Of a stretch of 64,000 nt of DNA, positions 1 to 64,000 are shown in pieces. A program made the position numbers and the translations under genes. This stretch comes from Acidobacteriota bacterium. GTDB taxonomy: Bacteria > Acidobacteriota > Terriglobia > Terriglobales > Acidobacteriaceae. A model generated the notes under the pieces. That model saw nothing but the letters and a program-made list of their open reading frames with translations. It searched no databases and had not been told where the DNA came from. How positions within the stretch are numbered: the stretch's first letter is position 1; the number at the start of each line of letters is the position of its first letter. The stretch covers positions 124,001 to 188,000 of the forward strand of contig QIAU01000124.1 of NCBI GenBank assembly GCA_003225055.1, given 5' to 3'.

Positions 1-376
1 GGGCGTCTCCCGAGATGAAAATGCTTTCCCTGGTTGTACCAAGCTGCAGCAGTAGATCTACACGGGCATTTTGAAAAGCCACCAAGGTTACGGGAGTGCG
101 GACGACCTGTTTGAAACCGCTAAACGAAGCTGCCACGGAATATGCACCCGGCGGCAGTTCGCGGACCAGGTAATCACCGGCCGCATCTGTTTTGATATGG
201 AAGGTCTGTCCGGTTGCAAGATTCGTGACGACAACCGGTGCTCCGGGGATGGACAGCCCACTGGGGTCGCGAACCGTCCCAACAATCGCGCCAACCGGCG
301 TCTGAGCCATCAAGCTGAGCACGAACAGCAAAACTGCCACTACCAGTGCTGCGCAACGAGAATGAATGCTTGTCAT
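1..376 (-). CDS. Oar-like TonB-dependent receptor, N-terminal part (runs off the window)
   Basis: The minus strand is open from an ATG at 376 to the window edge. It encodes a signal peptide (MTSIHSRC then a hydrophobic stretch ending LSLMAQ) followed by a carboxypeptidase-regulatory-like fold: GAIVGTVRDPSGLSIPGAPV, then DAAGDYLVRELPPGAYSV and SGFKQ. This start is the hallmark of the Oar-type TonB-dependent receptors common in Acidobacteria, and the N-terminus closely resembles the complete receptor at 55481-59029. The plug and barrel lie outside the window, so intactness cannot be judged. Given its place beside pectin-degradation genes, transport of an oligosaccharide across the outer membrane is plausible but inferred. 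Confidence 0.8.
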   Translation of the reverse strand, partial: MTSIHSRCAALVVAVLLFVLSLMAQTPVGAIVGTVRDPSGLSIPGAPVVVTNLATGQTFHIKTDAAGDYLVRELPPGAYSVAASFSGFKQVVRTPVTLVAFQNARVDLLLQLGTTRESIFISGDA

Positions 377-526
377 ATTTTCCTCACATAAGTCACCGCG
401 CGATCGCGTGATCAACGGGGCAACGGAATTCTTACAATTTCTTGCCTTTTTCTGAACCCCGGTCTCGGGTTCCCCACGGAACTCTTTTGTTGGCCCTGCA
501 TCAGCGTGCTACCCCCAACTCGACCC

Positions 527-1267
527 TCACCTGAATGGTTCAAGCTTCGGAGCGAGGATATGAATGACTGCAAGTACAACCAGATATGCTGACCCTAGAC
601 TGATGAAGACAGGCCGATACGAACCCGTCCCCTGCAGGATGTAGCCGACAATCTTTGCGATCGGCATTCCGCCCACTGCGCCCCCCATGCCGCCCAAGCC
701 GACGACCGACCTGACCGCGCGCCGCGGGAACATGTCCGATGCGGCGTTAAAAATCTTGACCGACCAGCCCTGGTGGGCCGCGGCAGCCAGACTAACCAGC
801 AACACGCCGGTCCACAGGTTCGTCGCACTCGACTCCGCGACGGTCTTGATGGAAGCCGGGAAACTGCCGGATTCGCCGAGTCCCAGCGCGAACCGAGCCG
901 CGCCGAAGCCAAACAAAGAGTGGGCCAGGGCATGAGCCATCGCGGCAACACTCCACAGGAACACCGCGAGCGAAAAACCTTTGCGCGTGCCGAGCCAGTC
1001 CATCACCCGGCCCACAATCAGCAGGCCGCCGGCATACGCCCTCTGGAAGGCAAAGACGATGTAGCTATAGTCAATGTCGTTCCAGTGAAGTTCGGTTTGC
1101 AGAATGGGCCTGAGCAGGCCTATAAGTTTGCGGTCAATGTAGTTCACCGTGGCGGCGAAGAACACCCGTCCACAGATGATCCAGCGATAATGGCCAATGA
1201 CGGGGACACCCGCGGGGACTGCCACTGGCACCTGCGCTACCGCGATTCCATCCTTGGGTTCGGCCAT
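527..1267 (-). pseudogene. ExuT-like hexuronate MFS transporter with internal in-frame deletion
   Basis: 246 residues in one open frame, against roughly 420-440 for this MFS family. The N-terminal part is a good match to the hexuronate transporter type (NYIDRKLIGLLRP, GRVMDWLGTRKGFSLA, ARFALGLGESGSFPASIKTV). Immediately after TVAE it jumps to the family's C-terminal part (LAAAAHQGWSVKIFNAASDM, FPRRAVRSVVGLGGMGGAVG, then GYILQGTGSY). About 170-200 residues, including several membrane helices and the central loop, are missing, so it cannot fold as a 12-helix carrier. The family would import galacturonate or glucuronate. The gene lies in a run of other broken uronate genes. The frame is still open, so a truncated protein may be made. 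Confidence 0.8.
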
Positions 1268-1299
1268 ACCGCCTGCACTCGTGTTCCCCGCTCAACAGC

Positions 1300-1508
1300 T
1301 CATCCCGCCACCCCTGCCCTGCCGCACTCCAGATTCTGGCCGAGGATAGCGACCTGCGCGCCGCAACCGCTCAGGGCGCAAGCGAGCCCCCCCCGCCCAA
1401 AATGCCGGTGCCACCTTTGACGACCGCCCTCTGTCCGGTGAAGTCGTACATCGCCGCAAGCTTTTCCCGGCTGAAGGGTGCAGGCTTGGCGTACTTCTGC
1501 TTATTGTG
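1300..1508 (-). pseudogene. Remnant of an SDR oxidoreductase (D-mannonate oxidoreductase-like N-terminus)
   Basis: Reading the minus strand from about 1508 gives PFSREKLAAMYDFTGQRAVV then KGGTGILGGG, the glycine-rich Rossmann start of a short-chain dehydrogenase. At a run of G residues near 1387-1394 the frame slips, and the family continues in another frame as LACALSGCGAQVAILGQNLE before a stop at 1300-1302. Only about 70 residues remain of a protein normally near 280. The wording 'DFTGQRAVVKGGTGILGG' resembles SDR-type mannonate oxidoreductases that reduce fructuronate in uronate catabolism; the exact substrate is inferred mainly from the neighbouring exuT, uxaE and uxaC remnants. Confidence 0.6.
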
Positions 1509-1579
1509 AACCGCTTCCGCTCCAGGCCGCGGCATGGGTTTGCCTCCGGGTCACCTAGTCGGCGCCCAAAATTGTAGGG

Positions 1580-1620
1580 TTGACATACAAGAGAAAACAC
1601 GAAAGTATCTCTATTGTCAA
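1580..1620. promoter_or_regulatory. Candidate divergent promoter/operator with inverted TTGACA boxes
   Basis: An AT-rich island lies between the minus-strand SDR/exuT remnants and the plus-strand uxaE remnant. TTGACA at 1580-1585 is mirrored by TGTCAA at 1615-1620, so a consensus -35 box faces each direction. On the plus strand AAGTAT follows at 1603-1608 after a 17-base spacer; on the minus strand the -10 match is poor. It would be the control region of the former uronate operon pair. Base pattern is seen; function is inferred. Confidence 0.4.
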
Positions 1621-1702
1621 ATAAAACAACATTGTATTCTATAAAACGCAGGGTCCACGGCCCCGGCTGTGTCCATGCCGGACGCTGTGGCGAGGCTCGA
1701 AA

Positions 1703-2640
1703 ATGAAACAGGTTCCGCAGTCGCAACGTTTAGTCCTGGCAAAGTATTCCTTACGGAGTAGACGACCGTTTTGCTCATCAGGCGAAGGCACAGTTGCGCG
1801 CGTGCATGCCGGCTGCGCCATCTGGCCTGGCGATCGTGCCCGTCTGCAACAAGTCCAATCGCGAGCACGTTATAGTTGGTTCCAAGCCCGGCAGCGTGCG
1901 TGCTGCGGCCGAAGCGGCCGTGCGCGAACTCGGTTGGACCCGGCCCTTTCGCATCGACGCCGACCACATCACTCTGGAGACTGTGGACGGTTTCCTTGAT
2001 TCCAGCGACTATTACACGCTTGACGTCGCTGCGGCGATCGGCCAACCGCTGCCGCCTCCGCAGATTGATGCATTCGTCGCCCGCCATTCTGAGCTCACGC
2101 GGCAAGGCCAACTTCATTACCGAGGTGTCGAGGGATGAGACCGATGCCCCCCAGAATCCCGCCGAAGTCCTGGTGATCCTGGCCGCACTGGCTGACCACG
2201 GAGTCCCGGTGCGAGCGGTGGCATCCAAGTTCACCGGCCGCTTCAACAAAGGCGTGGATTATGTTGGCGACCTCGCCAAGTTCGAAAGCGAGTTCCGCAG
2301 CGACGTGGCGGTGCTCGCGCACGGGGTTCGCACCTACCATCTGCCGGCAGAACTCAAACTCAGTGTGCATTCCGGAAGCGACGAGTTCTCCATCTACCCA
2401 GCGATCCGCCGCGTGCGGCGCGAGTTCGACTCCAGTGTGCACGTGAAGACTGCTGGCAACACCTGGCTGGAGCAAGTCTTGGTTTGGCCGAGGCCGGCGG
2501 CGACGGTCTGGCGCTTGCAAAAGAAATTTACGCTCAGGCGTTTTCCCATCGCGAACGGCTCTGCGCTCCGTACGCGAGTGTCATAGACATTGATGTTGCG
2601 AAACGTCCTGAACCCAGCGCTGTCAGTAAATGGGCCGTGG
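1703..2640 (+). pseudogene. uxaE: Tagaturonate epimerase UxaE, frameshifted remnant
   Basis: Pieces of one protein appear in successive frames: LAKYS (near 1736), then DRFAHQAKAQLRACM, NKSNREHVIVGSKPGSVRAA and FRIDADHITLETVDGFL up to about 2100; then NFITEVSRDETDAPQNPAEV, ASKFTGRFNKGVDYVGD and LKLSVHSGSDEFSIYP up to about 2470; then GGDGLALAKEIYAQAF and APYASVIDID to about 2630. These match the UxaE tagaturonate epimerase family, which converts D-tagaturonate to D-fructuronate. At least three frame changes and a shortened middle (around 2095-2120) make it non-functional. It ends by running straight into a uxaC fragment. Confidence 0.75.
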
Positions 2641-2795
2641 AGCAATACGCGGCGCGTGCTATGCAATCTGCTGGGCAAAGACATGGAGAACCTGTCCAAC
2701 GACGTTGCTCTCATCGGTGATATCGTGCGTCGTATCTGTTACCGCAACGCCGAAGAGTACCTGGGTCTCGGGGTTGCTGCGGACAGCGTCGCAGG
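2641..2795 (+). pseudogene. uxaC: C-terminal fragment of glucuronate isomerase UxaC
   Basis: From 2650 the frame reads RRVLCNLLGKDMENLSND and then IGDIVRRICYRNAEEYLGL, the characteristic last 45 or so residues of uronate isomerase UxaC (which in this family carries the R-x-L-C-N-L-x-G and I-C-x-N-A-x-x-Y-x-G-L patterns). The first 400 or so residues, including the metal-binding part, are absent. The fragment abuts the uxaE remnant without spacer, which indicates a deletion that fused the two genes. UxaC would isomerise galacturonate to tagaturonate or glucuronate to fructuronate. Confidence 0.75.
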
Positions 2796-2831
2796 CCGAT
2801 TAGCGAGTTGGGGCCGACCTGGTGTTCCCCA

Positions 2832-4958
2832 ATGGCGGACACGATGCTCTCAGTAATCGAACCTTCTGAGACAGGTTTCTGCACACACAGACCAGTGGCT
2901 TGCACTTTGCTTATATTGTTGCTGACCGCTCTGCTGCAAGCGCAGACCGCCGAGCAGCGCGCTAGAGACATCGTCTCGCGCATGACACTGGACGAAAAGA
3001 TTGCGCAACTGCACGGCTTCCGCGATGCTACCCATAATCGAATCGTCCTCGGCATTCCGCGGCTGGGCATTCCCGACTTCTGCATCACCAACGGACCCGC
3101 AGGCGCAGGCCCCGGCGGCGCTGGTCCAAAGAAGCCTGCCACAGCGCTGCCGGCGCCGATAGCACTGGCCAGCACCTGGGATCGCGACCTCGCGAAGGAA
3201 TATGGCGCAGTCGCCGGCAGCGAAGCGCACGATCTGGGAAATGCTTTGCTGGAGGCACCGACGATAAACATCGCGCGCGTGCCGCAGAATGGCCGCACCT
3301 TCGAGGGATACGGAGAGGACCCGTTTCTCGCCGGGCAGTTGGCGGTTGCGTTCATCGAGGGGGTGCAGAGTCAGGGCATCATTGCGAACGTAAAGCACTA
3401 CGTCGCGAACAACCAAGAGACCGACCGGAACGTAATAGATGAAGAGATTGGCGAGCGGGCGTTGCGCGAGATCTACCTTCCCGCGTTCGAGGATTCCATC
3501 AAGCGCGGTCATTCGGCTTCCCTGATGTGCGCGTATCCTAAAGTTAACGGCACCTTCAACTGCGAAAACGGTCCGTTGCTGGACACGATTCTGAGAAAAG
3601 AATGGGGATTCGCAGGTTTCGTTACCTCGGATTTCGGGGCGGTCCACAGCACAGTCGAGTCAGCCATGGCCGGGCTCGATCTGGAGATGCCCACCGGCAA
3701 GTATTTCGGGGAAGCCTTAAAAGCGGCGGTCGAGTCGAGCCAGGTGCCCGTTTCGGCCATTGATGAGAAGTTGATCCGGCGCTTTCGCGCCATGATCGAC
3801 TTGGGGGTATTCGACCGCCCGCCAACACCCAAGCCGCTCCCTTCCCGCGAACACGGCGCGATCGCCTTGCGTATCGCCGAGGATGGGATCGTGTTGCTCA
3901 AGAATTCGGGCGGCATCCTTCCTTTGAAAGCCTCGCAGCTCAAGCGCGTGGCGTTGATTGGACTCCCGAAGGCCTCCACGGGCGGTGGTGGCAGCTCGCG
4001 CGTCCTTCCGCTGTACACGGTTGATCCCCTGGACGGCCTGCGTTCCCGCGTTGGTTCGCAGGTCACGATCGAAACCAACGATGGCGCTGCTATTCCCGCC
4101 GCTACCGCTTTGGCGCACGGCGCGGATATCGCCATCGTCATGGTGGGCGATCAGGATAGGGAAGGCCACGATCAGTCACTGTCCCTTGCCGGCAACCAGG
4201 ACGAACTGGTGACGGCCGTTGCCACCGCCAACCCGCGGACCGTCGTAGTGTTGAAGACTGGCTCCGCCGTCCTGATGCCGTGGGCAGAGCAAGTACCTGC
4301 TATCGTGGAAGCCTGGTATCCTGGCCAAGAGGACGGCAACGCGGTTGCCGCTGTCCTCTTCGGCGACGTCAATCCTTCCGGCAAGCTGCCGTTGACGTTT
4401 CCACGAAGGCTCGAAGACGTTCCCGCGAGCAAACCCGAGCAGTATCCCGGCATTGACAAGGTCGTGCACTACTCGGAGGGCGTGTTTGTCGGCTATCGGC
4501 ATTACGACGCGAACAAGAAAGACCCGCTCTTCGCCTTCGGCTATGGTCTGTCGTATACGACCTTCCGATACGGCAATCTGCGGGTCTCGCCCGAACGGCT
4601 TTCGCTTAGCGCGGACGCCAAGCCGAATGTGCAGATTGATTTTGACGTTGTGAACAGCGGTCGCGTGCGTGGCGCAGAAGCGGTACAGCTCTACGTTGGC
4701 ATGCCGTCCAGCGACGCTGTTCCCCAGCCCCCAAAGCAACTTAAAGGATTCCAGAAGGTACGACTCGAGCCCGGGCAGAAGACTCACGTGCAGTTCGCGC
4801 TCGACCAGCGCGCATTCTCCTACTGGGACACGACGACCCACGGCTGGAAGGTTGCCGCCGGGACTTATTCGATCCTGGTCGGCTCGTCCTCGCGGGATGT
4901 ACGGCTCAGTTCGCGCATTCAGATGGCGCCACCAAAGCCGCGGGAGAAATCGCATTGA
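2832..4958 (+). CDS. Secreted glycoside hydrolase family 3 beta-glycosidase
   Basis: About 708 residues. A hydrophobic stretch (TLLILLLTALLQAQ) near the start looks like a signal peptide, followed by the GH3 N-terminal barrel (ARDIVSRMTLDEKIAQLHG; NARVPQNGRTFEGYGEDP-type substrate loop; NVKHYVANNQETDRN). The catalytic nucleophile is the Asp in GFVTSDFGAV (D267 from this start). The GH3 C-terminal domain (IVLLKNSGGILPL, GDQDREGHDQSL) and a fibronectin-III-like tail (NSGRVRGAEAVQLYVGMPSS) complete it. It would trim beta-linked glucosides, xylosides or similar ends outside the cytoplasm; the exact sugar cannot be read from sequence. The start is uncertain (TTG 2808, ATG 2832 or ATG 2844 are in frame) because a deletion ends just upstream. 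It overlaps the next gene, so they are co-translated. Confidence 0.9.
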   Translation: MADTMLSVIEPSETGFCTHRPVACTLLILLLTALLQAQTAEQRARDIVSRMTLDEKIAQLHGFRDATHNRIVLGIPRLGIPDFCITNGPAGAGPGGAGPKKPATALPAPIALASTWDRDLAKEYGAVAGSEAHDLGNALLEAPTINIARVPQNGRTFEGYGEDPFLAGQLAVAFIEGVQSQGIIANVKHYVANNQETDRNVIDEEIGERALREIYLPAFEDSIKRGHSASLMCAYPKVNGTFNCENGPLLDTILRKEWGFAGFVTSDFGAVHSTVESAMAGLDLEMPTGKYFGEALKAAVESSQVPVSAIDEKLIRRFRAMIDLGVFDRPPTPKPLPSREHGAIALRIAEDGIVLLKNSGGILPLKASQLKRVALIGLPKASTGGGGSSRVLPLYTVDPLDGLRSRVGSQVTIETNDGAAIPAATALAHGADIAIVMVGDQDREGHDQSLSLAGNQDELVTAVATANPRTVVVLKTGSAVLMPWAEQVPAIVEAWYPGQEDGNAVAAVLFGDVNPSGKLPLTFPRRLEDVPASKPEQYPGIDKVVHYSEGVFVGYRHYDANKKDPLFAFGYGLSYTTFRYGNLRVSPERLSLSADAKPNVQIDFDVVNSGRVRGAEAVQLYVGMPSSDAVPQPPKQLKGFQKVRLEPGQKTHVQFALDQRAFSYWDTTTHGWKVAAGTYSILVGSSSRDVRLSSRIQMAPPKPREKSH

Positions 4959-6430
4959 ACGGCCAAACCAGCTTTCAGTTCGCGTCACGCAGGAAACCCG
5001 CAGTTGTCCGATCCTCGGGCGCGGGCGTTCCCAGGGGACAGGTTTTATTTCGGGGGACAAATTCACCTACCTTCTTTTTCCCCATCGGTGCCATGTTGCT
5101 GTTTGCCGTGACCCTTACAGGCCAGGACACACGCAAAGTCACAGAACCGACAATTCCGCCGGTATGCCGCAGCCTTGACGCGGAACTTTCCAGCACCGGG
5201 GAAGCCATCGCCGACGCGGATGAAACCAAGCTGGACACCTCACGTATCCAGCAGGCATTCAACCAGTGCCGGCCCGGAACTGCTGTCGAGTTGCGTGCGA
5301 ATGGAACAAAGAACGCCTTTCTTGCCGCGCCGCTGGAACTCCGCCAAGGCATTACCCTGCTGGTCTCGCGTGGAGCAACTTTGTTCGCTTCGCGCAATCC
5401 TCGTGATTACGACGTCACACCGGGCGCCTGCGGCAAGGTGGACAACCGCGGAAGCGGCTGCCGACCCCTGATCCGCGTCCCCGTTCACGACGCCGCGGTG
5501 ATGGGGGACGGCGTAATTGATGGTCGCGGGGGCGCCAAGCTGCTCGGCCAGAATGTTTCCTGGTGGGACTTGGCGCAGCAGGCTAAGGCGGAAAAGGCAA
5601 GCCAGAACGTGCCGCACATGCTGGTGGGGGACGAGGCCGACGGGCTGGTTCTGTACCACATTACGCTGCGCAATTCCCCTAAGTTTCACGTGATCGTCTA
5701 TCGCACGGAGGGCTTCACGGTCTGGGGCGTGAAGATCGATTCTCCGGAAACGGCACGCAATACCGATGGCATTGATCCGTCGTCGTCGCGCAACGTCAGC
5801 ATCCTTTATTCTTACATCCATGCCGGCGACGACCACATTGCGATCAAGGCGGGTGCGAGCGGCCCTTCCACCCACATGACAATCGCGCACAATCACTTCT
5901 ACACGGGCCATGGCATGTCCATCGGCAGCGGGACGCGAGGCGGCGTGAGCGATATCGAGGTGAGTGACCTCACGATCCAGGGCGCCTTGAACGGCATTCA
6001 CATCAAGTCGAGCCCGACACGCGGCGGCCTGGTGCGCCGCGTATCCTATCACGATGTCTGCATCCAGGACGTCAAAAACCCGATCTTCTTTGAGACTACG
6101 TACAAGCACGTGACGCGGGGAACGCTGATTCCCCAGTACCAGGACATTCTGCTGCGCGACGTGCGCATCAGCGGCGGCGGCAGAATCTCGCTTGACGGCT
6201 TTGATGGTGCCCACCCCTTGTACATAACGTTCGACGGGGTGTTGGCGGCGAATGCGCCGCCCGTCGAGGTCCACGCCGCGCACGCGCGCATTGCAACCGG
6301 ACCCGGCGAAGTGAACTTCGCGCCGGCCGGCGAGGACGTGCTCATCACCAAGGTCCGCGGTAGCCGCAAAGTGCCCCCCTGCGACAAGCCCTTTGTCGCA
6401 TTTCCTTCGGTGGCAGCGACCGTGCGCTGA
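4955..6430 (+). CDS. Glycoside hydrolase family 28 polygalacturonase
   Basis: 491 residues if the TTG at 4955 is used (overlapping the GH3 stop); the ATG at 5093 is an alternative but leaves almost no n-region before the hydrophobic signal stretch. The right-handed beta-helix of GH28 is clear and all catalytic elements are present: N269-T-D271 in NTDGID, the D292-D293 pair in GDDHIAIK, H319 in TGHGMSIGS, and K351 in IHIKSS. GH28 enzymes hydrolyse alpha-1,4-galacturonan by inversion. The family subtype (exo- versus endo-, or rhamnogalacturonan-active) is not determined. Its product, galacturonate, was evidently once metabolised by the broken genes upstream. Confidence 0.9.
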   Translation: MNGQTSFQFASRRKPAVVRSSGAGVPRGQVLFRGTNSPTFFFPIGAMLLFAVTLTGQDTRKVTEPTIPPVCRSLDAELSSTGEAIADADETKLDTSRIQQAFNQCRPGTAVELRANGTKNAFLAAPLELRQGITLLVSRGATLFASRNPRDYDVTPGACGKVDNRGSGCRPLIRVPVHDAAVMGDGVIDGRGGAKLLGQNVSWWDLAQQAKAEKASQNVPHMLVGDEADGLVLYHITLRNSPKFHVIVYRTEGFTVWGVKIDSPETARNTDGIDPSSSRNVSILYSYIHAGDDHIAIKAGASGPSTHMTIAHNHFYTGHGMSIGSGTRGGVSDIEVSDLTIQGALNGIHIKSSPTRGGLVRRVSYHDVCIQDVKNPIFFETTYKHVTRGTLIPQYQDILLRDVRISGGGRISLDGFDGAHPLYITFDGVLAANAPPVEVHAAHARIATGPGEVNFAPAGEDVLITKVRGSRKVPPCDKPFVAFPSVAATVR

Positions 6431-6447
6431 TAAGGTGGTGGGCGCGA

Positions 6448-8274
6448 ATGCGAGAGATTATGAAAACTAAACTTGTTTGGCTTTTCTGGGGAGCGTTGTT
6501 TTCAGCCGCCACTGCCGCAGCGCAAACTCCCGCACCTCTTCTGCAGAATGGTCTGGCCCGGCCGGGGATATGGTTGAACGGTGATTGGCACTACGTCGTT
6601 GATCCGTACGACGAAGGCGTGCGCCGCCGCTACCCGCTGAATCTCTCGCCGGCGGCTTCCACCGGGGTGGTCGAGTACGACTTCGCCGCCTCGCCAACCC
6701 TGCACGTTCCCGGCGACTGGAACACGCAGCGTCCCGAACTGCTGCTGTACGAGGGGACGGTCTGGTACGAGAAATCCTTCGAGTACCATCCGCGGCCGGG
6801 CTGGCGGTCGTTTCTGTATGCCGGAGCTGCGAATTACCGCTCGCAGGTATGGGTAAACGGCAATCCGCTCTGTGAACACGAAGGCGGTTTCACCCCGTTC
6901 AACTGCGATGCTACTTCCCTGCTGAAAGACGGCGCGAATTTTGTCGTCATCTCCGTCAACGACACGCGCCATGCCGATGATGTTCCGGCGCTCCGCACCG
7001 ATTGGTGGAACTACGGCGGGCTTACGCGCGACGTCGGTATCGTGGAGGTTCCCGACAGCTTCATTCAAGATTATTCGTTGCAGCTCCAGCGGGGAACGGG
7101 GAATCGCATCGCGGGCTGGGTTCGGCTAGCGGGCGCGCCAGCAACGAACCGCGTCACTCTGGATATTCCCCAGCTGCGCATCCATCGCGAGATCCCGGCT
7201 CCCGACGGCAAGGCGACTTTCGAAATGGAAGCTGCCGGGCTTGAGCGCTGGTCGCCAGATGATCCCAAGCTCTACGACGTCACCCTCGTTGCCGGCAATG
7301 ATCGCATTACCGATCAGATCGGATTTCGCACCCTGGAAGTGCGCGGCACCCAGATTTTGCTGAACGGTGCGCCCGTCTTCCTGCGCGGCATCAGTCTGCA
7401 TGCGGAAGCGCCGCTCCGCCCCGGCCGCGCGCACGGCGACGATGATGCGCGCACTTCCTTCGAATGGGCGCGCGAGTTGGGCTGCAATTTCGTACGGCTG
7501 GCGCACTATCCCCATGACGAGCACACCACGCGCATGGCAGACCGCATGGGACTGCTGGTCTGGAGCGAGATTCCGCTCTGGCAAGGCATTGCCTGGACGG
7601 CGCCCGGTGTTTCGGATAAAGCGCGGCGGCAACTTGAGGAGATGATCGTGCGCGACCACAACCGCAGCTCCATCATCTTCTGGTCCATCACCAACGAGTC
7701 GGCAAAGAGTGCGGAGCGCAACGCGTTCCTACATGAATTGGCCACGGCGGCCCGCTCGCTGGACGGCACTCGCTTGATCACCGCCGCCACCAACCAGTCG
7801 AGCCGGCCCGAGCCGCACAAGATGGTGATTGATGACCCGCTGATTGCGGATCTCGATGTTGTCGGTTTGAACGAATACATCGGCTGGTACGATGGCGTAC
7901 CGGCCGATCTGGACCTGACCTCCTGGAGCAATCCGTATGACAAGCCCGTTATCGTCAGTGAATTCGGCGGCGATGCCAGGCAGGGCCTGCACGGCGATCC
8001 CTCCCAGCGCTGGACCGAGGAGTATCAGGAAGACATCTACAAACACCAAATCGCCGCGTTGCGCAAAGTTGCTTTCATTCGCGGCATCGCGCCGTGGATT
8101 CTTAAGGACTTCCGCAGCCCGCGCCGCCAGTTGCCCTCCGTGCAGGACGGCTTCAATCGCAAGGGCCTGATTTCCAACAACGGTGAAAAAAAGAAGGCCT
8201 ATTTCGTCCTGCAGCAGTTCTACCGCGAGGCGGCTCGCGACCGCGGCGCCGCAACCAGGAGCGACGGCCGATGA
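6448..8274 (+). CDS. Glycoside hydrolase family 2, beta-glucuronidase/galactosidase-type
   Basis: 608 residues; 17 bases after the GH28 stop, so one operon. A signal peptide (KTKLVWLFWGALFSAATAAA then Q) is followed by the GH2 sugar-binding domain (FLYAGAANYRSQVWVNGNPL), the Ig-like domain and the TIM barrel (LNGAPVFLRGISLHAEAP; GCNFVRLAHYPHDE). The acid/base Glu is E417 in SITNES and the nucleophile is E505 in IVSEFGGD. The domain order and length fit GH2 beta-glucuronidase-like enzymes. Acting with GH28 and GH3 it could remove glucuronate or galactose side groups from pectin or hemicellulose; the substrate is inferred from neighbours. An inner ATG at 6460 is also possible as start. Confidence 0.9.
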   Translation: MREIMKTKLVWLFWGALFSAATAAAQTPAPLLQNGLARPGIWLNGDWHYVVDPYDEGVRRRYPLNLSPAASTGVVEYDFAASPTLHVPGDWNTQRPELLLYEGTVWYEKSFEYHPRPGWRSFLYAGAANYRSQVWVNGNPLCEHEGGFTPFNCDATSLLKDGANFVVISVNDTRHADDVPALRTDWWNYGGLTRDVGIVEVPDSFIQDYSLQLQRGTGNRIAGWVRLAGAPATNRVTLDIPQLRIHREIPAPDGKATFEMEAAGLERWSPDDPKLYDVTLVAGNDRITDQIGFRTLEVRGTQILLNGAPVFLRGISLHAEAPLRPGRAHGDDDARTSFEWARELGCNFVRLAHYPHDEHTTRMADRMGLLVWSEIPLWQGIAWTAPGVSDKARRQLEEMIVRDHNRSSIIFWSITNESAKSAERNAFLHELATAARSLDGTRLITAATNQSSRPEPHKMVIDDPLIADLDVVGLNEYIGWYDGVPADLDLTSWSNPYDKPVIVSEFGGDARQGLHGDPSQRWTEEYQEDIYKHQIAALRKVAFIRGIAPWILKDFRSPRRQLPSVQDGFNRKGLISNNGEKKKAYFVLQQFYREAARDRGAATRSDGR

Positions 8275-8397
8275 TAACTGGAGGCTTCCCGTTCACGTCG
8301 TCCGGCGAACTTGGAAGCACGCAGTCAGTCACAACTTCCAGAGTGGCAGCCGGTGCTGTCCCCGTTCCGACATAAAACATACTGAACAGGAGATACC

Positions 8398-8640
8398 ACG
8401 GGTTCCCGTAAACGCCTTGTCCTTATCTTCCTACTCCTCTCGATCGCAGCGCTTGCGCAGCAGACCCTCGATTTCAGCCTCGCGGGCGCGTTTCGGTTCA
8501 TATCATGGCGACATGCGGTTCATCGACTCGACTCGCAGGGACTCCAGCGATCCGGACTTTGGTTGCGCCATCGTCCCGCAAGTCGCCAAGGAGAAGCCCG
8601 ATTCCCTGGTTTTCACCGGCGAGCTCGTCCACACGGCGAC
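8398..8640 (+). pseudogene. Truncated metallophosphoesterase-like gene with lost start codon
   Basis: AGGAG at about 8388-8392 is followed after five bases by ACG where ATG would be expected. From that codon the frame reads GSRKRLVLIFLLLSIAALAQ, a clean signal peptide. The frame then shifts near 8490 and continues as YHGDMRFIDSTRRDSSDPDF and PQVAKEKPDSLVFTGELV, which resembles the start of calcineurin-like phosphoesterases (GDMRF..., EKPDxLxxxGDL). Here the metal-binding GD is GE. Similarity ends at about 8640, where an unrelated minus-strand remnant begins. Family assignment is moderate. Confidence 0.5.
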
Positions 8641-8985
8641 TCGTTTAAATTCTTGGCTACGCCATCAATCACGCGTTGTCGCTCAGCGGCGTCGAGCTTG
8701 ATGTTTTCGAGAACGGCTCCTGGAGGAATCGCCCGCAAGTTAGAGCTCTCCACGACTCCTGATTGAGCATCCTTCACTTGTAAGCTTCCGATGCCAATCG
8801 TCGAACTTCCTTTCTCTTTGACGCGGAACTTGATCATGAGTCGTTCGCTGCTTTCGATCGCCAGCAAATCGAACCCGCCCGTCTGGCTGTGGAATCCCAT
8901 CATGCGCTCGACCGATTGCTCGGGCTCGAATGTCTTGATGTACGCTTCGACCTTTGCTCGATCACCGCTGTTATGTTAAAAGGCG
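8641..8985 (-). pseudogene. Remnant of a secreted hydrolase N-terminal domain (S41-peptidase-associated type)
   Basis: Minus-strand reading: NSGDRAKVEAYIKTFEPEQS, VERMMGFHSQTGGFDLLAIE, RLMIKFRVKEKGSS and KLDAAERQRVIDGVAKNLNE. This is the accessory N-terminal domain seen in acidobacterial S41-type peptidases and serine hydrolases, ending just where the S41 domain would begin (DGVxxxLNExYVFPE). A TAA precedes NSGD, and the catalytic part is cut off at the junction with the plus-strand phosphoesterase remnant near 8641. Family memory, not a search, supports the S41 link. Confidence 0.5.
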
Positions 8986-9495
8986 CCGAGCCATGCTCGA
9001 AGAGAAAACCGGCAATCAAGATGTCGTGAGAGTGTCATACAACATGGGTTTCTAGAGGCACTTAGCTCATGAGCGCAAAATTCTCATTTTCCACCTCCAG
9101 CAGGTGTCGCGATGTCCGCTGAAGTATCGTTGAGGTCATAACCGAGCGTTGCCAGGAGCGCGGTCGAACACCTTAGCTTTGTCGGAAGGGAGCAGACCCA
9201 TCAGAACACGATAAGCACCAAAAACGATGGTTTTGTTCCTGTTCGCCAGAGTGCGTGCTCGCTTCGGCTTCCGCAAGCCGTCCCCGAATTGCGTGCCTGC
9301 TGCGGTTTGTCCCAGGCAGCTCACGCATCGCAAATACAATTGTGTACAATCGCCAGCGCGTGATACTTCGCTATTGAACAGAGGAGATTTCGGTCGGATG
9401 GTCGGATAGTCGCTAGCCGGAAGTTGAAGCCATTGGGGTGCTCGCTTTCTCTCAGGGTCTTCGGGTTCCAAACCCAAATACGATCCGAACCCAAC
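8986..9495. other. Stretch without recognisable gene
   Basis: About 510 bp lie between the hydrolase remnant and the response-regulator stop codon. Short frames on both strands resemble nothing recognisable and lack ribosome-binding sites. An imperfect dyad ATTGTGTACAAT sits at about 9339-9350. It is best read as decayed sequence. Confidence 0.5.
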
Positions 9496-10149
9496 CTAGA
9501 ACTGGTTTTTGTATTGCTCCAAGGCGATACGAACCAGTTGAGTACGGGTGCGCACCCCCGTCTTGGAAAACAGTTGCTGCAGAGTGGCCTTGACGGAGGT
9601 CTCAGATACGCCCAGGCGCCCCGCTATTTCCTTGTTGCTGAGACCCTCGAACACAGAAGAAAGAACTTGTTTCTCGCGCTGCGTGAGTCGCTCGGCGGCA
9701 GGCGACAAACGCGGCTTCGTGTCGGCAGCAACAGCGCTCAGAAGCACCTCCTGGTCGAACCAGACTTTTCCGGCCATGACATGACGGATCCCCTCTGCCA
9801 GCATCGCGGCGGAACTATGTTTCATGAATATCCCAGCGATGCCCGCCCGGATCAGCTGCTGCGAGTCCGCCTCCTCGATTCCCGCCGTCACCACCAGGAC
9901 GTTGCCCGCAAACCCTTGCTTCTTAGCCAAGCGCATAAATTCTGTGCCATTCTGCTTCCCGAGGTCGAAGTCGAGCAGCACGATGTCGATCCGACGTTGG
10001 CGCAGAACCGCAAGAGCTTCGTGGATGGATCCACAATGCGTGACCTCAAAGCCGAGTTCGTTGTGGAGAAGCCGCGCGACGCTCTCGCGAAAGACAGCGT
10101 GGTCGTCCAGAACGAGGACGGAGATAGTCGCTGGTGAGGACTCAGCCAT
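9496..10149 (-). CDS. NarL/FixJ-type response regulator
   Basis: 217 residues. The receiver domain has the acidic pair D15-D16 (LVLDDHAVF), phosphoacceptor D60 in DIVLLDFDLG, a switch Thr in LVVTAG and the conserved Lys in IFMKHSS. The C-terminal LuxR-type helix-turn-helix is typical: LTQREKQVLSSVFEGLSNKE then IAGRLGVSETSVKATLQQLF. Its start overlaps the stop of the upstream histidine kinase by eight bases, so the pair is translationally coupled. The phased AAAGATAGG repeats upstream of the kinase are candidate binding sites. The signal and regulon are unknown; the adjacent LuxR-like genes and copper-protein operon are the nearest possible targets. Confidence 0.93.
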   Translation of the reverse strand: MAESSPATISVLVLDDHAVFRESVARLLHNELGFEVTHCGSIHEALAVLRQRRIDIVLLDFDLGKQNGTEFMRLAKKQGFAGNVLVVTAGIEEADSQQLIRAGIAGIFMKHSSAAMLAEGIRHVMAGKVWFDQEVLLSAVAADTKPRLSPAAERLTQREKQVLSSVFEGLSNKEIAGRLGVSETSVKATLQQLFSKTGVRTRTQLVRIALEQYKNQF

Positions 10150-11542
10150 TCACCGGTTCCTCGACTGCGCCTAACGCCGGCAGAACGAGAGCGAAGCAGC
10201 ACCCCGGGGACCGGGGCTCGTATATCAGGTCGCCGCCAAAACTTCTCATGATGGCACGAGAAACGTACAGGCCTAGACCCGATGAGCCGCCGGTTCCGCG
10301 CTGGAAGGGACGAAACAAATGTTCAGGAGAAGCAATGCCGATGCCGGTATCCTCAAAGCGGACGACTACATGTTTGTTCTCTGCCGAGGCAGTCACGTAC
10401 AGCCGCTTCGTCGGTGTGGACCGCATTGCGCGCTGACTGTTCTTGGCAAGATTCAGGAAGACTTGCACCAATCCATAACGGTCGGCCCAGACAACCGGTA
10501 ACCCTTCTTGAACTTTCCATTGAACCTCCATTGCGGCTTCATGGTAGGCGGTATCGATTAAAACCCGGATTTCGTCCAGCGTGGAGGTCAGTTCAACGGC
10601 AGCCGCATTCTGGACGGCGGACGACCCGCGCTCAAATACAGAGATCTTCTCTAGGCCTTGAATAAGCGTGCCGAGAGCATGGAAGTCTTCATTTTGTGCC
10701 AGTTCCTGGATTCGCGAAAGGTTTTTATGCACCACCAGGATCGCGCTGCACAGATTTCGGATCTCGTGGGCCATCGCGCCCATGAGAATGCGACTATTTT
10801 TTAGGAGGTGATCAAGGCTTAAGTCTTCGCGGTCGCGCAGATCCTCAGAAAGATCCACGACGATCGCTGCGAGCCGTGGACCGGAGATCGTGGTGTAGGT
10901 AGAAAACCATACGCCAGCCAAAAAATCCGGACCATTACTGCGGCGCGCCCTGCACTGCAGCGCTGTACGCAAGGCTCTGGAAACTTCGGTTTGAATCACA
11001 TTTTGCAACGCAGGCAGGTAGGAATTGATTGTTTGCCCTTGTAGCGGCGCGCCCTCAGGTGACAGCAATTGCTGCGCTGCTTCGTTCACGAGCAGGATCT
11101 TTCCAGCCAGGTCAATGGTCACAATGGCGGCCGGACTGCTCTCGATGAGGATGCGGAGTTGGTCTTCCGCATCCTGGCGCAACTTTACCTCTGCTGCCAA
11201 CTCTTCGACGTAGGTCAGAGCGATACGCCGGTTGCGGACCAGTTCTGATATGAACAATCCCGTTCCCATGAACCCGGCAGAACTAAACAGCAAGTGTACG
11301 AGAGTCTCGTTCTTGGGCAGATTGCTGAAGTCAAGAACCGCGCACAGCAAGGCAATGACTACGATCCTCCCCCGCGACAGGAACCCACCCACAATCATGA
11401 TGGGAAACAGGTACAGAAAGCCTAGCGAGATATAAGGCTCTGTCCACCAGTCGACTAAAGCAATGGCTGTGCCGAGGATTCCCGCTGCGACCAAGAGTTT
11501 GGTACGGTTGGTCGGGCTATAGATGGAAAAGGCATCCTTCAT
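10142..11542 (-). CDS. Membrane sensor histidine kinase with PAS domain
   Basis: 466 residues. About four membrane segments fill residues 15-100 (LLVAAGILGTAIALVDWW; LGFLYLFPIMIVGGFL; VVIALLCAVLDF; LLFSSAGFMGTGLFI). A PAS domain follows at about 130-230 (LIESSPAAIVTIDLAGKILL). The H-box is MAHEIRN with H259, then the N-box (VFLNLAKNSQRAM), the G1 box FEDTGIGIAS and G2 box GSSGLGLYVSRAIM. The partner regulator is encoded directly downstream with overlap. With no large periplasmic loop, it probably senses through the membrane or the PAS pocket. No haem- or metal-binding signature was obvious. Confidence 0.93.
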   Translation of the reverse strand: MKDAFSIYSPTNRTKLLVAAGILGTAIALVDWWTEPYISLGFLYLFPIMIVGGFLSRGRIVVIALLCAVLDFSNLPKNETLVHLLFSSAGFMGTGLFISELVRNRRIALTYVEELAAEVKLRQDAEDQLRILIESSPAAIVTIDLAGKILLVNEAAQQLLSPEGAPLQGQTINSYLPALQNVIQTEVSRALRTALQCRARRSNGPDFLAGVWFSTYTTISGPRLAAIVVDLSEDLRDREDLSLDHLLKNSRILMGAMAHEIRNLCSAILVVHKNLSRIQELAQNEDFHALGTLIQGLEKISVFERGSSAVQNAAAVELTSTLDEIRVLIDTAYHEAAMEVQWKVQEGLPVVWADRYGLVQVFLNLAKNSQRAMRSTPTKRLYVTASAENKHVVVRFEDTGIGIASPEHLFRPFQRGTGGSSGLGLYVSRAIMRSFGGDLIYEPRSPGCCFALVLPALGAVEEPVNG

Positions 11543-11607
11543 GGCCTGACTACAATAATATTGTGAAGAAACTATGGCAGAGGTAACTGTCTAGCCGACG
11601 GCCGCCA

Positions 11608-11657
11608 AAAGATAGGTTATGAACTCCGAAAGATAGGTCGCCAATTCGAAAGATAAC
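11608..11657. promoter_or_regulatory. Three phased direct repeats (AAAGATAGG type) in divergent promoter region
   Basis: AAAGATAGG at 11608-11616, AAAGATAGG at 11629-11637 and AAAGATAAC at 11649-11657 start 21 and 20 bases apart, that is two helical turns. The first two extend to AAAGATAGGT. They lie between the minus-strand kinase start (11542) and the plus-strand LuxR-like gene (11772). Such phasing is typical of sites bound cooperatively on one DNA face. A short dyad ACAATAATATTGT at 11552-11564 lies next to the kinase start. The binding protein is not known; the adjacent response regulator is the first candidate. Confidence 0.55.
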
Positions 11658-11771
11658 GTTCCATTTCTACATAGCCATTCTGCACAATTGCCGCCACGAT
11701 TCTGCCCCGAACAGCCAGAGCGTATCACAGACTGGCTCCTCCCCGCACAGAGAATTAGGCTCGTTACCCAT

Positions 11772-12467
11772 ATGGCCACTCCAGGTGTCACGACGAGATC
11801 GAGAATTATTAACCTACTGATGACCGGTTTCGATGCTCTTGATCTGCTCAACATCGGATTCATCGTGACTAACCTAGCGGGCCGCGTGCTGCTGGCAAAT
11901 ACTACGGCGGAGAAAATTCTCGAAGCTCAGGACGGCCTCAGATTGACATCCGAGGGTACACTTTCCACCTCGCCCGGGTGCAATTCGCCTTCTATGGAAT
12001 CCATACTGAAGGGAAAGCCAGGCGTGAAACAGGCTGTCATTGCCCTGTCCCGGCCTTCCGGCAAAAGACCGCTGACGTTACTGGTGCGTTCGGCGGAAGT
12101 GGCGCCGTCAGATTACCCGGAGCCGGCCAGGATTCTGGTGTTTGTTCTGGATCCGGAGAGTCCAACAGCTCGCGAGCCGGAATTGCGGCAGCTTTACGGA
12201 CTTACTTCCGCCGAGACCCGGCTGGCCAATCTCCTGATGGAAGGCAAGACACTTGAAGAATGCTGTGACATGCTGGGCATCCGCCGCTCGACGGCCAAAA
12301 TGCATCTTCGAAACGTGTTCACCAAGACGGATGTACAGCGGCAGGGCGAGTTGGTGGCCCTCTTGTTCAACAGCACGGGGACGGTTCGGGCGCGGAATGG
12401 GGACCAGAGGTCCGGTTGGAAACATTGGCCCTTCCGAGAAACGCCCGATGCTGAGAGTTCACCTTAA
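11772..12467 (+). CDS. PAS-like/LuxR-type HTH transcriptional regulator, paralogue 1
   Basis: 231 residues from the ATG at 11772 (a TTG-type start at 11688 would add 28 residues unlike the paralogue, so the later start is preferred). The N-terminal part is PAS-like (FDALDLLNIGFIVTNLAGRV, LLANTTAEKILEAQDGL), followed by a basic linker (RPSGKRPLTLLVRSAE) and a LuxR-type HTH (YGLTSAETRLANLLMEGK, CCDMLGIRRSTAKMHLRNVF). No receiver domain is present, so ligand or redox sensing by the PAS-like part is likely. A Cys-Cys pair in the HTH (EECCD) is shared with the next gene. The pair is divergent from the two-component genes and points toward the multicopper operon. Confidence 0.8.
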   Translation: MATPGVTTRSRIINLLMTGFDALDLLNIGFIVTNLAGRVLLANTTAEKILEAQDGLRLTSEGTLSTSPGCNSPSMESILKGKPGVKQAVIALSRPSGKRPLTLLVRSAEVAPSDYPEPARILVFVLDPESPTAREPELRQLYGLTSAETRLANLLMEGKTLEECCDMLGIRRSTAKMHLRNVFTKTDVQRQGELVALLFNSTGTVRARNGDQRSGWKHWPFRETPDAESSP

Positions 12468-12541
12468 CCATCTTGAAATTCTCCGACTGATTATTTCACG
12501 GGGAGCTAGCGGGTTGTTTTGACTTTTGAGAGGACCGGAGT

Positions 12542-13453
12542 ATGACATTTATACGTTCTATGGTGCCCGCTCACCAAAAATCTCATTGTCCTACCTGTGG
12601 AGCACGGGACTCGATGGGTGGCTGCGAAGATCCCAAGAAGTGCATTGAAGACCTGGAGAGAAGGGAAGACGTCTGCCTCAGCAAAATTAGGGACCTGGTA
12701 GACGACCACCCGGATAGTCACCCGTTTCACCTGATGATGGCCGGCTTCGACGCATTTGACCTGCTCAACCTGGGATTGGCCGTGACCGATGCCTCGGGAC
12801 GCTTGTTGTTGGCCAATCGGACCACCGAGCGCATTCTGGAAATGCGTGATGGTCTGCAACTAACCCCGCGTGGGGTACTCCAGGGATCAGTGCTCTCGTG
12901 CCCGGGCCTGATGGATGCCCTCGAGCAAGCGGCGAATGCCTCTCTGTCAGAAGAATCGAAAACCAATGATTTGGCATTGGCCGTTCAACGTCCTTCAGGC
13001 AGGAGGCCTTTGACCCTGTTCGTACGCTCGGCAGAGGGACTGTCGGAGGACGGCAGTCCGCCGACCACGGCCGCCTTGGTTTTCATCCTGGACCCCGAAC
13101 TGCCGGTCGAAGCCGACGCTGGCGAGCTTGGTCAGCTCTACGGGTTCACGGTTGCGGAGACTCGTCTTGCCAATCTACTGATGCAAGGCAAAAGCCTAGA
13201 GGATTGTTGCGCCGAGCTCGGTATTCGGCGTCCTACGGCTTGCAGCCATCTCCGGCAGCTGTTCAAGAAAACCCACGTGCAGCGCCAAAGCCAGCTCGTC
13301 TCTTTGCTCCTTAAGAGTATCGGACTGATGAGTAGGAAGGCTGCGGCTCGCAAGGCGCCTGCTGCGGCAGTGTTGCTTTCTAGCTCAAGAACTAAAGCCC
13401 AGAGGGACGCGCGATTTTCCCGGAGCCTTCATTCATCTGGACGTAGACAGTGA
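12542..13453 (+). CDS. PAS-like/LuxR-type HTH transcriptional regulator, paralogue 2, with Cys-rich N-terminus
   Basis: 303 residues, 74 bases after paralogue 1 and clearly duplicated from the same ancestor (FDAFDLLNLGLAVTDASGRL; RPSGRRPLTLFVRSAEG; FTVAETRLANLLMQGKSLED). It adds an N-terminal segment with C-x2-C, C and C (HCPTCGARDSMGGCEDPKKC), possibly a zinc knuckle or redox site; this is inference. The HTH (CCAELGIRRPTACSHLRQLF) keeps the paired Cys. The C-terminal tail is basic and low in complexity and its last codons lie inside a 53-bp repeat that recurs at 31151. GAGAGG about eight bases before ATG is the likely ribosome-binding site. Confidence 0.8.
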   Translation: MTFIRSMVPAHQKSHCPTCGARDSMGGCEDPKKCIEDLERREDVCLSKIRDLVDDHPDSHPFHLMMAGFDAFDLLNLGLAVTDASGRLLLANRTTERILEMRDGLQLTPRGVLQGSVLSCPGLMDALEQAANASLSEESKTNDLALAVQRPSGRRPLTLFVRSAEGLSEDGSPPTTAALVFILDPELPVEADAGELGQLYGFTVAETRLANLLMQGKSLEDCCAELGIRRPTACSHLRQLFKKTHVQRQSQLVSLLLKSIGLMSRKAAARKAPAAAVLLSSSRTKAQRDARFSRSLHSSGRRQ

Positions 13454-13475
13454 TCTTCGAACCCTCCTAAGCTGT
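13423..13475. repeat. Dispersed 53-bp repeat, copy 1
   Basis: Ungapped match to 31151-31203 with 46 of 53 positions identical by hand count. It begins GAGCCTTCATTCATCTGGA and covers the last ten codons and stop of the LuxR-like paralogue plus 22 downstream bases. The first 34 positions differ at only one base. No transposase or terminal inverted repeat flanks it. The reverse strand can be read as KITVYVQMNEGS, with only a Val/Ile change between copies, so it could be a fragment of a lost gene. Confidence 0.75.
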
Positions 13476-13788
13476 CGCCATGTTTTTGTAGGCCGGAACT
13501 CCTCCCCCCGGCTTGTGGATTCCCCCAAAAAAATCCCGTGAACGAACGTCTGTGGAGGGTGTTGATGTCCGTCATGCGCGGCCTTGTCCAACTCAGTCGG
13601 CCTCGTCATTTTGCGCATCCCCAACCAGCAGGCATTTGTTGTGAAGGGCCCCGGGTACTCGCTCGGGCTAAGGTGCCCAGCAGTAGTCCGATAAGAATTC
13701 AGCAATCTCGCGGCGACACCAGCTTGGGTTTGCCGCAATCAGCGTCGCGGTAGCAGCGACTGAGCAAGTCAGGAAGGAGGCTGCACAC
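13476..13788. other. Leader region of the multicopper operon
   Basis: About 310 bp with no gene that can be supported. It must hold the promoter for the multicopper operon, but no convincing -35/-10 pair stands out. A strong Shine-Dalgarno sequence AGGAAGGAGG at 13771-13780 sits eight bases before GTG 13789 and fixes that unusual start. Confidence 0.6.
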
Positions 13789-15585
13789 GTGAGAAAGCCT
13801 TACCGGGTTTTGTTGCCATTAACTCTAATTTGCCTTGCGACAGCAATCGCAGGTGCTCAGGCCACCGGCGTGGGCGGAGTCGGCATCGGGCCGACAGGCC
13901 CGGGCGGCAATGGGACGACCGCTCAAGGGGGCGGTTCGTTCAGGGTGCAGTGCCCAACCACTACACCCTTACACCCCACGGCTATTTCCAATTCCGCTCC
14001 CGGCACTCCCTTGACCGAAGCCGCAGAACCTGCCTACACGGGGCCGGCGGTTACACCAGAGACGGTGGGCGGGCAATCGTTGAGCTACACGCTCAACGGC
14101 GGCACCGTGAAGTGCCAGGAGATTTCGGGTGGGGACGGTTATTCCACCATGGCGGATGGGAACCAAATCTTCATGTTTTCGTTCGGTCCTCTCTCCGGCA
14201 TGGACTTAATCAAGAATGGTCAGGCTGGGACTCTGTTCGCCGCAGACTTTAACAATTACTACAACGAGCCTAATCAGCCGGCCGTTGCTGCGGCCCCGAA
14301 TGACACTCCAGATCCGACCTATGACCCAAAGCGCGCCAACAGCCTGAACGGCGGCATAGCCGATCCTGGCACCATCATGGAAATCGGGGTGCTGAACGGA
14401 AACATTCCGGCGCCCTTGATGGCGTTCGACGAGGACGACGAATTTTTCCTGACTTTGAGCAACGTGGGCATGATCATGCGGCCGGACCTGTTCGAGGAGC
14501 ACACGGTCCACTTCCACGGCTATCCCAACGCATCCTCTTATTACGATGGTGTGCCGGATGCGACCTGGGCGATCAATATCGGCGGCAGCGCCACTTACTA
14601 CTATGTGGCGCCTGATGCCGGCACCTACTTCTGGCACTGCCACATAACGCCGCCCGAACACCTGCAGATGGGCATGGTCGGCCAGCTCTATGTGCGACCG
14701 CGGCAGAACCGCGAGCCGGCGGGTACGAATCTCTACAATGCCGTTGCAGGCAGCGCCACCAGCGGAACGTTCGGTTCGTTACCGGGGCCCGGTATGCAAA
14801 GCGATCTGCGGACGGCCTGCCCAGGTACCGGGACGACTCCCGCGGCGGGATACACCTACGGTGCGAGTGGCTCCATCGATATTCTCTGTTCCGCCCCTAT
14901 CCCCCTTGCCGATACAGGGGCTGTGCAGGTAGCGGGTGCCAAGTATGCCTATGACGACGGCGACGGCAGCACGCGCTACGACATAGACGTCCCTATTCAG
15001 ATTCACGGCTTCGATCCCAACTTCCACTTTGTCGGCATGACGTTCAACCCGGAAGGATTCGCCGACATGAAGGACAAGTACTTCCTGCTGAATGGCCGCA
15101 GCTATCCCGACACGATCAGCGCTCCGTCCACCAATCCGGGGTATGCGGGTCTCACTCCGAATGCCCCAGCCCAGGACCCGACATCAAATGCCATCGGGAC
15201 GGAGGACTCCGACGGACTGACGCGCTATTCGCAACCGCTGCCGACCCTGATCACCCTGCATTCCAGCCCAGCCAATGGTCCATCGAGGGCTCTGCTGCGC
15301 ATTGCTGATCTCGATGTTACCGAGTATCAGACCCTCGCGTCATTGGGAATCCCCATGACGGTAGTTGGGTTCAATGCCAAGCTGCTGCGTGACCAGGCGG
15401 GAAATAACCTCTTCATCAAGACCAACTCCATCACGCTGGGCGGCGGTGAGTCGCTGGATGCGATTCTTGATGCTACGGGCGTTCCCCCAGGCACGTACTT
15501 CCTCTACACCCCGAATCTTGATCACTTGTCGAACGACGCCGAGAACTTCGGCGGTTTGATGACCGAAGTTGTGGTTGTGAACTAA
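13789..15585 (+). CDS. Secreted multicopper oxidase-like protein, subunit 1 (HxHG + HCH motifs)
   Basis: 598 residues from a GTG with a strong ribosome-binding site. A signal peptide (VLLPLTLICLATAIAGAQ) precedes a Gly-rich segment. The cupredoxin core carries TVHFHGYPNA (H241, H243) and YFWHCHITPPEHLQMGM (H283, C284, H285, H291, M296): a complete type-1 copper set with one HxHG and one HCH motif. A second cupredoxin-like region follows (IQIHGFDPNFHFVGMTFNPE; FLLNGRSYPDT). Only two of the four HxH motifs needed for a trinuclear copper cluster are here; the other two are in the next gene. It probably works outside the cytoplasm as part of a copper oxidase; substrate (metal ions or phenolics) is unknown. 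Confidence 0.85.
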   Translation: MRKPYRVLLPLTLICLATAIAGAQATGVGGVGIGPTGPGGNGTTAQGGGSFRVQCPTTTPLHPTAISNSAPGTPLTEAAEPAYTGPAVTPETVGGQSLSYTLNGGTVKCQEISGGDGYSTMADGNQIFMFSFGPLSGMDLIKNGQAGTLFAADFNNYYNEPNQPAVAAAPNDTPDPTYDPKRANSLNGGIADPGTIMEIGVLNGNIPAPLMAFDEDDEFFLTLSNVGMIMRPDLFEEHTVHFHGYPNASSYYDGVPDATWAINIGGSATYYYVAPDAGTYFWHCHITPPEHLQMGMVGQLYVRPRQNREPAGTNLYNAVAGSATSGTFGSLPGPGMQSDLRTACPGTGTTPAAGYTYGASGSIDILCSAPIPLADTGAVQVAGAKYAYDDGDGSTRYDIDVPIQIHGFDPNFHFVGMTFNPEGFADMKDKYFLLNGRSYPDTISAPSTNPGYAGLTPNAPAQDPTSNAIGTEDSDGLTRYSQPLPTLITLHSSPANGPSRALLRIADLDVTEYQTLASLGIPMTVVGFNAKLLRDQAGNNLFIKTNSITLGGGESLDAILDATGVPPGTYFLYTPNLDHLSNDAENFGGLMTEVVVVN

Positions 15586-15601
15586 GCAGGAGAGAGCAGC
15601 T

Positions 15602-17203
15602 ATGAGTGACGTGAATGAGAAAACGCGAAACGCGGCAACACTGACAGCGGTCGTGATGGTAGCGGTGGCGTTGCTGATCGGGGGAACGGCCCAAGCCGCG
15701 GTTCCCGGCATAACGGCCAGCGCGGGCGGAAGCTCCACGTTCAACCTGGTCGCCTCTCAGGGTTACATCTCGCAGCCGGATGGCGCCCTCATCTACTCCT
15801 GGGGCTACGGGTGCGCCACTAACAGTGCCACCTTTAAACCCTACACCACCGGCGCCTTTTGTCCCAGCATGCAGATTCCCGGGCCCACTCTGGTGGTGAC
15901 CCAGGGCGTGCCATTTACAGTGACCTTGACTAACAACCTTCCCAAGGGAGCGGGCAATACCTCGATCGTCTTCCAGGGCGCAACAGTCACTTCAACGGGA
16001 ACGGCGGGACTGCTGGCGGCGGAGGCTGCACCCGCGGGAAGCGTGACCTATAACGTCACCTTTGCGAACGCGGGTACTCACGCTTACTACAGCGGTACGC
16101 AGCCTGACCTTCAGATTGAGATGGGCCTTTATGGTGCCGTCGTGGTTTTACCCTCGACGATTCCCGCCGGGGCCAATTGCTCAACCGGCATACCCATTGC
16201 GCAACAACTGGGTGGTGGATCTACCGACTTTCGGCTCGCCGCCGCCGCCTATAACCACCCGGAGGCCTGCTACGACCGCGAATACCTCACCCAGTGGATG
16301 GAGTTGGATGCGCACATCCACAAGCAGGCAGAAAACCAGGTACAGGCCATCGCAAACTGTCCGGCCGCCAGTGTCTGTCCCACCGCACTCGATGTCAAGA
16401 CCGAGCCGTACCATCCGTCGTACTTCCTCATCAATGGGCGCTCCATGCCGGACAACATGGACCCGTCCTACGCACCCAACTACCCGAACCAGCCCTACAA
16501 CGCTAACCCCCACATGCACCCTGGAGACCTGGTCCTGGTCCGGGTCATCGGACAGGGACACTGGCAGCATCCTTTCCACGAGCACGGCAACCACGTGCGC
16601 ATCCTGGCGCGTGACGGCAACTTGATCCTGAGCCAGAACGATGCTGTCGTTCCTCCGAGGCTTGCCGGCCGCATGGAGTTTAATACCGACACCACTCCGG
16701 GCCAGGCGTTCGACGGAATCTTCTACTGGTCCGGAAAGGGCTTGGGCTGGGATATCTATGGGCACACAAACGCGTACGCGGTGGCTACTCAACCATGTGT
16801 CCCCGATGCCAATGGTTACTACACAAAGAATAGCGGAGCCACCGCCAGTTCACCGAACTACTACGAGTGGTGCGCCGACCATAACCACCCGCTGGAGGCC
16901 CATCCGGTGGGGCAGATCGGAAGTGGCGGCCCGGCGACGCAATTTGATCCCCTGGTTGCCACCAATGGTCTGTGGTACAACGGCACCCCTTACCTCGGGC
17001 CGGATGCCGTAGGGCGCAATCGCGGCCCGACACCTCTGCCCCCCAGTGCAAGCACCATGAACCCCTTTATCGAATCAGGCATCGCCTTCATGTGGCATTC
17101 CCACAATGAGCGCGAGATCACCACCAATGACATTTTCCCGGGCGGGATGCTGCAGATGATGCTGGTTGATCCGCCCACCTTTTGGATTGACGAAACGCTG
17201 TAA
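15602..17203 (+). CDS. Secreted multicopper oxidase-like protein, subunit 2 (HPxHxHG + HSH motifs)
   Basis: 533 residues, 16 bases after subunit 1, with AGGAGAGAG before the ATG. A hydrophobic signal (VVMVAVALLIGGTAQAAVPG) is followed by a type-3 cupredoxin domain (MQIPGPTLVVTQGVPFTVTL, TNNLP) whose copper motif is lost (THAYYSGTQPDLQIEMGLYG). The C-terminal half has QHPFHEHGNH (H323, H326, H328, H331) and FMWHSHNERE (H499, H501), the third and second HxH motifs of canonical multicopper oxidases. There is no HCH, so no type-1 site of its own. Together with the preceding protein the four HxH motifs are complete, which suggests a heteromeric enzyme. Processing and location are inferred from the signal peptides. 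Confidence 0.85.
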   Translation: MSDVNEKTRNAATLTAVVMVAVALLIGGTAQAAVPGITASAGGSSTFNLVASQGYISQPDGALIYSWGYGCATNSATFKPYTTGAFCPSMQIPGPTLVVTQGVPFTVTLTNNLPKGAGNTSIVFQGATVTSTGTAGLLAAEAAPAGSVTYNVTFANAGTHAYYSGTQPDLQIEMGLYGAVVVLPSTIPAGANCSTGIPIAQQLGGGSTDFRLAAAAYNHPEACYDREYLTQWMELDAHIHKQAENQVQAIANCPAASVCPTALDVKTEPYHPSYFLINGRSMPDNMDPSYAPNYPNQPYNANPHMHPGDLVLVRVIGQGHWQHPFHEHGNHVRILARDGNLILSQNDAVVPPRLAGRMEFNTDTTPGQAFDGIFYWSGKGLGWDIYGHTNAYAVATQPCVPDANGYYTKNSGATASSPNYYEWCADHNHPLEAHPVGQIGSGGPATQFDPLVATNGLWYNGTPYLGPDAVGRNRGPTPLPPSASTMNPFIESGIAFMWHSHNEREITTNDIFPGGMLQMMLVDPPTFWIDETL

Positions 17204-17212
17204 TGGAGAGCT

Positions 17213-20200
17213 GTGATGGAGACAAGAGCCATGCGATCAAAACGCGTTAACGCCACTTTCAAAGCTGCCGTGTCTGCAGTGATCTTCCTGCTCCTTACAG
17301 CGGCCGTGTCCTTGGGCCAGGTGACGGTGACCCTCACCGCGTCACGGCAGACCACGATTCTGCCTGACGGCAATACTGTGCCCATGTGGGGCTGGACGTG
17401 CGACGCGGCTAGTGCGACCGCCGGCAACTGCCTGGCTCTAAATCGCACCCCCCAGACGGGTGGCACCGTCTGGCAGCCACCTCTGATCACGGCGCCCTAT
17501 GTGGCCACCGGAACTAGCCTGACGATCAACTTGACTAACAACCTCCCGGTCGAGACCTCATTGGTAATTGTCGGTCAGCTGCCGGGTGGTGGCCTGGGCA
17601 CCCCCGTTAGAGAGAGTGGACCGCGCACCGACGGGGCCCACGCCGGCCAGACCTCAACCACGTGGACCACCGTCGTTGCTGCAACGTTCACTCCACCGGC
17701 TCAAGGTCAACGTGTCAGGTCGTTCGTGACGGAAGCCACACCTAATACTGGTACGGCGAGCTACACGTGGAGCGCTCTGAAACCTGGAACCTATCTCATC
17801 GAGTCGGGAACCTATCCCTCGATTCAGGGTCCGATGGGTCTTTACGGAGTGCTGGTAGTTACCACCGCTCCAACCACCACGGCTGCGGGCACGGCTTATT
17901 CCGGCTGCGCGCCTCTAACGCCGGCCACGTGCGCAAGCGCGGCGACAACTAACTACTCGATTAACTACGATGCCGACGTACCCCTGCTGCTGAGCGAAAT
18001 TGATCCGGTGCAGAACTCGGCCGTAGAGCAGTTGGTGGAAACGTCTGCCGGGTGCCCGACGGCCACGCCCGGAACAGGAACCTGCACCGGTTCGCTGAGC
18101 GCCGCCATGGCGACCGCCAAGTGGACCCAGGCTTGCGGCGCGGCCCACACCTGTTATCCGGCGGCGGTGAACTACACGCCGCTGTACTTCCTGATGAACG
18201 GCCAGGCGTTCAACAAGACATTGGCGACCGGATTCTCCTCGGCAGCGCCCGTTGGCTCTGCCGCTTCAACCGGCAATGTTCTGCTGCGCTTTGTGAACGC
18301 CGGCCTGCATATGCACGTTCCATCCGTGAACGGGCTTTCCATGTCGCTGATCGCCGAAGACAGCAACGTTCTTGCGGACGTCGCTCTGGGCGCCGCCAAG
18401 ACAACCACCGTGGGTACAGTCACCACCGCAACGCCGAACCTCGCCGTGAGAGTCCAGAACGAAGTCTTCCTGCCTGCCGGCAAGGTGTACGACGTCATGA
18501 TCAACCCGGCTAACACCGCCACGCCGACGGCGGCTGGCACCTTTACTGCTGCCAACTATCAGGTTTTTGACCGCGAATTGAGCCTCTCTACCAACGGCAG
18601 CGCGCGCGACGGTGGTATGCAGACCGTTTTGCAGGTGGCCGGAGGCGGCGCGTGGGCCGCCACTAACCCCACAATTGTTGCTCCGGCTACTTACTACTGC
18701 GTACCGGGCGTGACCCTCAATGTGTCCGACACGGGCAAGGGAGTCATCGGGCAAGACGTGAACGTGTATGGCGTGAGTCTGCTTAACGCCGGCGTGGCTG
18801 CCGCGAACCACACAATAACTCCCTTCGGGGCTGCTGGGGGAACCGATTCTCTGACTCTGAACCCCAATGGCACCTTCACCTACACGCAGGCAGCTGCCAA
18901 TACTACCTGCGGCGGTTCGTTCACGTATTCAATAGACGGCACCGCGACGACCCAAACCGCTAACATTACTCCAACCACCCTGACAACAAAGCCGGTCGCG
19001 AATAACGACAGTTACGTGAGCAACCTTCAATCTCTGCTGCGCGCCGCTGCGCCCGGTGTTCTGGCAAACGACACCGATTCCCATAACTCCCCGTTGTGCG
19101 CGGCTCCGACGACTGCAACGAGCTGCCCGACGACAGGTCAGACGCTTACCGCGACGGCAGGAACAGCGAAGTTGCTCCTGAAGCCGGATGGCTCCTTCCT
19201 GGCGACCAACCCCGGCGGTGCGGCCGGCACGGCCACCTTCAGCTACGTGGCCATCAACGCGGAGAAGGCGGTCAGCAATACAGCGACTATCACAGTGAAT
19301 TTCCAGGCCGGCAGCGGCCTGCAGGTGAGAGTGCAGGATGCGAAGACGCAGGCGGCCGTCAGCGATTACAAGTGGATCATTGAGCAAGACCTCACCTTCC
19401 AAATCGATCCGACCAAGCAGGTCAATAGCGGCGGGACAGTTCCTCCTCCGACCCTGGGCACCAACCTCAACGCCAGCTACATGCCGGTAGTGGCGGTTGG
19501 CTGCACCGGACCGCAAAGCTGCGAGCGGGCCCAGACGGTCTATGACCCGACCACCAACACTCACGTTCCGGCAGTATGCGACGGCGGCATTTGCGTGCCC
19601 GCTTCCACATTGGGGGCTTCGTCTCTGCCTGTAACCCTACCGGGCGATGTGAACCTCCCAACGGCCGATGCCTTCGGCCGGCCCGCGTATTACTACATCT
19701 CCGTGTTGCCGGGCGATGCCGCAAACGCGTTCAATACCGGCAATGCCGCGGACCCCACTGTGGCGGGTAATTGTACTGCTGCTACCACCGCGACCGGGGT
19801 GGCCGTCACCTCGAACTGCGGGCATACCATGGGAGGTGCTCCCATTGCTCCCGGCCAAACGCAAGTTACAGTTAACGTGGAACCGAACCCGCTGCCCACC
19901 GCCACCGTGGTTGGGTGGGTGTTTGAAGATGACTGGCCGCTCAATGGTGAACCAGACACCGGCGGAGGTGTCGAAGGCGGCACTAACGCTCAGGCCTTCC
20001 CAACCGTAGAGCCGGGGCTGGAAGACTTCTCTGTCCTCCTCTGGGATGATGCCGGCGGCAGCGGTGACGCCACCGGGCAAATGACCTACGACATGTTCAA
20101 CATGCCGCTGACGAATGCCCTGAACGGAACCATCGATCCGCTCACCGGACTGGACGCGTGTCCCATCTCAAACGCCAGCGGCCAAGCCCAGCAGGTGGGC

Positions 20201-23200
20201 ACGATCATCGTGTGCCCGAAGTTCGAGTCCGACGGGGTAACCCTGTCCCCACTGGTGGGCCAGTTCGTGATCGAGAACCTCATGCCCGGCAGATTTGGAG
20301 TGATCGTGCACCCCGGAGCGCGGCGAGAAGCCAATGGGGAAGAATGGCTCCAGACCAATACCTTGGACGGCAGTCACCTCCTGGACTCGTTCGTCAAGGC
20401 GGCTGAGCCACACTATTTCCAGGAATACGGGCCGGGCGGATACCACGTGTTCTTCGGAATGGCCAATCCCAAGATCATTAACGGACGCCTGCCGGCAATC
20501 TGTAGCGGAGCACTTAATTCCAGCGGCGCTCCCGCAACCGGCACTGCCCTTAATTGCACCAACACGGTCAAAGTCCAGGTGACCAACCTGCACCAGGGCC
20601 GTTCGCCGAATGAGCAGCTTTACAGCAGCATGGTCGGCGCTTACGGCAGTTCACTCAATTACTCGCCGTTAAACTACACCACGTGCTACGCCTCTCTGGG
20701 CGATACGGACGGTGCGACGTTCGCCTTCCAGAAGTGCGATGAAAATGGAAACGTGACGTTCACCGGGGTTCCTGACGGGGAGTGGGGACTGGTTGTCTTC
20801 GACCAATGGGTGGACTTCATCGTTGACGGTTCCAGCAAATCCTTGAACGTAAATCACACCCAGGCCTGCAATTCGAGCAGTAGCCCGGGCACCTGCAACG
20901 TGAACTATGCCGCGTTCACCTGGCAGACGCACCTCTGGAATCGCAGCTACATGGATACCACAGGCCGGGGTAGCCCGGTGCTGCTGGGGGATGGGACCCT
21001 GGATCCATTGCAGAGCCCCGGACTGATTCAGACTCCAGTCCGCATCCGCATGCGAAACGGCAAGTTTAGTAACACCCAGTTCACCAACTTCGGCGGCGAG
21101 GCCCATTTCGATGAGACCTTCCCACTGTTCGCCTTCTATGTGGCTGAGTCGGACACCACGCGTTTCCGGGGCACCGGTGTGCACGTGGTCAACGACAACG
21201 GCGGAGCCCTGGACGCGTCAGGTCCTTACGCTGCCGTCCTGAACTCGGCGGAGACCTACTCGCTTCCCGCTGATCTGAGCGTACCAGGCGCGATCTACTG
21301 CGCCAGCGGGGACGCCGCCTGCAATAACAATACGTTCTTGATCAATCCAACCGGCTTGGCTTCAAGAGGAACGGCTGGAAGCACCAGCACCACCTCGGTT
21401 CAGTCCACCGGTCGAATTGATCCGGGCACGATCACCACGGAAGGCTGGCAAGGCGGTCTTAGTGAGTTCGACATGATCGACTGGGGCAAGCAGCCCTACT
21501 ACCCGGGCGAAAACGGCGGCATTCGCGGCCATGTGGTTTACAGTTCGACCCGACCGTTTGACGATCCTGGACAACTCTTCCAGAACCTTTGGGAACCGCT
21601 TGTTCCTGGCGTAACCATCAACCTCTATGAGGAAGGCACAGCGGCGGACGGAACCCAGACTCTGACTCTGGTGGATACGACCACCACCAGCAGTTGGGAC
21701 GCTTGGGCCCAGGGCTTCGCGGGCGCGGGACAACAGGGTTTTGGCGGAGGCACCGCTCCGAACGGAACTGCAGTTGCGTCCACTATCCCCAACATGAATT
21801 GCCCAGGCCAGCCCCCCACCGACCCCTTCTACAGCTACACGCTCGAGAACACGACCAACTACCTGAACCCCACGACCGCAGTGCCCCACAACTCCCAGTA
21901 CAAGTGCTATGACGGGTACCACAACCTCAACCAGGTGCAACCGGCTCCCTATGATGGCTTGTACCATTTCCCAAGCCCGTATTGCAGCAATAACCCTGGC
22001 GGCACTATCCCCGGGACAACCATCGTGTGCGCCACAGTAACCAACCCGGCTTACGGAATAGCCGGCCAGACCGGGGCCGTAAAGGGTGTGCTGCCGTCCC
22101 AGGCCACCTGCCAGGCAGGCAACTTGAACTGCACAGGCAAGTATGTGGTCGAGGCTGTGACTCCGCCGAACTACGAGATCACCAAGGAAGAAGACAAGAA
22201 CATCCTCATTGGCGACAACTTCATCGCGCCGGCGACAATGCAGTTTGGCGCCATCTCTAACATTTTCATTGTGCCCGACCAGGCTACCATCGGCAATGCC
22301 AACTCCTGTTTCGGCACCGGTGGTGGGTGTACGAATCCAACCACGGACCTGGGGCGAACTTTCAACATTGGCGGATTTGGCCCAGGCGGGAACATCGTGA
22401 TGCCGGCACCTTGCGTAGGCCAGATGCGAATCGTCCCCGATTACATGAGCATCTCGCCGGAAGGGGGCGAAGTGGCGCCCTTCGCAGGTGCTACACGGCC
22501 CTTGTGCGACCGCAAGGAGATCACGCTCAACGACCAGATGGAGTCAACCGCTGACTTCTTCGTTTGGACCAAGACGCCTGCTGCTTCTCACTTCACCGGG
22601 TTCATCACGGACGATTTCTCTTCCGAATTTGACCCCGCTGCACCGGCCTTCGGCGAGAAGTTTGCCGTGCCCAATGTTCCGGTAGCGATCAAGGACTACG
22701 CCGGAGTGGAAATTTCTCGCGTGTACTCCGACCAGTGGGGCTCCTTCAACGGGGTAACGTTCTCGACGTGGCAGGTGGACCCGCCAAACCCGACCGGTTA
22801 CGCGCCGGGGATGATGATTACCTGCATGAACGATCCGGGACCTATCAAAGATACGCGCGTCACCTCCCCGACCTTCGGGCAGATGATCACCGATCCTCTG
22901 TTCAACTCGAACTACAGCACGTTCTGCTACGAGAACCCCTTCATGCCGGCTGACACCGCCTACTTGGACACGCCGGTGGTGCCAACATCAGCGTTCGCCG
23001 AGGGCTACAACCCGCCCGATTGCGCTTACCCGGATGCAACGCCGGCCATCAAGTCCGTGACCGGTAGTGTCGCAGGACCTTGGGTCAGTGCGACCGGCCA
23101 GAATATAACCATCACTGCTCTGGGTGACGTGCTCGTGGCCAACAACGGTTATTCCGGGCCGGCAGCGACTGTGCCTCCCTACAACCAGAAATTCATCACT

Positions 23201-26200
23201 CGCCATTACGGCTTCGGCAATAGCCGAGGATCGGTTCGGATTAACGGCGAGGACGCGAACGTCAGCAGCTGGAGCGATTCAACCATCGTCGCCAGCGTGC
23301 CCGGAGATTTATCCTTGTGCAGCAATAGCAACCCGGCCTATGGCGTGGGTGGCACCAGCAACCCGAACTTCAACGCACGATGCGGCGAGTTGGTGATCAC
23401 GGCAGCCAATGGCAAGCAGTCTATTGATACCGTAACCATCACGGCTGGCGGCAAAACTCCTACGGTGCTGGCTGCGGGACAAACCATTCAGTCCGCCATC
23501 GATGCCGCCTCGCCGGGCGATCTGATCATCGTTCCTCCGGGGAAGTATTACGAAATGCTTCTGATGTGGAAGCCGGTGCGGCTGCAAGGCGTGGGCGCCG
23601 CTTCCAGCGTAGTAGACTCCAACACCCACCCGGCCGCCAAGCTGATCGATCCTTGGCGCAGGAAAGTGGCCTGCCTGTTCGGCTTGTCCTTGGACGGAGC
23701 TTACATCAACAACGCCCCCGTGGCCGGCGGCGGAACGGTCAACCCTTATGATTCGAGCGGCACCTACTCATGTCCGTACTACAGTTCCGTGACGGGCCAG
23801 TTGACGACTCAGAGCATGGTGGATCAGATACCGCTGGAGACTGTGATCGGCTGGGATGTCACGCAAAACGGCAATATCGCGGAACTCTTGCAGGAGCCCT
23901 CGCTCATGGGCGCCTACGAGGGCGCGGGCATTACAGTACTGGCTAAGGGCCTGGAGAACAACAACCAGCCGGGCGTTTGCGACAATACGACAGTTGGGGG
24001 AGCACCCATTAACAATGGCTGCATTCCGCTTAATGCCTGCGCCGCGTACGCAAACCCCTTGGGAGCCTGCACAAACTCCCCGACGAGTACTGTCGGCGGC
24101 GCTGTCGTTAATAACACCATTGGGGACTGCAACACGACGTCGCCGTTCTACAAGACGAACTATCTGTGCAATCCGTCGCGTATTGACGGCTTGACCTTCG
24201 CCGACAGTTCCCAGGGGGGTGGCGGCATGTTCATCCATGGCTATGCCCACTACCTGGAAGTTGCCAACAACCGCGTCTACAACAATGCCGGCACGCTTGG
24301 CGGCGGCATCATTCTTGGCCAGGCTGAAACTCCGCCGCCGACCTTCGATAACAGCATCAACACGATCATTGTGACCACCCCAGGCTCGGGCTACACGTGC
24401 CCGGGAACGGCCACTACCTGCAACGTGTCCGTCACCATCTCGGTACCACCACGGGGCGGTGTGAGGGCTACAGCAGTGGCAACGGTCAATGCAACTCTGC
24501 ACCAGGTCACTGCGATAACGGTTATCAATCCCGGCCGCGGTTATATCACGGTTCCCACGGTCACCATCGCTCCTCCTGCTCGTTGTACCACTGGCTGCGT
24601 GACCGCGACCGCGACCGCTCAGCTCAATCCCGGCGTGATTGAGCAGGCGTTTATGCTGAACCACCACGTCTATATACACAACAACTCGGTCACGCAAAAC
24701 ACCGCTTACGGCGACGAGTTGAATTCAACCACCCCGGCAGCCGCTGGTGGGGTGACGGTCTGCGATGGTTCCGACTACTATAAGTTCCAGTTCAACTGGG
24801 TATGCGGAAACCTGAGCACGGGCAACGGCGGCGGCATGTCGCACTTCGGGTTCTCCTACTACGGCGACATTGAACACAACACTTTCCTCTTTAACCAGAG
24901 CACCAATCCGACGCTGCCCACTCATGGTGGCGGGCTCATCATCGAGGGTGTGCCCCCGGATGGCACGGTCTGCGAGGGCAACGCCAACGTGGCTGACTTC
25001 GATTGTGCTCCTGCGCTCTCCGACGGCATTGGCCCCGGCCTCGTGGTCAATGCCAACCTGATCCAGGGCAACACCGCCGAAAGCGGCAGCGGAGGCGGTC
25101 TCCGGTTCCAGCATGTCAACGGGAGTGAGGTGCAACGTGCCCTGACAACCGTTGTGTCCCCGGCCACCACGCCGAACACGAATGTGCTGGCCAACTGCAC
25201 TCTGAACAACAACACATACTTCACCCCCGGATCATTCGGTGCCGGATCGTTCGGTGATGCACCGAATCAGTGCCCTGCGTACAGGGTCAGGGTAACCAAC
25301 AACATCATCGCCAATAACGTTGCGGGGTGGGCAGGAGGCGGTATCTCCATCCACAATGCAATCGGCATTGACTTGATCAACAACACCGTGGCATCGAACG
25401 ATACAACGGCTTCGGCTGGAGTGCTGTTCGACGCCGGTGGAGCACCCAATGCCAGCACCCCCCCACCGGGCTGCGACCCGACGATCGTTCCTCCTCCGCC
25501 AGCGTGCAGCAGTTCGTCAATCACGACGTCGACGAACCAGCCGTCAGGATTGGCGACAGAAGTACATGACGCCAACTTCCTGGGAGCTATGGCTGGGGCA
25601 ACCGGTTGCATTCCCAACCATCCGAATTGCAAAACCGTCTCGACGCCTATTGTGCTCAACGACCTGCTCTGGCAGAACCGGGCGTTCCACATCAGTGTGG
25701 GAACTGCTGGCACAGTGACGACGACCACGCAGACGCAGTCCTCAGTCGTGCTGAATCCGACGCTGAAACAGGCCACTACGGGCCAATGCGTCGGTGGAGC
25801 CAGCTACCTGGAGATCGGCGTGATCGGGGGTTCCGGCGGCTCTGCGCCAGCACCGCAGCACTCCATCGTGTCCGACAGCGGAACGTCGAACTTTGTCAGT
25901 CAGTACTGCAACGGTTCACGCGTGCCTCCGGAAATCGCCAATAGTGTAACCTTCTGCACGGCTGGCAGCGGCGGCGCCAATAACGCTGGATGCCTCTATC
26001 CCGGATCGGTTGGGGTGCCGGCGGGCGTTCCCGACGCCAGCAATTCCACCCCGCCGTTTGGCCTCAGCCCGGCGGCAACGGTGGACGAAGGTAATAACTG
26101 GATCAACCTCTATTACGGGCCCCTATCCACGGTCAACTCCTCGAAGACAGTGGGGGCGGCGGCCTACGGCGAGCCCTTGGGGGACTACGCTCTGAGGGCT

Positions 26201-27031
26201 CATAACAACGCCGGCGTGGCGAACATGGCGGGTTACCCGCCAGTGCCAGCCACCGACTTCTTCGGCCACAGCAGGACGGGGGGAGTCGATGCCGGTGCGG
26301 TCCAGTTCACCACCGGGGCCTCCGCGAGTACCGGCGGGCCGTCCTACAGCGTGCTGCCGAACCCGCTTAACTTCGGCAATGTGCAACTGGGCGCAACCCT
26401 GACCACAGCCACAGCACCCGTTTTGTCTGTGGACGTCAACAATACGGGCGACACCGCACTCACGCGTGGCACAGCAGCTGCCATTTCGGGCACGAACGCG
26501 AACCAATTCGCGATCGTAACCAATGGCTGTACGGCCACCAGCCTGCCCATCGCAGGGACTTGCGCCATCACGGTTCGATTCCTGCCGACCAGCGCAGGGG
26601 TCAAGACTGCGACTCTGAGCATCAGCTACGGAGGCGTATCTCAGCCGGTGACTCTGACGGGAGCGGGTTGGGCGGCGGTGACGGTGACCCCGGCAACGAC
26701 CGCGACAGCCCCCTACTCCTTCGGAGCGGTCGCGGCCGGCACAACCAGCGCGCCGACCACGTTCACGCTGACAAACCCAGCGGGGAACCCAACTCTGAAC
26801 ATCGCCGCCATTACCTTCTCGTCGACCTACTTCTACCGGGATGGCCCGGCAGGCACGGCCACGGGAGGTACTTGCGGCTCAAGCCTAGGAGGAGGAGCGA
26901 CTTGCACGATCCTGGTGGTCTTCTCACCGCCGCCCTCGACGCAACTCGGGGTGGCGACAAGCGCAACTATGAGCGTCTTCGACAACGCGCCCAACAGCCC
27001 GCAAACGGCGTCGCTGACTGGGACGTATTAG
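17213..27031 (+). CDS. Giant 3272-residue exported multidomain protein
   Basis: Nine bases after subunit 2, same operon. A signal peptide (SAVIFLLLTAAVSLGQ) leads into multicopper-type cupredoxin domains (about 35-480) that have lost their copper ligands: GTYLIESGTYPSIQGPMGLYG replaces the HCH region near residue 200, and LHMHVPSVNG near 365 replaces HPxHLHG. Then come a cadherin/VCBS-like domain (about 590-710, PGVLANDTDSHNS), several SdrD/Cna-B-like beta modules (about 900-1930, for example VVGWVFEDDWPLNGEPD and GGIRGHVVYSSTRPFDD), an IPT/TIG-like domain (about 1945-2080), a pectate-lyase-like right-handed beta-helix (about 2087-3020, starting GQTIQSAIDAASPGDLIIVP) and two ASH/choice-of-anchor-D domains to the end. 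It is probably a surface scaffold or adhesin working with the two copper proteins. ATG at 17216 or 17231 are alternative starts. Confidence 0.85.
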   Translation: MMETRAMRSKRVNATFKAAVSAVIFLLLTAAVSLGQVTVTLTASRQTTILPDGNTVPMWGWTCDAASATAGNCLALNRTPQTGGTVWQPPLITAPYVATGTSLTINLTNNLPVETSLVIVGQLPGGGLGTPVRESGPRTDGAHAGQTSTTWTTVVAATFTPPAQGQRVRSFVTEATPNTGTASYTWSALKPGTYLIESGTYPSIQGPMGLYGVLVVTTAPTTTAAGTAYSGCAPLTPATCASAATTNYSINYDADVPLLLSEIDPVQNSAVEQLVETSAGCPTATPGTGTCTGSLSAAMATAKWTQACGAAHTCYPAAVNYTPLYFLMNGQAFNKTLATGFSSAAPVGSAASTGNVLLRFVNAGLHMHVPSVNGLSMSLIAEDSNVLADVALGAAKTTTVGTVTTATPNLAVRVQNEVFLPAGKVYDVMINPANTATPTAAGTFTAANYQVFDRELSLSTNGSARDGGMQTVLQVAGGGAWAATNPTIVAPATYYCVPGVTLNVSDTGKGVIGQDVNVYGVSLLNAGVAAANHTITPFGAAGGTDSLTLNPNGTFTYTQAAANTTCGGSFTYSIDGTATTQTANITPTTLTTKPVANNDSYVSNLQSLLRAAAPGVLANDTDSHNSPLCAAPTTATSCPTTGQTLTATAGTAKLLLKPDGSFLATNPGGAAGTATFSYVAINAEKAVSNTATITVNFQAGSGLQVRVQDAKTQAAVSDYKWIIEQDLTFQIDPTKQVNSGGTVPPPTLGTNLNASYMPVVAVGCTGPQSCERAQTVYDPTTNTHVPAVCDGGICVPASTLGASSLPVTLPGDVNLPTADAFGRPAYYYISVLPGDAANAFNTGNAADPTVAGNCTAATTATGVAVTSNCGHTMGGAPIAPGQTQVTVNVEPNPLPTATVVGWVFEDDWPLNGEPDTGGGVEGGTNAQAFPTVEPGLEDFSVLLWDDAGGSGDATGQMTYDMFNMPLTNALNGTIDPLTGLDACPISNASGQAQQVGTIIVCPKFESDGVTLSPLVGQFVIENLMPGRFGVIVHPGARREANGEEWLQTNTLDGSHLLDSFVKAAEPHYFQEYGPGGYHVFFGMANPKIINGRLPAICSGALNSSGAPATGTALNCTNTVKVQVTNLHQGRSPNEQLYSSMVGAYGSSLNYSPLNYTTCYASLGDTDGATFAFQKCDENGNVTFTGVPDGEWGLVVFDQWVDFIVDGSSKSLNVNHTQACNSSSSPGTCNVNYAAFTWQTHLWNRSYMDTTGRGSPVLLGDGTLDPLQSPGLIQTPVRIRMRNGKFSNTQFTNFGGEAHFDETFPLFAFYVAESDTTRFRGTGVHVVNDNGGALDASGPYAAVLNSAETYSLPADLSVPGAIYCASGDAACNNNTFLINPTGLASRGTAGSTSTTSVQSTGRIDPGTITTEGWQGGLSEFDMIDWGKQPYYPGENGGIRGHVVYSSTRPFDDPGQLFQNLWEPLVPGVTINLYEEGTAADGTQTLTLVDTTTTSSWDAWAQGFAGAGQQGFGGGTAPNGTAVASTIPNMNCPGQPPTDPFYSYTLENTTNYLNPTTAVPHNSQYKCYDGYHNLNQVQPAPYDGLYHFPSPYCSNNPGGTIPGTTIVCATVTNPAYGIAGQTGAVKGVLPSQATCQAGNLNCTGKYVVEAVTPPNYEITKEEDKNILIGDNFIAPATMQFGAISNIFIVPDQATIGNANSCFGTGGGCTNPTTDLGRTFNIGGFGPGGNIVMPAPCVGQMRIVPDYMSISPEGGEVAPFAGATRPLCDRKEITLNDQMESTADFFVWTKTPAASHFTGFITDDFSSEFDPAAPAFGEKFAVPNVPVAIKDYAGVEISRVYSDQWGSFNGVTFSTWQVDPPNPTGYAPGMMITCMNDPGPIKDTRVTSPTFGQMITDPLFNSNYSTFCYENPFMPADTAYLDTPVVPTSAFAEGYNPPDCAYPDATPAIKSVTGSVAGPWVSATGQNITITALGDVLVANNGYSGPAATVPPYNQKFITRHYGFGNSRGSVRINGEDANVSSWSDSTIVASVPGDLSLCSNSNPAYGVGGTSNPNFNARCGELVITAANGKQSIDTVTITAGGKTPTVLAAGQTIQSAIDAASPGDLIIVPPGKYYEMLLMWKPVRLQGVGAASSVVDSNTHPAAKLIDPWRRKVACLFGLSLDGAYINNAPVAGGGTVNPYDSSGTYSCPYYSSVTGQLTTQSMVDQIPLETVIGWDVTQNGNIAELLQEPSLMGAYEGAGITVLAKGLENNNQPGVCDNTTVGGAPINNGCIPLNACAAYANPLGACTNSPTSTVGGAVVNNTIGDCNTTSPFYKTNYLCNPSRIDGLTFADSSQGGGGMFIHGYAHYLEVANNRVYNNAGTLGGGIILGQAETPPPTFDNSINTIIVTTPGSGYTCPGTATTCNVSVTISVPPRGGVRATAVATVNATLHQVTAITVINPGRGYITVPTVTIAPPARCTTGCVTATATAQLNPGVIEQAFMLNHHVYIHNNSVTQNTAYGDELNSTTPAAAGGVTVCDGSDYYKFQFNWVCGNLSTGNGGGMSHFGFSYYGDIEHNTFLFNQSTNPTLPTHGGGLIIEGVPPDGTVCEGNANVADFDCAPALSDGIGPGLVVNANLIQGNTAESGSGGGLRFQHVNGSEVQRALTTVVSPATTPNTNVLANCTLNNNTYFTPGSFGAGSFGDAPNQCPAYRVRVTNNIIANNVAGWAGGGISIHNAIGIDLINNTVASNDTTASAGVLFDAGGAPNASTPPPGCDPTIVPPPPACSSSSITTSTNQPSGLATEVHDANFLGAMAGATGCIPNHPNCKTVSTPIVLNDLLWQNRAFHISVGTAGTVTTTTQTQSSVVLNPTLKQATTGQCVGGASYLEIGVIGGSGGSAPAPQHSIVSDSGTSNFVSQYCNGSRVPPEIANSVTFCTAGSGGANNAGCLYPGSVGVPAGVPDASNSTPPFGLSPAATVDEGNNWINLYYGPLSTVNSSKTVGAAAYGEPLGDYALRAHNNAGVANMAGYPPVPATDFFGHSRTGGVDAGAVQFTTGASASTGGPSYSVLPNPLNFGNVQLGATLTTATAPVLSVDVNNTGDTALTRGTAAAISGTNANQFAIVTNGCTATSLPIAGTCAITVRFLPTSAGVKTATLSISYGGVSQPVTLTGAGWAAVTVTPATTATAPYSFGAVAAGTTSAPTTFTLTNPAGNPTLNIAAITFSSTYFYRDGPAGTATGGTCGSSLGGGATCTILVVFSPPPSTQLGVATSATMSVFDNAPNSPQTASLTGTY

Positions 27032-27043
27032 TAGGATGAGACG

Positions 27044-27610
27044 ATGATCAACCAGCCATTCGTGCCCATCCGGATGCTGCTCGCGAGGTTTCTCGCGGGC
27101 AGCATCGTCTTTTTATCGGCCTTGGCAGTTCGAGCAGTGGAACCACCTGGACAAGTGGATCACACGGTATCTTCGCCGATGGCTTCCGCGAAGCTTGTCT
27201 CTGCCCGTCCCCCTTCGGTTACCCAAACTGTAAGCAGCGAGCGCGCGGCCATGGTGTACAGCCGTATCTGGGGCGTCGACGACCTCAGGCTCAGGGAAAC
27301 CGCCTCGGGCTCCATGATCCGCTTCAGTTACCGGGTAGTGGATGCGACCAAGGCGAAGGTGCTCAATAACAAGAAGTTCAGTCCCACGCTGACCGATCAG
27401 ACCTCGGGAGCGAGGTTAGAGGTTCCGGTTATGGAGAAGGTCGGACAGCTGCGCCAAACTGCGACACCTGAGAACGGTCGAGAATACTGGATGGTGTTCT
27501 CTAACAGAAGTCATATTGTGAAGCCCGGAAACCGTGTGACCGTAGTCATCGGTACTTTTCGGGCGCAAGGACTGGTGGTCGAGGCGAGTACCCTATCGCA
27601 CACCCGCTAA
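27044..27610 (+). CDS. Small exported protein of the multicopper operon, unknown function
   Basis: 188 residues, 12 bases after the giant gene. A signal peptide (MLLARFLAGSIVFLSALAV, inner ATG 27074) is followed by a soluble domain with YSRIWGVDDLRLRETASGSM, IRFSYRVVDATKAKVLNNKK and EKVGQLRQTATPENGREYWM. The motif set looks like a conserved family, but I do not know a function for it. A 15-bp hairpin with a U-tract is embedded in the signal-peptide codons, so expression may be attenuated relative to the upstream genes. It is probably periplasmic or surface-exposed and may assist the copper proteins; that is inference from position only. Confidence 0.75.
   Translation: MINQPFVPIRMLLARFLAGSIVFLSALAVRAVEPPGQVDHTVSSPMASAKLVSARPPSVTQTVSSERAAMVYSRIWGVDDLRLRETASGSMIRFSYRVVDATKAKVLNNKKFSPTLTDQTSGARLEVPVMEKVGQLRQTATPENGREYWMVFSNRSHIVKPGNRVTVVIGTFRAQGLVVEASTLSHTR
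27073..27116 (+). terminator. Intrinsic terminator-like hairpin inside a signal-peptide coding region
   Basis: Arm 27073-27087 (GATGCTGCTCGCGAG) pairs fully with 27092-27106 (CTCGCGGGCAGCATC), 14 Watson-Crick pairs plus one G-U, closed by the four-base loop GTTT. GTCTTTTTATC follows. It lies 42 bases after the stop of the giant gene but within codons 11-21 of the next gene. It may act as an attenuator or as the real operon terminator. Confidence 0.7.
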
Positions 27611-27952
27611 TCACCGACTCGGAAGAGCCATCCGAACTGGTCGTCTGCTAGCTAGAGTGGTTCTCAACGTCGGTTCAGGATGTTCATGGATGTGCATTGG
27701 CGACCATTCGCAAGGTTTGTGCTGGATGCGGGCGCAACCTGTCCGGCTCGATAAATCTCCTCCTCTTTCCCGTGTTTGCCCACGTTGATTCACGGGAGTC
27801 CGGAAGAACAAGTGTACCGCTGGGCGAATGGGTCAGCAGCACTTTGACTTCGCTCATTTCCGAAGCCCCGCGGTTTACGCGGGTAGAAAATGGATCGCTG
27901 GAAAGTAGCAGTTCGAGGAAACAGGGTCGAATAACCACGGAGGCTACCCACA
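27611..27952. other. Intergenic region before the SurA-like gene
   Basis: 342 bp with no supportable gene. Short frames on both strands lack ribosome-binding sites. A GGAGG at about 27939-27943 serves the following gene. No clear promoter or hairpin was recognised. Confidence 0.5.
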
Positions 27953-29197
27953 ATGCATTTTCGCAGCATGGCAATTCTTGTCCTAACTTCGATGGGACTG
28001 GCGCAGGCCCTTCCCGCTACCGCGCCCGCTAACCCGGGAAAGGCCCCGCGCAAGGCGACCGGTCTCCGGCCGAGCGGTGCGGTACCTGTGCCCATTAGTG
28101 GCCACGTTGGTGCCGACGACCCTGTTATCACTATACAGGGCATCTGTGACGCTCCTGCTGCGAGCAAAACGGCAAAGCCGAGACCTAATTCGACCTCAGC
28201 ATCCCATAAAGCAGCCGACTGCAAGACGGTCATTACTCGCTCGCAGTTCGAGCGCCTGGCCGCTGCCTTACAACCAGACATGACCCCGTCCTTTAAGAAG
28301 AAGCTGGCTGAGCTTTATCCCACCATGATTATCATGGCTCACACGGCTGAGAAGCGAGGATATCAAAGCAAGCCGAATTTCAAAGAGTTGATGGAGTTTT
28401 CCCGTATTCAGATACTCTCTACAGAGCTGAATCGCGCGGTAGAAAAGGACGCACAAGAAGTTACACCCTCGGACATTGAGAAATACTACAAAGACAACCC
28501 TGACTCCTTCGAGCAGGTGACCGTGGACCGGATCTTTATCCCCAAAGGCCCACGCAAGCAAGCCCCAAACGAAAAATCGAGTGCCGAGACGGCGGAGGAA
28601 TCCGCGGAGTCTGGCAATAATACGATGAAGAACGAGGCGGACGCTCTCGAAACGCGCGCTGCTGCTGGGGAGGACTTCGATAAATTACAGAAGGAAGCCT
28701 TCGAATTGGCCGGACTAACCCCTCCCCCCTCAAGCACGAACGTCAAACTTACGCTGAAGGAATTGCCAGCGGATGAGCGGGCAATTCTCGACATGCAGCC
28801 TGGCGAAATATCCCATGTTTTCCCTGAGAGCAACGGATATTTCATCTACAAATTCTTGTCCAAGGAACGAAAGCCCCTTGACGACAAAACGCAGGAGGAC
28901 CTCAAATCCAAACTGTCACAACAACGTTTCCAGCAGACAATGGATCAACTCCATAAATCGTTTTCGGCAACGCTAAATGAGGCTTATTTCGCACCGGAGG
29001 CGCAAGCACGCCCCCAGCGTCCCATGCCAGTTCCTAGGCCTGTACCGCAAGCAGGTACGGGACCGGCCACCACTAGCGCGGTGGCGGTTCGTCGGCCTGC
29101 CTTGGTGCCCGTGACGACTCCGGCGGCTCCAAATACCGAAGTGCCGGGCAGCGATAACCACAACCCTGGTGCCCCCCCCGCGGAACCTCAGAGATAA
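27953..29197 (+). CDS. SurA/PpiD-like periplasmic chaperone, parvulin-type
   Basis: 414 residues with GGAGG upstream. A signal peptide (MAILVLTSMGLAQALPATAP) is followed by a SurA-like N-domain (VITRSQFERLAAALQPDMTP, LMEFSRIQILSTELNRAVEK, SDIEKYYKDNPDSFEQVTVD) and a diverged parvulin region with an acidic insertion (about residues 200-225) and the family ending LDMQPGEISHVFPESNGYF then IYKFLSKERKPL. The C-terminal 70 residues are Pro-rich and disordered. Unusually, the segment before the N-domain has extra Cys residues (GICDAP, ADCKTV). It would help fold exported proteins; its position beside a 3272-residue secreted protein suggests a dedicated role. Confidence 0.8.
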   Translation: MHFRSMAILVLTSMGLAQALPATAPANPGKAPRKATGLRPSGAVPVPISGHVGADDPVITIQGICDAPAASKTAKPRPNSTSASHKAADCKTVITRSQFERLAAALQPDMTPSFKKKLAELYPTMIIMAHTAEKRGYQSKPNFKELMEFSRIQILSTELNRAVEKDAQEVTPSDIEKYYKDNPDSFEQVTVDRIFIPKGPRKQAPNEKSSAETAEESAESGNNTMKNEADALETRAAAGEDFDKLQKEAFELAGLTPPPSSTNVKLTLKELPADERAILDMQPGEISHVFPESNGYFIYKFLSKERKPLDDKTQEDLKSKLSQQRFQQTMDQLHKSFSATLNEAYFAPEAQARPQRPMPVPRPVPQAGTGPATTSAVAVRRPALVPVTTPAAPNTEVPGSDNHNPGAPPAEPQR

Positions 29198-29207
29198 ATA
29201 TAAATAG

Positions 29208-29666
29208 ATGGACATCTCTAAAATAATCGCTCGAACCTTGGTGGCAACACTATTCAATCTTCTGACTGTGTTCAGTGTCGGGCAGGATCGTGCCAAGAGC
29301 ACGCCGCAGGGGACACAAAGTGCACAGCCAGATAGCAACGAAACTAGAGCTCCCGGAGCAAGAATCACTTTCAGCTCGCGCGATCGGGAGACAATCCGTG
29401 TCTACTACAAGAATCTGTCCGCTAAGCTAAGTCATGGCACGGTCGGCCGCGGTGTCCCCCCGGAGCTTCAGTTGAGCGTCGAGCGGGATGGCCTGTTGTC
29501 GCCCTATTTGCTAAGACGACTTACGCCATTTCCGCCCGAGTTAGACCACCACCTGCCGCACTTGCCTCCGAACTACCTGCGTGGCTCAATTAATGCTGAC
29601 ATTTTGATCGTGGACGCGCGTACCAATCGCATCGTGGACATCGTCCACAATTTCTTGTCGTCCTGA
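29208..29666 (+). CDS. Small exported protein, CigR/RcnB-like
   Basis: 152 residues, 10 bases after the SurA-like gene. A signal peptide is followed by a disordered stretch and a short domain: DRETIRVYYKNLSAKLSHG, GVPPELQLSVERDGLLSPYL, PHLPPNYLRGSINADILIVD and ARTNRIVDIVHNFL. The repeated 'xPPxLxxxLxxxG' runs and the 'ADxxIVDxxTxxIxDxI' ending resemble the CigR/RcnB-like small periplasmic family. What this family does in Acidobacteria is not known to me. No clear ribosome-binding site precedes the ATG, so it may be translated by coupling. Confidence 0.6.
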   Translation: MDISKIIARTLVATLFNLLTVFSVGQDRAKSTPQGTQSAQPDSNETRAPGARITFSSRDRETIRVYYKNLSAKLSHGTVGRGVPPELQLSVERDGLLSPYLLRRLTPFPPELDHHLPHLPPNYLRGSINADILIVDARTNRIVDIVHNFLSS

Positions 29667-29729
29667 CATGCCAGGCTGCCGTGTCATGGACCGGATGCTT
29701 AAGGCAGGTTAGGGAAAAGGGTCTTATAC

Positions 29730-30209
29730 ATGTGCAGGAAGAATGTCTGTATTGTGATGGTGGCCTTGATGGCAAGCTACGCGCTGGCCCAGGGTCATAC
29801 TCGACGACCCCAGCCCAGACCACCGGTCGTTGGCCTGCGAGTCATGCACGGACCTACGACAGTCACGGGGGAGGGAACGACCACGCCGTCGGGGCTGAAA
29901 TACTGGGACTTGCAGATCGGGACCGGGGGGGTGGCAACCAAGGGGAAGGCGGTAAAAATCCACTACACCGGATGGCTGGAGTCTGGGAAAAAGTTTGAGA
30001 GTTCGGTGGATGAACGGCAGCCGGTCATCTTTTTGCTTGGCTCTTCTAAGGTGATTCAGGGTTGGAATGAGGGCATCGAGGGCATGCGGGTCGGCGGCAA
30101 ACGGCAGCTATGGGTTCCCCCATCCCTCGCTTACGGTCATCGCGGCTCGGAGGTCGTTCCCCCGAATTCGACCCTGATATTTGAGATCGAGATTCTGGGC
30201 GTTCAGTAG
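29730..30209 (+). CDS. Exported FKBP-type peptidyl-prolyl cis-trans isomerase
   Basis: 159 residues. A signal peptide (KNVCIVMVALMASYALAQ) leads to a standard FKBP domain from about residue 55: KYWDLQIGTGGVATKGKAVK, IHYTGWLESGKKFESS, VIFLLGSSKVIQGWNEGIEG, MRVGGKRQLWVPPSLAYGHR and the final LIFEIEILGVQ. The pocket-lining residues typical for FKBPs (Tyr and Phe of YTG.../F.SS, V-I-x-G-W, and LAYG) are kept, so it should be active. Together with the SurA-like gene it forms an exported folding module downstream of the copper proteins. An AGGGAAAAGGG run lies before the start. Confidence 0.9.
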   Translation: MCRKNVCIVMVALMASYALAQGHTRRPQPRPPVVGLRVMHGPTTVTGEGTTTPSGLKYWDLQIGTGGVATKGKAVKIHYTGWLESGKKFESSVDERQPVIFLLGSSKVIQGWNEGIEGMRVGGKRQLWVPPSLAYGHRGSEVVPPNSTLIFEIEILGVQ

Positions 30210-30420
30210 ACAGTTCAGGTACCCCGTGCCCCCGTGCTCCGAATAAAAGCTGAGAACGACATTCTGGCCGACCCCGAGTGAGGACTTCTCGTAAGGCAAA
30301 TAACGGCTCAGCACCAACCTAGGCCAGCAGCCCAGCAGCGCAACATTGAATCTGCGCCGTGGCGGCGTGGATTGTGAGAAGCTAGCAGCAGGAGTGCCTG
30401 TCAGGCAATCGGGCCGCGAA

Positions 30421-30954
30421 TCACTGGTTCGAAGGATTGTGCGGTTGCTCGTGCGAATGCCCAGGACTCGTTGGCGGTTCGGGAATGATGCCCCCGCACG
30501 GTCCCAGCTCCTTCTGCGTCGTTTTTCCGGGACGCTTTTCTTTCTCCCGATCCTGCTCCGCTTGACATGCCTTGAATTCCTCGAGTTGCTTGGCCGGGAT
30601 GATCTTTGCGATCTCCTGCTCCGTCTCTTGGTTGATCTGACGGATTCTGTCACGCTTCTTTTCCGGAGTCAGGGTAGCGTCGGTACAAACCTCGTTTACC
30701 CTCCCCTTAGCATTATCTTGGATCTTCCACCGCTGGTTCATGGCCGCAGGGGAAATACCGGCCTGCCTCCAGCAGAGAGGTGACCGCGCTCGATGAGCGG
30801 AGCGGCCCGGAGGTGGTTGCGTGGAGTCAGCTGGAGCCTGCGCCGTACTCTGTTCATCTGAGGCCGTGGGAGCATTCTGGGCCGTACCAGCGAGCGATGG
30901 AACAGGCAAGAACAAGAGCAGAACCACACAGACTCTACTTCCGGAAACTCGCAT
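30421..30954 (-). CDS. Small exported protein with charged helical domain, unknown
   Basis: 177 residues from ATG 30954, preferred over the longer frame from 31029 because AGGGAG precedes it and a signal peptide follows directly (VCVVLLLFLPVPSLAG). A Thr/Gln/Pro-rich linker leads to a helical segment: RWKIQDNAKGRVNEVCTDAT, LTPEKKRDRIRQINQETEQE, IAKIIPAKQLEEFKACQAEQ. That pattern is reminiscent of LTxxQ-type periplasmic helical proteins. The tail is Pro/His-rich (PTSPGHSHEQPHNP), which might bind metal. Function is unknown. It is convergent with the FKBP gene. Confidence 0.6.
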   Translation of the reverse strand: MRVSGSRVCVVLLLFLPVPSLAGTAQNAPTASDEQSTAQAPADSTQPPPGRSAHRARSPLCWRQAGISPAAMNQRWKIQDNAKGRVNEVCTDATLTPEKKRDRIRQINQETEQEIAKIIPAKQLEEFKACQAEQDREKEKRPGKTTQKELGPCGGIIPEPPTSPGHSHEQPHNPSNQ

Positions 30955-31150
30955 ACTTGTAACTCCCTGCAAACCACCATTGCGAAGCGGGAACAGCCAT
31001 CCGCTAATCTTAATCTTGGGATGATACACCCAACCTTACCCCACCTGATCTTTTTCGCGACCTGCCAGCAGTTTGTAAATTTATTGCAAGAATTTTTTCT
31101 CAGACTTCCTGTATCTAGTTGAAGACGTTAGCCGGAGCAAGGTTCGTCCC

Positions 31151-31203
31151 GAGCCTTCATTCATCTGGATGTAGACAGTGATCTTTCCACCTTTCTAAAC
31201 TGT
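31151..31203. repeat. Dispersed 53-bp repeat, copy 2
   Basis: Second copy of the element at 13423-13475, here in non-coding DNA between the small exported protein and the Crp/Fnr gene. It starts GAGCCTTCATTCATCTGGA and ends AAACTGT. Seven differences are seen, six of them in the last 18 bases. It may be a shared control element or a scrap of a duplicated gene. Confidence 0.75.
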
Positions 31204-31328
31204 GGTCGTGGGATTGGCCACCGCCGAATCTCCGCTCCAGGCTGGTTGACTGGCGATCGAAGCGCTGGAGGTTAGTTTTCTGGGTTTTCTGCCTTCCCCC
31301 GCCTTCCCCCTCGGGCCTGTCCTCCTGG

Positions 31329-32162
31329 GTGACACTTATGCCCTCGATTCCACCGCGCGTCGGCAAAGCCGCCAGTGCTTATCGGGTTTCTCGATCGGCT
31401 GCGCCGCGAGGAAATCGTCTGATCTGCATCGAGCGGCCTCGGCTCTTTGACGGTCTTTCCCTGAGCGAGTGCACGGAAGTAGTCTCTTGCGCCCAGCTTA
31501 AATGCCTCCGACCCAAAGAAAACATCTCGGGACATGACTACGCTGTGCACCCTATCTCTCTTCTCCTCCGCGGTCGAGTGAAGACCGTGCGACTCAACCG
31601 GTTCGGGGTCCAGGTTGTTCTCAGGATAGAAGAAGCGGGTGACCTGGTAGGCGAACTGGTGCCGGCATTCGGGCCTCTCGACCGGTTGAGAGTCCAGGCT
31701 CTGGAGGCGTGCCAAATCCTTGGCTGGGCGGACGAAACATTCGGCACCCTTTGCGAACGATTTGCCAGGCTGGGTCGCAACAGCGTTCAAATTCTGGATG
31801 AGCGTCTACGAATCCTGGAAGAGCGCTTTCTGGAACTTGCCACAGAGAGTGCCGACTCCCGACTGGCGCGGATGCTCATCCGCCTGCTCGGTGAGAAGAG
31901 ATCTCCGGCCGGCCAGCTTGTCAAGATCAGTTTCTCCAATCTTGAGTTAGCACAAATGACAGGTATGTCGCAGTTCACCGTCAATCGACTCCTCTCAGGT
32001 TGGCAGCAGTGCGAAATCATACAGCGACAACGGAAGGCGGTCTACTTATTGGATCTCCCGGCCCTAACCCGCATCGCCGGCACGAGAATATCAGATGGCT
32101 CCCCCACCCGAGCCAACGGCGCTGGGTCGTCTTCGACCGTAACGTCTCAGCCCGTTGCCTGA
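31329..32162 (+). CDS. Crp/Fnr family transcriptional regulator
   Basis: 277 residues. The effector domain is recognisable from LFDGLSLSECTEVVSCAQLK through SLLLRGRVKTVRLNRFGVQV and LRIEEAGDLVGELVPAFGP. The long dimerisation helix is LDERLRILEERFLELATE, and the winged HTH is SNLELAQMTGMSQFTVNRLL SGWQQ-like, ending with a wing QRQRKAVYLLD. Three Cys occur in the first third (ECTEVVSCAQLKC), spaced unlike the Fnr iron-sulfur cluster, so oxygen sensing is not supported. The first 30 residues may be non-native and the start is uncertain. It could control the RND pump operon downstream or an unlinked set. Confidence 0.85.
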   Translation: MTLMPSIPPRVGKAASAYRVSRSAAPRGNRLICIERPRLFDGLSLSECTEVVSCAQLKCLRPKENISGHDYAVHPISLLLRGRVKTVRLNRFGVQVVLRIEEAGDLVGELVPAFGPLDRLRVQALEACQILGWADETFGTLCERFARLGRNSVQILDERLRILEERFLELATESADSRLARMLIRLLGEKRSPAGQLVKISFSNLELAQMTGMSQFTVNRLLSGWQQCEIIQRQRKAVYLLDLPALTRIAGTRISDGSPTRANGAGSSSTVTSQPVA

Positions 32163-32206
32163 TTCGTTCGCGGTCTCGGGGAAGATCGCTCGTTCTTGTC
32201 CTCTTT

Positions 32207-32230
32207 AATTGTTAAGCAAATTGTTAAGCA
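32207..32230. repeat. Perfect 12-bp tandem repeat
   Basis: AATTGTTAAGCA occurs twice head to tail (32207-32218 and 32219-32230), 45 bases after the Crp/Fnr stop and upstream of the FG-GAP gene. A nearby CTTAAC at about 32241-32246 is a partial inverted match. It may be an operator or simple duplication. The rest of 32163-32457 holds only a possible -10 box, TATATT at 32439-32444, before the next gene. Confidence 0.6.
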
Positions 32231-32457
32231 AGAGACGGCTCTTAACTTACCCTGAAGACTTAGGATCAGTCTCTGGATCGGCCTAGATTTTCCGCGACAT
32301 CATGACGATTGTCCTCGCGAGCCGCGCACCCTGTTACCACCGTACCACCAAATCCCCCCAGTGATGATCGGGATAACCGATAGCCCATTTAATCACCTTC
32401 GTTTTAATTGGCCTGGACCGGGAGCAGCCGCAAGGTGCTATATTCAAAGGCCTACAA

Positions 32458-33138
32458 ATGAATCTGGGGTCTCTTTGCGTAAAACTCGTCGTCGGCGCTG
32501 CGCTGACTCTTCCAGCGCCTTGGGTCTCGGGACAAGACGGCCTCGAAGGCGCATGGTCGCGGGCGAATCTGGCATCGCCAGCCAATCTCGGGGTGCCCTT
32601 CACTCAGACGCTTGCCGCTGCCGATTTCGACGGTGACAGCAAGGTCGATGGCGCTGTCCTTGTCGATCATGGCTGGCCTCGGTCTCAGGGCAGCATCCGC
32701 ACCATCGAGCTTCATTTCACCAGCCGGGAGAATGGGGACCTCACCTTTGAGTCCAACGAAACCACGCTGGCGATAGCAGCCTTGGATGTTAACAGCGACG
32801 GCGCAACCGACATCGTCGTCGAGCAGCCTTTCACCCACAAACGTCTCCACGTTTGGCTGAACGAAGGGCGCAGCGGTTTTCGCAAGGTCGGGAGCGAAGA
32901 TTTTCCATCCACGGACGCGGGAAATTGCAAACCGCTGGACGTTCTTGCGCAGCGGCCAGACAGTCCCGCCCTTTGCCTGGCGGCGCAGCGTGGTTCGGAA
33001 ATCGCCCTCCCGGCCGCTTGCTCTTTGTTGTACAGCTCCTCCTCCGATCACGAGCAAGCGCTACGTTTCAGATCGCCAATTGGATCGCGTGTGGTTCAAC
33101 CGAGCTCACCCCGAGCACCTCCTGCATCGGACTCTTAG
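32458..33138 (+). CDS. Exported FG-GAP/VCBS repeat protein
   Basis: 226 residues. A signal peptide (LCVKLVVGAALTLPAPWVSG) is followed by two calcium-loop-type FG-GAP repeats: TLAAADFDGDSKVDGAVL and IAALDVNSDGATDIVVEQ, each with the D-x-D/N-x-D-G pattern. These form beta-propeller blades, so with only two repeats the protein is short for a full propeller. The C-terminal part is low in complexity and Ser-rich. TATATT at 32439-32444 is a likely -10 element. It precedes the RND pump genes by about 150 bp; whether it is in that operon is not clear. Confidence 0.65.
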   Translation: MNLGSLCVKLVVGAALTLPAPWVSGQDGLEGAWSRANLASPANLGVPFTQTLAAADFDGDSKVDGAVLVDHGWPRSQGSIRTIELHFTSRENGDLTFESNETTLAIAALDVNSDGATDIVVEQPFTHKRLHVWLNEGRSGFRKVGSEDFPSTDAGNCKPLDVLAQRPDSPALCLAAQRGSEIALPAACSLLYSSSSDHEQALRFRSPIGSRVVQPSSPRAPPASDS

Positions 33139-33291
33139 GAAAAACCAATTTAAGCACTAGGGCGCCGTAAACCGGGCGCATACCTCGATATTGCCTTTTG
33201 TGGCGGCTCGCTGAGAGAGGCATGAGACGGGCCTTGTCACGCTGTCTTTCCCGAGACTGCGCGTTTGGCTGCTTGTAAGAGAAGTGAATCA

Positions 33292-34398
33292 ATGAAGCTA
33301 AATCTGGGCGTTTATCTATTTGATGCATTTGCCATCGCGCTCGGCGTGTCGCTGCTGCTGACCGGCTGTAATCACCCGAGTCAGGATCAAGCCAAAGCTG
33401 GTGGCGAGGACCTGCCGGCTGATGGCCCGGTTCGCTACGTCAAGGTCACACCGCAGACCCTGCCCGAGACACTGGATCTTGCGGCAAAGGTACAGGCTGA
33501 CCCCACGAAGATAGTACGGATTTTTCCGCCGGCAAGTGGCCGTGTTCTCTCGATCGACGTCAAGCCCGGTGACCATGTCCGCCGCGGACAAGCTGTTGCC
33601 AGCCTAAGCAGCGCCGATGTCGCCAATGCGCAGTCAGATTACGCGAAAGCCAACATCGAAGCGGAGCGTGCAACCCGAACTATGGAGCGGCAGAAAGTCC
33701 TCGTCGACCGGGGCGCTGTAGCCGAAAAGGATTACCTCGACGCACGTGCTCAAGCGGATGAGGCACGCGCGGAACTCGCCCGGGCCAAGCAGCGGCTCGA
33801 CATGCTCAACGTCAGCCCTTCGGCGACAACGGATCGCGTCACGCTGGTTTCTCCCGATAGCGGTGTAGTCCTGGACGTCAGCGCTGCGCCTGGCGAGTTC
33901 TCCAAATCCCTCGAATCAGCGAATCCCTTGATCACCATTGCCGACCTCAACACAGTCTGGATCGTAGGCGACGTTTTTGAAAAGGATGTTGCCAAGGTGG
34001 GGCGTGGTAAACCGGCCACGGTCACGCTCCAGGCGTATCCCGGACAGCAATGGAGCGGCCGCATCGACTCTCTTTCTGGGGCTCTCGACGCCACAACCCG
34101 AAGTCTGAAAGTGCGGGTCGTGCTTCCCAATCGCGATCGGCGGTTCAAACCGGAGATGTTTGGGACGATTCAGGTGGAAGCCGGAGCCCATCCGGCGCTA
34201 GTCGTTCCCGCGACAGCAATCGTCCGCGAGGGCAACGCGACGATTGTCTTCGTGAAGAGCGCCGGAAAGCCGGAACAGCGGACGGTAACGGTTGGGCAGA
34301 CGGTCGATGGAAATGTCGAGATTCTGACCGGCTTGCACGCCCGCGATGAAGTAGCGGCCGACGGCGCCGAACTTCTCAAGGGAGGGCCGCCCGAGTGA
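33292..34398 (+). CDS. Heavy-metal RND efflux periplasmic adaptor (CusB/CzcB type), lipoprotein
   Basis: 368 residues from ATG 33292; the longer frame from 33265 lacks support. The N-terminus is a lipoprotein signal (IALGVSLLLTGC, lipobox LLTGC). The membrane-fusion fold follows: FPPASGRVLSIDVKPGDHVR (lipoyl half), a coiled-coil hairpin (QSDYAKANIEAERATRTMER to ARAELARAKQRLDML), VTLVSPDSGVVLDVSAAPGE, and the beta-barrel/MP region (LNTVWIVGDVFEKDVAKVGR; VVPATAIVREGNATIVFVKS). No His-rich N-terminal extension was seen, so the metal is not predicted. It links the inner-membrane pump to the outer-membrane channel and overlaps the pump gene by one base. Confidence 0.92.
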   Translation: MKLNLGVYLFDAFAIALGVSLLLTGCNHPSQDQAKAGGEDLPADGPVRYVKVTPQTLPETLDLAAKVQADPTKIVRIFPPASGRVLSIDVKPGDHVRRGQAVASLSSADVANAQSDYAKANIEAERATRTMERQKVLVDRGAVAEKDYLDARAQADEARAELARAKQRLDMLNVSPSATTDRVTLVSPDSGVVLDVSAAPGEFSKSLESANPLITIADLNTVWIVGDVFEKDVAKVGRGKPATVTLQAYPGQQWSGRIDSLSGALDATTRSLKVRVVLPNRDRRFKPEMFGTIQVEAGAHPALVVPATAIVREGNATIVFVKSAGKPEQRTVTVGQTVDGNVEILTGLHARDEVAADGAELLKGGPPE

Positions 34399-37300
34399 TG
34401 CAAGGCTTGCTCCGCACCGTCCTTCGCTATCGGGTGGTCGCCCTGATCGGCATGGCGGCATGGCTGGCCGCCGGAACTTGGGCGCTTCTGCGGCTCGATA
34501 TCGAAGCCTATCCCGATCCCTCCCCACCGCTAGTGGACGTCATCACGCAGAACCCATCCTGGTCGGCGGAAGAGATGGAACAGCAGGTCACGGTCCCGAT
34601 TGAAACCGCCCTGAACGGGATTCCACGGCTCGAGTACGTGCGCTCCACCAGCCTCTTCGGACTCAGCGATGTGAAGCTGTACTTTGACTTCGACTCAGAT
34701 TACTTCCGGGACCGACAGGAAGTTCTCAATCGTCTGCAAACCGTGACTCTTCCGCAGAACCTGCAGCCGCAGCTGTCGCCCTGGTCGGCCGTCGGGGAAA
34801 TTTACCGCTACCAGCTCAAAGGCGATGGGTACAGCCTAAATGAGATCAAGGCTGCGCAGGACTGGTTTGTGCGCCGCGAACTGAAGCAGGTGCCGGGCGT
34901 CGTCGATGTGACCAGTTTCGGCGGCACCACAAAGCAATACCAGGCAGAGATTGATCCGCAAAAACTGTTGGAATACAACATCACGCTTTCGCAGGTGCTT
35001 TCGGCAATCGGGGCGAGCAATCAGAACGCGGGCGGCAATTACCTGGAAGTCGGCGCTCAAAACGTCAATGTGCGTGGTTTGGGGCTGCTCAAGAGCGTGT
35101 CTGAGATGGGCGCTGTACTGATTGCCGAGCGGAACGGCGCGCCAATCTTCCTCCGCGATGTTGCCGATGTGCATGAAGGTTACCAGCCGCCTCTCGGCCG
35201 AGTGGGGCGAAACGGCGAGAGCAACATCGTGAAAGGCACGGTGCTGCTGCAGCGCGGAGAACAATCCTTGCCCGCTCTCGAGAGCCTGAGAAACAAGATT
35301 CGAGCCCTGAATGGAGGACTTCTTCCTCGCGGTATTAAGGTCGACGCGATCTATGACCGCACGTCCCTCATCAACACCACGACGGAAACCGTGCGGCATG
35401 TCGTGCTCACCGGATTATTGCTCGTCACCCTGTTGCTCCTTATCTTCCTTGGCGATGGGCCGCTTGCATTGGTAACTGCCCTGACGATTCCCTTTGCCGT
35501 GCTGTTCGCCTTCGGGTTGATGTCGGGCACCGGACGTTCTGCGAACCTGATCTCCATCGGCGCCATCGATTTCGGCATCATCGTCGATTCCGCCATTGTC
35601 GTGCTGGAAAACATTTACCGGCGCATGCACGAAGCCACCAGCGACGAACAGGAGCTTGATCGCATCGCCGAAGGCACGGGGGAAGCAGCCAAGCCGGTCT
35701 TGTTCGCTACGCTTATCATCCTGGTTGCCTTCATCCCGCTGTTTACCATGCAGGGCGTGCCGGGTCGGATCTTTGCGCCAATGTCAGTGACGTACGGGTT
35801 TGCCTTAACAGGCGCCCTGATCTTCGCTCTGGTATTTGCGCCGGTTCTGGCCTCTTACCGCCGTGCGGTTCGCACCGGACACATCGCCGACACCCGTTTA
35901 GTGCATGGGCTAAAGCACCGCTACGAACGGCTGCTCATTCGCGTCATGCGAAACCGCAGATTCGTGATTCCTGTCGCGGTTGTGTTCTTGTTGGTCTCCC
36001 TCGCCCTGTTTTGGGTCATTGGCGGCGAGTTCATGCCGAACCTTGAAGAAGGCAATCTCTGGATTCGCACCACGCTGCCGCAGGATGTCTCGTTCGACTA
36101 CGCCACGCGCCTGGCGGATGAGATGCGTGGCATTCTGCGCTCCTTCCCCGAAGTCGAGCAGGTCGTCTCTCAGGTCGGCCGGCCCGACGATGGCACCGAT
36201 ACCACAACCTTCAACAATATTGAGTTTCAGGTTGACTTAAAACCGCCGTCTTCCTGGAAGACCGCCCGCGGCAAGAACGACCTCATCCAGAAAATGAATC
36301 AAGCCCTCCGGCGCTATCCCGGAGTGGCGTTCAATTTTTCTCAAAACATCCAGGACAACGTCGAGGAGGCCATGTCTGGGGTGAAAGGCGAGAACTCTCT
36401 CAAGCTCTTCGGTGACGACATCGACGTGCTGGCCAAGACGGCCGCGCGGATCCAGAATCGAATGGCAACCGTTCCCGGCATTACCGATCTTGCAGTTTTC
36501 CGGGAGACCGGGCAGCCGAACCTGATTATCTCCATTGATCGTACTCGGGCGGGACGCTATGGGCTGATGGCCGCCGATATTAACGCGGCCGTGCAGGCCG
36601 CCATTGGCGGCGCGGCGGTAACGCAGATTCTCGAAGGCGACCGCCGGTTTGATTTCGTCGTTCGTTACAAGCCGGAGTATCGCCAGAACCCCGAAGCCAT
36701 GAAGAACATTCTCCTGTCCACTCCAGACGGCAACCGGGTGCCGCTGGGGCAAGTGGCGGAAATCGGCTTCCGCGAGGGCGCCTTCATGGTCTATCGCGAG
36801 AACGGCCGCCGCTATATCCCGATCAAATTCAGCGTCCGGGGCCGCGACTTGGCGGGAACCATTCAAGAGGTCCGAGCTAAGCTCGAGCACGATGTTCGCC
36901 TGCCCGAGGGATACCACTACGAATGGGCCGGCGAGTACGACAGCCTGCGCAAGGAACAGCAGCGCCTCGCAATCATCATTCCGATCACGGTCGGCATGAT
37001 TCTGGCTCTGCTCTATGTCTCCTTCAATTCCATCCGCGATGCCTTGGCCGTGCTCTCGGTGCTCCCCTTCGGCATTGCCGGCGGCGTGCTCGCTCTGCTC
37101 GTCTCAGGTACACCCTTCAGCATTTCTGCCGCGGTTGGCTTTGCGTCGGTGATTGGCGTCGCGACCCTGGGCGGGTTGGTCTTCGTGGCCGGAATCCGCC
37201 GTGCCGAAGCGCACGAGCACGGCATTCAGCACTCTATCATTCGCGCCAGTGTCGGTGAAATGCGCGCCGTGCTGATGGCCTGTTTGGCTGCCGCTCTTGG

Positions 37301-37463
37301 CCTCCTGCCTGCCGCGCTTTCGCATGGGATTGGCGCCCAGGCACAGCAACCGCTGGCGCGAGTGGTCGTCGGCGGGATGATTACAACCTTGGCGGCCATT
37401 CTGATTGTGGTTCCTGTTATAGCGAGCCTCGGGTTGGTTACCAGCGAGGCCGCGCAAGTGTGA
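34398..37463 (+). CDS. Heavy-metal efflux RND permease (CusA/CzcA family)
   Basis: 1021 residues from ATG 34398 (a GTG one codon earlier is possible). The protein has the RND plan: helix 1 (VVALIGMAAWLAAGTWALLR), a periplasmic porter part (DPSPPLVDVITQNPSWSAEE; QQVTVPIETALNGIP), a central helix block with IGAIDFGIIVDSAIVVLENI carrying the Asp, Asp and Glu proton-relay residues typical of heavy-metal RND pumps, the second half after GGEFMPNLEEGNLWIRTTLP, and a final helix block with PFGIAGGVLALLVSG. Metal specificity cannot be called confidently. It would export metal ions from periplasm or cytoplasm using the proton gradient, together with the flanking adaptor and channel genes. Confidence 0.94.
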   Translation: MQGLLRTVLRYRVVALIGMAAWLAAGTWALLRLDIEAYPDPSPPLVDVITQNPSWSAEEMEQQVTVPIETALNGIPRLEYVRSTSLFGLSDVKLYFDFDSDYFRDRQEVLNRLQTVTLPQNLQPQLSPWSAVGEIYRYQLKGDGYSLNEIKAAQDWFVRRELKQVPGVVDVTSFGGTTKQYQAEIDPQKLLEYNITLSQVLSAIGASNQNAGGNYLEVGAQNVNVRGLGLLKSVSEMGAVLIAERNGAPIFLRDVADVHEGYQPPLGRVGRNGESNIVKGTVLLQRGEQSLPALESLRNKIRALNGGLLPRGIKVDAIYDRTSLINTTTETVRHVVLTGLLLVTLLLLIFLGDGPLALVTALTIPFAVLFAFGLMSGTGRSANLISIGAIDFGIIVDSAIVVLENIYRRMHEATSDEQELDRIAEGTGEAAKPVLFATLIILVAFIPLFTMQGVPGRIFAPMSVTYGFALTGALIFALVFAPVLASYRRAVRTGHIADTRLVHGLKHRYERLLIRVMRNRRFVIPVAVVFLLVSLALFWVIGGEFMPNLEEGNLWIRTTLPQDVSFDYATRLADEMRGILRSFPEVEQVVSQVGRPDDGTDTTTFNNIEFQVDLKPPSSWKTARGKNDLIQKMNQALRRYPGVAFNFSQNIQDNVEEAMSGVKGENSLKLFGDDIDVLAKTAARIQNRMATVPGITDLAVFRETGQPNLIISIDRTRAGRYGLMAADINAAVQAAIGGAAVTQILEGDRRFDFVVRYKPEYRQNPEAMKNILLSTPDGNRVPLGQVAEIGFREGAFMVYRENGRRYIPIKFSVRGRDLAGTIQEVRAKLEHDVRLPEGYHYEWAGEYDSLRKEQQRLAIIIPITVGMILALLYVSFNSIRDALAVLSVLPFGIAGGVLALLVSGTPFSISAAVGFASVIGVATLGGLVFVAGIRRAEAHEHGIQHSIIRASVGEMRAVLMACLAAALGLLPAALSHGIGAQAQQPLARVVVGGMITTLAAILIVVPVIASLGLVTSEAAQV

Positions 37464-37477
37464 GGAGGTTTGAGAAC

Positions 37478-38764
37478 GTGCTGAATCGACTACCTGCCAT
37501 CCGCGTCGGATCCGGCAGATTCTTCGCCTTAACCGCATTGCTTGCCGTCTCTCTCTGCCAGGCAGCCTTCGCCCAGCCGCCGAGCTTCACCTGGGACGAG
37601 ATTCGCGACAAGTTCTTGCTCACCAATCCGACCTTGCAGGCACAGGCCCAGAGTATCGAGTCCAGTCGCGCAAGCGAAATCACGGCTGGCCTGCGGCCGA
37701 ATCCGCAGTTTCAAAACGACACCAGCTCCGCGACGATCGGCATTTATCAGGAGTTCGAGGTCGCGGGCAAGCGGCCCGCCCGGCTCGAAAGCGCTCGCTT
37801 GGGTACCTCTATCGCACGAACTGATTTCGCGAACGCCCGCCGAACCCTCATTTTCCATCTGCGGCAGGCCTTTGTCGCCGCCCTGCTGGCCAAGTCCGAT
37901 CTCGATTTCGCCCAGAAGAATCTCGTGGATTATCAGAAGGCTGTCGATCTCAACCGCCTGATGCTCCAACAAGGGACAATTTCTCGCGGGAGCTTTCTAA
38001 AAATCGAGCTTCAGACGCTGCAACTTCAGACCGACCTATCTGACGCGACGCTGGCATGGAAGACGGCGAAAGCGACGCTGCGAGCATTGGTGGGACCTTC
38101 CAACCTTCCGCAGGAATTCGAGGTGCAAGGAGACCTGCGGGCCATTCCGCCGGAAAGGAGCCTGTCGGAACTCCAGCAGCTTGCCCTTTCCAGCCGTCCG
38201 GACCTGAAGTCCTCCGAGACCAACAGAGAAAAGGCCTTGGCTGACCTCGATCTGGCGCGGGCCAATCGTTGGCCCAACCCTACCATCGGCACGTCCTTTC
38301 TTCACAGCGGAAATGAGATCGGTGGGCCGAGCTGGTTTCAGCCGTTTTACCCCAAAGGCGGCGTCGCCAACGGCATGGGACTGGGAGTTGCGTCATTTTC
38401 CGTCCCGCTTTTCAACCGCAATCAGGGAGAGGTCGCACGCGCCAGGTCCGAACAGCTCAGGGCGGACTTTCTCGTCCAGGCCGCCCGTAACCAAGTCCTC
38501 GAGGAGGTCGAGACCGCATATGCCTCCTTGGAGTCGAGCCGCGATCGAGTCCGGCTCTATGAGGAGACCTATCTGACCCAGGCCAAGGAATCGTTAGATA
38601 TCGAAGAATTTTCGTTTCGCAACGGAGCCGCATCGATTCTCGATTTCCTGGACGCGGAGCGAACGTACCGCGCCCTCGAACTGGCATATCGCCAGCAACT
38701 TGCGATCTACCTGTCAAACCTCGCGCAGCTCGAGGCCGCCGTGGGAGCCCCGGTCACGCCATGA
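37478..38764 (+). CDS. Outer-membrane efflux channel (TolC/CusC/CzcC family)
   Basis: 428 residues. The GTG at 37478 is preferred over GTG 37460 because TGAGGAGG lies at 37461-37468, correctly spaced. A signal peptide (FFALTALLAVSLCQAAFAQ) precedes two outer-membrane-efflux repeats with long helices: FTWDEIRDKFLLTNPTLQAQ, LIFHLRQAFVAALLAKSDLD, then ARSEQLRADFLVQAARNQVL and EEVETAYASLESSRDRVRLY. No lipobox is present. It completes the tripartite pump by providing the trimeric exit duct across the outer membrane. Confidence 0.92.
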   Translation: MLNRLPAIRVGSGRFFALTALLAVSLCQAAFAQPPSFTWDEIRDKFLLTNPTLQAQAQSIESSRASEITAGLRPNPQFQNDTSSATIGIYQEFEVAGKRPARLESARLGTSIARTDFANARRTLIFHLRQAFVAALLAKSDLDFAQKNLVDYQKAVDLNRLMLQQGTISRGSFLKIELQTLQLQTDLSDATLAWKTAKATLRALVGPSNLPQEFEVQGDLRAIPPERSLSELQQLALSSRPDLKSSETNREKALADLDLARANRWPNPTIGTSFLHSGNEIGGPSWFQPFYPKGGVANGMGLGVASFSVPLFNRNQGEVARARSEQLRADFLVQAARNQVLEEVETAYASLESSRDRVRLYEETYLTQAKESLDIEEFSFRNGAASILDFLDAERTYRALELAYRQQLAIYLSNLAQLEAAVGAPVTP

Positions 38765-38878
38765 GATACGGAACATCGTTCGTAGTGAAGATCGCGGGAT
38801 GAATCTTAGGAGATGCCGGAACCAAGGTTGAATTGCGCCAGAATGGCGGCACGGTTTTGCCTGCGCATGTGGATAACG

Positions 38879-40293
38879 ATGAAATTGAGGATCATCTTGG
38901 CTGCGCTGACCCTCACACCGGCCCTGTGGGCATACCAGTCGTCTGAGACCGCCAACCTTCCTTCGGCTCCGAGCCAGACTCAGGTGTCCAAAGACAGCGA
39001 TCCAGTTACAGTGCTTCCGCAACACCAATGGAAGCGCTTCTGGTTTTCCGGGCAGATGAACATTATTGAATTGAACAGGGGCACGGTGGGTTTCGCTCCC
39101 TTTACAGCGGTCCGAGAAGCCTCCGCAGCACGGGCGAGCATGCTGCATCGCGAGTCTTCCCAGTGCATACAGCGGCTCGGCTATCGGCTGCGAGCGACAT
39201 GGTATTCGACCTCGAAGAGGCCAGCGGAGGCGGTATCAGCAATTCCAATGGCGTGGCGGGATTTACTAACATCGACGTGGTCCGAATTCCTGGGGAGGGC
39301 TCGCCGCTGAGTACCGCCCCTTGCCTAGCCAGGGCAACCGTTCGCTACGTATTCCCGTTGAGTCGGGACCGGGAAGAAGCGGAACCGGGGCAGCAGGGTG
39401 TGGTCACCAGTCTGCCGGTCAGGCGGCTGGAATTTCACGTCGGTAAATTCCCGCTTCCCGATTTTCTTGACGGGAATGCGATCGGCAGCGATAGCCACTT
39501 ACAGTTCATGAACTGGACGGTCGTTAACAATGGCGCCTGGGACTATGCTGCCGACACTCGCGGCTACACGGTTGGCGTTTTGGCCGACCTCGATGCACCT
39601 CACTGGTCTTTGCGCTTTGTCGAGGCACTGATGCCGAAAATTGCCAACGGCATTGACTTCGAATGGAATCTATCCCGGGCGCGTGCGCACAACCTCGAAC
39701 TGGAAGTGAGTCCCCGTCTGCTGGCGAATCGCAGCGGCAGAATTCGCCTGCTCGCGTATCGCAACGTTGCCGACCTGGGCAGCTATCGATAAGCGATCAG
39801 CGATTTTCTGGCACACCGCACCGCGACTCCGGACATTGAAGCCACTCGCCGTTTCGGTAGAACGAAAAACGGTATTGGCTTGAATGCCGAGCAGGAGCTG
39901 AGCACCTCGCTGCGCGCTTTTACCCGCCTGGGCTGGAACGACGGACGCAACGAATCGTTCGCCTATACGGAAGTGGACCGCACCGCCAGCTTCGGGGCTG
40001 ACTTCGCCGGAGACGACTGGCGTCGTAAGCACGACAAACTGGGAGCGGCTTTTGTGCTCAATGGCCTCTCGGGAGACCACCGCCAGTATCTCGCGCTGGG
40101 CGGGCAAGGATTCCTTCTCGGCGACGGCCATCTGACCTACGGCCAGGAGAAAATCTTCGAGGGCTATTACACCGCACACCTGTGGCGCGGCGTGTTTGGG
40201 TCATTGGATCTGCAGCACATCAATAGTCCTGGGTACAACCGCGATCGTGGGCCGGTTTGGGTGCCGGCGGGGAGGTTGCACGTGGATTTCTAG
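38879..40293 (+). pseudogene. Carbohydrate-selective (OprB-like) porin with frameshift and internal stop
   Basis: An ATG at 38879 opens a signal peptide (MKLRIILAALTLTPALWA) and FWFSGQMNIIELNRGT. Near 39085-39095 the frame must shift to continue as SLYSGPRSLRSTGEHAAS, VFDLEEASGGGISNSNG, GFTNIDVVRIPGEGSPLS, GSDSHLQFMNWTVVNNGAWD and FEWNLSRARAHNLELEVSPR. At 39790-39792 a TAA interrupts that frame after NVADLGSYR, but the same frame resumes with TRRFGRTKNGIGLNAEQELS and ends in GYNRDRGPVWVPAGRLHVDF with the outer-membrane C-terminal Phe. Two inactivating lesions in an otherwise well-preserved porin point to recent loss. It would have formed a sugar-permeable pore. Confidence 0.85.
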
Positions 40294-40427
40294 ACGCACG
40301 CGAGCTCAATTGAACTACGCCTCCCGTTTGTCGGCCGGTTGTCGCTCTTCGACTCATTGCTGTTTAAGTTGTAGGTCACAGTAAATTTTGGCCCCGGCTT
40401 TCCACTCAATATCCTCAGGAGAACGCA

Positions 40428-40733
40428 ATGGCCACCGCAGCACTCCTGGAACCGGCGAGGCAAGAGTCGGGGAGGGAGGAACACGTGATCAGCCGGATAC
40501 GCGGCCGGGCCGCCGGCGCTCGACGAACTCTTGATGCGCCGCTACAACCAGTTCTTGTATCGCGTGACGCGGGCCAATTTGCCCGACGACCGAGAAGCCC
40601 AAGACGTGATGCAAGATGCATGCGTTCGTGCCTATCAAGATGTGGCTGACTCGAATTGCCCGTCACCAAGCCTTGGGCTGTTCTCGCCGTCGCTCAAGGT
40701 TTCAATCCCTCGGCAATCTCTAACCGTCCAGCG
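40428..40733 (+). pseudogene. Remnant of an ECF-type sigma factor
   Basis: From ATG 40428 the frame gives EHVISRIRGRAAGA and then shifts near 40515 to LDELLMRRYNQFLYRVTRAN and LPDDREAQDVMQDACVRAYQ, a clear sigma-70 region 2. It shifts again near 40643 to KMWLTRIARHQALG and RRRSRFQSLGNL before TAA, missing the usual dozen residues in between. Region 4, which recognises the -35 element, is absent. The pieces in order show one gene broken by at least two indels. Confidence 0.75.
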
Positions 40734-40790
40734 GAGACGTTATGAGCACAGCGCGAAGTGATGTTGCTAAGGTCCGATATTTCCGAGCGG

Positions 40791-41099
40791 TTACTTCAAT
40801 GCTCGGATCTCGGCGACCAGGGTTTTGATGTCGTCGGCAGTTAGCTTCTCTTTGAAGCTTGGCATTTTGGGCGTCGAGGTGCTGTTCCCATCTTCGATGG
40901 CCTTGGTCAGCTCGCTTTCTGGTTTGCCGGCTACGGTTTTCAGAGCCGGAATCTTCATGTTCGCCTTGCCTTCCGCATTGGAACCATGACAAGGAACGCA
41001 ACGGGCTTTGTAGTTAGGGTCGTTGGTTAGGTCCTCACCGCAGGCCGCCGAAACGAGCGACGGCACCAGGAAGAAGAACGTGAACAATAGTCTTTTCAT
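40791..41099 (-). CDS. Monohaem class I cytochrome c
   Basis: 102 residues with a signal peptide (LLFTFFFLVPSLVSAACG). One haem site CVPCH sits in YKARCVPCHGSNAEGKANM, and a distal Met ligand is likely in TPKMPSFKEKLTADDI. It is a small soluble periplasmic electron carrier of the c-type class I fold. It is the last gene of the multihaem cluster, 75 bases downstream of the 12-haem gene, and could shuttle electrons between the complex and other oxidases. Confidence 0.93.
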   Translation of the reverse strand: MKRLLFTFFFLVPSLVSAACGEDLTNDPNYKARCVPCHGSNAEGKANMKIPALKTVAGKPESELTKAIEDGNSTSTPKMPSFKEKLTADDIKTLVAEIRALK

Positions 41100-41174
41100 T
41101 CTTGCAGCCTCTCCTATTTGTCAATATCCGGCAAGAATGCTTGCCGTACAAATCCGTGAGTGCAACCTTGCCGA

Positions 41175-43052
41175 CTAGCCCTTTAGAGGACGGGTGGACA
41201 GGCCCGAACCTGGCGCGGCCGCAGCCGGGCTATGCGGGTGTCCATGACAAGTCAGGGTGCACGAGTTGGTGTAGCGATCGTAGGAAATGGGAGCCGCCCC
41301 ATTGGGTGCAACCACGTTGACATCAAAATTGACCATTCTTTCTCCCGAAGCGTTTCCACTCTGCGCCCCCATGCCGTGCGCCGTATGGCAGGTGGAACAG
41401 GAGAAGCCATCATTAATGTGCCTGCCATGTTCGCTGAAACTTGTGTTCGCCAGGATCTGATCGAGGTCGTGGCACTTCCCGCACAAGGCATAGGGCCCGT
41501 TAACCGTGAGATCAGGATTGGGAAAAAGGTTTGTCATCCACTGTCCCGGAGCCGGAGCTTGGCCCAGCTCGTAGCGACGCTCCAAAATGTGGAAGAATTT
41601 CGATCCGTGAGGGCCATTGGGTCCAGCGCCGCCAAATTCCCGATTGTCATCGCTGTTGTGGCAGTCGGTGCACAGAATGCGCGGGCCCATCGCGCGCGCG
41701 GAGCTGGTTCCATCCAGATTCAACATCTGGCTGCGCAAGCTCGGCTGCGGCAGGACGCTGCTCCGCTCATGCATCACCGGGTGGCTCGAGGAGGAGGAGG
41801 GGCTGAACTCCGGGATCAGGTTCAGAGGATCAGCAGCGGTGACTTGCCGAACGGGAAGGTAACCATACTTTGCCGCATTCGTCGCCTTTCCTGAACTGGT
41901 GCCGTGGCAACGCAGACAGTTTTCGAACTGGTTGAGAGCAGGGCTGAGAACCGTGATGCCATCCGCCGAGCTGATGCCCACCGCTCCGGCCTGCGATGGA
42001 CGCATGCCGGGAGGCGGGCCCAGCATGGTGGCCGGCATCGAGCTGTGCGGATTGTGGCAGTCGACGCAGGTGGCGTGACGGTTGTTATTCAGCAGTGCGG
42101 TCTCGGCTCGGTCATGGGTGTAATTTCCCGACGGGAAAGGATGGCCACCCTTGGCAAATTCCGAGAAAACATCTGGAGCGGGGGGCGACATGCCCAGCCC
42201 GCCGTTGTGGCAGTTGAGGCAGGCCTGCTCGTCGGCACCGCGCAACAGACGAGCCTGTCCGGCCGCGTTGTGCGGCATGTGGCAGGACACGCAGGCATTC
42301 TCGGCGACCGTCGGGTAGCCGCCAACATAGGGCTGATTCAAAGTGCGGTTTGTGGCGGTGGCGTGAATGTTCACCGGCCAGTTGGCAAGGAAGTTCGGCT
42401 GGCCATTTACGATGCGGCTGGGATCGTGACACGCCAGGCAGAGCTGGCCGCCGGTGTTGTCGCGAACCAGGAACTTGCCCACCGTGTGGTCGCGGGCCTG
42501 GGAGTGGGCATCGTGGCAGGTAGTGCACTCCACTGTGTTCTTAACCAGCTTGACCGCCGGATCCTTCGTGCTCGGCGACGAGTTGAACAGCTGAGGAGCG
42601 ATCTCGGGCGAATCGACGAGCGGTACCTTCATGCTGAAGGGATGCGAGTTTCGCAGGTCGGAACCAAACTTGGTGCCGGTGCCCATCGCGCCGCTCATGG
42701 TCATCTTGCCGAAGGCGACAGTCTGTCCGGGCGCGACCGTGCCATCATGACAGCTCAGGCAGAGCTTACTGGACGTGTTAACTGCAGGTTGAATGAGCTT
42801 CTGGTGGTAGGTCGTGCTTCCGTAGCCGCTGTATGCATTGACAGAGAGCGTTTGGTTCCACAGCGGCTGACCAGCGAGCGCGGAATGCGGAGCGTGGCAG
42901 TACAGGCACGATGCCGAGACCGTTCCCTTGACGGGCGAGATTCCTGCGGGCGTCAGGTCATGCACGCCGAGCTGGTCACCCGGAATCTGTCCCCAGGCGG
43001 CTCCCCCTACCAAGACCAGCAATAGGAAAGGGCAAAGTAGTGTCCTGGTCAT
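41175..43052 (-). CDS. Exported multihaem c-type cytochrome, 11 CXXCH plus one CX3CH
   Basis: 625 residues with a cleavable signal (LLCPFLLLVLVGGAAWGQ) and no lipobox. Haem sites in order: CLYCH, CLSCH, CTTCH, CLACH, CVSCH, CLNCH, CVDCH, CLRCH, CTDCH, CGKCH and CSTCH, then a variant CTLTCH near the C-terminus. Many sites are followed by AxHS/PHN-type residues (CHAPHS, CHDAHS, CHNPHS), the doubled-CXXCH style. Eleven or twelve haems in 600 residues resemble the outer-membrane cytochromes of porin-cytochrome conduits, though family identity is not proven. It overlaps the upstream NHL gene (ATGA), so the two are co-translated and probably work together at the cell surface. Confidence 0.92.
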   Translation of the reverse strand: MTRTLLCPFLLLVLVGGAAWGQIPGDQLGVHDLTPAGISPVKGTVSASCLYCHAPHSALAGQPLWNQTLSVNAYSGYGSTTYHQKLIQPAVNTSSKLCLSCHDGTVAPGQTVAFGKMTMSGAMGTGTKFGSDLRNSHPFSMKVPLVDSPEIAPQLFNSSPSTKDPAVKLVKNTVECTTCHDAHSQARDHTVGKFLVRDNTGGQLCLACHDPSRIVNGQPNFLANWPVNIHATATNRTLNQPYVGGYPTVAENACVSCHMPHNAAGQARLLRGADEQACLNCHNGGLGMSPPAPDVFSEFAKGGHPFPSGNYTHDRAETALLNNNRHATCVDCHNPHSSMPATMLGPPPGMRPSQAGAVGISSADGITVLSPALNQFENCLRCHGTSSGKATNAAKYGYLPVRQVTAADPLNLIPEFSPSSSSSHPVMHERSSVLPQPSLRSQMLNLDGTSSARAMGPRILCTDCHNSDDNREFGGAGPNGPHGSKFFHILERRYELGQAPAPGQWMTNLFPNPDLTVNGPYALCGKCHDLDQILANTSFSEHGRHINDGFSCSTCHTAHGMGAQSGNASGERMVNFDVNVVAPNGAAPISYDRYTNSCTLTCHGHPHSPAAAAPGSGLSTRPLKG

Positions 43053-44134
43053 GGTCTTGCTCCCCGGACCTGCTGCTTAGCCGCCTCGTATCGCAGCACT
43101 TGAATACGGCGATTGAACGAGTCGACGACGTAGATCTGGTCGTCACGATTGATGAATAGCCCGGCTGGCAGTTGGAATTCCTCCGGACCCGTGCCGCTTC
43201 CGCCGAAGTAGTAGAGGAGACGTCCCTCGCGATCAAAGACGTGAACCATGTCTCCCAATCCGTCCACGACGTACAGGTTGCGCTCGCTGTCGATTGCGAT
43301 CCCTTTCGGACGGAAGAAATTTAGGTTCTCGGGATCGGCGCCGCCGAGCACGGTGCGAACGTGGCCCTCGAGATCAAGGATCTGGATGCGAAAATTCATG
43401 GCATCGACGACATAGAGTTCGTGGTCAACCAGCTTTAACTCGGTGGGGAAGTTGAATTCACCTCCCGCCGCACCATTGGTACCGATCGTCTTCAGCACCG
43501 AGCCCTCGATGTCGAGCACGAAAATCTTTTGCCGCACAGTGTCGGTGACGTAGATCCGCTGCGCGGCGTCATCAATGGCAATTCCGGTGGGGCGTTTGAA
43601 GAATCCTTCGCCGCCTTTGAGGCTCCCGATGGCACGGCGGAAGTTACTGTCAGCGTCGAAGACGAAAATTTTGCCGGCCTCTGAGTCGGTGACATAGAAG
43701 TTGTCATGGCTGTCGACGGCGACGCATTGGGGGGCGCGGAAGGACTCTTTGCCATCGCGAAAGATGAATTTGTACTTCTGACGTGCGAAGTCAAAGACGT
43801 GTACCGCCGGGATGCCAGGGTCGGTCACGATCACGCGACCGCGCGAATCGACTGCGACGCTGTAGGGCCGGACCAGGTTATGTACTTCGGGCGGGCCGGC
43901 AACCAGGTCAAGTACCCTCGTCCAGAAGCCGCGCTTGAGTTTCACGTCCCGATCGGAGGCGAAGCTGCGCTCATACCGCAGGCTTCGTCCACCGGACAGG
44001 GCGAGTTCCGGCACGTTCACCGGCGGCATCTCCTTGTTCGGATGGCTGGCTGCGGTCGATAGCCCCTGCACAGTAAGCACCAGTGCGGCGATTGCGCAGA
44101 GATTCCCGAATCGGGTTGGCAACATCGTCCCCAT
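43049..44134 (-). CDS. Exported NHL-repeat beta-propeller protein 1
   Basis: 361 residues with a signal peptide (CAIAALVLTVQGLSTAAS). About six NHL blades follow, each with a 'P.G.A.D..G.I.V.D....R.Q.FD' pattern: PYSVAVDSRGRVIVTDPG, PTGIAIDDAAQRIYVTDTVR, FPTELKLVDHELYVVDAMNF, RPKGIAIDSERNLYVVDGLG and LPAGLFINRDDQIYVVDSFN. NHL propellers are protein-binding platforms and are often encoded beside multihaem cytochromes in metal-respiring bacteria (general knowledge). The start overlaps the barrel gene's stop (TAATG) and the stop overlaps the 12-haem start, so the three are tightly coupled. Confidence 0.9.
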   Translation of the reverse strand: MGTMLPTRFGNLCAIAALVLTVQGLSTAASHPNKEMPPVNVPELALSGGRSLRYERSFASDRDVKLKRGFWTRVLDLVAGPPEVHNLVRPYSVAVDSRGRVIVTDPGIPAVHVFDFARQKYKFIFRDGKESFRAPQCVAVDSHDNFYVTDSEAGKIFVFDADSNFRRAIGSLKGGEGFFKRPTGIAIDDAAQRIYVTDTVRQKIFVLDIEGSVLKTIGTNGAAGGEFNFPTELKLVDHELYVVDAMNFRIQILDLEGHVRTVLGGADPENLNFFRPKGIAIDSERNLYVVDGLGDMVHVFDREGRLLYYFGGSGTGPEEFQLPAGLFINRDDQIYVVDSFNRRIQVLRYEAAKQQVRGARP

Positions 44135-45969
44135 TAGAAAAAATTGAAATGCCGTGTAACCCCCGCAAACACCGCCTGATAGGTTGCGGGTACGCCTGCC
44201 CCTGCGCCGATCCCTTGGTACAGGTAGCTGTACCCGACGACAAAGTGCATTTGTCGGAAGTAGTAATCGGCGATGAAATCCGACTGTTTTACCCGGTTCT
44301 CAGAGACTATGAAAGCGTTCTGCGTGTGGTAGTTGGTACGCAGATAATCGCCAGAAATATTGAGGCGGCCTGTGGGGTGGACAGACGCCGCCAACGAATA
44401 GGTATTCCCCCCATACAGAATCAACAGGCTCGGAGGGACGATCGGCAGCGGGCCCGGCGTCGTCACCAATCCGGTTCCCGTCTGGATTGCATTCCCGCTG
44501 GACCGGGCATAACTACCGGAGAACGACACCCGCCTGCTGGCGATCGAAGAACTGTAGTTGTGCGCAAATGTGCTGGAGTCAGCGACAGAATCAAGGGCGT
44601 TCTGGCTTCCGCCGGCAGTCAGGTTCCAGCGCCAGCTGCCGAGCATCCGGTTCAGGCTCACACCGTATCCGCATCCCGATTGGGTGTAGCTGGCAAGCGC
44701 ACTCTGAACGTTGCGGGAGTAGTGGAATGAACTGCTTGCCGACCAGGCGCCGAGGCGCCGGGAGTAACTGATCGATTCCGTGGTCCCGGTCTGATCATCA
44801 CCGGCGACACTGGATGTGTACCGTGAAACACCGGCATAGAGGCCCACCATCCCAGACCACATTGCCCGAGAATAGTTAGCGCCTCCGCTGTAGAGATCAG
44901 AGGTCACCTGGTAGCCGAAGATGTCCTGGCGGCGCTGGTCGGCCCATCCCTGGAGCCGGAATTGCTGGGTGATGGCGTAGGTGGCAACTTCGCTGATGTC
45001 CAGCGAGCTGGAGGAATGGTGCGCGGTTTCCCTCACAGCTCCCGGCGCCGTCGGCAAAACCGACTCCAACAACGAGGCTGCCAGGTTATCGGTGTAACCG
45101 ACGTTCATTCCGAGGGACAGACGGGAGATGGGATTCATGGTGGCGCTCGTGGTGACGCTGTCAAACGTCTCCTCGATCGGAACACCGGCGAAATCTGAAG
45201 AGTAGTTGGTCCGATTCAGGTTGGTTTGAAAATTCCCGTTGAAGGGCAGGCGATGCGACAGGTTAAACTGGGTGGTGTTCTGGCCGGTGTTTGCGGTCAG
45301 TAACTCGGAAAAGTCCGTGATCTCCGGCAGCTTCTGGGAAATGCGATTGTTGAGGTAGGACGCATTCATGACGAAGCCGTGAAACTGGTAACCCGAGCCC
45401 ACCGTGAATGTGCGGAAATCGTTCTTCCCGCTTGTCCCCGTGCCCAGCACCTCCGATGTGCCGTCGCCAAAGTTGTAGCCTACTTCCAGGGAAGGATAGT
45501 CGGGAAACGAGAACGCCCAACCCACGCCGAAACTCTGGCCTTGTCCGTGTGTCCGGTAGGTGCCCGCATTGGGAAGCCCGAACTCACCTTCCCGGTTGTA
45601 CGTCTTGCTGTAGCTGAAAGAGCCGGGCGTATGACCGCCGCTGAACAGCCGCACGGCGGCGCTCACGCCACTGGAGTCGAAGACCGAGCGATAATTGGAA
45701 TTCAGGCGCGACTGGCCGTAATAGGGCGCGGCGTAAAAACTGAAGAAGTTAGGATTGTAATAATAGCCTTTTAGATTGCCGGCGCCGCCGAAATTCAAGT
45801 TGTGGGCACCGGGAATGCGATCGCCGAATGACCCGTTATAACCGAAGGAGGCGTCAGCATCCAGATTCAGGCTCAGGTTGTCGCCGACGGTAACCTGCCC
45901 CCAGGCACTCAAAGTGCACGCCACCCCCAGAGTACCGATCCAAACGAGTTGTCGTAATCCTGGTCGCAC
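44134..45969 (-). CDS. Outer-membrane beta-barrel of the cytochrome cluster (porin-like)
   Basis: 611 residues. A signal peptide (LVWIGTLGVACTLSAWGQ) is followed by alternating polar/aromatic strands (DADASFGYNGSFGD, YYNPNFFSFYAAPYYGQSR, SFSYSKTYNREGEF and many more) and a final Phe (VFAGVTRHFNFF), the outer-membrane insertion signal. No CXXCH is present. Its length and strand number (20 or more predicted by eye) suit a large pore like those that sheath a cytochrome in porin-cytochrome conduits; I cannot assign it to a named family by eye. It lies eight bases after the parvulin gene and is coupled to the NHL and 12-haem genes. Confidence 0.85.
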   Translation of the reverse strand: MRPGLRQLVWIGTLGVACTLSAWGQVTVGDNLSLNLDADASFGYNGSFGDRIPGAHNLNFGGAGNLKGYYYNPNFFSFYAAPYYGQSRLNSNYRSVFDSSGVSAAVRLFSGGHTPGSFSYSKTYNREGEFGLPNAGTYRTHGQGQSFGVGWAFSFPDYPSLEVGYNFGDGTSEVLGTGTSGKNDFRTFTVGSGYQFHGFVMNASYLNNRISQKLPEITDFSELLTANTGQNTTQFNLSHRLPFNGNFQTNLNRTNYSSDFAGVPIEETFDSVTTSATMNPISRLSLGMNVGYTDNLAASLLESVLPTAPGAVRETAHHSSSSLDISEVATYAITQQFRLQGWADQRRQDIFGYQVTSDLYSGGANYSRAMWSGMVGLYAGVSRYTSSVAGDDQTGTTESISYSRRLGAWSASSSFHYSRNVQSALASYTQSGCGYGVSLNRMLGSWRWNLTAGGSQNALDSVADSSTFAHNYSSSIASRRVSFSGSYARSSGNAIQTGTGLVTTPGPLPIVPPSLLILYGGNTYSLAASVHPTGRLNISGDYLRTNYHTQNAFIVSENRVKQSDFIADYYFRQMHFVVGYSYLYQGIGAGAGVPATYQAVFAGVTRHFNFF

Positions 45970-45977
45970 GATTTCAC

Positions 45978-46967
45978 CTAGGAGAACTCTTCCACCTTTG
46001 CGGTCTCGCGCAGACGTCGATTGAGAGCAGCGCGCAACTGGTCGACACGCCTGGCCCTAAGGTCTTTCAGAATCTGCGTCTGCACTGCCGCGAGGGGCAA
46101 TTGCCGGGCGGCATCCAGACGATTGAGGCGAACGATGCAGTAGGAGTTCTCCGCCTTAATCACGTCGCTCACTTGTCCGGGCTTCATGCCGAAGACGACT
46201 CGAGCGACAGGCGGCGGCATCTTTTCTTCTTCGATCGCGCCGTGGTCGCCCATCATGACCCGCCACTCGTCCTCGGAAATCTTTTCGGCAAGACTGCCGA
46301 ATTCCTCGGCATTCTTAGTGGCCCTAGCCTGACGCAACGCGTCATTGGCGCGGCGGCGCGAGCCAGCCTGTTCGAAGGCCGTGGCCTCGTCGGGAATGAC
46401 GATCGAGATGGTCTGGATCGATGCTTTTCGAGGCACGTGGAATTTGCCTGAATTCTCGTCGTAATAGGCGCGAACCTCGGCATCGCTGACCCGCGACTTG
46501 CGCGTCACCTCCAGATCCAACAGATCGTCGATCAGAAGCGAGCGCCGAATCTTTTTGCGCAGAGTTTGCTGCGTGCCACGGAACTCGGAGACCAGGAAGG
46601 CGTGAAAATCGGCGCCGGAATCAAACTGCTTTTTGAAGTCGGTTATGGCGCGGCTCAGCCTGGTCGCGCTGATCTTCATGTTTCGTCGCTGGGCTTCCTG
46701 GTAGACCAGTTCCTCGAACTCGATCATTTCGAGGGCGCCCTTGCGGAGGCCCGCTTCCAGGGTCTGGGGAACTTTTCCCCCGTGCTGGCGGGCGTAGGGA
46801 AACATGACCAGCATCTCGCGCATCAAGTCAACCTCGGTAAGGGCCACGCCATTCACGCGCGCGACGGTCTTGCCGGTCGCCGCCGAATCCGACCTTGCCT
46901 TGGCTTGCGCCCAAGCCGGGGAGGCCGAGAGAAATAAAACAGCGAGAGTCGTGAGATAGAGTTTCAT
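45978..46967 (-). CDS. PpiC-type parvulin peptidyl-prolyl isomerase
   Basis: 329 residues. A signal peptide (LTTLAVLFLSASPAWAQ) is followed by a SurA-like helical N-domain (VARVNGVALTEVDLMREMLV, GALEMIEFEELVYQEAQRRN, RKKIRRSLLIDDLLDLEVTR, VRAYYDENSGKFHVPRKAS) and a parvulin domain (FGSLAEKISEDEWRVMMGDH, KPGQVSDVIKAENSYCIVRL). It would assist folding of the barrel encoded directly downstream and of the cytochromes. It is the third exported prolyl isomerase in the window. Confidence 0.9.
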   Translation of the reverse strand: MKLYLTTLAVLFLSASPAWAQAKARSDSAATGKTVARVNGVALTEVDLMREMLVMFPYARQHGGKVPQTLEAGLRKGALEMIEFEELVYQEAQRRNMKISATRLSRAITDFKKQFDSGADFHAFLVSEFRGTQQTLRKKIRRSLLIDDLLDLEVTRKSRVSDAEVRAYYDENSGKFHVPRKASIQTISIVIPDEATAFEQAGSRRRANDALRQARATKNAEEFGSLAEKISEDEWRVMMGDHGAIEEEKMPPPVARVVFGMKPGQVSDVIKAENSYCIVRLNRLDAARQLPLAAVQTQILKDLRARRVDQLRAALNRRLRETAKVEEFS

Positions 46968-47017
46968 AGTCGTCTTACAATCTGTAGCCCACAGTTCAGC
47001 TGTCGATTGAAGAACAG

Positions 47018-47040
47018 GGGGAGGGGCTTCATCCCTCCCC
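47018..47040 (-). terminator. Hairpin between the 4-haem and parvulin genes
   Basis: GGGGAGGG (47018-47025) pairs with CCCTCCCC (47033-47040) across a seven-base loop. On the minus strand it follows the 4-haem stop codon by 16 bases and is trailed by CTGTTCTTC, a weak U-tract. It may partly terminate transcription or protect the upstream mRNA end. Confidence 0.5.
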
Positions 47041-47056
47041 TGATCTCCGTTATGAC

Positions 47057-47920
47057 CTAGAAGGTCACGCTATTGACGCCATACGCCTCATTGGACTTGT
47101 CGGCATGGCAAGAACGGCAGAACTGCGTCGCCGAGTTGCTAGCCGGGTTCAAGGAGTCATACCAGCCCTTTACGAAGAAGCGCGTCCTCACCAGACGGCG
47201 CGTCGTCGAAGTCGAAGGAATCCTTACCCTTGCCACCGACATCGAGTGGTGATCGTGACAGGTGGTGCACTCGATGTAGGGCTGGCCATCCGTCGCGGCC
47301 ACCAGGGAAGCCGGGTGTCCGTAGACGTTGTTGAAGTTGTTGGCCAGAGCGTTGGTGGTGTCCCACGTGATGCGGCCATTGGTCACGGTTCCTGGCCAAT
47401 GGCTTGCTATGGTGGTCCCTCCGATGGTGGTGGAGTCGGGGAGATAAGGAATATCAACCGGATGGCTGTTGGTCAGGCTGAAGCCCTGATTCAGCCAGGT
47501 TGGAGCTGTGTTCACGCCGTCGAGGGTCTCGACGGTGTGTCCTGTCATGCCTTGCACGGTAACGGCGCCGTCATGGCAGGACAGGCAGACTGCGGTTCGG
47601 TACAACTTATCGGTTAACGCGGTGGCACCGGTCCGGTTGGTGAAACCGGCGCTGTTGGCCGGAGTGGTAAAGGTGTTTCCGGCTTCCGTCGTGTAAGTTT
47701 GGTTGATGAAGTCCCGACCCCACAAGATGACTTGACCAGTGCTGGCATCTGACCCGCCATTGCCCTGCGCGCCGCTATGCGGAGCATGGCAGGCGATGCA
47801 GCCCCGGCCGTTTACGTTGTGGGCCCCGAGGACATCATTGGCGATCGTGAATCCCTGAGCCATGGCCGTCCCGGTACAGGCGAGGACAAGCATCAGGATG
47901 ATCAACGCAAGTTTGTTCAT
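47057..47920 (-). CDS. Exported tetrahaem c-type cytochrome
   Basis: 287 residues with a signal peptide (ALIILMLVLACTGTAMAQ). Four haem sites: CIACH, CLSCH, CTTCH and CRSCH, the first three followed by APHSG, DGA and DHHS. The 'GAHNVNGRGCIACHAPHSG' start resembles the beginning of the 12-haem protein (GVHDL...CLYCHAPHS), so the two are probably related. It likely passes electrons in the periplasm or within the conduit. It sits between two hairpins, 88 bases upstream of the parvulin gene and 115 bases downstream of NHL protein 2. Confidence 0.92.
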   Translation of the reverse strand: MNKLALIILMLVLACTGTAMAQGFTIANDVLGAHNVNGRGCIACHAPHSGAQGNGGSDASTGQVILWGRDFINQTYTTEAGNTFTTPANSAGFTNRTGATALTDKLYRTAVCLSCHDGAVTVQGMTGHTVETLDGVNTAPTWLNQGFSLTNSHPVDIPYLPDSTTIGGTTIASHWPGTVTNGRITWDTTNALANNFNNVYGHPASLVAATDGQPYIECTTCHDHHSMSVARVRIPSTSTTRRLVRTRFFVKGWYDSLNPASNSATQFCRSCHADKSNEAYGVNSVTF

Positions 47921-48001
47921 GAATCATGGACCTCCTCGTTGGTTCACACTCACTGCCCTACTGCTTCGAAAACCGGATGGAGCCCAGCTTTCGTTTTCCC
48001 C

Positions 48002-48018
48002 CCGGCGCTCGTCGCCGG
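48002..48018 (-). promoter_or_regulatory. Short GC hairpin after NHL protein 2
   Basis: CCGGCG (48002-48007) pairs with CGCCGG (48013-48018) around CTCGT. On the minus strand it lies about 18 bases after the NHL stop codon and is followed by GGGGGGAAAA rather than a U-tract, so mRNA stabilisation or processing is more likely than termination. It is short and could be chance in GC-rich DNA. Confidence 0.35.
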
Positions 48019-48035
48019 TAGGAGAAATTCTCAGA

Positions 48036-49295
48036 TCACGGCTTAAGCTCCGTGCCAGCCGGGGAGGACTGTGGGGAGGAGGTCATGGACGCGTTCTTTT
48101 CGCGACCGGACTTCTCAGTCGCCGCCTCTACGTCCGTGATATAGCGGAAAACCTGGACACGACCCTTGAACTGCTCCGAAACCAGAACCCGGTTCTGTTT
48201 GTCGATAGCTATGCCGGTGGGCAAGATGAACTGTCCCGGCAAAGTCCCATGCATACCGAAGAAGCCGGCCAACCGTCCTTCGCGATCGAATACCTGCACC
48301 CGGTCCATGGAAGTATCCGCAACCCAAATGTGACCGTCGCGGTCGACGGCAAGGCCCTTCGGGCGTCCGAAGGCACCCGGGCCGTCGCCGGCACGGCCAA
48401 ACATGCTGATGAAGTTGCCATCGGCATCGAAAATCTGGATGCGGTCGTTCAGGGTGTCGGCCACATAGACGTTTCCGTTGGCATCGACGGCGACGTTGGT
48501 GGGCCGCGCAAACGTCCCGGCATCCTCATCGCCAACTTTAGCGGGCGGACCCCCGATAGTTCGCAGCAGCTTGAAGCTGTCAGCGTCGAATACTGCAATG
48601 TGGTCCTTCACGACATCGGCCACATACAGAAATCGGTTCCGGGTATCCATCGCAATGCCGCTGGGACGCTCCAGCGACTCTTGGCCGAAGCTCCCGACGA
48701 GGCGATGCGCAGCGTCGAACACGAACACAGTGCGCAGGTGGGAATCGCTCACAAAGAGGCGGTCGTCCTCGTCGATGGCCAAACCGATGATTTGCTCGAA
48801 GTGAACTTCTTTCCCGTTGTGAATGAACTCTACTTTGTCACTCTCGGCGTTGAAGATAAATATCGCGCCCACGTAGGTGTCGGCCACATAGATCCTGCCC
48901 TTGGAGTCCGCAGCTACGCCGTACGGCTCAACCAGGACATGCGGGGGAACGGTGCTGATTTCGTCTACTTGCTTCACCCCGGCCAGGCGATCCATCCAGC
49001 CTTGTTTCTTCTTGACGGGCTGAACTGGCTCGGCGACCCGCTCACCCCTGAACTGCTGCAGCCAGCGAATGCGTGCGATGTCGGGTGGGCGAGGCCAGAC
49101 CAACTTGCCGATGTCGATGGCTGGCTCGTTGGCAACCGCCTCTCCTTCGGGAACCACGGCCTGCGCCTTCTTCTTTTTTCCCCCGAAAGCATTCGGCGCG
49201 AAGGAAAAAGCTAGAAGTCCGGCCAGAGTCCAAGTCAGCGATTTACGGAACCCTACAGTCGAATTGCGTTGTGCTCGCGGCATGCTCCTACTCAC
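48036..49295 (-). CDS. Exported NHL-repeat beta-propeller protein 2
   Basis: 419 residues from GTG 49295; ATG 49283 is an alternative but has AGGAG only one base before it. A signal-like stretch (LTWTLAGLLAFSFAPNAFGG) is followed by a Lys-rich linker and NHL blades: PYGVAADSKGRIYVADTYVG, IIGLAIDEDDRLFVSDSHLR, RPSGIAMDTRNRFLYVADVV, RPTNVAVDANGNVYVADTLN, RPKGLAVDRDGHIWVADTSM and LPTGIAIDKQNRVLVSEQFK. Its start overlaps the end of the 16-haem gene. It is a paralogue of NHL protein 1 and probably organises cytochromes by protein contacts. Confidence 0.9.
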   Translation of the reverse strand: MSRSMPRAQRNSTVGFRKSLTWTLAGLLAFSFAPNAFGGKKKKAQAVVPEGEAVANEPAIDIGKLVWPRPPDIARIRWLQQFRGERVAEPVQPVKKKQGWMDRLAGVKQVDEISTVPPHVLVEPYGVAADSKGRIYVADTYVGAIFIFNAESDKVEFIHNGKEVHFEQIIGLAIDEDDRLFVSDSHLRTVFVFDAAHRLVGSFGQESLERPSGIAMDTRNRFLYVADVVKDHIAVFDADSFKLLRTIGGPPAKVGDEDAGTFARPTNVAVDANGNVYVADTLNDRIQIFDADGNFISMFGRAGDGPGAFGRPKGLAVDRDGHIWVADTSMDRVQVFDREGRLAGFFGMHGTLPGQFILPTGIAIDKQNRVLVSEQFKGRVQVFRYITDVEAATEKSGREKNASMTSSPQSSPAGTELKP

Positions 49296-50691
49296 CCATT
49301 GACTGCTTGTGACAATTACGACAGAACCCGAGATTGGGCGCCTGATCGTTCACCAGCAGGGCCCTGGCCGCACTGGCATGGGGTTGGTGGCAGCTCATGC
49401 AGCCAAGCTGCATCTTGATCTTGGACTTGTCACTCGGATCATGGACATCCGACACAGGATGCCCCACCGTTGGATGGCCCACGCCACCTTCGAGCGGTAG
49501 CCGGATGACCTTCGTGAAGTAGTCCTCCGGCAATTTCACGGCGCCATTGAAGATTTCGACCGTGTGCTCGCTCTCATTCCTGGCGGGCCTGGCATCCGGG
49601 CCGTGACATTCCAAGCAGAGCGCGTTCCCTTCCGCACGCAATAACTTCGGGTGGTCACCACCGTGGGGATCGTGGCAGCTCGCGCATCCCTGCTGGAACG
49701 CAGGCTGGTGAAGGACCTTCTTGCTGTGCAGCTCAGCCTGGTCGGAATGACACACCAGGCATACATTGACGGCATCGGGCTTGAGGAATCCCCGAGATGT
49801 CCCGGCGTGGGGACTGTGACAGTCAGTACAGTCTCCCGTAGCGCCGGGATGCTGCACTTTGGCGACCTGAATCTTCCGGGCCTCTTCCGCATGACAGGTG
49901 ACGCACAAGTCCGTGACCGCTGCCTTGGTTAAAACCACCCGTCCATTGCTGGCCGGAGCGTGACAGCTGTCGCATTGCTGCTTGGCGAATGGCATGTGCA
50001 CGAATTTCTGGAGCAGCCAGGGACTTGACGACTGGTGCGGATCATGGCAACTCAAACAATCCGACTTTCCGAACGGCTGGCTGCGATGAGCTTTGGCGAG
50101 TTCGGCGTCTTTCGCGTCGTGGCAGTCCAGGCAGAGCGCGGGAGAACCTTTAGTCAGGTGGAATACGCCGTCCAGATTCTCGCCCGTTTTATGGCTGACG
50201 TGGCAGCTGTCACAGCCCAGATCCAAGGCCGCGTGGCGACTGCCCGTCGGCGGAACCTTGAGACCGGTTGTATGACAAGTCAGGCAGAGGTTTTCCTTGG
50301 CTTCCCCCGAGGGCGATTCGCGTAGTTGGTTCTTATGGTCGGAGCTGTGGGCATCGTGGCACTTGAGGCAATCTCGAACCGCCGGGCTGTGCACGTGTGC
50401 TTTGATCTGGCTGGCATCTTTGTCCGCGTGACACTCGAGGCATAGCTTTCCCACAGACGGAGTGACGAGTTTAATCCGAACCAGATCGTTGTTGACTCGC
50501 ACCTCGTGGCAAACCGAACAGCCGATCGCGATCGCTGAGTGCACGGCTTTACCCTTCGCCTTGGCCGCGTGACACTCGAGGCATTTCGCATCGTCGGCTT
50601 TCGAGTCCAGAAAAGGATGTGTGGTCGCCAGTGCGGCTCCGGAAAGCATCAGCAGCAGCATGATTGCGAGGCGATGCACCTGTGGTTTCAT
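49288..50691 (-). CDS. Exported 16-haem c-type cytochrome
   Basis: 467 residues with a signal peptide (LAIMLLLMLSGAALATTHPF). Sixteen CXXCH sites: CLECH, CSVCH, CLECH, CLKCH, CLTCH, CDSCH, CLDCH, CLSCH, CDSCH, CVTCH, CTDCH, CLVCH, CASCH, CLECH, CMSCH and CRNCH, about one per 29 residues. Pairs of sites recur with 'CHxxHS' and 'CLxCH' alternating, the doubled-CXXCH repeat family. An extended haem wire that spans the periplasm is the natural reading. The start overlaps the stop of the 8-haem gene (ATGA), so they are made together. Confidence 0.94.
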   Translation of the reverse strand: MKPQVHRLAIMLLLMLSGAALATTHPFLDSKADDAKCLECHAAKAKGKAVHSAIAIGCSVCHEVRVNNDLVRIKLVTPSVGKLCLECHADKDASQIKAHVHSPAVRDCLKCHDAHSSDHKNQLRESPSGEAKENLCLTCHTTGLKVPPTGSRHAALDLGCDSCHVSHKTGENLDGVFHLTKGSPALCLDCHDAKDAELAKAHRSQPFGKSDCLSCHDPHQSSSPWLLQKFVHMPFAKQQCDSCHAPASNGRVVLTKAAVTDLCVTCHAEEARKIQVAKVQHPGATGDCTDCHSPHAGTSRGFLKPDAVNVCLVCHSDQAELHSKKVLHQPAFQQGCASCHDPHGGDHPKLLRAEGNALCLECHGPDARPARNESEHTVEIFNGAVKLPEDYFTKVIRLPLEGGVGHPTVGHPVSDVHDPSDKSKIKMQLGCMSCHQPHASAARALLVNDQAPNLGFCRNCHKQSMGE

Positions 50692-51926
50692 CGCTTCGCT
50701 CCCGTTGTAGTCAGCTGCCCTCGTTCGATTTCGCGAAGGTAGGCGCCCAGGGAGACCAGGAGTGCCACAATTGCGATCAACGGGATCAGCACTGATTTTC
50801 TGCGGCGGCCGCGTTCCCTTAAGGCGGCTTCGCCTGCCTGGTGCGCTTTGGCCACGATTCCGGCCCCGACGTTCACATCCTCGGTGACCCGCGACAGCGT
50901 CGCGGTGTGCAGCGTGACGCGAGCTTTGGTGAGCGCATCGCCGGCCTGGTCCAATTCGAGCTGTGCCTCGCTTACATCCATGCCTGAATGTTCAGCGCGA
51001 TCAAGGAGGGACTTGGCGCCGGCCATGTCGGCTTCCAGCCGCTGAAAGCGACGGTGAATGCCATTTGCCGTCTCGCCCGCCGGTTCGTCAGGCGTGTGAC
51101 AGTTGCCGCAGACGGCTTTTGGGCCCGTCCCGACGAACGTATCGTCGGGGTGCTTGATGCGGTGACTGCTGTGGCAGGTCACGCAGGAAGCAATGTTCAT
51201 CATTGCGAAGATGTGCTTGTGCGGGCTCTCTTCGAAGTACCTTGCCTGCAAAACGTGACAAGTCCCGCAGACGCTCGCCACCGACTTGACGCCGGGCGGC
51301 ACCGCGCCGTGACTGCCGTGACAGGTGGTGCAGGTAGGTGCGCTCAGGTCGCCGCCCGCGACCATAGCCTCATGGTGCACGCTGTCGGAGTAACCGGCGT
51401 ATTGGTCTGTCGCCACGTGGTACGGCTTCATGTATTCGGCATCGGAATGACAGCGTTGGCACGTAGCGGCAACGTTCAGGGGATGCACGCTGGAGCCCGG
51501 ATCGGAAGCTGGGCGCATGCGATGCACGCCGTGGCAGTCGGTGCACACGGCAGCCTTGGTGTCACCGTTTGCGAACTTGATACCGTGCACGCTAGTGCGA
51601 TACTGCGCCAACTGATCTGTATGGAGTGCGGGATTGAATTTCTTAATCCGGTCCGCATCCGCGTGACAGGAGCCGCACAATTCCGGAATACGCTCACGCG
51701 GGATGGCGCTGATTCGGTTCGCTTCGGTGCCTCGGCCTCCACCGGCATGACACACGTTGCAACTCATAGCGTTCTGGGCGTGGATGTCGGCTGCGAATTC
51801 CTCCGCAATGGCCTTTACGCGGCTGTCGCCCTGATCGCAATTCGAGCAGGCGCCCGTCTGCTGAGCTCTGGCGAGCGAACTCCCCAGCGCCACGACGAAG
51901 GTCAGCACGAGTAGCGATTTCCCCAT
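50688..51926 (-). CDS. Membrane-anchored octahaem c-type cytochrome
   Basis: 412 residues. A signal peptide (LVLTFVVALGSSLARAQQ) is followed by a CSNCD site, which lacks the haem His, then eight CXXCH: CNVCH, CGSCH, CTDCH, CQRCH, CTTCH, CGTCH, CVTCH and CGNCH. A helical region (about 300-370) leads to a C-terminal membrane helix (VLIPLIAIVALLVSLGAYL) with basic residues on both sides. This layout fits a cytochrome that takes electrons from the cytochrome b encoded just upstream and stays tethered to the inner membrane. It replaces the cytochrome c1 or f of classical complexes. Confidence 0.93.
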   Translation of the reverse strand: MGKSLLVLTFVVALGSSLARAQQTGACSNCDQGDSRVKAIAEEFAADIHAQNAMSCNVCHAGGGRGTEANRISAIPRERIPELCGSCHADADRIKKFNPALHTDQLAQYRTSVHGIKFANGDTKAAVCTDCHGVHRMRPASDPGSSVHPLNVAATCQRCHSDAEYMKPYHVATDQYAGYSDSVHHEAMVAGGDLSAPTCTTCHGSHGAVPPGVKSVASVCGTCHVLQARYFEESPHKHIFAMMNIASCVTCHSSHRIKHPDDTFVGTGPKAVCGNCHTPDEPAGETANGIHRRFQRLEADMAGAKSLLDRAEHSGMDVSEAQLELDQAGDALTKARVTLHTATLSRVTEDVNVGAGIVAKAHQAGEAALRERGRRRKSVLIPLIAIVALLVSLGAYLREIERGQLTTTGAKR

Positions 51927-51956
51927 AAAACAACTCAGTTCACTTCCTGACGTTCG

Positions 51957-53042
51957 TTACTTCGCGAAATACGCGTACAAGGTCAACGATCCCAGATAGA
52001 CCATTCCCAACAGCGCCGCGGCCCGCACCCAGCGAGACCCGTTGCGTCCCAGGCGGCCCTCGAGGAAGGGCAGAGCCAACCAGAGGGCGCCCGCCAGCCC
52101 GAATCCGAATACCCCGATCAATTCCCCCTCGATGCCGAATATTTTGGCGGGAAGCAACCTGAGCGTTTGAAACTGTGCCAGGAAATACCACTCCGGCTTG
52201 ATTCCGAAAGGTGTGGGTGCAAACGGGTCAGCTTTATGCCCCAGTTCGGCTGGAAGAGCAGCCGCCAGCACCAGCAACGCCGCCAGAATCACGCACCATG
52301 CCATCAGGTCCCGCAATAGAAAATCCGGGAAGAATCTCACTTCCTGACGAACTTCGGGAACCTCGGTCCAGTGACTCTCCACCGAGGGGGGCACACTCAT
52401 GCCAAATTTCTGCACCAGCCACAGGTGCAACATAAGCAGGGTGGCAGCAAGAGCGGGCAACACGACCACGTGCAGGCTGAAGAAGCGGGCCAGGGTTGCA
52501 CCGCCGACGTCTTCGCCTCCGCGCATGAAGACCAGCAGGGCGTGGCCGACGAGTGGAACTTGTCCGGCGACTTCGCTGGCGACTTTGGTGGCAAAGAACG
52601 ATAGCGTGTTCCAGGGCAGAAGGTAGCCGCTGAAACCGAATCCCAACGCCAGGAACAGGAGCAGCATTCCGCTCACCCATGTCAGTTCCCGCGGCTTGCG
52701 GTAGGCGCGAAGCAAAACGACGCTGAACATATGGGCGACCGCCATGAAGATCATGAGGTTGGCCGACCAGAAATGGACTGAGCGCACGAGCCAGCCAAAC
52801 TGCACCCGGGTGGTGATGTACTGCACGCTTTCGTAGGCTTCCTGAGTGCTGGGCCGGTAATACAACAGCAGGAGCAGACCGGTCAGAACCTGGACAAAAA
52901 ACAGAAACAGCGTGATTCCGCCCAGCAAATACCAAATGCTGAAACGATGGCGGGGAACAGTCTTCGACCGCAGTGGTGCGATCAACTCGCCGACGTCGAA
53001 ACGTTCTTCAATCCAAGTCCAGATTAGCGCGGCCGTCTTCAT
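51957..53042 (-). CDS. Cytochrome b (b6 plus subunit IV fusion type)
   Basis: 361 residues with about eight membrane helices. Haem b ligands are H90 and H104 (VHFWSANLMIFMAVAH, 13 residues between) and H191 and H206 (LHVVVLPALAATLLMLH, 14 between); the second spacing is that of b6 rather than mitochondrial b. The quinol-site motif PEWY is present (FGIKPEWYFLAQFQ), in the part equivalent to subunit IV. It oxidises quinol and passes one electron to the Rieske protein and one to the b haems. It starts three bases after the Rieske stop and is followed by the octahaem gene. Confidence 0.94.
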   Translation of the reverse strand: MKTAALIWTWIEERFDVGELIAPLRSKTVPRHRFSIWYLLGGITLFLFFVQVLTGLLLLLYYRPSTQEAYESVQYITTRVQFGWLVRSVHFWSANLMIFMAVAHMFSVVLLRAYRKPRELTWVSGMLLLFLALGFGFSGYLLPWNTLSFFATKVASEVAGQVPLVGHALLVFMRGGEDVGGATLARFFSLHVVVLPALAATLLMLHLWLVQKFGMSVPPSVESHWTEVPEVRQEVRFFPDFLLRDLMAWCVILAALLVLAAALPAELGHKADPFAPTPFGIKPEWYFLAQFQTLRLLPAKIFGIEGELIGVFGFGLAGALWLALPFLEGRLGRNGSRWVRAAALLGMVYLGSLTLYAYFAK

Positions 53043-53045
53043 CGC

Positions 53046-53534
53046 TCACGCAACCTGCTTGCGGCTGACGTAGATCTCCTGCCCCCGAACCTCGACGTCG
53101 AAAGCAGGCAGAGGGCGCGGCGGAGGCCCGCCCACATTGCGGCCGTTCAGGTCGTAACACCCGTTGTGACAAGGACACCAGATTTGCTGGGTCTCGGGGC
53201 GATATTGCACGGTGCAGCCAAGATGCGTGCAGACCGCAGACATCGAGCGGTATTCGCCGGTGGCCAGACGCACCAGCAATGCCGGGCGGCTGCCAAAGCG
53301 AAAGGTCTTGCCACTGTTTGGCTTGAGTTCACCCACCATACCCGCGAGCGCGTCGTTGGCGGAAGAATTCGTTTCGCCCGGCGGGATGAGATAGCGCAAG
53401 ATGGGATAGCAGAGTGTTCCAAGAGATGATACGAGGCTGCCCATGAGAAGGAGCAAAGCTCTCCGTCGTGGCATCGAGGACGCAATGAGTTGCTCTCCTC
53501 GACTGGTGGGTGCCGCGCTCGCGATCGTGCTCAT
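53046..53534 (-). CDS. Rieske iron-sulfur protein
   Basis: 162 residues from ATG 53534. An upstream ATG at 53552 overlaps the Shine-Dalgarno sequence AGGAG (53549-53545) that serves the second ATG, so the second is chosen. An N-terminal membrane anchor (RRALLLLMGSLVSSLGTLCY) precedes the 2Fe-2S domain with CTHLGC and CPCHNGCY, giving two Cys and two His ligands plus the two disulfide Cys. It is the first gene of the cluster and marks it as a quinol-oxidising bc-type module. Confidence 0.94.
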   Translation of the reverse strand: MSTIASAAPTSRGEQLIASSMPRRRALLLLMGSLVSSLGTLCYPILRYLIPPGETNSSANDALAGMVGELKPNSGKTFRFGSRPALLVRLATGEYRSMSAVCTHLGCTVQYRPETQQIWCPCHNGCYDLNGRNVGGPPPRPLPAFDVEVRGQEIYVSRKQVA

Positions 53535-53552
53535 AGTCTGGTTTCTCCTCAT

Positions 53553-54412
53553 GGTTCGTGAAGGGACACTTATCCCTGGACAATGACCTGTCCCAATTTA
53601 GAGACGAACCTGGGGCGAAACCGGCTGGAGACAGCGATAGCCCGGGCAGCTCGCCAAATTTGGCTACTTCCGCCCGCTTTCAGACGGTTGTGGTTATCTC
53701 GCTGTTAGTACTTCAGGGGAGAAAAGCTCCGAGCAGACTCAACTGATAATCGGCTCACGTTCAAAGTACTTATGCCATAATTCATTTTCAAGATCAATGC
53801 GCAAGGTGTAAGAAGATTGTAAATAAGTTGTCGGGGAATTAGATCTTGCGCAACTAATCGCGAAGTCGTGAATCAGGTCCTGGATGAAGTGAAATCTTTC
53901 CTAGTCGCGCACGCGCGTACATCTTCGACGGCCTGGACGAGGCTGCGAACACGGGCAGCGGGCAGACAGTTGTCAACTTATTTGTCATACCTTTAGAGCG
54001 TTCTCGGGATTCCGCGGTCACTCCTCTCGGTGTGCGGAAAGAAGCAGATGAGGCCCGGTGACATCCATACCGCCTTGGATCCTAGGTTGACGTGTGGAAT
54101 GTACTTAGGAAATGCTGCGAAATTGTTACGGGCGGGCCGGGCACATGTCATGTCAGCGGATTTCGAGAGCATTAAATTCTTAGAACCCTCAAATGAGCGT
54201 GCTCGCAAATCAATAATTGCATCCCTGGGCTGCTTCAACACTCCCCATGGTAGAGTCGGGATGGCCTTCCCGGGGTCGCCCCTCACCGTCGGAGGCGGCG
54301 CGGCCCTGAGGACCTCGTAGCCCTGCGGGATCACAAACAAGTCCGCGCATTGCTGTTCTTCCTTAATATTGCGCATTGCGCAACTCGGCGCCGGCGGTTG
54401 GGGCCCTCCCGC
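53553..54412. other. Upstream region of the cytochrome cluster, no gene recognised
   Basis: About 860 bp. The part nearest 53553 must hold the promoter of the cytochrome cluster; no strong consensus was found. Frames exist on both strands around 53993-54376 but resemble nothing known and have no ribosome-binding site. A dyad TTGCGCATTGCGCAA is present at about 54368-54382, and TTGCGCAACT recurs near 53846. Confidence 0.5.
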
Positions 54413-54570
54413 TTAACCACAACAATTGAGGGTCGGATCGATCCGGATGGCACTGGCCACACCGTCTGCTAAAGAGCTTTTGTTCACGTACTTCACAGTC
54501 TGGCGGCTATCCACTCCCTCATGACCTAACTTTTTTGCAGAGAATATTCTCGTCTGCAGCTTTCTGCTAG
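54413..54570 (-). pseudogene. Possible C-terminal remnant of a tyrosine recombinase
   Basis: An open minus-strand frame ends in TAA at 54413-54415 and reads FSAKKLGHEGVDSRQTVKYV then NKSSLADGVASAI. LGH followed by T-x-x-Y is the box-II ending of tyrosine recombinases (His, then the catalytic Tyr), though the spacing is two residues longer than usual. No start or upstream catalytic Arg is found. The call is tentative. Confidence 0.3.
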
Positions 54571-54959
54571 TCGGGACAAGCTTCCTCCGCGCTCTGTACC
54601 CGGAAACACTCGGCGGGAGCGGCAGTCAGAGGTTGATATGCCTTCTCCGCTGCTGGATTGCCCCAATAGGACCAAAATAAGGCATGCAACACGAGCAGAA
54701 CTGCCAGGATCACCAGGTCGAGGATGACAAAAGTCGATTCCTGCCGCTGGAATGCAGTTAGGCGCCAGGCCAGCAATGATGAGACCGGGAACAGCTGGTT
54801 AGACGCGTCTTTTTCTGATTCTCTCCGGTGAATAAATCGAACCCTGGTGCGGAGCGTTTGTTGTCCGCTGCATTTGTGAATCAGACTCGCAGCTCGCGTC
54901 CGGAATCGGAATGACCTGTTAGGCGGGCTTTTCGATCAAGAGTTGAGCATGGCCGGAAG

Positions 54960-55175
54960 ATTTTACAAGCGCCGCGGGCGGCCAATGGCGAACCGCTCGG
55001 GCTGGGCTTCGCTGTGTCGGAGCAAAACATCTCTCGCTGGATGAAGCAAGCGCCCAGAAATCCAGAACTCGTCCGGCGCTGGCTGGCCTTTGTTCGCAAT
55101 CATCCGCCACTGTTGCTGCCATGGATTTCTTCACAGTCCCGACCGTCACCTTCAAGCTGCTGCTCCCCCGGGCGA
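54960..55175 (+). pseudogene. Transposase/integrase core remnant
   Basis: The frame from about 54960 reads LGLGFAVSEQNISRWMKQ, APRNPELVRRWLAFVRNH; a one-base loss near 55110-55120 shifts it to MDFFTVPTVTFKLL. This matches the junction between the helix-turn-helix and the DDE integrase core of IS481/IS3-like transposases (xVDFFTVPTxTFxVLY, with the first catalytic Asp). Only about 70 residues survive, ending at PRAKAG. No terminal inverted repeats were found. Confidence 0.7.
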
Positions 55176-55480
55176 AGGCAGGATCGCATAAAGTCAGAGC
55201 GTCGGTGTCCCGAGGCATGGGTTTTTCGCGGCTCGATATCCCGGCCCGTACTTTCTCCTCTCAACGCTCCAGCCGGTCCCTCGCGGGGGCCCGCCGGATG
55301 ACTCGAAGCCAGTGTGGTTCGCTATTCCCTCACGGTGTGACTCCTTCATTCATGCTTTGCTGGTCTCCCGGCGCTTCCGACCTTCAACCCGTTAGTGCCG
55401 AACATACACCCGCGCACCAACAAATCCTGGCCCCCCGAAGGAGACCAGGATTCTGCGTCTAAGCCCGTTCCACCACAGGC
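55176..55480. other. Spacer after the transposase remnant
   Basis: About 305 bp between the integrase scrap and the stop codon of the Oar-like receptor. No gene, hairpin or repeat could be supported. Confidence 0.5.
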
Positions 55481-58400
55481 TTAGAAGATGAACTTCAGAC
55501 CGAGTTGCAGGATGCGGGGATTGTGGGCGGTCAGCACTTGGAGAAAGTTGCCACCCGTGACGTCGGCCGTACCCGAATTCAAGTTGGAGCTATTCGAAGC
55601 GGCGGAGCCGCCGTCACCGTTGACGTACCCAAATTGGGTGTGATTAAAAACATTAAATGCTTCCGCTCGAAATTCGAAGCTGGCGCGCTCCGCTACGGCG
55701 AAGTGTTTGAAGATCGCCATATCGAAATTAGTGCGGTTCGGGTTATCGAGTGAGTTTCTGCCGGCATTACCGAATGTCAGCGGACGCGGCGGAGCAAAGG
55801 CATTGGGATTGTAGAGTTGGAGAACGCCCGGAGCAGACGGGATATTGGTGTTCGGGTCTCCTACCTTGTCAGCATAGGCCGTGGTGGATGTAATCCCATT
55901 TCCGACACCTGCGCTATCCACTCCAGCGGTAACAGTGAAGGGTGACCCGGAACTGAAGCTGACAATTCCCGAATACTGCCAGCCTCCGAGCACTTTGTGT
56001 GTCAGACCCGGGTTCATAAAGAATGGTAGGTCCCAAACGTAGCTGAAATTGAAGATATGCCGTTGATCGAAATTGGAGCTTGCTCGGTTCGCCAGGGGAT
56101 CAAAAGCGTTAACCAGATTGCCGTCCTGGCGACTGGAGGAATCGTCAATCGAGTGGCTATAGGTGTACGCCAAGGCCATTTGCAGTCCACCGACCTGTCT
56201 CCGCCCCGATAGCTGGAACGCGTGGTAAATAGAGGAGGCCCTATCTTCCAGATGGTTGATACTGGTGTATCCCTGATATGTGCGATAGAGGTCCGGGCTT
56301 GCGCCACACGCCGCAACAGCCACGTTAGTAGCCACCTGCCCGGTGACCGGGACTCCGTTAACGGTCATCAGCTTGCAATCCGTGTTAAAGGTTGGCGACG
56401 TCGATTCTGTGTCGATGAATTCACCAGGAGTGTAGGGGTTCTGGGAGAGCGGCGTCGGTGCCAGCTGATTCAGGTCACTGATGCGAGTCAGATGCGTACC
56501 CTTACTACCCACATAGGATGCTGTCAGCACAGTATTCCTCAGCACCTCATGCTGGATATCCAGGTGCCACTGCTGCATGTATGGCCAGATTGCCTTGGTG
56601 GGAATTGCGACAACCCCGAGCGGGAATACAGTTTGGGTGTTAGGATTGTTGCCAACCCCGATATTGCTATACCCGTTGATATTGAGTTGTTGTTCAGTAG
56701 TGGCTAGTGGAGGAGAGTTCTCCAGAGACTCGGTGTTGGCTTCGTTGCCGTTGGTGTGCTCGAAAAAGATTCCGTAACCGCCACGTATTGCGGTCTTCCC
56801 ATTCCCCCTGGGGTCCCACGCGAAACCGACGCGCGGCGCAGGGTTGAATAGATGCCCCTTCATGCAGCCTTCCGGCACCCCGGTCGTTACCCCGCATTGA
56901 ACAATTCCATTGGGCAGGTTAGTAACCGAAGCCGGTAGACCGTTGGCCGTGAGACCACTGACACCGCCCGCGTTTGTGACGGTCTGGCCAGGCACATAAT
57001 GGGCAGGATCGAAATTGAAGGCTTGATGAAGCTTCTCACGGTAGGTTCCGAACAGGCTTACCCGCAAACCGAGATTGAGGGTTAAGTGACTGCTCGCGTG
57101 CCAGTCGTCCTGGAAATAAGGTTCAAGAATCTTGTAGCGGTTGTAATACTTGATTCGCTTGTCCTGTTGGCCAAAGCTGTAGATATTTCCTGTCAGCAAG
57201 TCGGCAAGCGGATTGCCGGTAGTAGCAGAGTTCTTGGTGGTGGCATCGAAGGTCAAGTAACCGGGAATAGAGCCCGCAGCCAGTTCACCGCCCAATTCGT
57301 TCTTTTGCGCAGCCACGAAATAAGCCCCGAATTGGAGATTGTGTTTGCCTACGATTCTGGTGATGTTGTCGCGGTAGGTATAGGTAGGGTTCGAGTTGTA
57401 GAGGCCGTTAGGAATGTAACCGGGATCTTCCCCGAAATTGCCGCCGTAAGCCGCACCCGCTGAGGTCAGGTTTATCCCCGGCAGGATATCGGTTGTCAGG
57501 CCCGGAAACAGGCTGCCGAAGGTAGTGTTGGAAGGACGCTTCCAGGCGCCTGTGTTATTCAACACAATGTGGTCGGTCGTGTAGCTGAAGACGAATTCGT
57601 TCAGCAATGTCGGGGTGAAGCTTGAGGTCAGGCGGGTGACCAGACTGATGCCGGGACCTTTGAAATTCGTCCCAATGGTCGGAAAACTTCCTGCGTTGGT
57701 CCACAAAGGAACCGCAGTCACCGTGTTCCATGAATCGTGGATGTAGCGGAAGGTTAGGCGATGCTGCGAGCTGAGGTTGTGATCAACACGGATGAGTTCC
57801 TCGCGCCAGTCGGTAGGCTGAACTGGGGAAGCGTTGAAGAATGGCGTAACTCCATCCGGCCCCACCGCGTTGGGCTCCGGAATCATCGCCAGGAGCGCCT
57901 GCACATTGGGATCATTCGGATTGAAGGAAACCTGGTTACCCGGAAATGGCATACCGGGGTTACCCGGCAAATGGGGACAGTCTAGACTAGTGGGATCAGA
58001 GCAAAGATCGCTGAAATCACCATTCCGGTTGGCGATCGAGGGAACAGCTAGGTTAAAGGTTTGCCCGGGCACGCGATCTTTTCGCCATTCTTCCGACCAG
58101 AAGAAGAATGTCTTCTGCTTGTCGGCGTTGTAAACATGAGGAATGAACACCGGACCGCCGATCGTATAGCCATAGTCATTCTTCTTGTATCCGGCCTTGG
58201 GATCGGGCGCCCGGTTGAAGAAATTGCGCGCGTTGTAGGCATCGTTCCGATTGAACTCGTAGACGTTCCCATGAAAAGTGTTCGTCCCTGACTTGGTTTC
58301 AACCTCGACGGTTCCGGAACCATTCCGGCCATACTGCGCGCCGTAATTGGAAGTAAGAACCTTGAACTCGCCGATTGCCTCCAAACTCGGATAGACGTTC

Positions 58401-59029
58401 AAGGTTGTGTTGCTGCCGTTATCCATATTGTCGCCGCCGTCCAGTTCCCAGTTGTTGTACTCGAGGCGGCCTCCGTTCATGCTGAAACCCACGTTACCGT
58501 ACACCCCAACCGTTCCTTCATCTTGCCCAGTCTGGTTGCTGACGCCTGGCACAAGCGTGACAAGTTGCGTGAAGTTTCGACCGTTCAGTTCCAACTGCGT
58601 GATTTCTTTCCCCGTTACGATGCCCGAGAGATCCGAGGATTGCGTCTCCACTTGGGCAACGCTTTGGCCGGTTACCAAGACTTCGGTGTTAGTCGCACCC
58701 ACCGTCAGGGGGACATCAACGCGCGTCTTCTGACCAACGTCGAGCTTCACGCCTTTAGCCTGGAAGGTCTTGAATCCCGCAGCCGTAACACTGACGTCGT
58801 AGGAACCGGCACTAAGGCCTGAGACCAGGTACTCGCCGTCAGTATTCGACGTGGTCTGGCGGTCAACCCCCTTGGCTGTGTCACGAATCGTGACTTTTGC
58901 GCCGTTTACTACCGCACCCGTGTTGTCGCGCACCGTTCCCGTAATCTGACCGGTGGTCTGGGCAAACACGCTCAGAGGAAGAATCGCTAGCATGAGGAAC
59001 ACAAAGCAACGCATGAAACGAATCTTCAT
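55481..59029 (-). CDS. Oar-like TonB-dependent receptor with carboxypeptidase-regulatory domain
   Basis: 1182 residues from ATG 59029, chosen because GAGGGGG precedes it and a signal peptide follows directly (MRCFVFLMLAILPLSVFAQ); the 46 residues upstream in the longer frame are not signal-like. After the N-terminal domain (GQITGTVRDNTGAVVNGAKV; SGLSAGSYDVSVTAAGFKTF) comes a plug-like region (GKEITQLELNGRNFTQLVTL, VPGVSNQTGQDEG; LTSNYGAQYGRNGSGTVEVE) and a long barrel that ends LQLGLKFIF. These receptors import large substrates or bind surface polymers using TonB energy. The LacI gene upstream on the same strand suggests sugar-controlled expression. Confidence 0.92.
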   Translation of the reverse strand: MKIRFMRCFVFLMLAILPLSVFAQTTGQITGTVRDNTGAVVNGAKVTIRDTAKGVDRQTTSNTDGEYLVSGLSAGSYDVSVTAAGFKTFQAKGVKLDVGQKTRVDVPLTVGATNTEVLVTGQSVAQVETQSSDLSGIVTGKEITQLELNGRNFTQLVTLVPGVSNQTGQDEGTVGVYGNVGFSMNGGRLEYNNWELDGGDNMDNGSNTTLNVYPSLEAIGEFKVLTSNYGAQYGRNGSGTVEVETKSGTNTFHGNVYEFNRNDAYNARNFFNRAPDPKAGYKKNDYGYTIGGPVFIPHVYNADKQKTFFFWSEEWRKDRVPGQTFNLAVPSIANRNGDFSDLCSDPTSLDCPHLPGNPGMPFPGNQVSFNPNDPNVQALLAMIPEPNAVGPDGVTPFFNASPVQPTDWREELIRVDHNLSSQHRLTFRYIHDSWNTVTAVPLWTNAGSFPTIGTNFKGPGISLVTRLTSSFTPTLLNEFVFSYTTDHIVLNNTGAWKRPSNTTFGSLFPGLTTDILPGINLTSAGAAYGGNFGEDPGYIPNGLYNSNPTYTYRDNITRIVGKHNLQFGAYFVAAQKNELGGELAAGSIPGYLTFDATTKNSATTGNPLADLLTGNIYSFGQQDKRIKYYNRYKILEPYFQDDWHASSHLTLNLGLRVSLFGTYREKLHQAFNFDPAHYVPGQTVTNAGGVSGLTANGLPASVTNLPNGIVQCGVTTGVPEGCMKGHLFNPAPRVGFAWDPRGNGKTAIRGGYGIFFEHTNGNEANTESLENSPPLATTEQQLNINGYSNIGVGNNPNTQTVFPLGVVAIPTKAIWPYMQQWHLDIQHEVLRNTVLTASYVGSKGTHLTRISDLNQLAPTPLSQNPYTPGEFIDTESTSPTFNTDCKLMTVNGVPVTGQVATNVAVAACGASPDLYRTYQGYTSINHLEDRASSIYHAFQLSGRRQVGGLQMALAYTYSHSIDDSSSRQDGNLVNAFDPLANRASSNFDQRHIFNFSYVWDLPFFMNPGLTHKVLGGWQYSGIVSFSSGSPFTVTAGVDSAGVGNGITSTTAYADKVGDPNTNIPSAPGVLQLYNPNAFAPPRPLTFGNAGRNSLDNPNRTNFDMAIFKHFAVAERASFEFRAEAFNVFNHTQFGYVNGDGGSAASNSSNLNSGTADVTGGNFLQVLTAHNPRILQLGLKFIF

Positions 59030-59200
59030 GGCTGAATACCCCCTCGCCTCCGTGGAGGCGTTCATGACGTCATCGCGGTTTCCCAGCAACCGGCGACCTG
59101 AGTGAAGTCGAAAGCAAGATTTGAACGCGGTCCGCACCCCTACGGACAAGCGCCTCTCAGCTTCCACGGCAGCGCGTTACATGCTAGGCTGCTTCGATTG

Positions 59201-59216
59201 ATGGAAAGCTTTCATT
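59201..59216. promoter_or_regulatory. Candidate LacI-family operator
   Basis: ATGGAAAGCTTTCATT contains the perfect ten-base palindrome GAAAGCTTTC (59204-59213) in an AT-rich part of the receptor's leader, about 175 bases before its start. LacI-family sites are commonly even palindromes with a central CG or GC (family knowledge). Binding by the adjacent LacI protein is inferred. Confidence 0.4.
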
Positions 59217-59323
59217 AAAACGTATGAATACTGCTCTCAGTTGATTTCCGCTGTCAAGGAAAAAATGCTGGCGCAGCTATCTATGAAAAACGGGAATCCT
59301 GCTGTGAAAACCGATAACTGGCT

Positions 59324-60367
59324 TTACAAACTCCGCGTCGACTCGCGCACAACCAGTTCCGGGGCCACTTGGTGATGTACCGCAGCCACTTCCCTATTTT
59401 CCAGCACCGAGTTGATGCCGTCCACGACAATACTCACTGCGAGCGAGCCCATGGCTTCCATCGGCTGCCGGACCGTGGTCAGGGAAGGCGTATAAAGGGC
59501 CGCTGGCACTACGTCGTCAAATCCGATCACCGAGCATTGCTCGGGTACACGGATCTCGGCCTTCGACAATGCACGAATCGCTCCAAAGGCTGTCATGTCA
59601 TCGAATGCCATGATTGCTGTGAACGACCGGCGGCGCTTGATTAATTCCTCCGTTAATTTGTATCCCGCGTCAAAGCTCGAAATCGGTTCCCGGGATTCCG
59701 GTAAGTCCAGGATCAGGCGCGAGTCCAGATCGAGCCCTTTGGAGTGGGCAAAAGAATGCACGGCCTTCCATCGCGGAGAGCTGTCAGAAAGCGATTTGGG
59801 GCCCCGGATGAACGCAATCTTCCGGTGGCCTAGAGAGTAGAGGTGTTCCATAGCCACCCGTCCGCCTAACTCGTTGTCGACTGTCACCGAGCTGACCGAA
59901 TGCGTACGAAGCTCACAGCCGATCAGGGCGGTGGGAATGCTGCTCTTCCCCAGGTCGGCGATCAGGTTGATGTCCAGGAACAGCCAGTTGGCAAGAATCA
60001 CGAGGCCCTCGATCCGACGGTCCAACATCATTTCCAGGTAACGCTCAAAGCGGCTGCGCTCGTTGTGAACGTCGGTCAAGAGAGGCAGGAAATTGGACTG
60101 ATAGAGAGAGTTTTCGATACCCCGCAGGATCCGCGTGCAGTAAGGGTCGGTCATGTCAAAAACCATGACTCCGACCGTGTGGCTTCGCTTGCTGCGGAGC
60201 GAGCGGGCAAACAAGTTGGGGCGGTACCCTAACTTCTTGGCGGCGGTTTCGATTTTCTTTTTGGTGATAGGCGGGATGTAGCGTGCCAGCGGGGCGTTAT
60301 TCAGAACAATGGAGACAGTTGTAGACGAGAACCCACTCGCCTTGGCCACGTCCCTAATGGTTACCAT
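59324..60367 (-). CDS. LacI family transcriptional regulator
   Basis: 347 residues from ATG 60367; the longer frame adds 67 residues that precede the canonical LacI start and is rejected. The HTH is MVTIRDVAKASGFSSTTVSI, followed by the hinge (KKLGYRPNLFARSLRSKRSH) and a periplasmic-binding-protein-like effector domain (TVGVMVFDMTDPYCTRILRG; RIEGLVILANWLF; VTVDNELGGRVAMEHLYSLG; TAIMAFDDMTAFGAIRALSK; VPEQCSVIGFDDVVPAALYT). It should bind a sugar or sugar derivative. It is divergent from the TPR/UnbV genes and upstream of the Oar-like receptor, so any of these may be targets. Confidence 0.94.
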   Translation of the reverse strand: MVTIRDVAKASGFSSTTVSIVLNNAPLARYIPPITKKKIETAAKKLGYRPNLFARSLRSKRSHTVGVMVFDMTDPYCTRILRGIENSLYQSNFLPLLTDVHNERSRFERYLEMMLDRRIEGLVILANWLFLDINLIADLGKSSIPTALIGCELRTHSVSSVTVDNELGGRVAMEHLYSLGHRKIAFIRGPKSLSDSSPRWKAVHSFAHSKGLDLDSRLILDLPESREPISSFDAGYKLTEELIKRRRSFTAIMAFDDMTAFGAIRALSKAEIRVPEQCSVIGFDDVVPAALYTPSLTTVRQPMEAMGSLAVSIVVDGINSVLENREVAAVHHQVAPELVVRESTRSL

Positions 60368-60500
60368 GGAAGATTTCAATCGGAGGGGCCCCCCAGTGGC
60401 GTGGTCTGGAACGGAGGGTAGTCTATCGCAAGATGGCTGCGAATCCTCAGGCTCTTGCAAACCCAACTCCTCTCCGCCCGCTTGGGTTGCAGGCGACAAC

Positions 60501-61844
60501 ATGAGTAGTGGGCCCTCGCGGTGGATTCGAAGACCGGAGCAGCTTGATATCCTGCTACTGGCGGACACTACAACATTGGCTAAGCGGCGTCAACTTGGGG
60601 ATCTCCTGCTTGGGGATCTCCTGCGAAGTCGGATTCTCTCGTTCTGCCTAATAGTTCTGATAGTCACCTGCCTGGCGCCCGGGACGACCTTCGCTCAAAC
60701 GCCCAATACCTGGCAAACCCGCGCTGGCTATGGCGCACCGGAAACAACTCCAACTGCCGAACAACTATTCATCACTGGTGAAACCGCTCTTCGCAACGGC
60801 GATCTCAACCGGGCGGAACAGAACTTCTGGAGAGTCCTGGCAATCGATCCACACTCTGCCGGGGCTTATGCGAACTTAGGCGTTGTCTACATGCGCCGCA
60901 AGCAATGGGATCAGGCGCTGCGAATGCTGGGCAAGGCGGATCGCCTGGCGCCGGCCGTTGTTGGTATTCGGCTGAACATTGGGCTCGTCTATTACCGTCA
61001 GAATGACTTCCGATCGGCGATCGCGCCTTTTGAATCTGTGCTTCGCGATGCGCCAAATTCGACACAGGCGCGCTATCTGTTGGGACTCTGCTATTTTTTT
61101 AACGAGCGCTGGACGGAGGCAGTGGAAATCCTTTTGCCCCTCTGGGGAGAACAGTCGCTGAATATGAATTACCTATATGTGCTGGGCATTGCGGCGCACA
61201 AGGCCGCCCGCACGGAAGTTGATGAGCGTGCGCTCTCGCGCCTCGCCGAGATCGGGCAGGATACGCCCGAATTTCATCTGCTCATGGGCAAGGCTCACTT
61301 GAATAATACGGAAGATGATAAAGCTCTTGCCGAATTTGCACTGGCAGCCAAAGGAGATCCCAAGCTTCCTTTTTTACATTTCAACATGGGTCTCGCTTAC
61401 CTCGACAAGCAGGATTATGAACAGGCTGCGCAGGAGTTCAGGCAAGACATTGCGGTCGAGCCCGATGTCGCGTTCAGTTATGACAAGTTGGGAACTGTAG
61501 ATGCACTCGAGGAAAAGGATGCGGAAGCAGAAATCAACTTTCACCAGGCATTGCGCCTGGATCCCCACCTGGTTACATCTCAGCTGGGGCTGGCGAAAAT
61601 TTATCAGAAGCGGGGCCAGAACTCCGAGGCCCTGAGCGCGCTCGATCAGGTCGAGAAAATCAGTCCGGACAATTACACGGTGCACTATCTGCGGGGACAG
61701 GTGCTGCAGCGAATGGGGCAACGGCAAAGAGCCAAAGCCGAGTTCAACACCTATACTCGCATGATGAATGCGGCGCGCGAAAGAAGAGGGAGAGAGCTCA
61801 GCGGTGACATACCTAGCCCGGAGTTAACGAAAGAGCCCGAGTAG
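60501..61844 (+). CDS. Exported tetratricopeptide-repeat protein
   Basis: 447 residues from ATG 60501; the frame is open from 60309 but the early part overlaps the LacI start region and looks non-coding. A membrane/signal stretch (LSFCLIVLIVTCLAPGTTFA) precedes about nine TPR units, for example AEQLFITGETALRNGDLNRA, GAYANLGVVYMRRKQWDQAL, GIRLNIGLVYYRQNDFRSAI, LHFNMGLAYLDKQDYEQAAQ and TSQLGLAKIYQKRGQNSEAL. TPR solenoids bind other proteins. It is followed 56 bases later by a CRTAC1-like gene, a pairing often seen in Acidobacteria. The start carries a 15-bp tandem duplication (LGDLLLGDLL). Confidence 0.85.
   Translation: MSSGPSRWIRRPEQLDILLLADTTTLAKRRQLGDLLLGDLLRSRILSFCLIVLIVTCLAPGTTFAQTPNTWQTRAGYGAPETTPTAEQLFITGETALRNGDLNRAEQNFWRVLAIDPHSAGAYANLGVVYMRRKQWDQALRMLGKADRLAPAVVGIRLNIGLVYYRQNDFRSAIAPFESVLRDAPNSTQARYLLGLCYFFNERWTEAVEILLPLWGEQSLNMNYLYVLGIAAHKAARTEVDERALSRLAEIGQDTPEFHLLMGKAHLNNTEDDKALAEFALAAKGDPKLPFLHFNMGLAYLDKQDYEQAAQEFRQDIAVEPDVAFSYDKLGTVDALEEKDAEAEINFHQALRLDPHLVTSQLGLAKIYQKRGQNSEALSALDQVEKISPDNYTVHYLRGQVLQRMGQRQRAKAEFNTYTRMMNAARERRGRELSGDIPSPELTKEPE
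60594..60623 (+). repeat. 15-bp perfect tandem duplication
   Basis: CTTGGGGATCTCCTG occurs twice in a row (60594-60608 and 60609-60623), adding five residues in frame (LGDLL twice) just before the hydrophobic signal stretch of the TPR protein. Being a multiple of three it does not disturb the frame. Confidence 0.85.
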
Positions 61845-61881
61845 GTTTCTTGTCGGCGATTCTCTAATTCGCTCAAAAAGC

Positions 61882-61887
61882 TATAAT
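61882..61887 (+). promoter_or_regulatory. Consensus -10 element very close to a start codon
   Basis: TATAAT at 61882-61887 ends 13 bases before ATG 61901, so a transcript from it would have a leader of about 6-8 bases. No good -35 box at 16-18 bases was found. Near-leaderless translation would follow if it is used; otherwise the gene is read from the TPR promoter. Confidence 0.45.
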
Positions 61888-61900
61888 CACCGCCGGTCCC

Positions 61901-63634
61901 ATGTGTAAATCCACTCTGGTAGCCCTGGGTTTTCTGCTTATCGTTCCGGTCTTAGGGCAAAAGACTCCTCCTCACCCTGCGGTGCCCCACTTCGAGGACA
62001 TGGCTGCCCAGGCGGGTCTTTCGGTAGCGCATATCTCCTCTCCGGAAAAACGCTACATCGTCGAGTCCATGAGCGGAGGTGTTGGTCTGATTGATTGCGA
62101 TAATGATGGGAAGCTCGACATCCTCACGGTCAATGGCTCAACCGTAGATCGCTATCGCGAGAACGGCGGCGACCTGATGATCACGCTCTACCACCAGGAT
62201 GCCCGCCTCAAATTCACGGACATCACCAAGCAGGCAGGCCTAACCCGCAAAGGTTGGGGCATGGGTATAGCTGTCGCCGACTACGACAACGACGGCTTAC
62301 CCGACATTTACGTAACCGGCTACGGCGGCAACGCCCTCTATCGCAATCTCGGCAATTGCAAATTCGAAGATGTAACCGAGAAGGCCGGTGTGGCGGGAGG
62401 CGCCTTCAGCACCGGCGCGGCATGGGCCGACTATGACCGAGACGGTTACGTGGACCTGTTCGTCTCCCGCTACGTCCACGTAGATATGAGCAAGTTGCCC
62501 GCGCCCGGCAGTGATGCGAAATTCTGCCGCTACCGGGGACTATTGGTGCAATGCGGCCCGTGGGGAATGGCGGGCGAATCGGATCTCTTATTTCACAATC
62601 GCGGAGACGGCACTTTTGAAGAAGTTTCCAAAAAAGCCGGCGTGGACGATCCCGATCATTATTACGGGTTGGGTGCGGTGTGGGGAGACTACGACAACGA
62701 TGGTTGGCCCGATCTTTACGTGGCCAACGATGCCGGGCCAAACTTTCTCTACCACAACCGGCGTGATGGAACATTTGAGGAAGAAGGTTTGGTACAAGGG
62801 ATCGCCGTAGGTGTCGACGGCATGCAGCAGGGATCCATGGGTGTCGATTGGGGCGACTACGATCATGATGGCCGTCTCGACATGATTGTCACCAATTTTG
62901 TCAACCAATCGGATACGCTGTATCGCAATCTTGGGCGGCAAGGGTTCGTCGACGTCACCGGAACTTCCCACATCGCGAAAACCACCTATCCTTATGTCGG
63001 CTGGGGAACGGCTTTTTTCGATATGGACAATTCCGGTTGGCTGGACATTTTCGTGGCCAACGGACACGTTTATCCCCAAGTCGACTCCCTCCCCGGGGAA
63101 GCTCACTATCGCCAGCCGATGTTGCTGTTCCGCAACCGACGTGATGGAACCTTTGAGGAAGTCTCGGCTGCGGCTGGTCTTACCGCTATGCCCCTGGCCT
63201 CGCGGCGCGGTGCCGCGTTCGGCGACATCAGCAATGATGGTTGCCTCGATATTGTGGTGCTGAACGTCGGTGAACCGCCTTCGCTGCTGCTGAATCACTG
63301 CCAGAACGGCAACCATCGGGTGTTATTTAAACTGGTGGGCACGCAAAGCAACCGACTGGGTATTGGCGCACGAGTGACGGTGAATTCCGGCAAGCTGGTG
63401 CAATTTAGCGAGGTTCGGAGCGGCGGAAGCTATCTCTCGCAAAACGACCTGCGCTTGCATTTTGGACTAGGGGCGGAAGCAAAGATGAGCGTGGTGACTA
63501 TCGCTTGGCCAAGCGGCAAGACGGACACTCTTCACGATATTCCTGCCGATTTCATCTATACCATCCTCGAAGGCAAAGGCATTCGCGACAAAAGTCGGAT
63601 TTCTCCCCTGGTCGATTCCGAAGTCCCCAAATAA
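61901..63634 (+). CDS. CRTAC1-like FG-GAP protein with ASPIC/UnbV domain
   Basis: 577 residues with a signal peptide (LVALGFLLIVPVLGQKTPPH). The propeller part has at least six calcium-loop FG-GAP repeats: GVGLIDCDNDGKLDILTVNG, MGIAVADYDNDGLPDIYVTG, GAAWADYDRDGYVDLFVSRY, GAVWGDYDNDGWPDLYVAND, MGVDWGDYDHDGRLDMIVTN and GTAFFDMDNSGWLDIFVANG. The C-terminal UnbV/ASPIC domain is RLGIGARVTVNSGKLVQFSE, VRSGGSYLSQNDLRLHFGLG and VVTIAWPSGKTDTL. Such proteins are secreted or surface-bound in Acidobacteria; the molecular role is not known. It follows the TPR gene. Confidence 0.93.
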   Translation: MCKSTLVALGFLLIVPVLGQKTPPHPAVPHFEDMAAQAGLSVAHISSPEKRYIVESMSGGVGLIDCDNDGKLDILTVNGSTVDRYRENGGDLMITLYHQDARLKFTDITKQAGLTRKGWGMGIAVADYDNDGLPDIYVTGYGGNALYRNLGNCKFEDVTEKAGVAGGAFSTGAAWADYDRDGYVDLFVSRYVHVDMSKLPAPGSDAKFCRYRGLLVQCGPWGMAGESDLLFHNRGDGTFEEVSKKAGVDDPDHYYGLGAVWGDYDNDGWPDLYVANDAGPNFLYHNRRDGTFEEEGLVQGIAVGVDGMQQGSMGVDWGDYDHDGRLDMIVTNFVNQSDTLYRNLGRQGFVDVTGTSHIAKTTYPYVGWGTAFFDMDNSGWLDIFVANGHVYPQVDSLPGEAHYRQPMLLFRNRRDGTFEEVSAAAGLTAMPLASRRGAAFGDISNDGCLDIVVLNVGEPPSLLLNHCQNGNHRVLFKLVGTQSNRLGIGARVTVNSGKLVQFSEVRSGGSYLSQNDLRLHFGLGAEAKMSVVTIAWPSGKTDTLHDIPADFIYTILEGKGIRDKSRISPLVDSEVPK

Positions 63635-64000
63635 TCGAGATTCATCTAGTACCCTCCAGCTTGCTTAATACCTTTCGCCGCCAACACTTCAACGTAGATT
63701 CGACCTCGAGCGCTGGCATACTAGAACAGAACAGGCCGCAAGACACGAAGCAACCAAAGAGAAGAATTTTTCGAAGCGGTCCGTCGCTTGCCACCAGCCT
63801 AGTTATAGTTACAACACTTAATTTCTCATCTTCAGTGGGAAGAATATCACTTGGAGGGACGCAGCACCGCGGGCGACGGCTTTGGATAAGGAGCGGGCAA
63901 CTCCTAATTTCTAAATCATCCTCGAGACTTTCAATATCGCGGACCGGTTTCAGTGCCCGGTAGGGTGCTCTGTGATCTTGTTTCTTGTCGGAACTTACAA
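63635..64000. other. Terminal stretch without recognisable gene
   Basis: 366 bp after the UnbV protein. The plus-strand frame 63505-63963 mostly overlaps that gene in another frame and looks like nothing known. No terminator hairpin could be supported. Confidence 0.5.

Follow-up and report, generated by a model that had tools for sequence, protein, structure and literature searches.

How a multicopper oxidase (MCO) can build its active site when the copper ligands are divided between two adjacent genes is the question raised by this locus, which lies in a window (the whole stretch of DNA that was analysed) of 64,000 nucleotides. The two open reading frames with complementary copper motifs described in the initial annotation, here named P1 and P2, were confirmed at their coordinates (Table 1), and their ligands were found to be invariant in 79 P1 and 76 P2 homologues. 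P1 matched Cu-oxidase_3/2 in Pfam and P2 matched Cu-oxidase_3. The best PDB sequence match of both profiles was 3g5w, the type C two-domain MCO (2dMCO) of Nitrosomonas europaea. The match of P1 (E=3.6e-16) was strong in domain 1 and weak in domain 2, and that of P2 (E=3.4e-13) included both 3g5w domains.

Table 1. Features of the P1-P2-P3 locus and its surroundings, in positions of the window (T1, type-1 copper; TNC, trinuclear cluster).
Feature	Position	Strand	Description
LuxR/PAS-like regulator, upstream	11688..12467	+	weak GerE and PAS matches
Second LuxR-like regulator, upstream of P1	12542..13453	+	weak GerE match; family F7
P1, T1-copper subunit	13789..15585	+	GTG start, 598 aa; probably secreted two-domain MCO unit; intact domain 1, degenerate domain 2
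P1 H238-T-V-H241-F-H243-G	14500..14520	+	T1 His and two TNC His; invariant
P1 H283-C284-H285-...-H291-...-M296	14635..14676	+	two TNC His and T1 Cys, His, Met
P2, TNC-complementing subunit	15602..17203	+	ATG start, 533 aa; probably secreted two-domain MCO unit; degenerate domain 1, intact TNC half in domain 2
P2 H323-P-F-H326-E-H328-G	16568..16588	+	two TNC His (H326, H328); invariant
P2 W498-H499-S-H501-N-E-R-E	17096..17116 (for H499-S-H501-N-E-R-E)	+	two TNC His; invariant
P3, whole gene	17213..27031	+	3272 aa
P3 core, residues ~1-480	17213..18652	+	third two-domain MCO unit without copper-ligand set
P3 giant C-terminal region	18653..27031	+	NosD-like stretch and choice-of-anchor D domains; NCBIfam NF012200, TIGR04247
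F1, small conserved protein	27044..27610	+	directly after P3; without Pfam/NCBIfam match
PpiC-type peptidyl-prolyl isomerase	27953..29197	+	Pfam PF13145
FKBP-type peptidyl-prolyl isomerase	29730..30209	+	Pfam PF00254, E=7e-32

In P1, the motif HTVHFHG aligns with HTIHWHG of type C 2dMCOs, and the motif from H283 to M296 (HCHITPPEHLQMGM) aligns with HCHVNVSEHVAMRGM of the same enzymes. The residues H238, H241, H243, H283, C284, H285, H291 and M296 are all invariant among the P1 homologues (n = 79), and the T1 ligands (H238, C284, H291 and M296) are located in domain 1, with none in domain 2. In an alignment with genuine type C 2dMCOs, every domain-1 ligand was present in P1 and the four TNC histidines of domain 2 were all missing, their positions being mostly occupied by Leu/Val, Leu/Pro, Tyr and Thr/Ser. 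In P2, HPFHEHG aligns with HAIHPHG and HSHNERE with HDH, both from domain 2 of type C 2dMCOs, and H323, H326, H328, H499 and H501 are invariant (n = 76). All four domain-2 TNC histidines were present in P2 and the domain-1 ligand set was absent: seven of the eight domain-1 positions contained Val/Thr, Val/Ile/Leu, Pro/Gln, Ser, Gly, Gln and Leu, and the first His of the HCH column was a His in 5 of 16 P2 rows. The proposal that only the pair holds one TNC set was borne out by this alignment, with four histidines contributed by each protein. The full set comes solely from domain 1 of P1 and domain 2 of P2, and a TNC is retained at one of three possible interfaces. As read from the alignment, P1 and P2 together carry 4 + 4 TNC histidines and one T1 site.

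Three-domain laccases keep HCH and the T1 site in their last domain, and the motif distribution at this locus had been regarded as unusual. The motif order is not odd, because type C 2dMCOs carry T1 in the N-terminal domain; a T1 site in that domain, HCH and the C-x6-H spacing together make up the type C layout. The spacing of C284-H291-M296, which had also been singled out, is equally ordinary: the Cys-to-His spacing of +7 (Cys-x6-His) is that of the 3g5w-like type C 2dMCO sequences, and the His-to-Met spacing of +5 is the usual value. The Cys-x6-His spacing, together with matches to 3g5w and 2zwn (a metagenomic laccase), suggests that the locus encodes a type C enzyme whose parts are distributed among several genes. 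It has been reported that 2dMCOs are trimers in which the TNC residues come from two protomers (PMC13151041).

The initial annotation overlooked a third two-domain MCO unit, which makes up the N-terminal part of P3, the gene that follows P1 and P2 head to tail. In the earliest genome searches this part had already come up as a match to P2, and the P3 profile matched the P2 profile with E=1.2e-43. The best PDB match of P3 was 2zwn (E=1.9e-14 over both domains), followed by 3g5w. None of the four domain-2 TNC histidines is present in P3, and no consistent domain-1 ligand was found, only scattered histidines. The presence of this unit points to a three-subunit system. P1 and P2 are separated by 16 nt and P2 and P3 by 9 nt, and each of the three genes has a purine-rich Shine-Dalgarno-like sequence and encodes a hydrophobic, signal-peptide-like N-terminus. 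In one annotated Paraburkholderia record, the counterparts of P1, P2 and P3 are all labelled as hypothetical proteins.

A search of the gene neighborhoods, as the initial annotation had suggested, found P2 next to P1 in 79 of 80 P1 loci, at a median distance of about 12 nt; at the single exception (L018), the contig extends for 309 bp beyond P1. Among 247 Acidobacteriota genomes, all 13 with a strong P2 also had P1, and 14 had a strong P1, the one without P2 (G136) being cut at a contig edge (Fisher p ~1e-20 for the association). Both genes were present in 8 of 8 plasmid records, including Cupriavidus metallidurans CH34, and P2 adjoined P1 at each of the 12 strong P1 loci in 321 gammaproteobacterial genomes. 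Widespread occurrence of one gene without the other was looked for, and neither P1 without P2 nor P2 without P1 was seen among the evaluable loci, in all of which the two genes are adjacent. The distances among P1 sequences correlated with those among P2 sequences (r = 0.94, exceeding all shuffles), which fits an operon inherited as a unit, as expected.

P3 follows P2 in nearly all loci that are long enough to tell, and the three-gene state was found at about a hundred loci in two phyla. The host genome (7.4 Mb), which has its closest matches in Acidobacteriota, alone contains four complete P1-P2-P3 operons. In diverged compact operons, P1, P2 and P3 are three short neighboring genes with P3 standing alone; the core sizes are ~400-510 aa for P1, ~435-540 aa for P2 and ~350-640 aa for P3, and some open frames are longer. 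No fused P1-P2 chain was found, the two being separate genes in all loci read. Two kinds of fusion candidates were rejected: a P2 match on a Halomontanus plasmid, which is an ordinary 382-aa MCO gene, and long open frames over P2 at two loci (L077 and L091), which are chance frames because P1 sits in another frame.

Structure models were of low confidence. An AF2 fold of one locus (L075) in which P1, a stop codon and P2 are in frame and were read through (55-row alignment) had a pLDDT of 60 and a pTM of 0.48, with domain 1 of P1 unfolded, and was given no weight; the fold of P1 alone had a pLDDT of 61 and a pTM of 0.66. Foldseek with the latter model gave matches to MCOs and, over ~500 columns, to 2dMCOs, which are no more than consistent with the sequence-based assignment. 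Foldseek with the P1+P2 model listed factor V, ceruloplasmin and MnxG, and these matches were rejected as a test of geometry because the rmsd was near 28 Å.

The C-terminal region of P3 is about 2,700 residues long and is presumed to be an adhesin-like surface scaffold. In the compact operons, its homologue is a separate gene (F0) directly upstream of P1, with open frames of up to 1737 aa and, at one locus (L120), SdrD_B and choice-of-anchor Q matches; at another (L104), the homologue forms the N-terminal part of a fusion protein with P1 (2281 aa). Since the giant module occurs as a separate gene, fused to P1 or fused to P3, this Rosetta-stone evidence suggests that the encoded proteins act jointly, probably on the cell surface. 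The F1 family was found at 11 loci, mostly immediately 3' of P3. The two peptidyl-prolyl isomerases (PPIases) further downstream are possible folding helpers, in a putative association with the operon. The family of the LuxR/PAS-like gene is also found upstream of two paralogous operons (L112 and L114), and this gene is a possible local regulator.

In the phylogenetic tree, P1, P2 and P3 each formed one clade, and P2 and P3 were sisters (100/97); the tree was midpoint-rooted, so its direction is inferred. Weak matches in Gammaproteobacteria turned out to be adjacent gene pairs, named alpha and beta, of ~320-390 aa each. Beta contains HTIHxHG and an HCH...H...MGM motif, and alpha lacks the domain-1 set and has the four domain-2 TNC histidines. 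No third MCO gene was found beside alpha and beta in the stretches read. Judging from their motifs, the pairs resemble a two-gene version of the split MCO. Across the midpoint root, alpha fell close to P2 and P3, and beta was close to P1 and to type C, which suggests that the division of ligands may predate P3; the deep branches are weak (P1+beta, 89/41).

The obligate heteromer with a TNC at the interface, as put forward in the initial annotation, is supported indirectly by complementary invariant ligands, by adjacency and co-occurrence in both directions and by homology to 2dMCOs. We consider it probable that P1, P2 and P3 form a heteromeric MCO derived from type C with a single TNC at the interface of P1 domain 1 and P2 domain 2, and we infer complex formation, stoichiometry, copper loading, location and catalysis as follows. 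The three two-domain cupredoxin units, namely P1, P2 and the P3 core, are paralogues that descend from a type C 2dMCO. They would assemble 1:1:1 into a pseudo-threefold ring as in the homotrimeric 2dMCOs, with division of labor; this stoichiometry, drawn by analogy with the 2dMCO trimers, is the most likely one. The single TNC would form where P1 domain 1 (H241, H243, H283 and H285) meets P2 domain 2 (H326, H328, H499 and H501), and it would be fed by the sole T1 copper in P1 domain 1 (H238, C284, H291 and M296). Electrons would pass from the substrate at the P1 T1 site through Cys284-His283/285 to the TNC, where O2 would be reduced to water. The two remaining interfaces of the ring would be structural only, with P3 completing the ring, and the giant adhesin-like tail of P3 would probably put the oxidase outside the outer membrane. 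The assembly would work like a six-domain MCO divided into three chains. Mn(II), Fe(II) or phenolics would be conventional candidates for the substrate.

Several other readings were weighed against this one. The catalytic complex might do without P3, as a P1:P2 dimer or a P1:(P2)2 trimer, with P3 serving as an anchor only or lying outside the ring. The alpha/beta systems, with two adjacent genes, indicate that two products can suffice, and the sister relation of P2 and P3 would fit a history in which P3 took the place of a further P2 copy. However, the position of P3 after P2 nearly everywhere, including as a small stand-alone gene, suggests a conserved structural role, and we consider a complex without P3 unlikely. 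It is far less probable that no TNC is shared at all and that P1 is a mononuclear blue copper protein (electron-transfer or nitrite-reductase-like) next to a separate copper binder, P2. In its favor, copper nitrite reductases (CuNIRs) are likewise related proteins with two domains, and they match P1, and the P1/P2 complex is a putative one; against this, all eight TNC histidines typical of oxygen-reducing MCOs are kept, four per protein, without a single loss among the 79 P1 and 76 P2 homologues, and the co-occurrence of P1 and P2 is strict. The short gaps between the three genes might also suggest a single six-domain MCO gene that a recent mutation or a sequencing error had split up, but the start signals and signal-like N-terminus of each gene, the recurrence of the three-gene state across two phyla and in four paralogues of the host genome, and the separation of P1, P2 and P3 into old clades make this explanation negligible.

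Mn(II) oxidation has been proposed for MofA and shown for MnxG, and the heteromer may exist with specifically this role. The downstream PPIases recall mofB, a cytochrome c-like gene adjoining P1 in some Burkholderiales loci recalls mofC, and the scaffold looks extracellular. The mof operon includes the PPIase gene mofB (PMC5566968), and the likeness of the PPIases and the cytochrome c-like gene to mof operons (PMC5566968, PMC8218464) is only a hint, by analogy, at Mn(II) or Fe(II). MnxG, however, was absent among the best 60 PDB sequence matches of P1 or P2, and Mn(II) oxidation as the specific role appears doubtful.

Returning to the P1:P2:P3 heteromer, its history can be placed against the usual account of MCO evolution, in which 2dMCO homotrimers fuse into six-domain chains and then lose sites. 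Obligate heteromeric MCOs may be an old class, in which a 2dMCO was duplicated and the copies lost complementary ligands (alpha/beta), after which the T1-less copy was duplicated into the active P2 and the ligand-free P3, the latter with its giant surface scaffold, so that each ring was left with a single active site; we hold the case for and against this scenario to be evenly balanced. If true, the system would be a living multi-gene counterpart of the presumed path from 2dMCO homotrimers to single-chain six-domain enzymes, and it looks like an evolutionary step between the three-copy enzymes and large single chains such as ceruloplasmin. The wide occurrence of paralogous chains with different ligand losses suggests that site loss can occur without fusion, and P1-P2-P3 offers a testable case of subfunctionalisation across a complex. 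No precedent for a heteromeric MCO, with TNC ligands supplied by different gene products, was found in the openly accessible literature, subscription literature lying mostly outside the search.

Among known systems, the mofABC operon of Leptothrix shares with this locus a PPIase near a large secreted MCO, as well as a cytochrome c gene in some relatives. The likeness comes from gene layout, and MofA, unlike P1/P2/P3, is one polypeptide. CuNIRs resemble the present proteins as two-domain relatives with a copper at the interface and with sequence matches to domain 1. In contrast, they have a mononuclear T2 site without the full HCH and eight-His set, whereas HCH and the eight TNC histidines are conserved across P1 and P2; the NCBIfam Cu_nitrite_red match reached 35 bits against a cut-off of 296. 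The six-domain MCOs, i.e., ceruloplasmin, Bacillus MnxG and the large MCOs of Leptothrix and Geobacter, are single chains. Like them, P1, P2 and P3 have six cupredoxin domains in total, with one TNC left of three and the other interfaces degenerate, but these are distributed over three chains, and T1 occupies domain 1 of the unit to which it belongs, in the manner of type C. In bacterial six-domain MCOs, T1 is reported to be in domain 2, and the one TNC to lie between that domain and domain 3 (PMC3600357), and since this layout differs, P1-P2-P3 is not simply a broken MnxG. The type C 2dMCOs share with P1, P2 and P3 two cupredoxin domains per chain, and with P1 a T1 copper in the N-terminal domain, the same motifs and the C-x6-H spacing. 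Their TNC lies between neighboring chains, as is suggested for P1 and P2 from sequence. In the known type C enzymes, every ligand is on the same chain, and the three active sites are identical. Here the ligands are split over paralogous chains, and a ring of P1, P2 and P3 could hold one site only.

Besides the operon in the window, the host genome carries three further operons of P1 (type-1 (T1) copper subunit), P2 (subunit complementing the trinuclear cluster, TNC) and P3 (third two-domain unit), with P1 identities of about 67-77%. In P2, encoded at window 15602-17203, the histidines at residues 304, 306, 331 and 427, within the contexts NPHMHPGD, NH and DH, are invariant or nearly so; the alignment places them at non-TNC positions, additional to the TNC histidines, and they possibly form another metal site or a substrate site.

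The giant scaffold is joined to the N-terminus of P1 in locus L104, whereas it is joined to P3 in the window. The subtilase family of L120 was also found near compact operons in L111, L105, L118 and L123, and may possibly process the scaffold. The L120 subtilase also weakly matched the MopE copper-binding motif.

Members of F1, a small conserved family without a match in Pfam or NCBIfam, were found in 11 loci, mostly immediately 3' of P3. In several Burkholderiales loci, a cytochrome c-like gene lies near P1 (L083, with the same family in L081, L084 and L066). The glycoside hydrolases upstream in the window suggest the use of plant polymers.

Locations of the features discussed
Feature	Location	Strand	Remark
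GH3, GH28, GH2 cluster	window 2808-8274		upstream
F1	window 27044-27610		
P1 with N-terminal scaffold	L104:5857-12699	-	2281 aa
Subtilase	L120:10418-12127		close to compact operon
Cytochrome c-like gene	L083:8109-9761		near P1
Extra P1-P2-P3 operons	host contigs C34 (L112), C101 (L114), C139 (L113)		

In other Gammaproteobacteria, complementary split multicopper oxidases are encoded by two genes (L130, L131, L132 and L139), of about 320-390 aa apiece, alpha holding the domain-2 TNC half and beta the T1 site and domain-1 half.

Follow-up and report, generated by a model that had tools for sequence, protein, structure and literature searches.

Introduction

Two-domain multicopper oxidases are trimers in which the trinuclear site takes its histidines from domain 1 (D1) of one protomer and domain 2 (D2) of the next, so that the homotrimer has a trinuclear site at each of its three interfaces, and in type C enzymes the T1 copper lies in D1 (PMC13151041). 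The six-domain oxidases (ceruloplasmin, MnxG, and the related factors V and VIII) also contain three cupredoxin pairs, some of them copper-less. Closer to the locus studied here is the Slit_1812-1818 cluster of Sideroxydans lithotrophicus ES-1, in which three tandem genes for extracellular oxidase-like proteins were reported in 2017 (PMC5566968, in the part dealing with this cluster). According to the relevant passages of a 2025 description, these encode two cupredoxins with oxidase motifs and a larger one that lacks them and has adhesin and polysaccharide-lyase-like domains, the cluster proteins reach higher levels on magnetite than with Fe(II)-citrate, similar clusters occur in Burkholderiales and others, and the authors call the roles of the proteins unknown (PMC12016527). 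The gene trio has therefore already been noticed in print, in a few papers on iron-oxidizing bacteria, and its mechanism is left unexplained there. In the passages on this cluster, the two papers (PMC12016527, PMC5566968) contain no one-site division, trimer model, separable-stalk forms, or Acidobacteriota members.

The window analyzed here, a stretch of 64,000 nucleotides of Acidobacteriota DNA, encodes a trio of the Slit_1816-1818 type, with three tandem genes for putatively exported cupredoxins, the third larger and motif-less; the likeness rests on the description of the ES-1 cluster, as far as the passages cited cover it, plus the Sideroxydans locus L038. With the type C two-domain oxidases, the trio shares the two-domain fold, and a D1 T1 motif and D2 HxH motifs are recognizable across its subunits. 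Those enzymes are homotrimers with three full sites, whereas here there are three different subunits and a 2300-residue stalk, with one site in the assembly that we propose below. In the six-domain oxidases, the pairs are joined in one gene product, whereas the trio consists of three open-reading frames with their own starts and stops, and its T1 lies in the leading domain of a cupredoxin pair. Extracellular multicopper proteins linked to metal oxides have also been described in Geobacter (OmpB) and Leptothrix (MofA), but each involves one oxidase gene where this locus has three. A limited search of the open-access literature returned no heteromeric multicopper oxidase with one trinuclear site across two gene products.

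Results and discussion

Organization and conservation of the gene trio

The third gene of the trio is a giant open-reading frame at 17213-27031 (+), encoding 3272 amino acids with no internal stop, whose start is more likely ATG 17216, right behind GTG 17213 and preceded by GGAGA. It closes a tight operon with subunit 1 (13789..15585, +; 598 aa) and subunit 2 (15602..17203, +; 533 aa), both putatively exported two-domain cupredoxins, with 16 bases between the first two reading frames and 9 bases between subunit 2 and the giant. The giant begins with a signal-peptide-like N-terminus (aa 2-36; 17216..17320, +), judged from the sequence as a hydrophobic stretch whose position is conserved, and continues with the subunit 3 body of two copper-free cupredoxin domains (aa 37-486; 17321..18670, +), fused to a long stalk. 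The original prediction of an exported 3272-residue protein, third in an operon, was thus correct as to the reading frame and its place, and the N-terminus fits export. Gene 4 (27044..27610, +), encoding an exported-looking protein of 188 aa whose family is unknown, is a conserved member of the operon; it follows the giant in 36 of the 46 loci where this could be tested, and six of the eight short-form loci described below also have it.

The genome containing the window carries the subunit 1-subunit 2 pair in four copies (contigs C98, C34, C101, and C139), a congener and one further family member carry one copy each, and the third gene adjoins the pair in all six of these copies. The copies on C34, C101, and C139 are the trio loci L017, L018, and L019, and the giant on C101 is split (L018 7275-12116 and 12139-14133) by a frameshift or an assembly error. 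Relatives of subunit 2 were found at 178 places in a scan of 84,980 species, and the best 80 of the 178 were taken, whose hosts include Acidobacteriota, Burkholderia, Paraburkholderia, Collimonas, Cupriavidus, Sideroxydans, and others. The original prediction suggested looking for gene triplets of the same order, and these recurred widely: of 85 loci (L021 and L032 being the same contig), 79 have the complete triplet in that order, five are cut by contig ends, and one (L046) has a broken giant. Complete giants are mostly about 2700 to 3330 aa long, and five shorter reading frames look broken. In one annotated Paraburkholderia record examined, the trio genes are annotated as hypothetical, and a plasmid record of Cupriavidus metallidurans CH34 has no annotation in the trio stretch.

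A reverse search of 297 Acidobacteriota genomes with profiles of the giant N-terminus and of subunit 2 found the former in 12 genomes and the latter in 13, all 12 being within the 13. The two matches lie side by side except for a truncated giant in G227 (contig C50, L112 7350-10001), which is without the first part of cupredoxin D1 and has neither subunit 1 nor subunit 2 nearby. The trio is strictly conserved and linked, and its linkage spans Acidobacteriota and Proteobacteria. Since most of the giant's length is adhesin-like and beta-helical, it could be imagined as an unrelated adhesin or pectate lyase lying beside two oxidase genes by chance, a suggestion already contradicted by this linkage and by the paralogy of its N-terminus to subunit 2 shown below, and one that we find hardly credible.

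Cupredoxin fold and paralogy of the three proteins

Pfam scored subunits 1 and 2 as Cu-oxidase families and gave no cupredoxin match for the giant N-terminus in a single-sequence search; single-sequence Pfam and NCBIfam searches together left the giant's cupredoxin pair and most of its modules undetected. Comparison of profiles aligned the giant N-terminus with subunit 2 at a probability of 99.6 (E 2e-23). An AlphaFold2 model of giant residues 32-486 aligned with the two-domain laccase 2zwn (Z 22.8, 274 residues, 3.1 A), indicating that the N-terminus has the body of a two-domain oxidase, and the same model also matches nitrite reductases. This model was cut from a read-through prediction of subunit 2 and the giant, whose genes share a frame; to fold the two jointly, and for no other purpose, the stop codon was treated as an amino acid, and no cellular read-through is claimed. 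Structural alignment of the subunit 2 model (VIA-align, as for the giant) gave 3gdc (Z 23.4) and 3g5w (Z 22.9), and the best PDB relatives of subunits 1 and 2 were the two-domain oxidases 3g5w, 2zwn, and 3gdc. We take 3g5w and 2zwn to be type C enzymes, which agrees with the motif alignment below. The two cupredoxin domains are thus assigned from models for subunit 2 and the giant and from the sequence profile for subunit 1. A cupredoxin fold in the N-terminal part of the giant had been predicted, and both that fold and copper oxidase genes beside the homologues of the giant were found.

Comparing the domains separately, D1-D1 profile comparisons gave 92.7% for subunits 1 and 2, 99.0% for subunit 2 and the giant, and only 18.5% for subunit 1 and the giant, while the corresponding D2-D2 values were 80.6, 93.2, and 78.1%, and all D1-D2 comparisons were at or below 4.2%. 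The weakest link, between D1 of subunit 1 and D1 of the giant, is bridged by subunit 2. By these profile and model comparisons, the giant N-terminus is a paralogue of both subunits, which are paralogous to each other, and all three are related to the homotrimeric two-domain oxidases.

Division of the copper ligands between two subunits

In subunit 1, D1 holds the T1 motif and half of the trinuclear site, and D2 is copper-free. The motif HTVHFHG (aa 238-244; 14500..14520, +), which aligns with HTIHWHG of 3g5w, contains one T1 His and two His of the trinuclear site; H238, H241, and H243 are present in the 80-81 long forms that cover the motif (with one P at H241) and in 8/8 short forms. The second motif, FWHCHITPPEHLQMGM (aa 281-296; 14629..14676, +), which aligns with WYHCHVNVNEHVTMRGM of 3g5w, contains the T1 Cys, His, and Met together with another two His of the trinuclear site, and H283, C284, H285, H291, and M296 are found in 83/83 long forms and 8/8 short forms. 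The T1 motifs lie in the N-terminal domain, aligned to 3g5w residues 27-127, an arrangement as in type C that holds for subunit 1 only. Copper nitrite reductase (NirK), which has a T2 centre without the HCH trinuclear motif, was considered as an identity and rejected because subunit 1 has HCH in 83/83 long and 8/8 short forms.

Subunit 2 has a copper-free D1, the other half of the trinuclear site in D2, and no T1 Cys. Its motif HPFHEHG (aa 323-329; 16568..16588, +) is present in 84/84 long forms, a count to which the search pattern itself contributes, and in 8/8 short forms, which were found by profile. Within FMWHSHNEREITTNDIFPGGM (aa 496-516; 17087..17149, +), H499 and H501 are present in 84/84 long forms and 8/8 short forms. 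Two subunit 2 patterns, W[QE]HPFHE and AFMWHSH, served to pick the 80 loci, so the conservation of the subunit 2 motifs in them is partly built in, a bias that does not affect subunit 1, the giant, or the eight short forms. Long-form subunit 2 has the further invariant residues H304, H306, H388, H427, C399, and C424 (84/84), of which H304, C399, and mostly C424 are missing in the short forms; these may form an extra metal site or a disulphide.

All four copper motifs are lost from the cupredoxin pair of the giant. The corresponding positions are TSLVIVGQ (aa 115-122; 17555..17578, +), YLIESGTYPSIQGPMGL (aa 194-210; 17792..17842, +) in place of the HCH motif, LHMHVPSVNG (aa 365-374; 18305..18334, +) in place of HPxHxHG, and VFDRELSLSTNGSARDGGM (aa 451-469; 18563..18619, +) in place of the second D2 HxH. 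The replacement of copper motifs claimed in the original prediction was seen in profile alignments, in which YLIESG of the giant falls on FWHCHI of subunit 1 and LHMHVPSVNG on HPFHEHG of subunit 2. The fourth motif was positioned by eye against MIHDHVDTHTTNGDKPDGGIM of 3g5w for the giant and likewise matched by eye for subunit 2, and subunit 1 is covered by the profile alignment.

The motif set of 3g5w, with HTIHWHG and WYHCHVNVNEHVTMRGM in D1 and HAIHTHG and MIHDHVDTHTTNGDKPDGGIM in D2, is therefore distributed such that the D1 motifs recur in subunit 1, the D2 motifs in subunit 2, and none in the giant, a pattern with few or no exceptions among the 81-84 long forms of each subunit. By motif, the canonical site (two His, Cys, and Met for T1, and eight trinuclear His) is complete only for subunits 1 and 2 jointly. 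Type C enzymes have both halves of the trinuclear site in every subunit, whereas subunit 1 is without the D2 half, subunit 2 without the D1 half, and the giant without either. Judged from these motifs, the division between subunits 1 and 2 is complementary and non-overlapping. The original description of the giant's neighbors as two copper-bearing subunits held as to their constant linkage and required the correction that D2 of subunit 1 and D1 of subunit 2 are copper-free as well.

Because neither subunit 1 nor subunit 2 has a full site, subunit 1 might instead be a blue-copper carrier or relay with no trinuclear site, and the trio might serve extracellular electron transfer without O2 reduction, which would suit the iron oxidizers among the hosts (Sideroxydans, L038) and the multihaem cytochromes elsewhere in the window. 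We regard this as quite improbable, as all eight trinuclear His are conserved and complementary in both branches and would be needless for a pure T1 carrier.

Short forms with a separate stalk

The search of the Acidobacteriota genomes also yielded eight divergent triplets whose third protein is small, with no giant stalk, and the same division of ligands is found in 8/8 of these loci. The free dead subunit is 341-644 aa long (674 in L110), the two shortest consisting of almost only the two domains and the others having small extra domains. Stalk profiles matched a large reading frame right upstream of subunit 1 in six of the short-form loci, one fused stalk-subunit 1 reading frame in L106, and, with a longer flank, a stalk reading frame in the eighth (L107/L116). 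The separate stalk frames are 1778-2648 aa where the contig allows, and the short-form stalk frames together align with giant residues 869-3032. Among the short-form loci, the stalk thus has a gene of its own in 7/8 and is joined to subunit 1 in 1/8; in the window lineage it is part of the subunit 3 protein. The dead subunit and the stalk are separable, and the finding of the same modules fused in different ways suggests that subunits and stalk work in one joint assembly.

These loci also bear on the original picture of a dead oxidase on an adhesive stalk, which proves only partly right. The dead pair and the long multi-domain extension are both there, but the pair is a paralogous subunit that occurs free in eight loci; being a paralogue of the two-domain subunits and a free protein in those loci, it is best read as a core subunit.

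Proposed assembly of the oxidase

The best-supported mechanism, and one that we hold to be reasonably probable, is a split-site heterotrimer with a separable stalk, for which we infer the stoichiometry, ring placement, and copper binding given here and the substrate and secretion route considered further below. On this view the trio would make a single exported multicopper oxidase whose three unlike two-domain subunits form a ring; it would be related to the homotrimeric type C enzymes but retain only one of their three trinuclear interfaces. D1 of subunit 1 would supply T1 (H238, C284, H291, and M296) and four trinuclear His (H241, H243, H283, and H285), and D2 of subunit 2 the remaining four (H326, H328, H499, and H501), with the N-terminal 490 residues of the giant closing the ring as the third, copper-free subunit. 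T1 on subunit 1 would take up the electron from the substrate, and O2 reduction would take place where subunits 1 and 2 meet. The 2300 conserved downstream residues (SdrD-like, IPT, and beta-helix) would act as a second module, holding the enzyme at its extracellular target.

Every copper ligand lies in subunits 1 and 2, and it is conceivable that these two alone are the oxidase, as a heterodimer or higher oligomer, and that the dead pair of the giant, with the long multi-domain region that it carries, is an adapter tethering them to the stalk, which is how the original prediction saw it. The dead subunit is stalk-free yet conserved in the eight short-form loci and is therefore probably needed for more than tethering, and rings in the two-domain family are completed by three subunits (PMC13151041). 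An adapter role is in our judgment unlikely, and we prefer the heterotrimer.

Joint folding of subunit 2 and the giant gave good domain folds (pLDDT 71, pTM 0.52), and the top Foldseek matches of the fused model were ceruloplasmin, factors V and VIII, and Mnx over about 1000 columns. Superposed on the six-domain oxidases, the model had a TM of about 0.2 and an rmsd of about 20 A, and the relative placement of subunit 2 and the giant is therefore not supported by it. A fused model of subunits 1 and 2, from locus L022 rather than the window, was poor (pLDDT 53.8).

A more far-reaching reading, which we offer tentatively and at somewhat less than an even chance, is that a homotrimeric ancestor gave rise to three subunits with one shared site, that the dead third was kept as architecture, that a conserved 2300-residue module changes between fusion partners, and that the result is a split counterpart of ceruloplasmin in extracellular mineral oxidation. 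If true, the trio would be a natural counterpart of both the homotrimeric two-domain and the fused six-domain oxidases and would show dead subunits persisting as architecture. The proposal offers a mechanism, open to experiment, for a group of uncharacterised proteins whose levels rise during solid-iron oxidation, and would explain the genes called hypothetical in the Paraburkholderia record.

Modules and conservation of the stalk

Behind the cupredoxin pair, the giant contains cadherin-like or bacterial Ig modules (aa 487-697; 18671..19303, +), where Pfam Cadherin_4 and Big_9 match at the corresponding place in L048 and L038. The first part of the stalk, assigned through homologues, has SdrD_B/CarboxypepD_reg-like and IPT/TIG modules (aa 698-2085; 19304..23467, +), and the second is a predicted right-handed beta-helix (aa 2086-3035; 23468..26317, +), with Beta_helix matched in homologues. 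Lineage-specific choice-of-anchor-D/ASH domains form the C-terminus (aa 3036-3272; 26318..27028, +), and the giant from aa 3051 on is occupied in under half of the homologues. Of the modules named in the original prediction, ASH was matched in the window protein itself (E 3e-18), while Cadherin-like/Big_9, SdrD_B, TIG/IPT, and Beta_helix were significant in homologous giants and not in the window protein alone, with SdrD_B in 12/13, TIG/IPT in 5/13, and Beta_helix in 6/13 (best 3.9e-6). Comparison of the stalk profiles with PDB sequences found no relative. NosD was rejected as an identity for the giant, since its match (E 8e-4) was far below the family cut-off and is taken to reflect generic beta-helix similarity.

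Mean pairwise identity was 0.65 in the cupredoxin pair, 0.53 in the cadherin-like modules, 0.65 and 0.70 in the two middle segments, 0.61 in the beta-helix, and 0.28 in the ASH domains. The stalk (0.61-0.70) is thus as conserved as the cupredoxin pair of the giant (0.65), and only the C-terminal ASH part is variable. This level of conservation argues that the stalk is not a mere spacer and does not favor the plain reading as an adhesive stalk; it would more probably bind something specific or act catalytically. The general domain searches showed no surface anchor, and docking of the enzyme on a surface or substrate, which had also been proposed, may nonetheless occur.

Candidate substrates

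By analogy with the ES-1 cluster, a reduced metal or mineral surface is the likely substrate and a plant phenol a less likely one, a reading that rests on one published proteome of another organism. The second option leaves the heterotrimer as proposed and concerns its substrate, the enzyme being laccase-like on plant phenols or polysaccharide-bound lignin with the beta-helix binding the plant polymer. The third protein of the Sideroxydans cluster has polysaccharide-lyase-like domains in its published description (PMC12016527, passages on the cluster), comparable to the beta-helix here, many hosts are soil Acidobacteriota and Paraburkholderia, and the neighbors in the window include UxaE, GH3, GH28, and GH2. 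Such sugar genes are absent among the conserved neighbors of the trio, however, a type B two-domain oxidase is slow and was judged an unlikely lignin degrader in vivo (PMC13151041), and the Sideroxydans cluster responds to magnetite, as its description states (PMC12016527). We consider plant phenols somewhat doubtful and favor the metal or mineral substrate for the heterotrimer.

Neighboring genes

Type II secretion-like genes lie upstream of the trio in 16 of 85 loci (e.g., L020, L021, L038, L040, L064, L067, L096, and L099), comprising secretin-like genes, which carry TPR and in one case cohesin, and at six loci also pseudopilin genes, and may constitute a dedicated type II secretion system. 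This resembles OmpB, whose secretion runs through an atypical type II system (Mehta 2006, as cited in the relevant part of PMC5566968). SCO1-like genes lie near the trio in five of 85 loci, and both kinds of neighbor are in keeping with export and copper loading. The ES-1 cluster, as described in the passages cited, has a SCO1/SenC gene and similar clusters occur in Paraburkholderia, whereas neither SCO1 nor type II secretion-like genes were found adjoining the trio in the window.

Elsewhere in the window, genes for pectin and galacturonate degradation (UxaE, GH3, GH28, and GH2) occupy 1876-8274, and an RND efflux operon at 33265-38764 encodes a membrane fusion protein, an AcrB-type pump, and an outer-membrane channel. 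A cluster at 41175-53552 (-) with multihaem cytochromes, NHL propellers, a SurA-like isomerase, cytochrome b, and a Rieske protein possibly encodes an electron-transfer complex. Shortly downstream of the trio are genes for PPIC-type and FKBP-type prolyl isomerases (27953-29197 and 29730-30209), and mofB, beside mofA of Leptothrix, is also a prolyl isomerase according to the passage concerned (PMC5566968).
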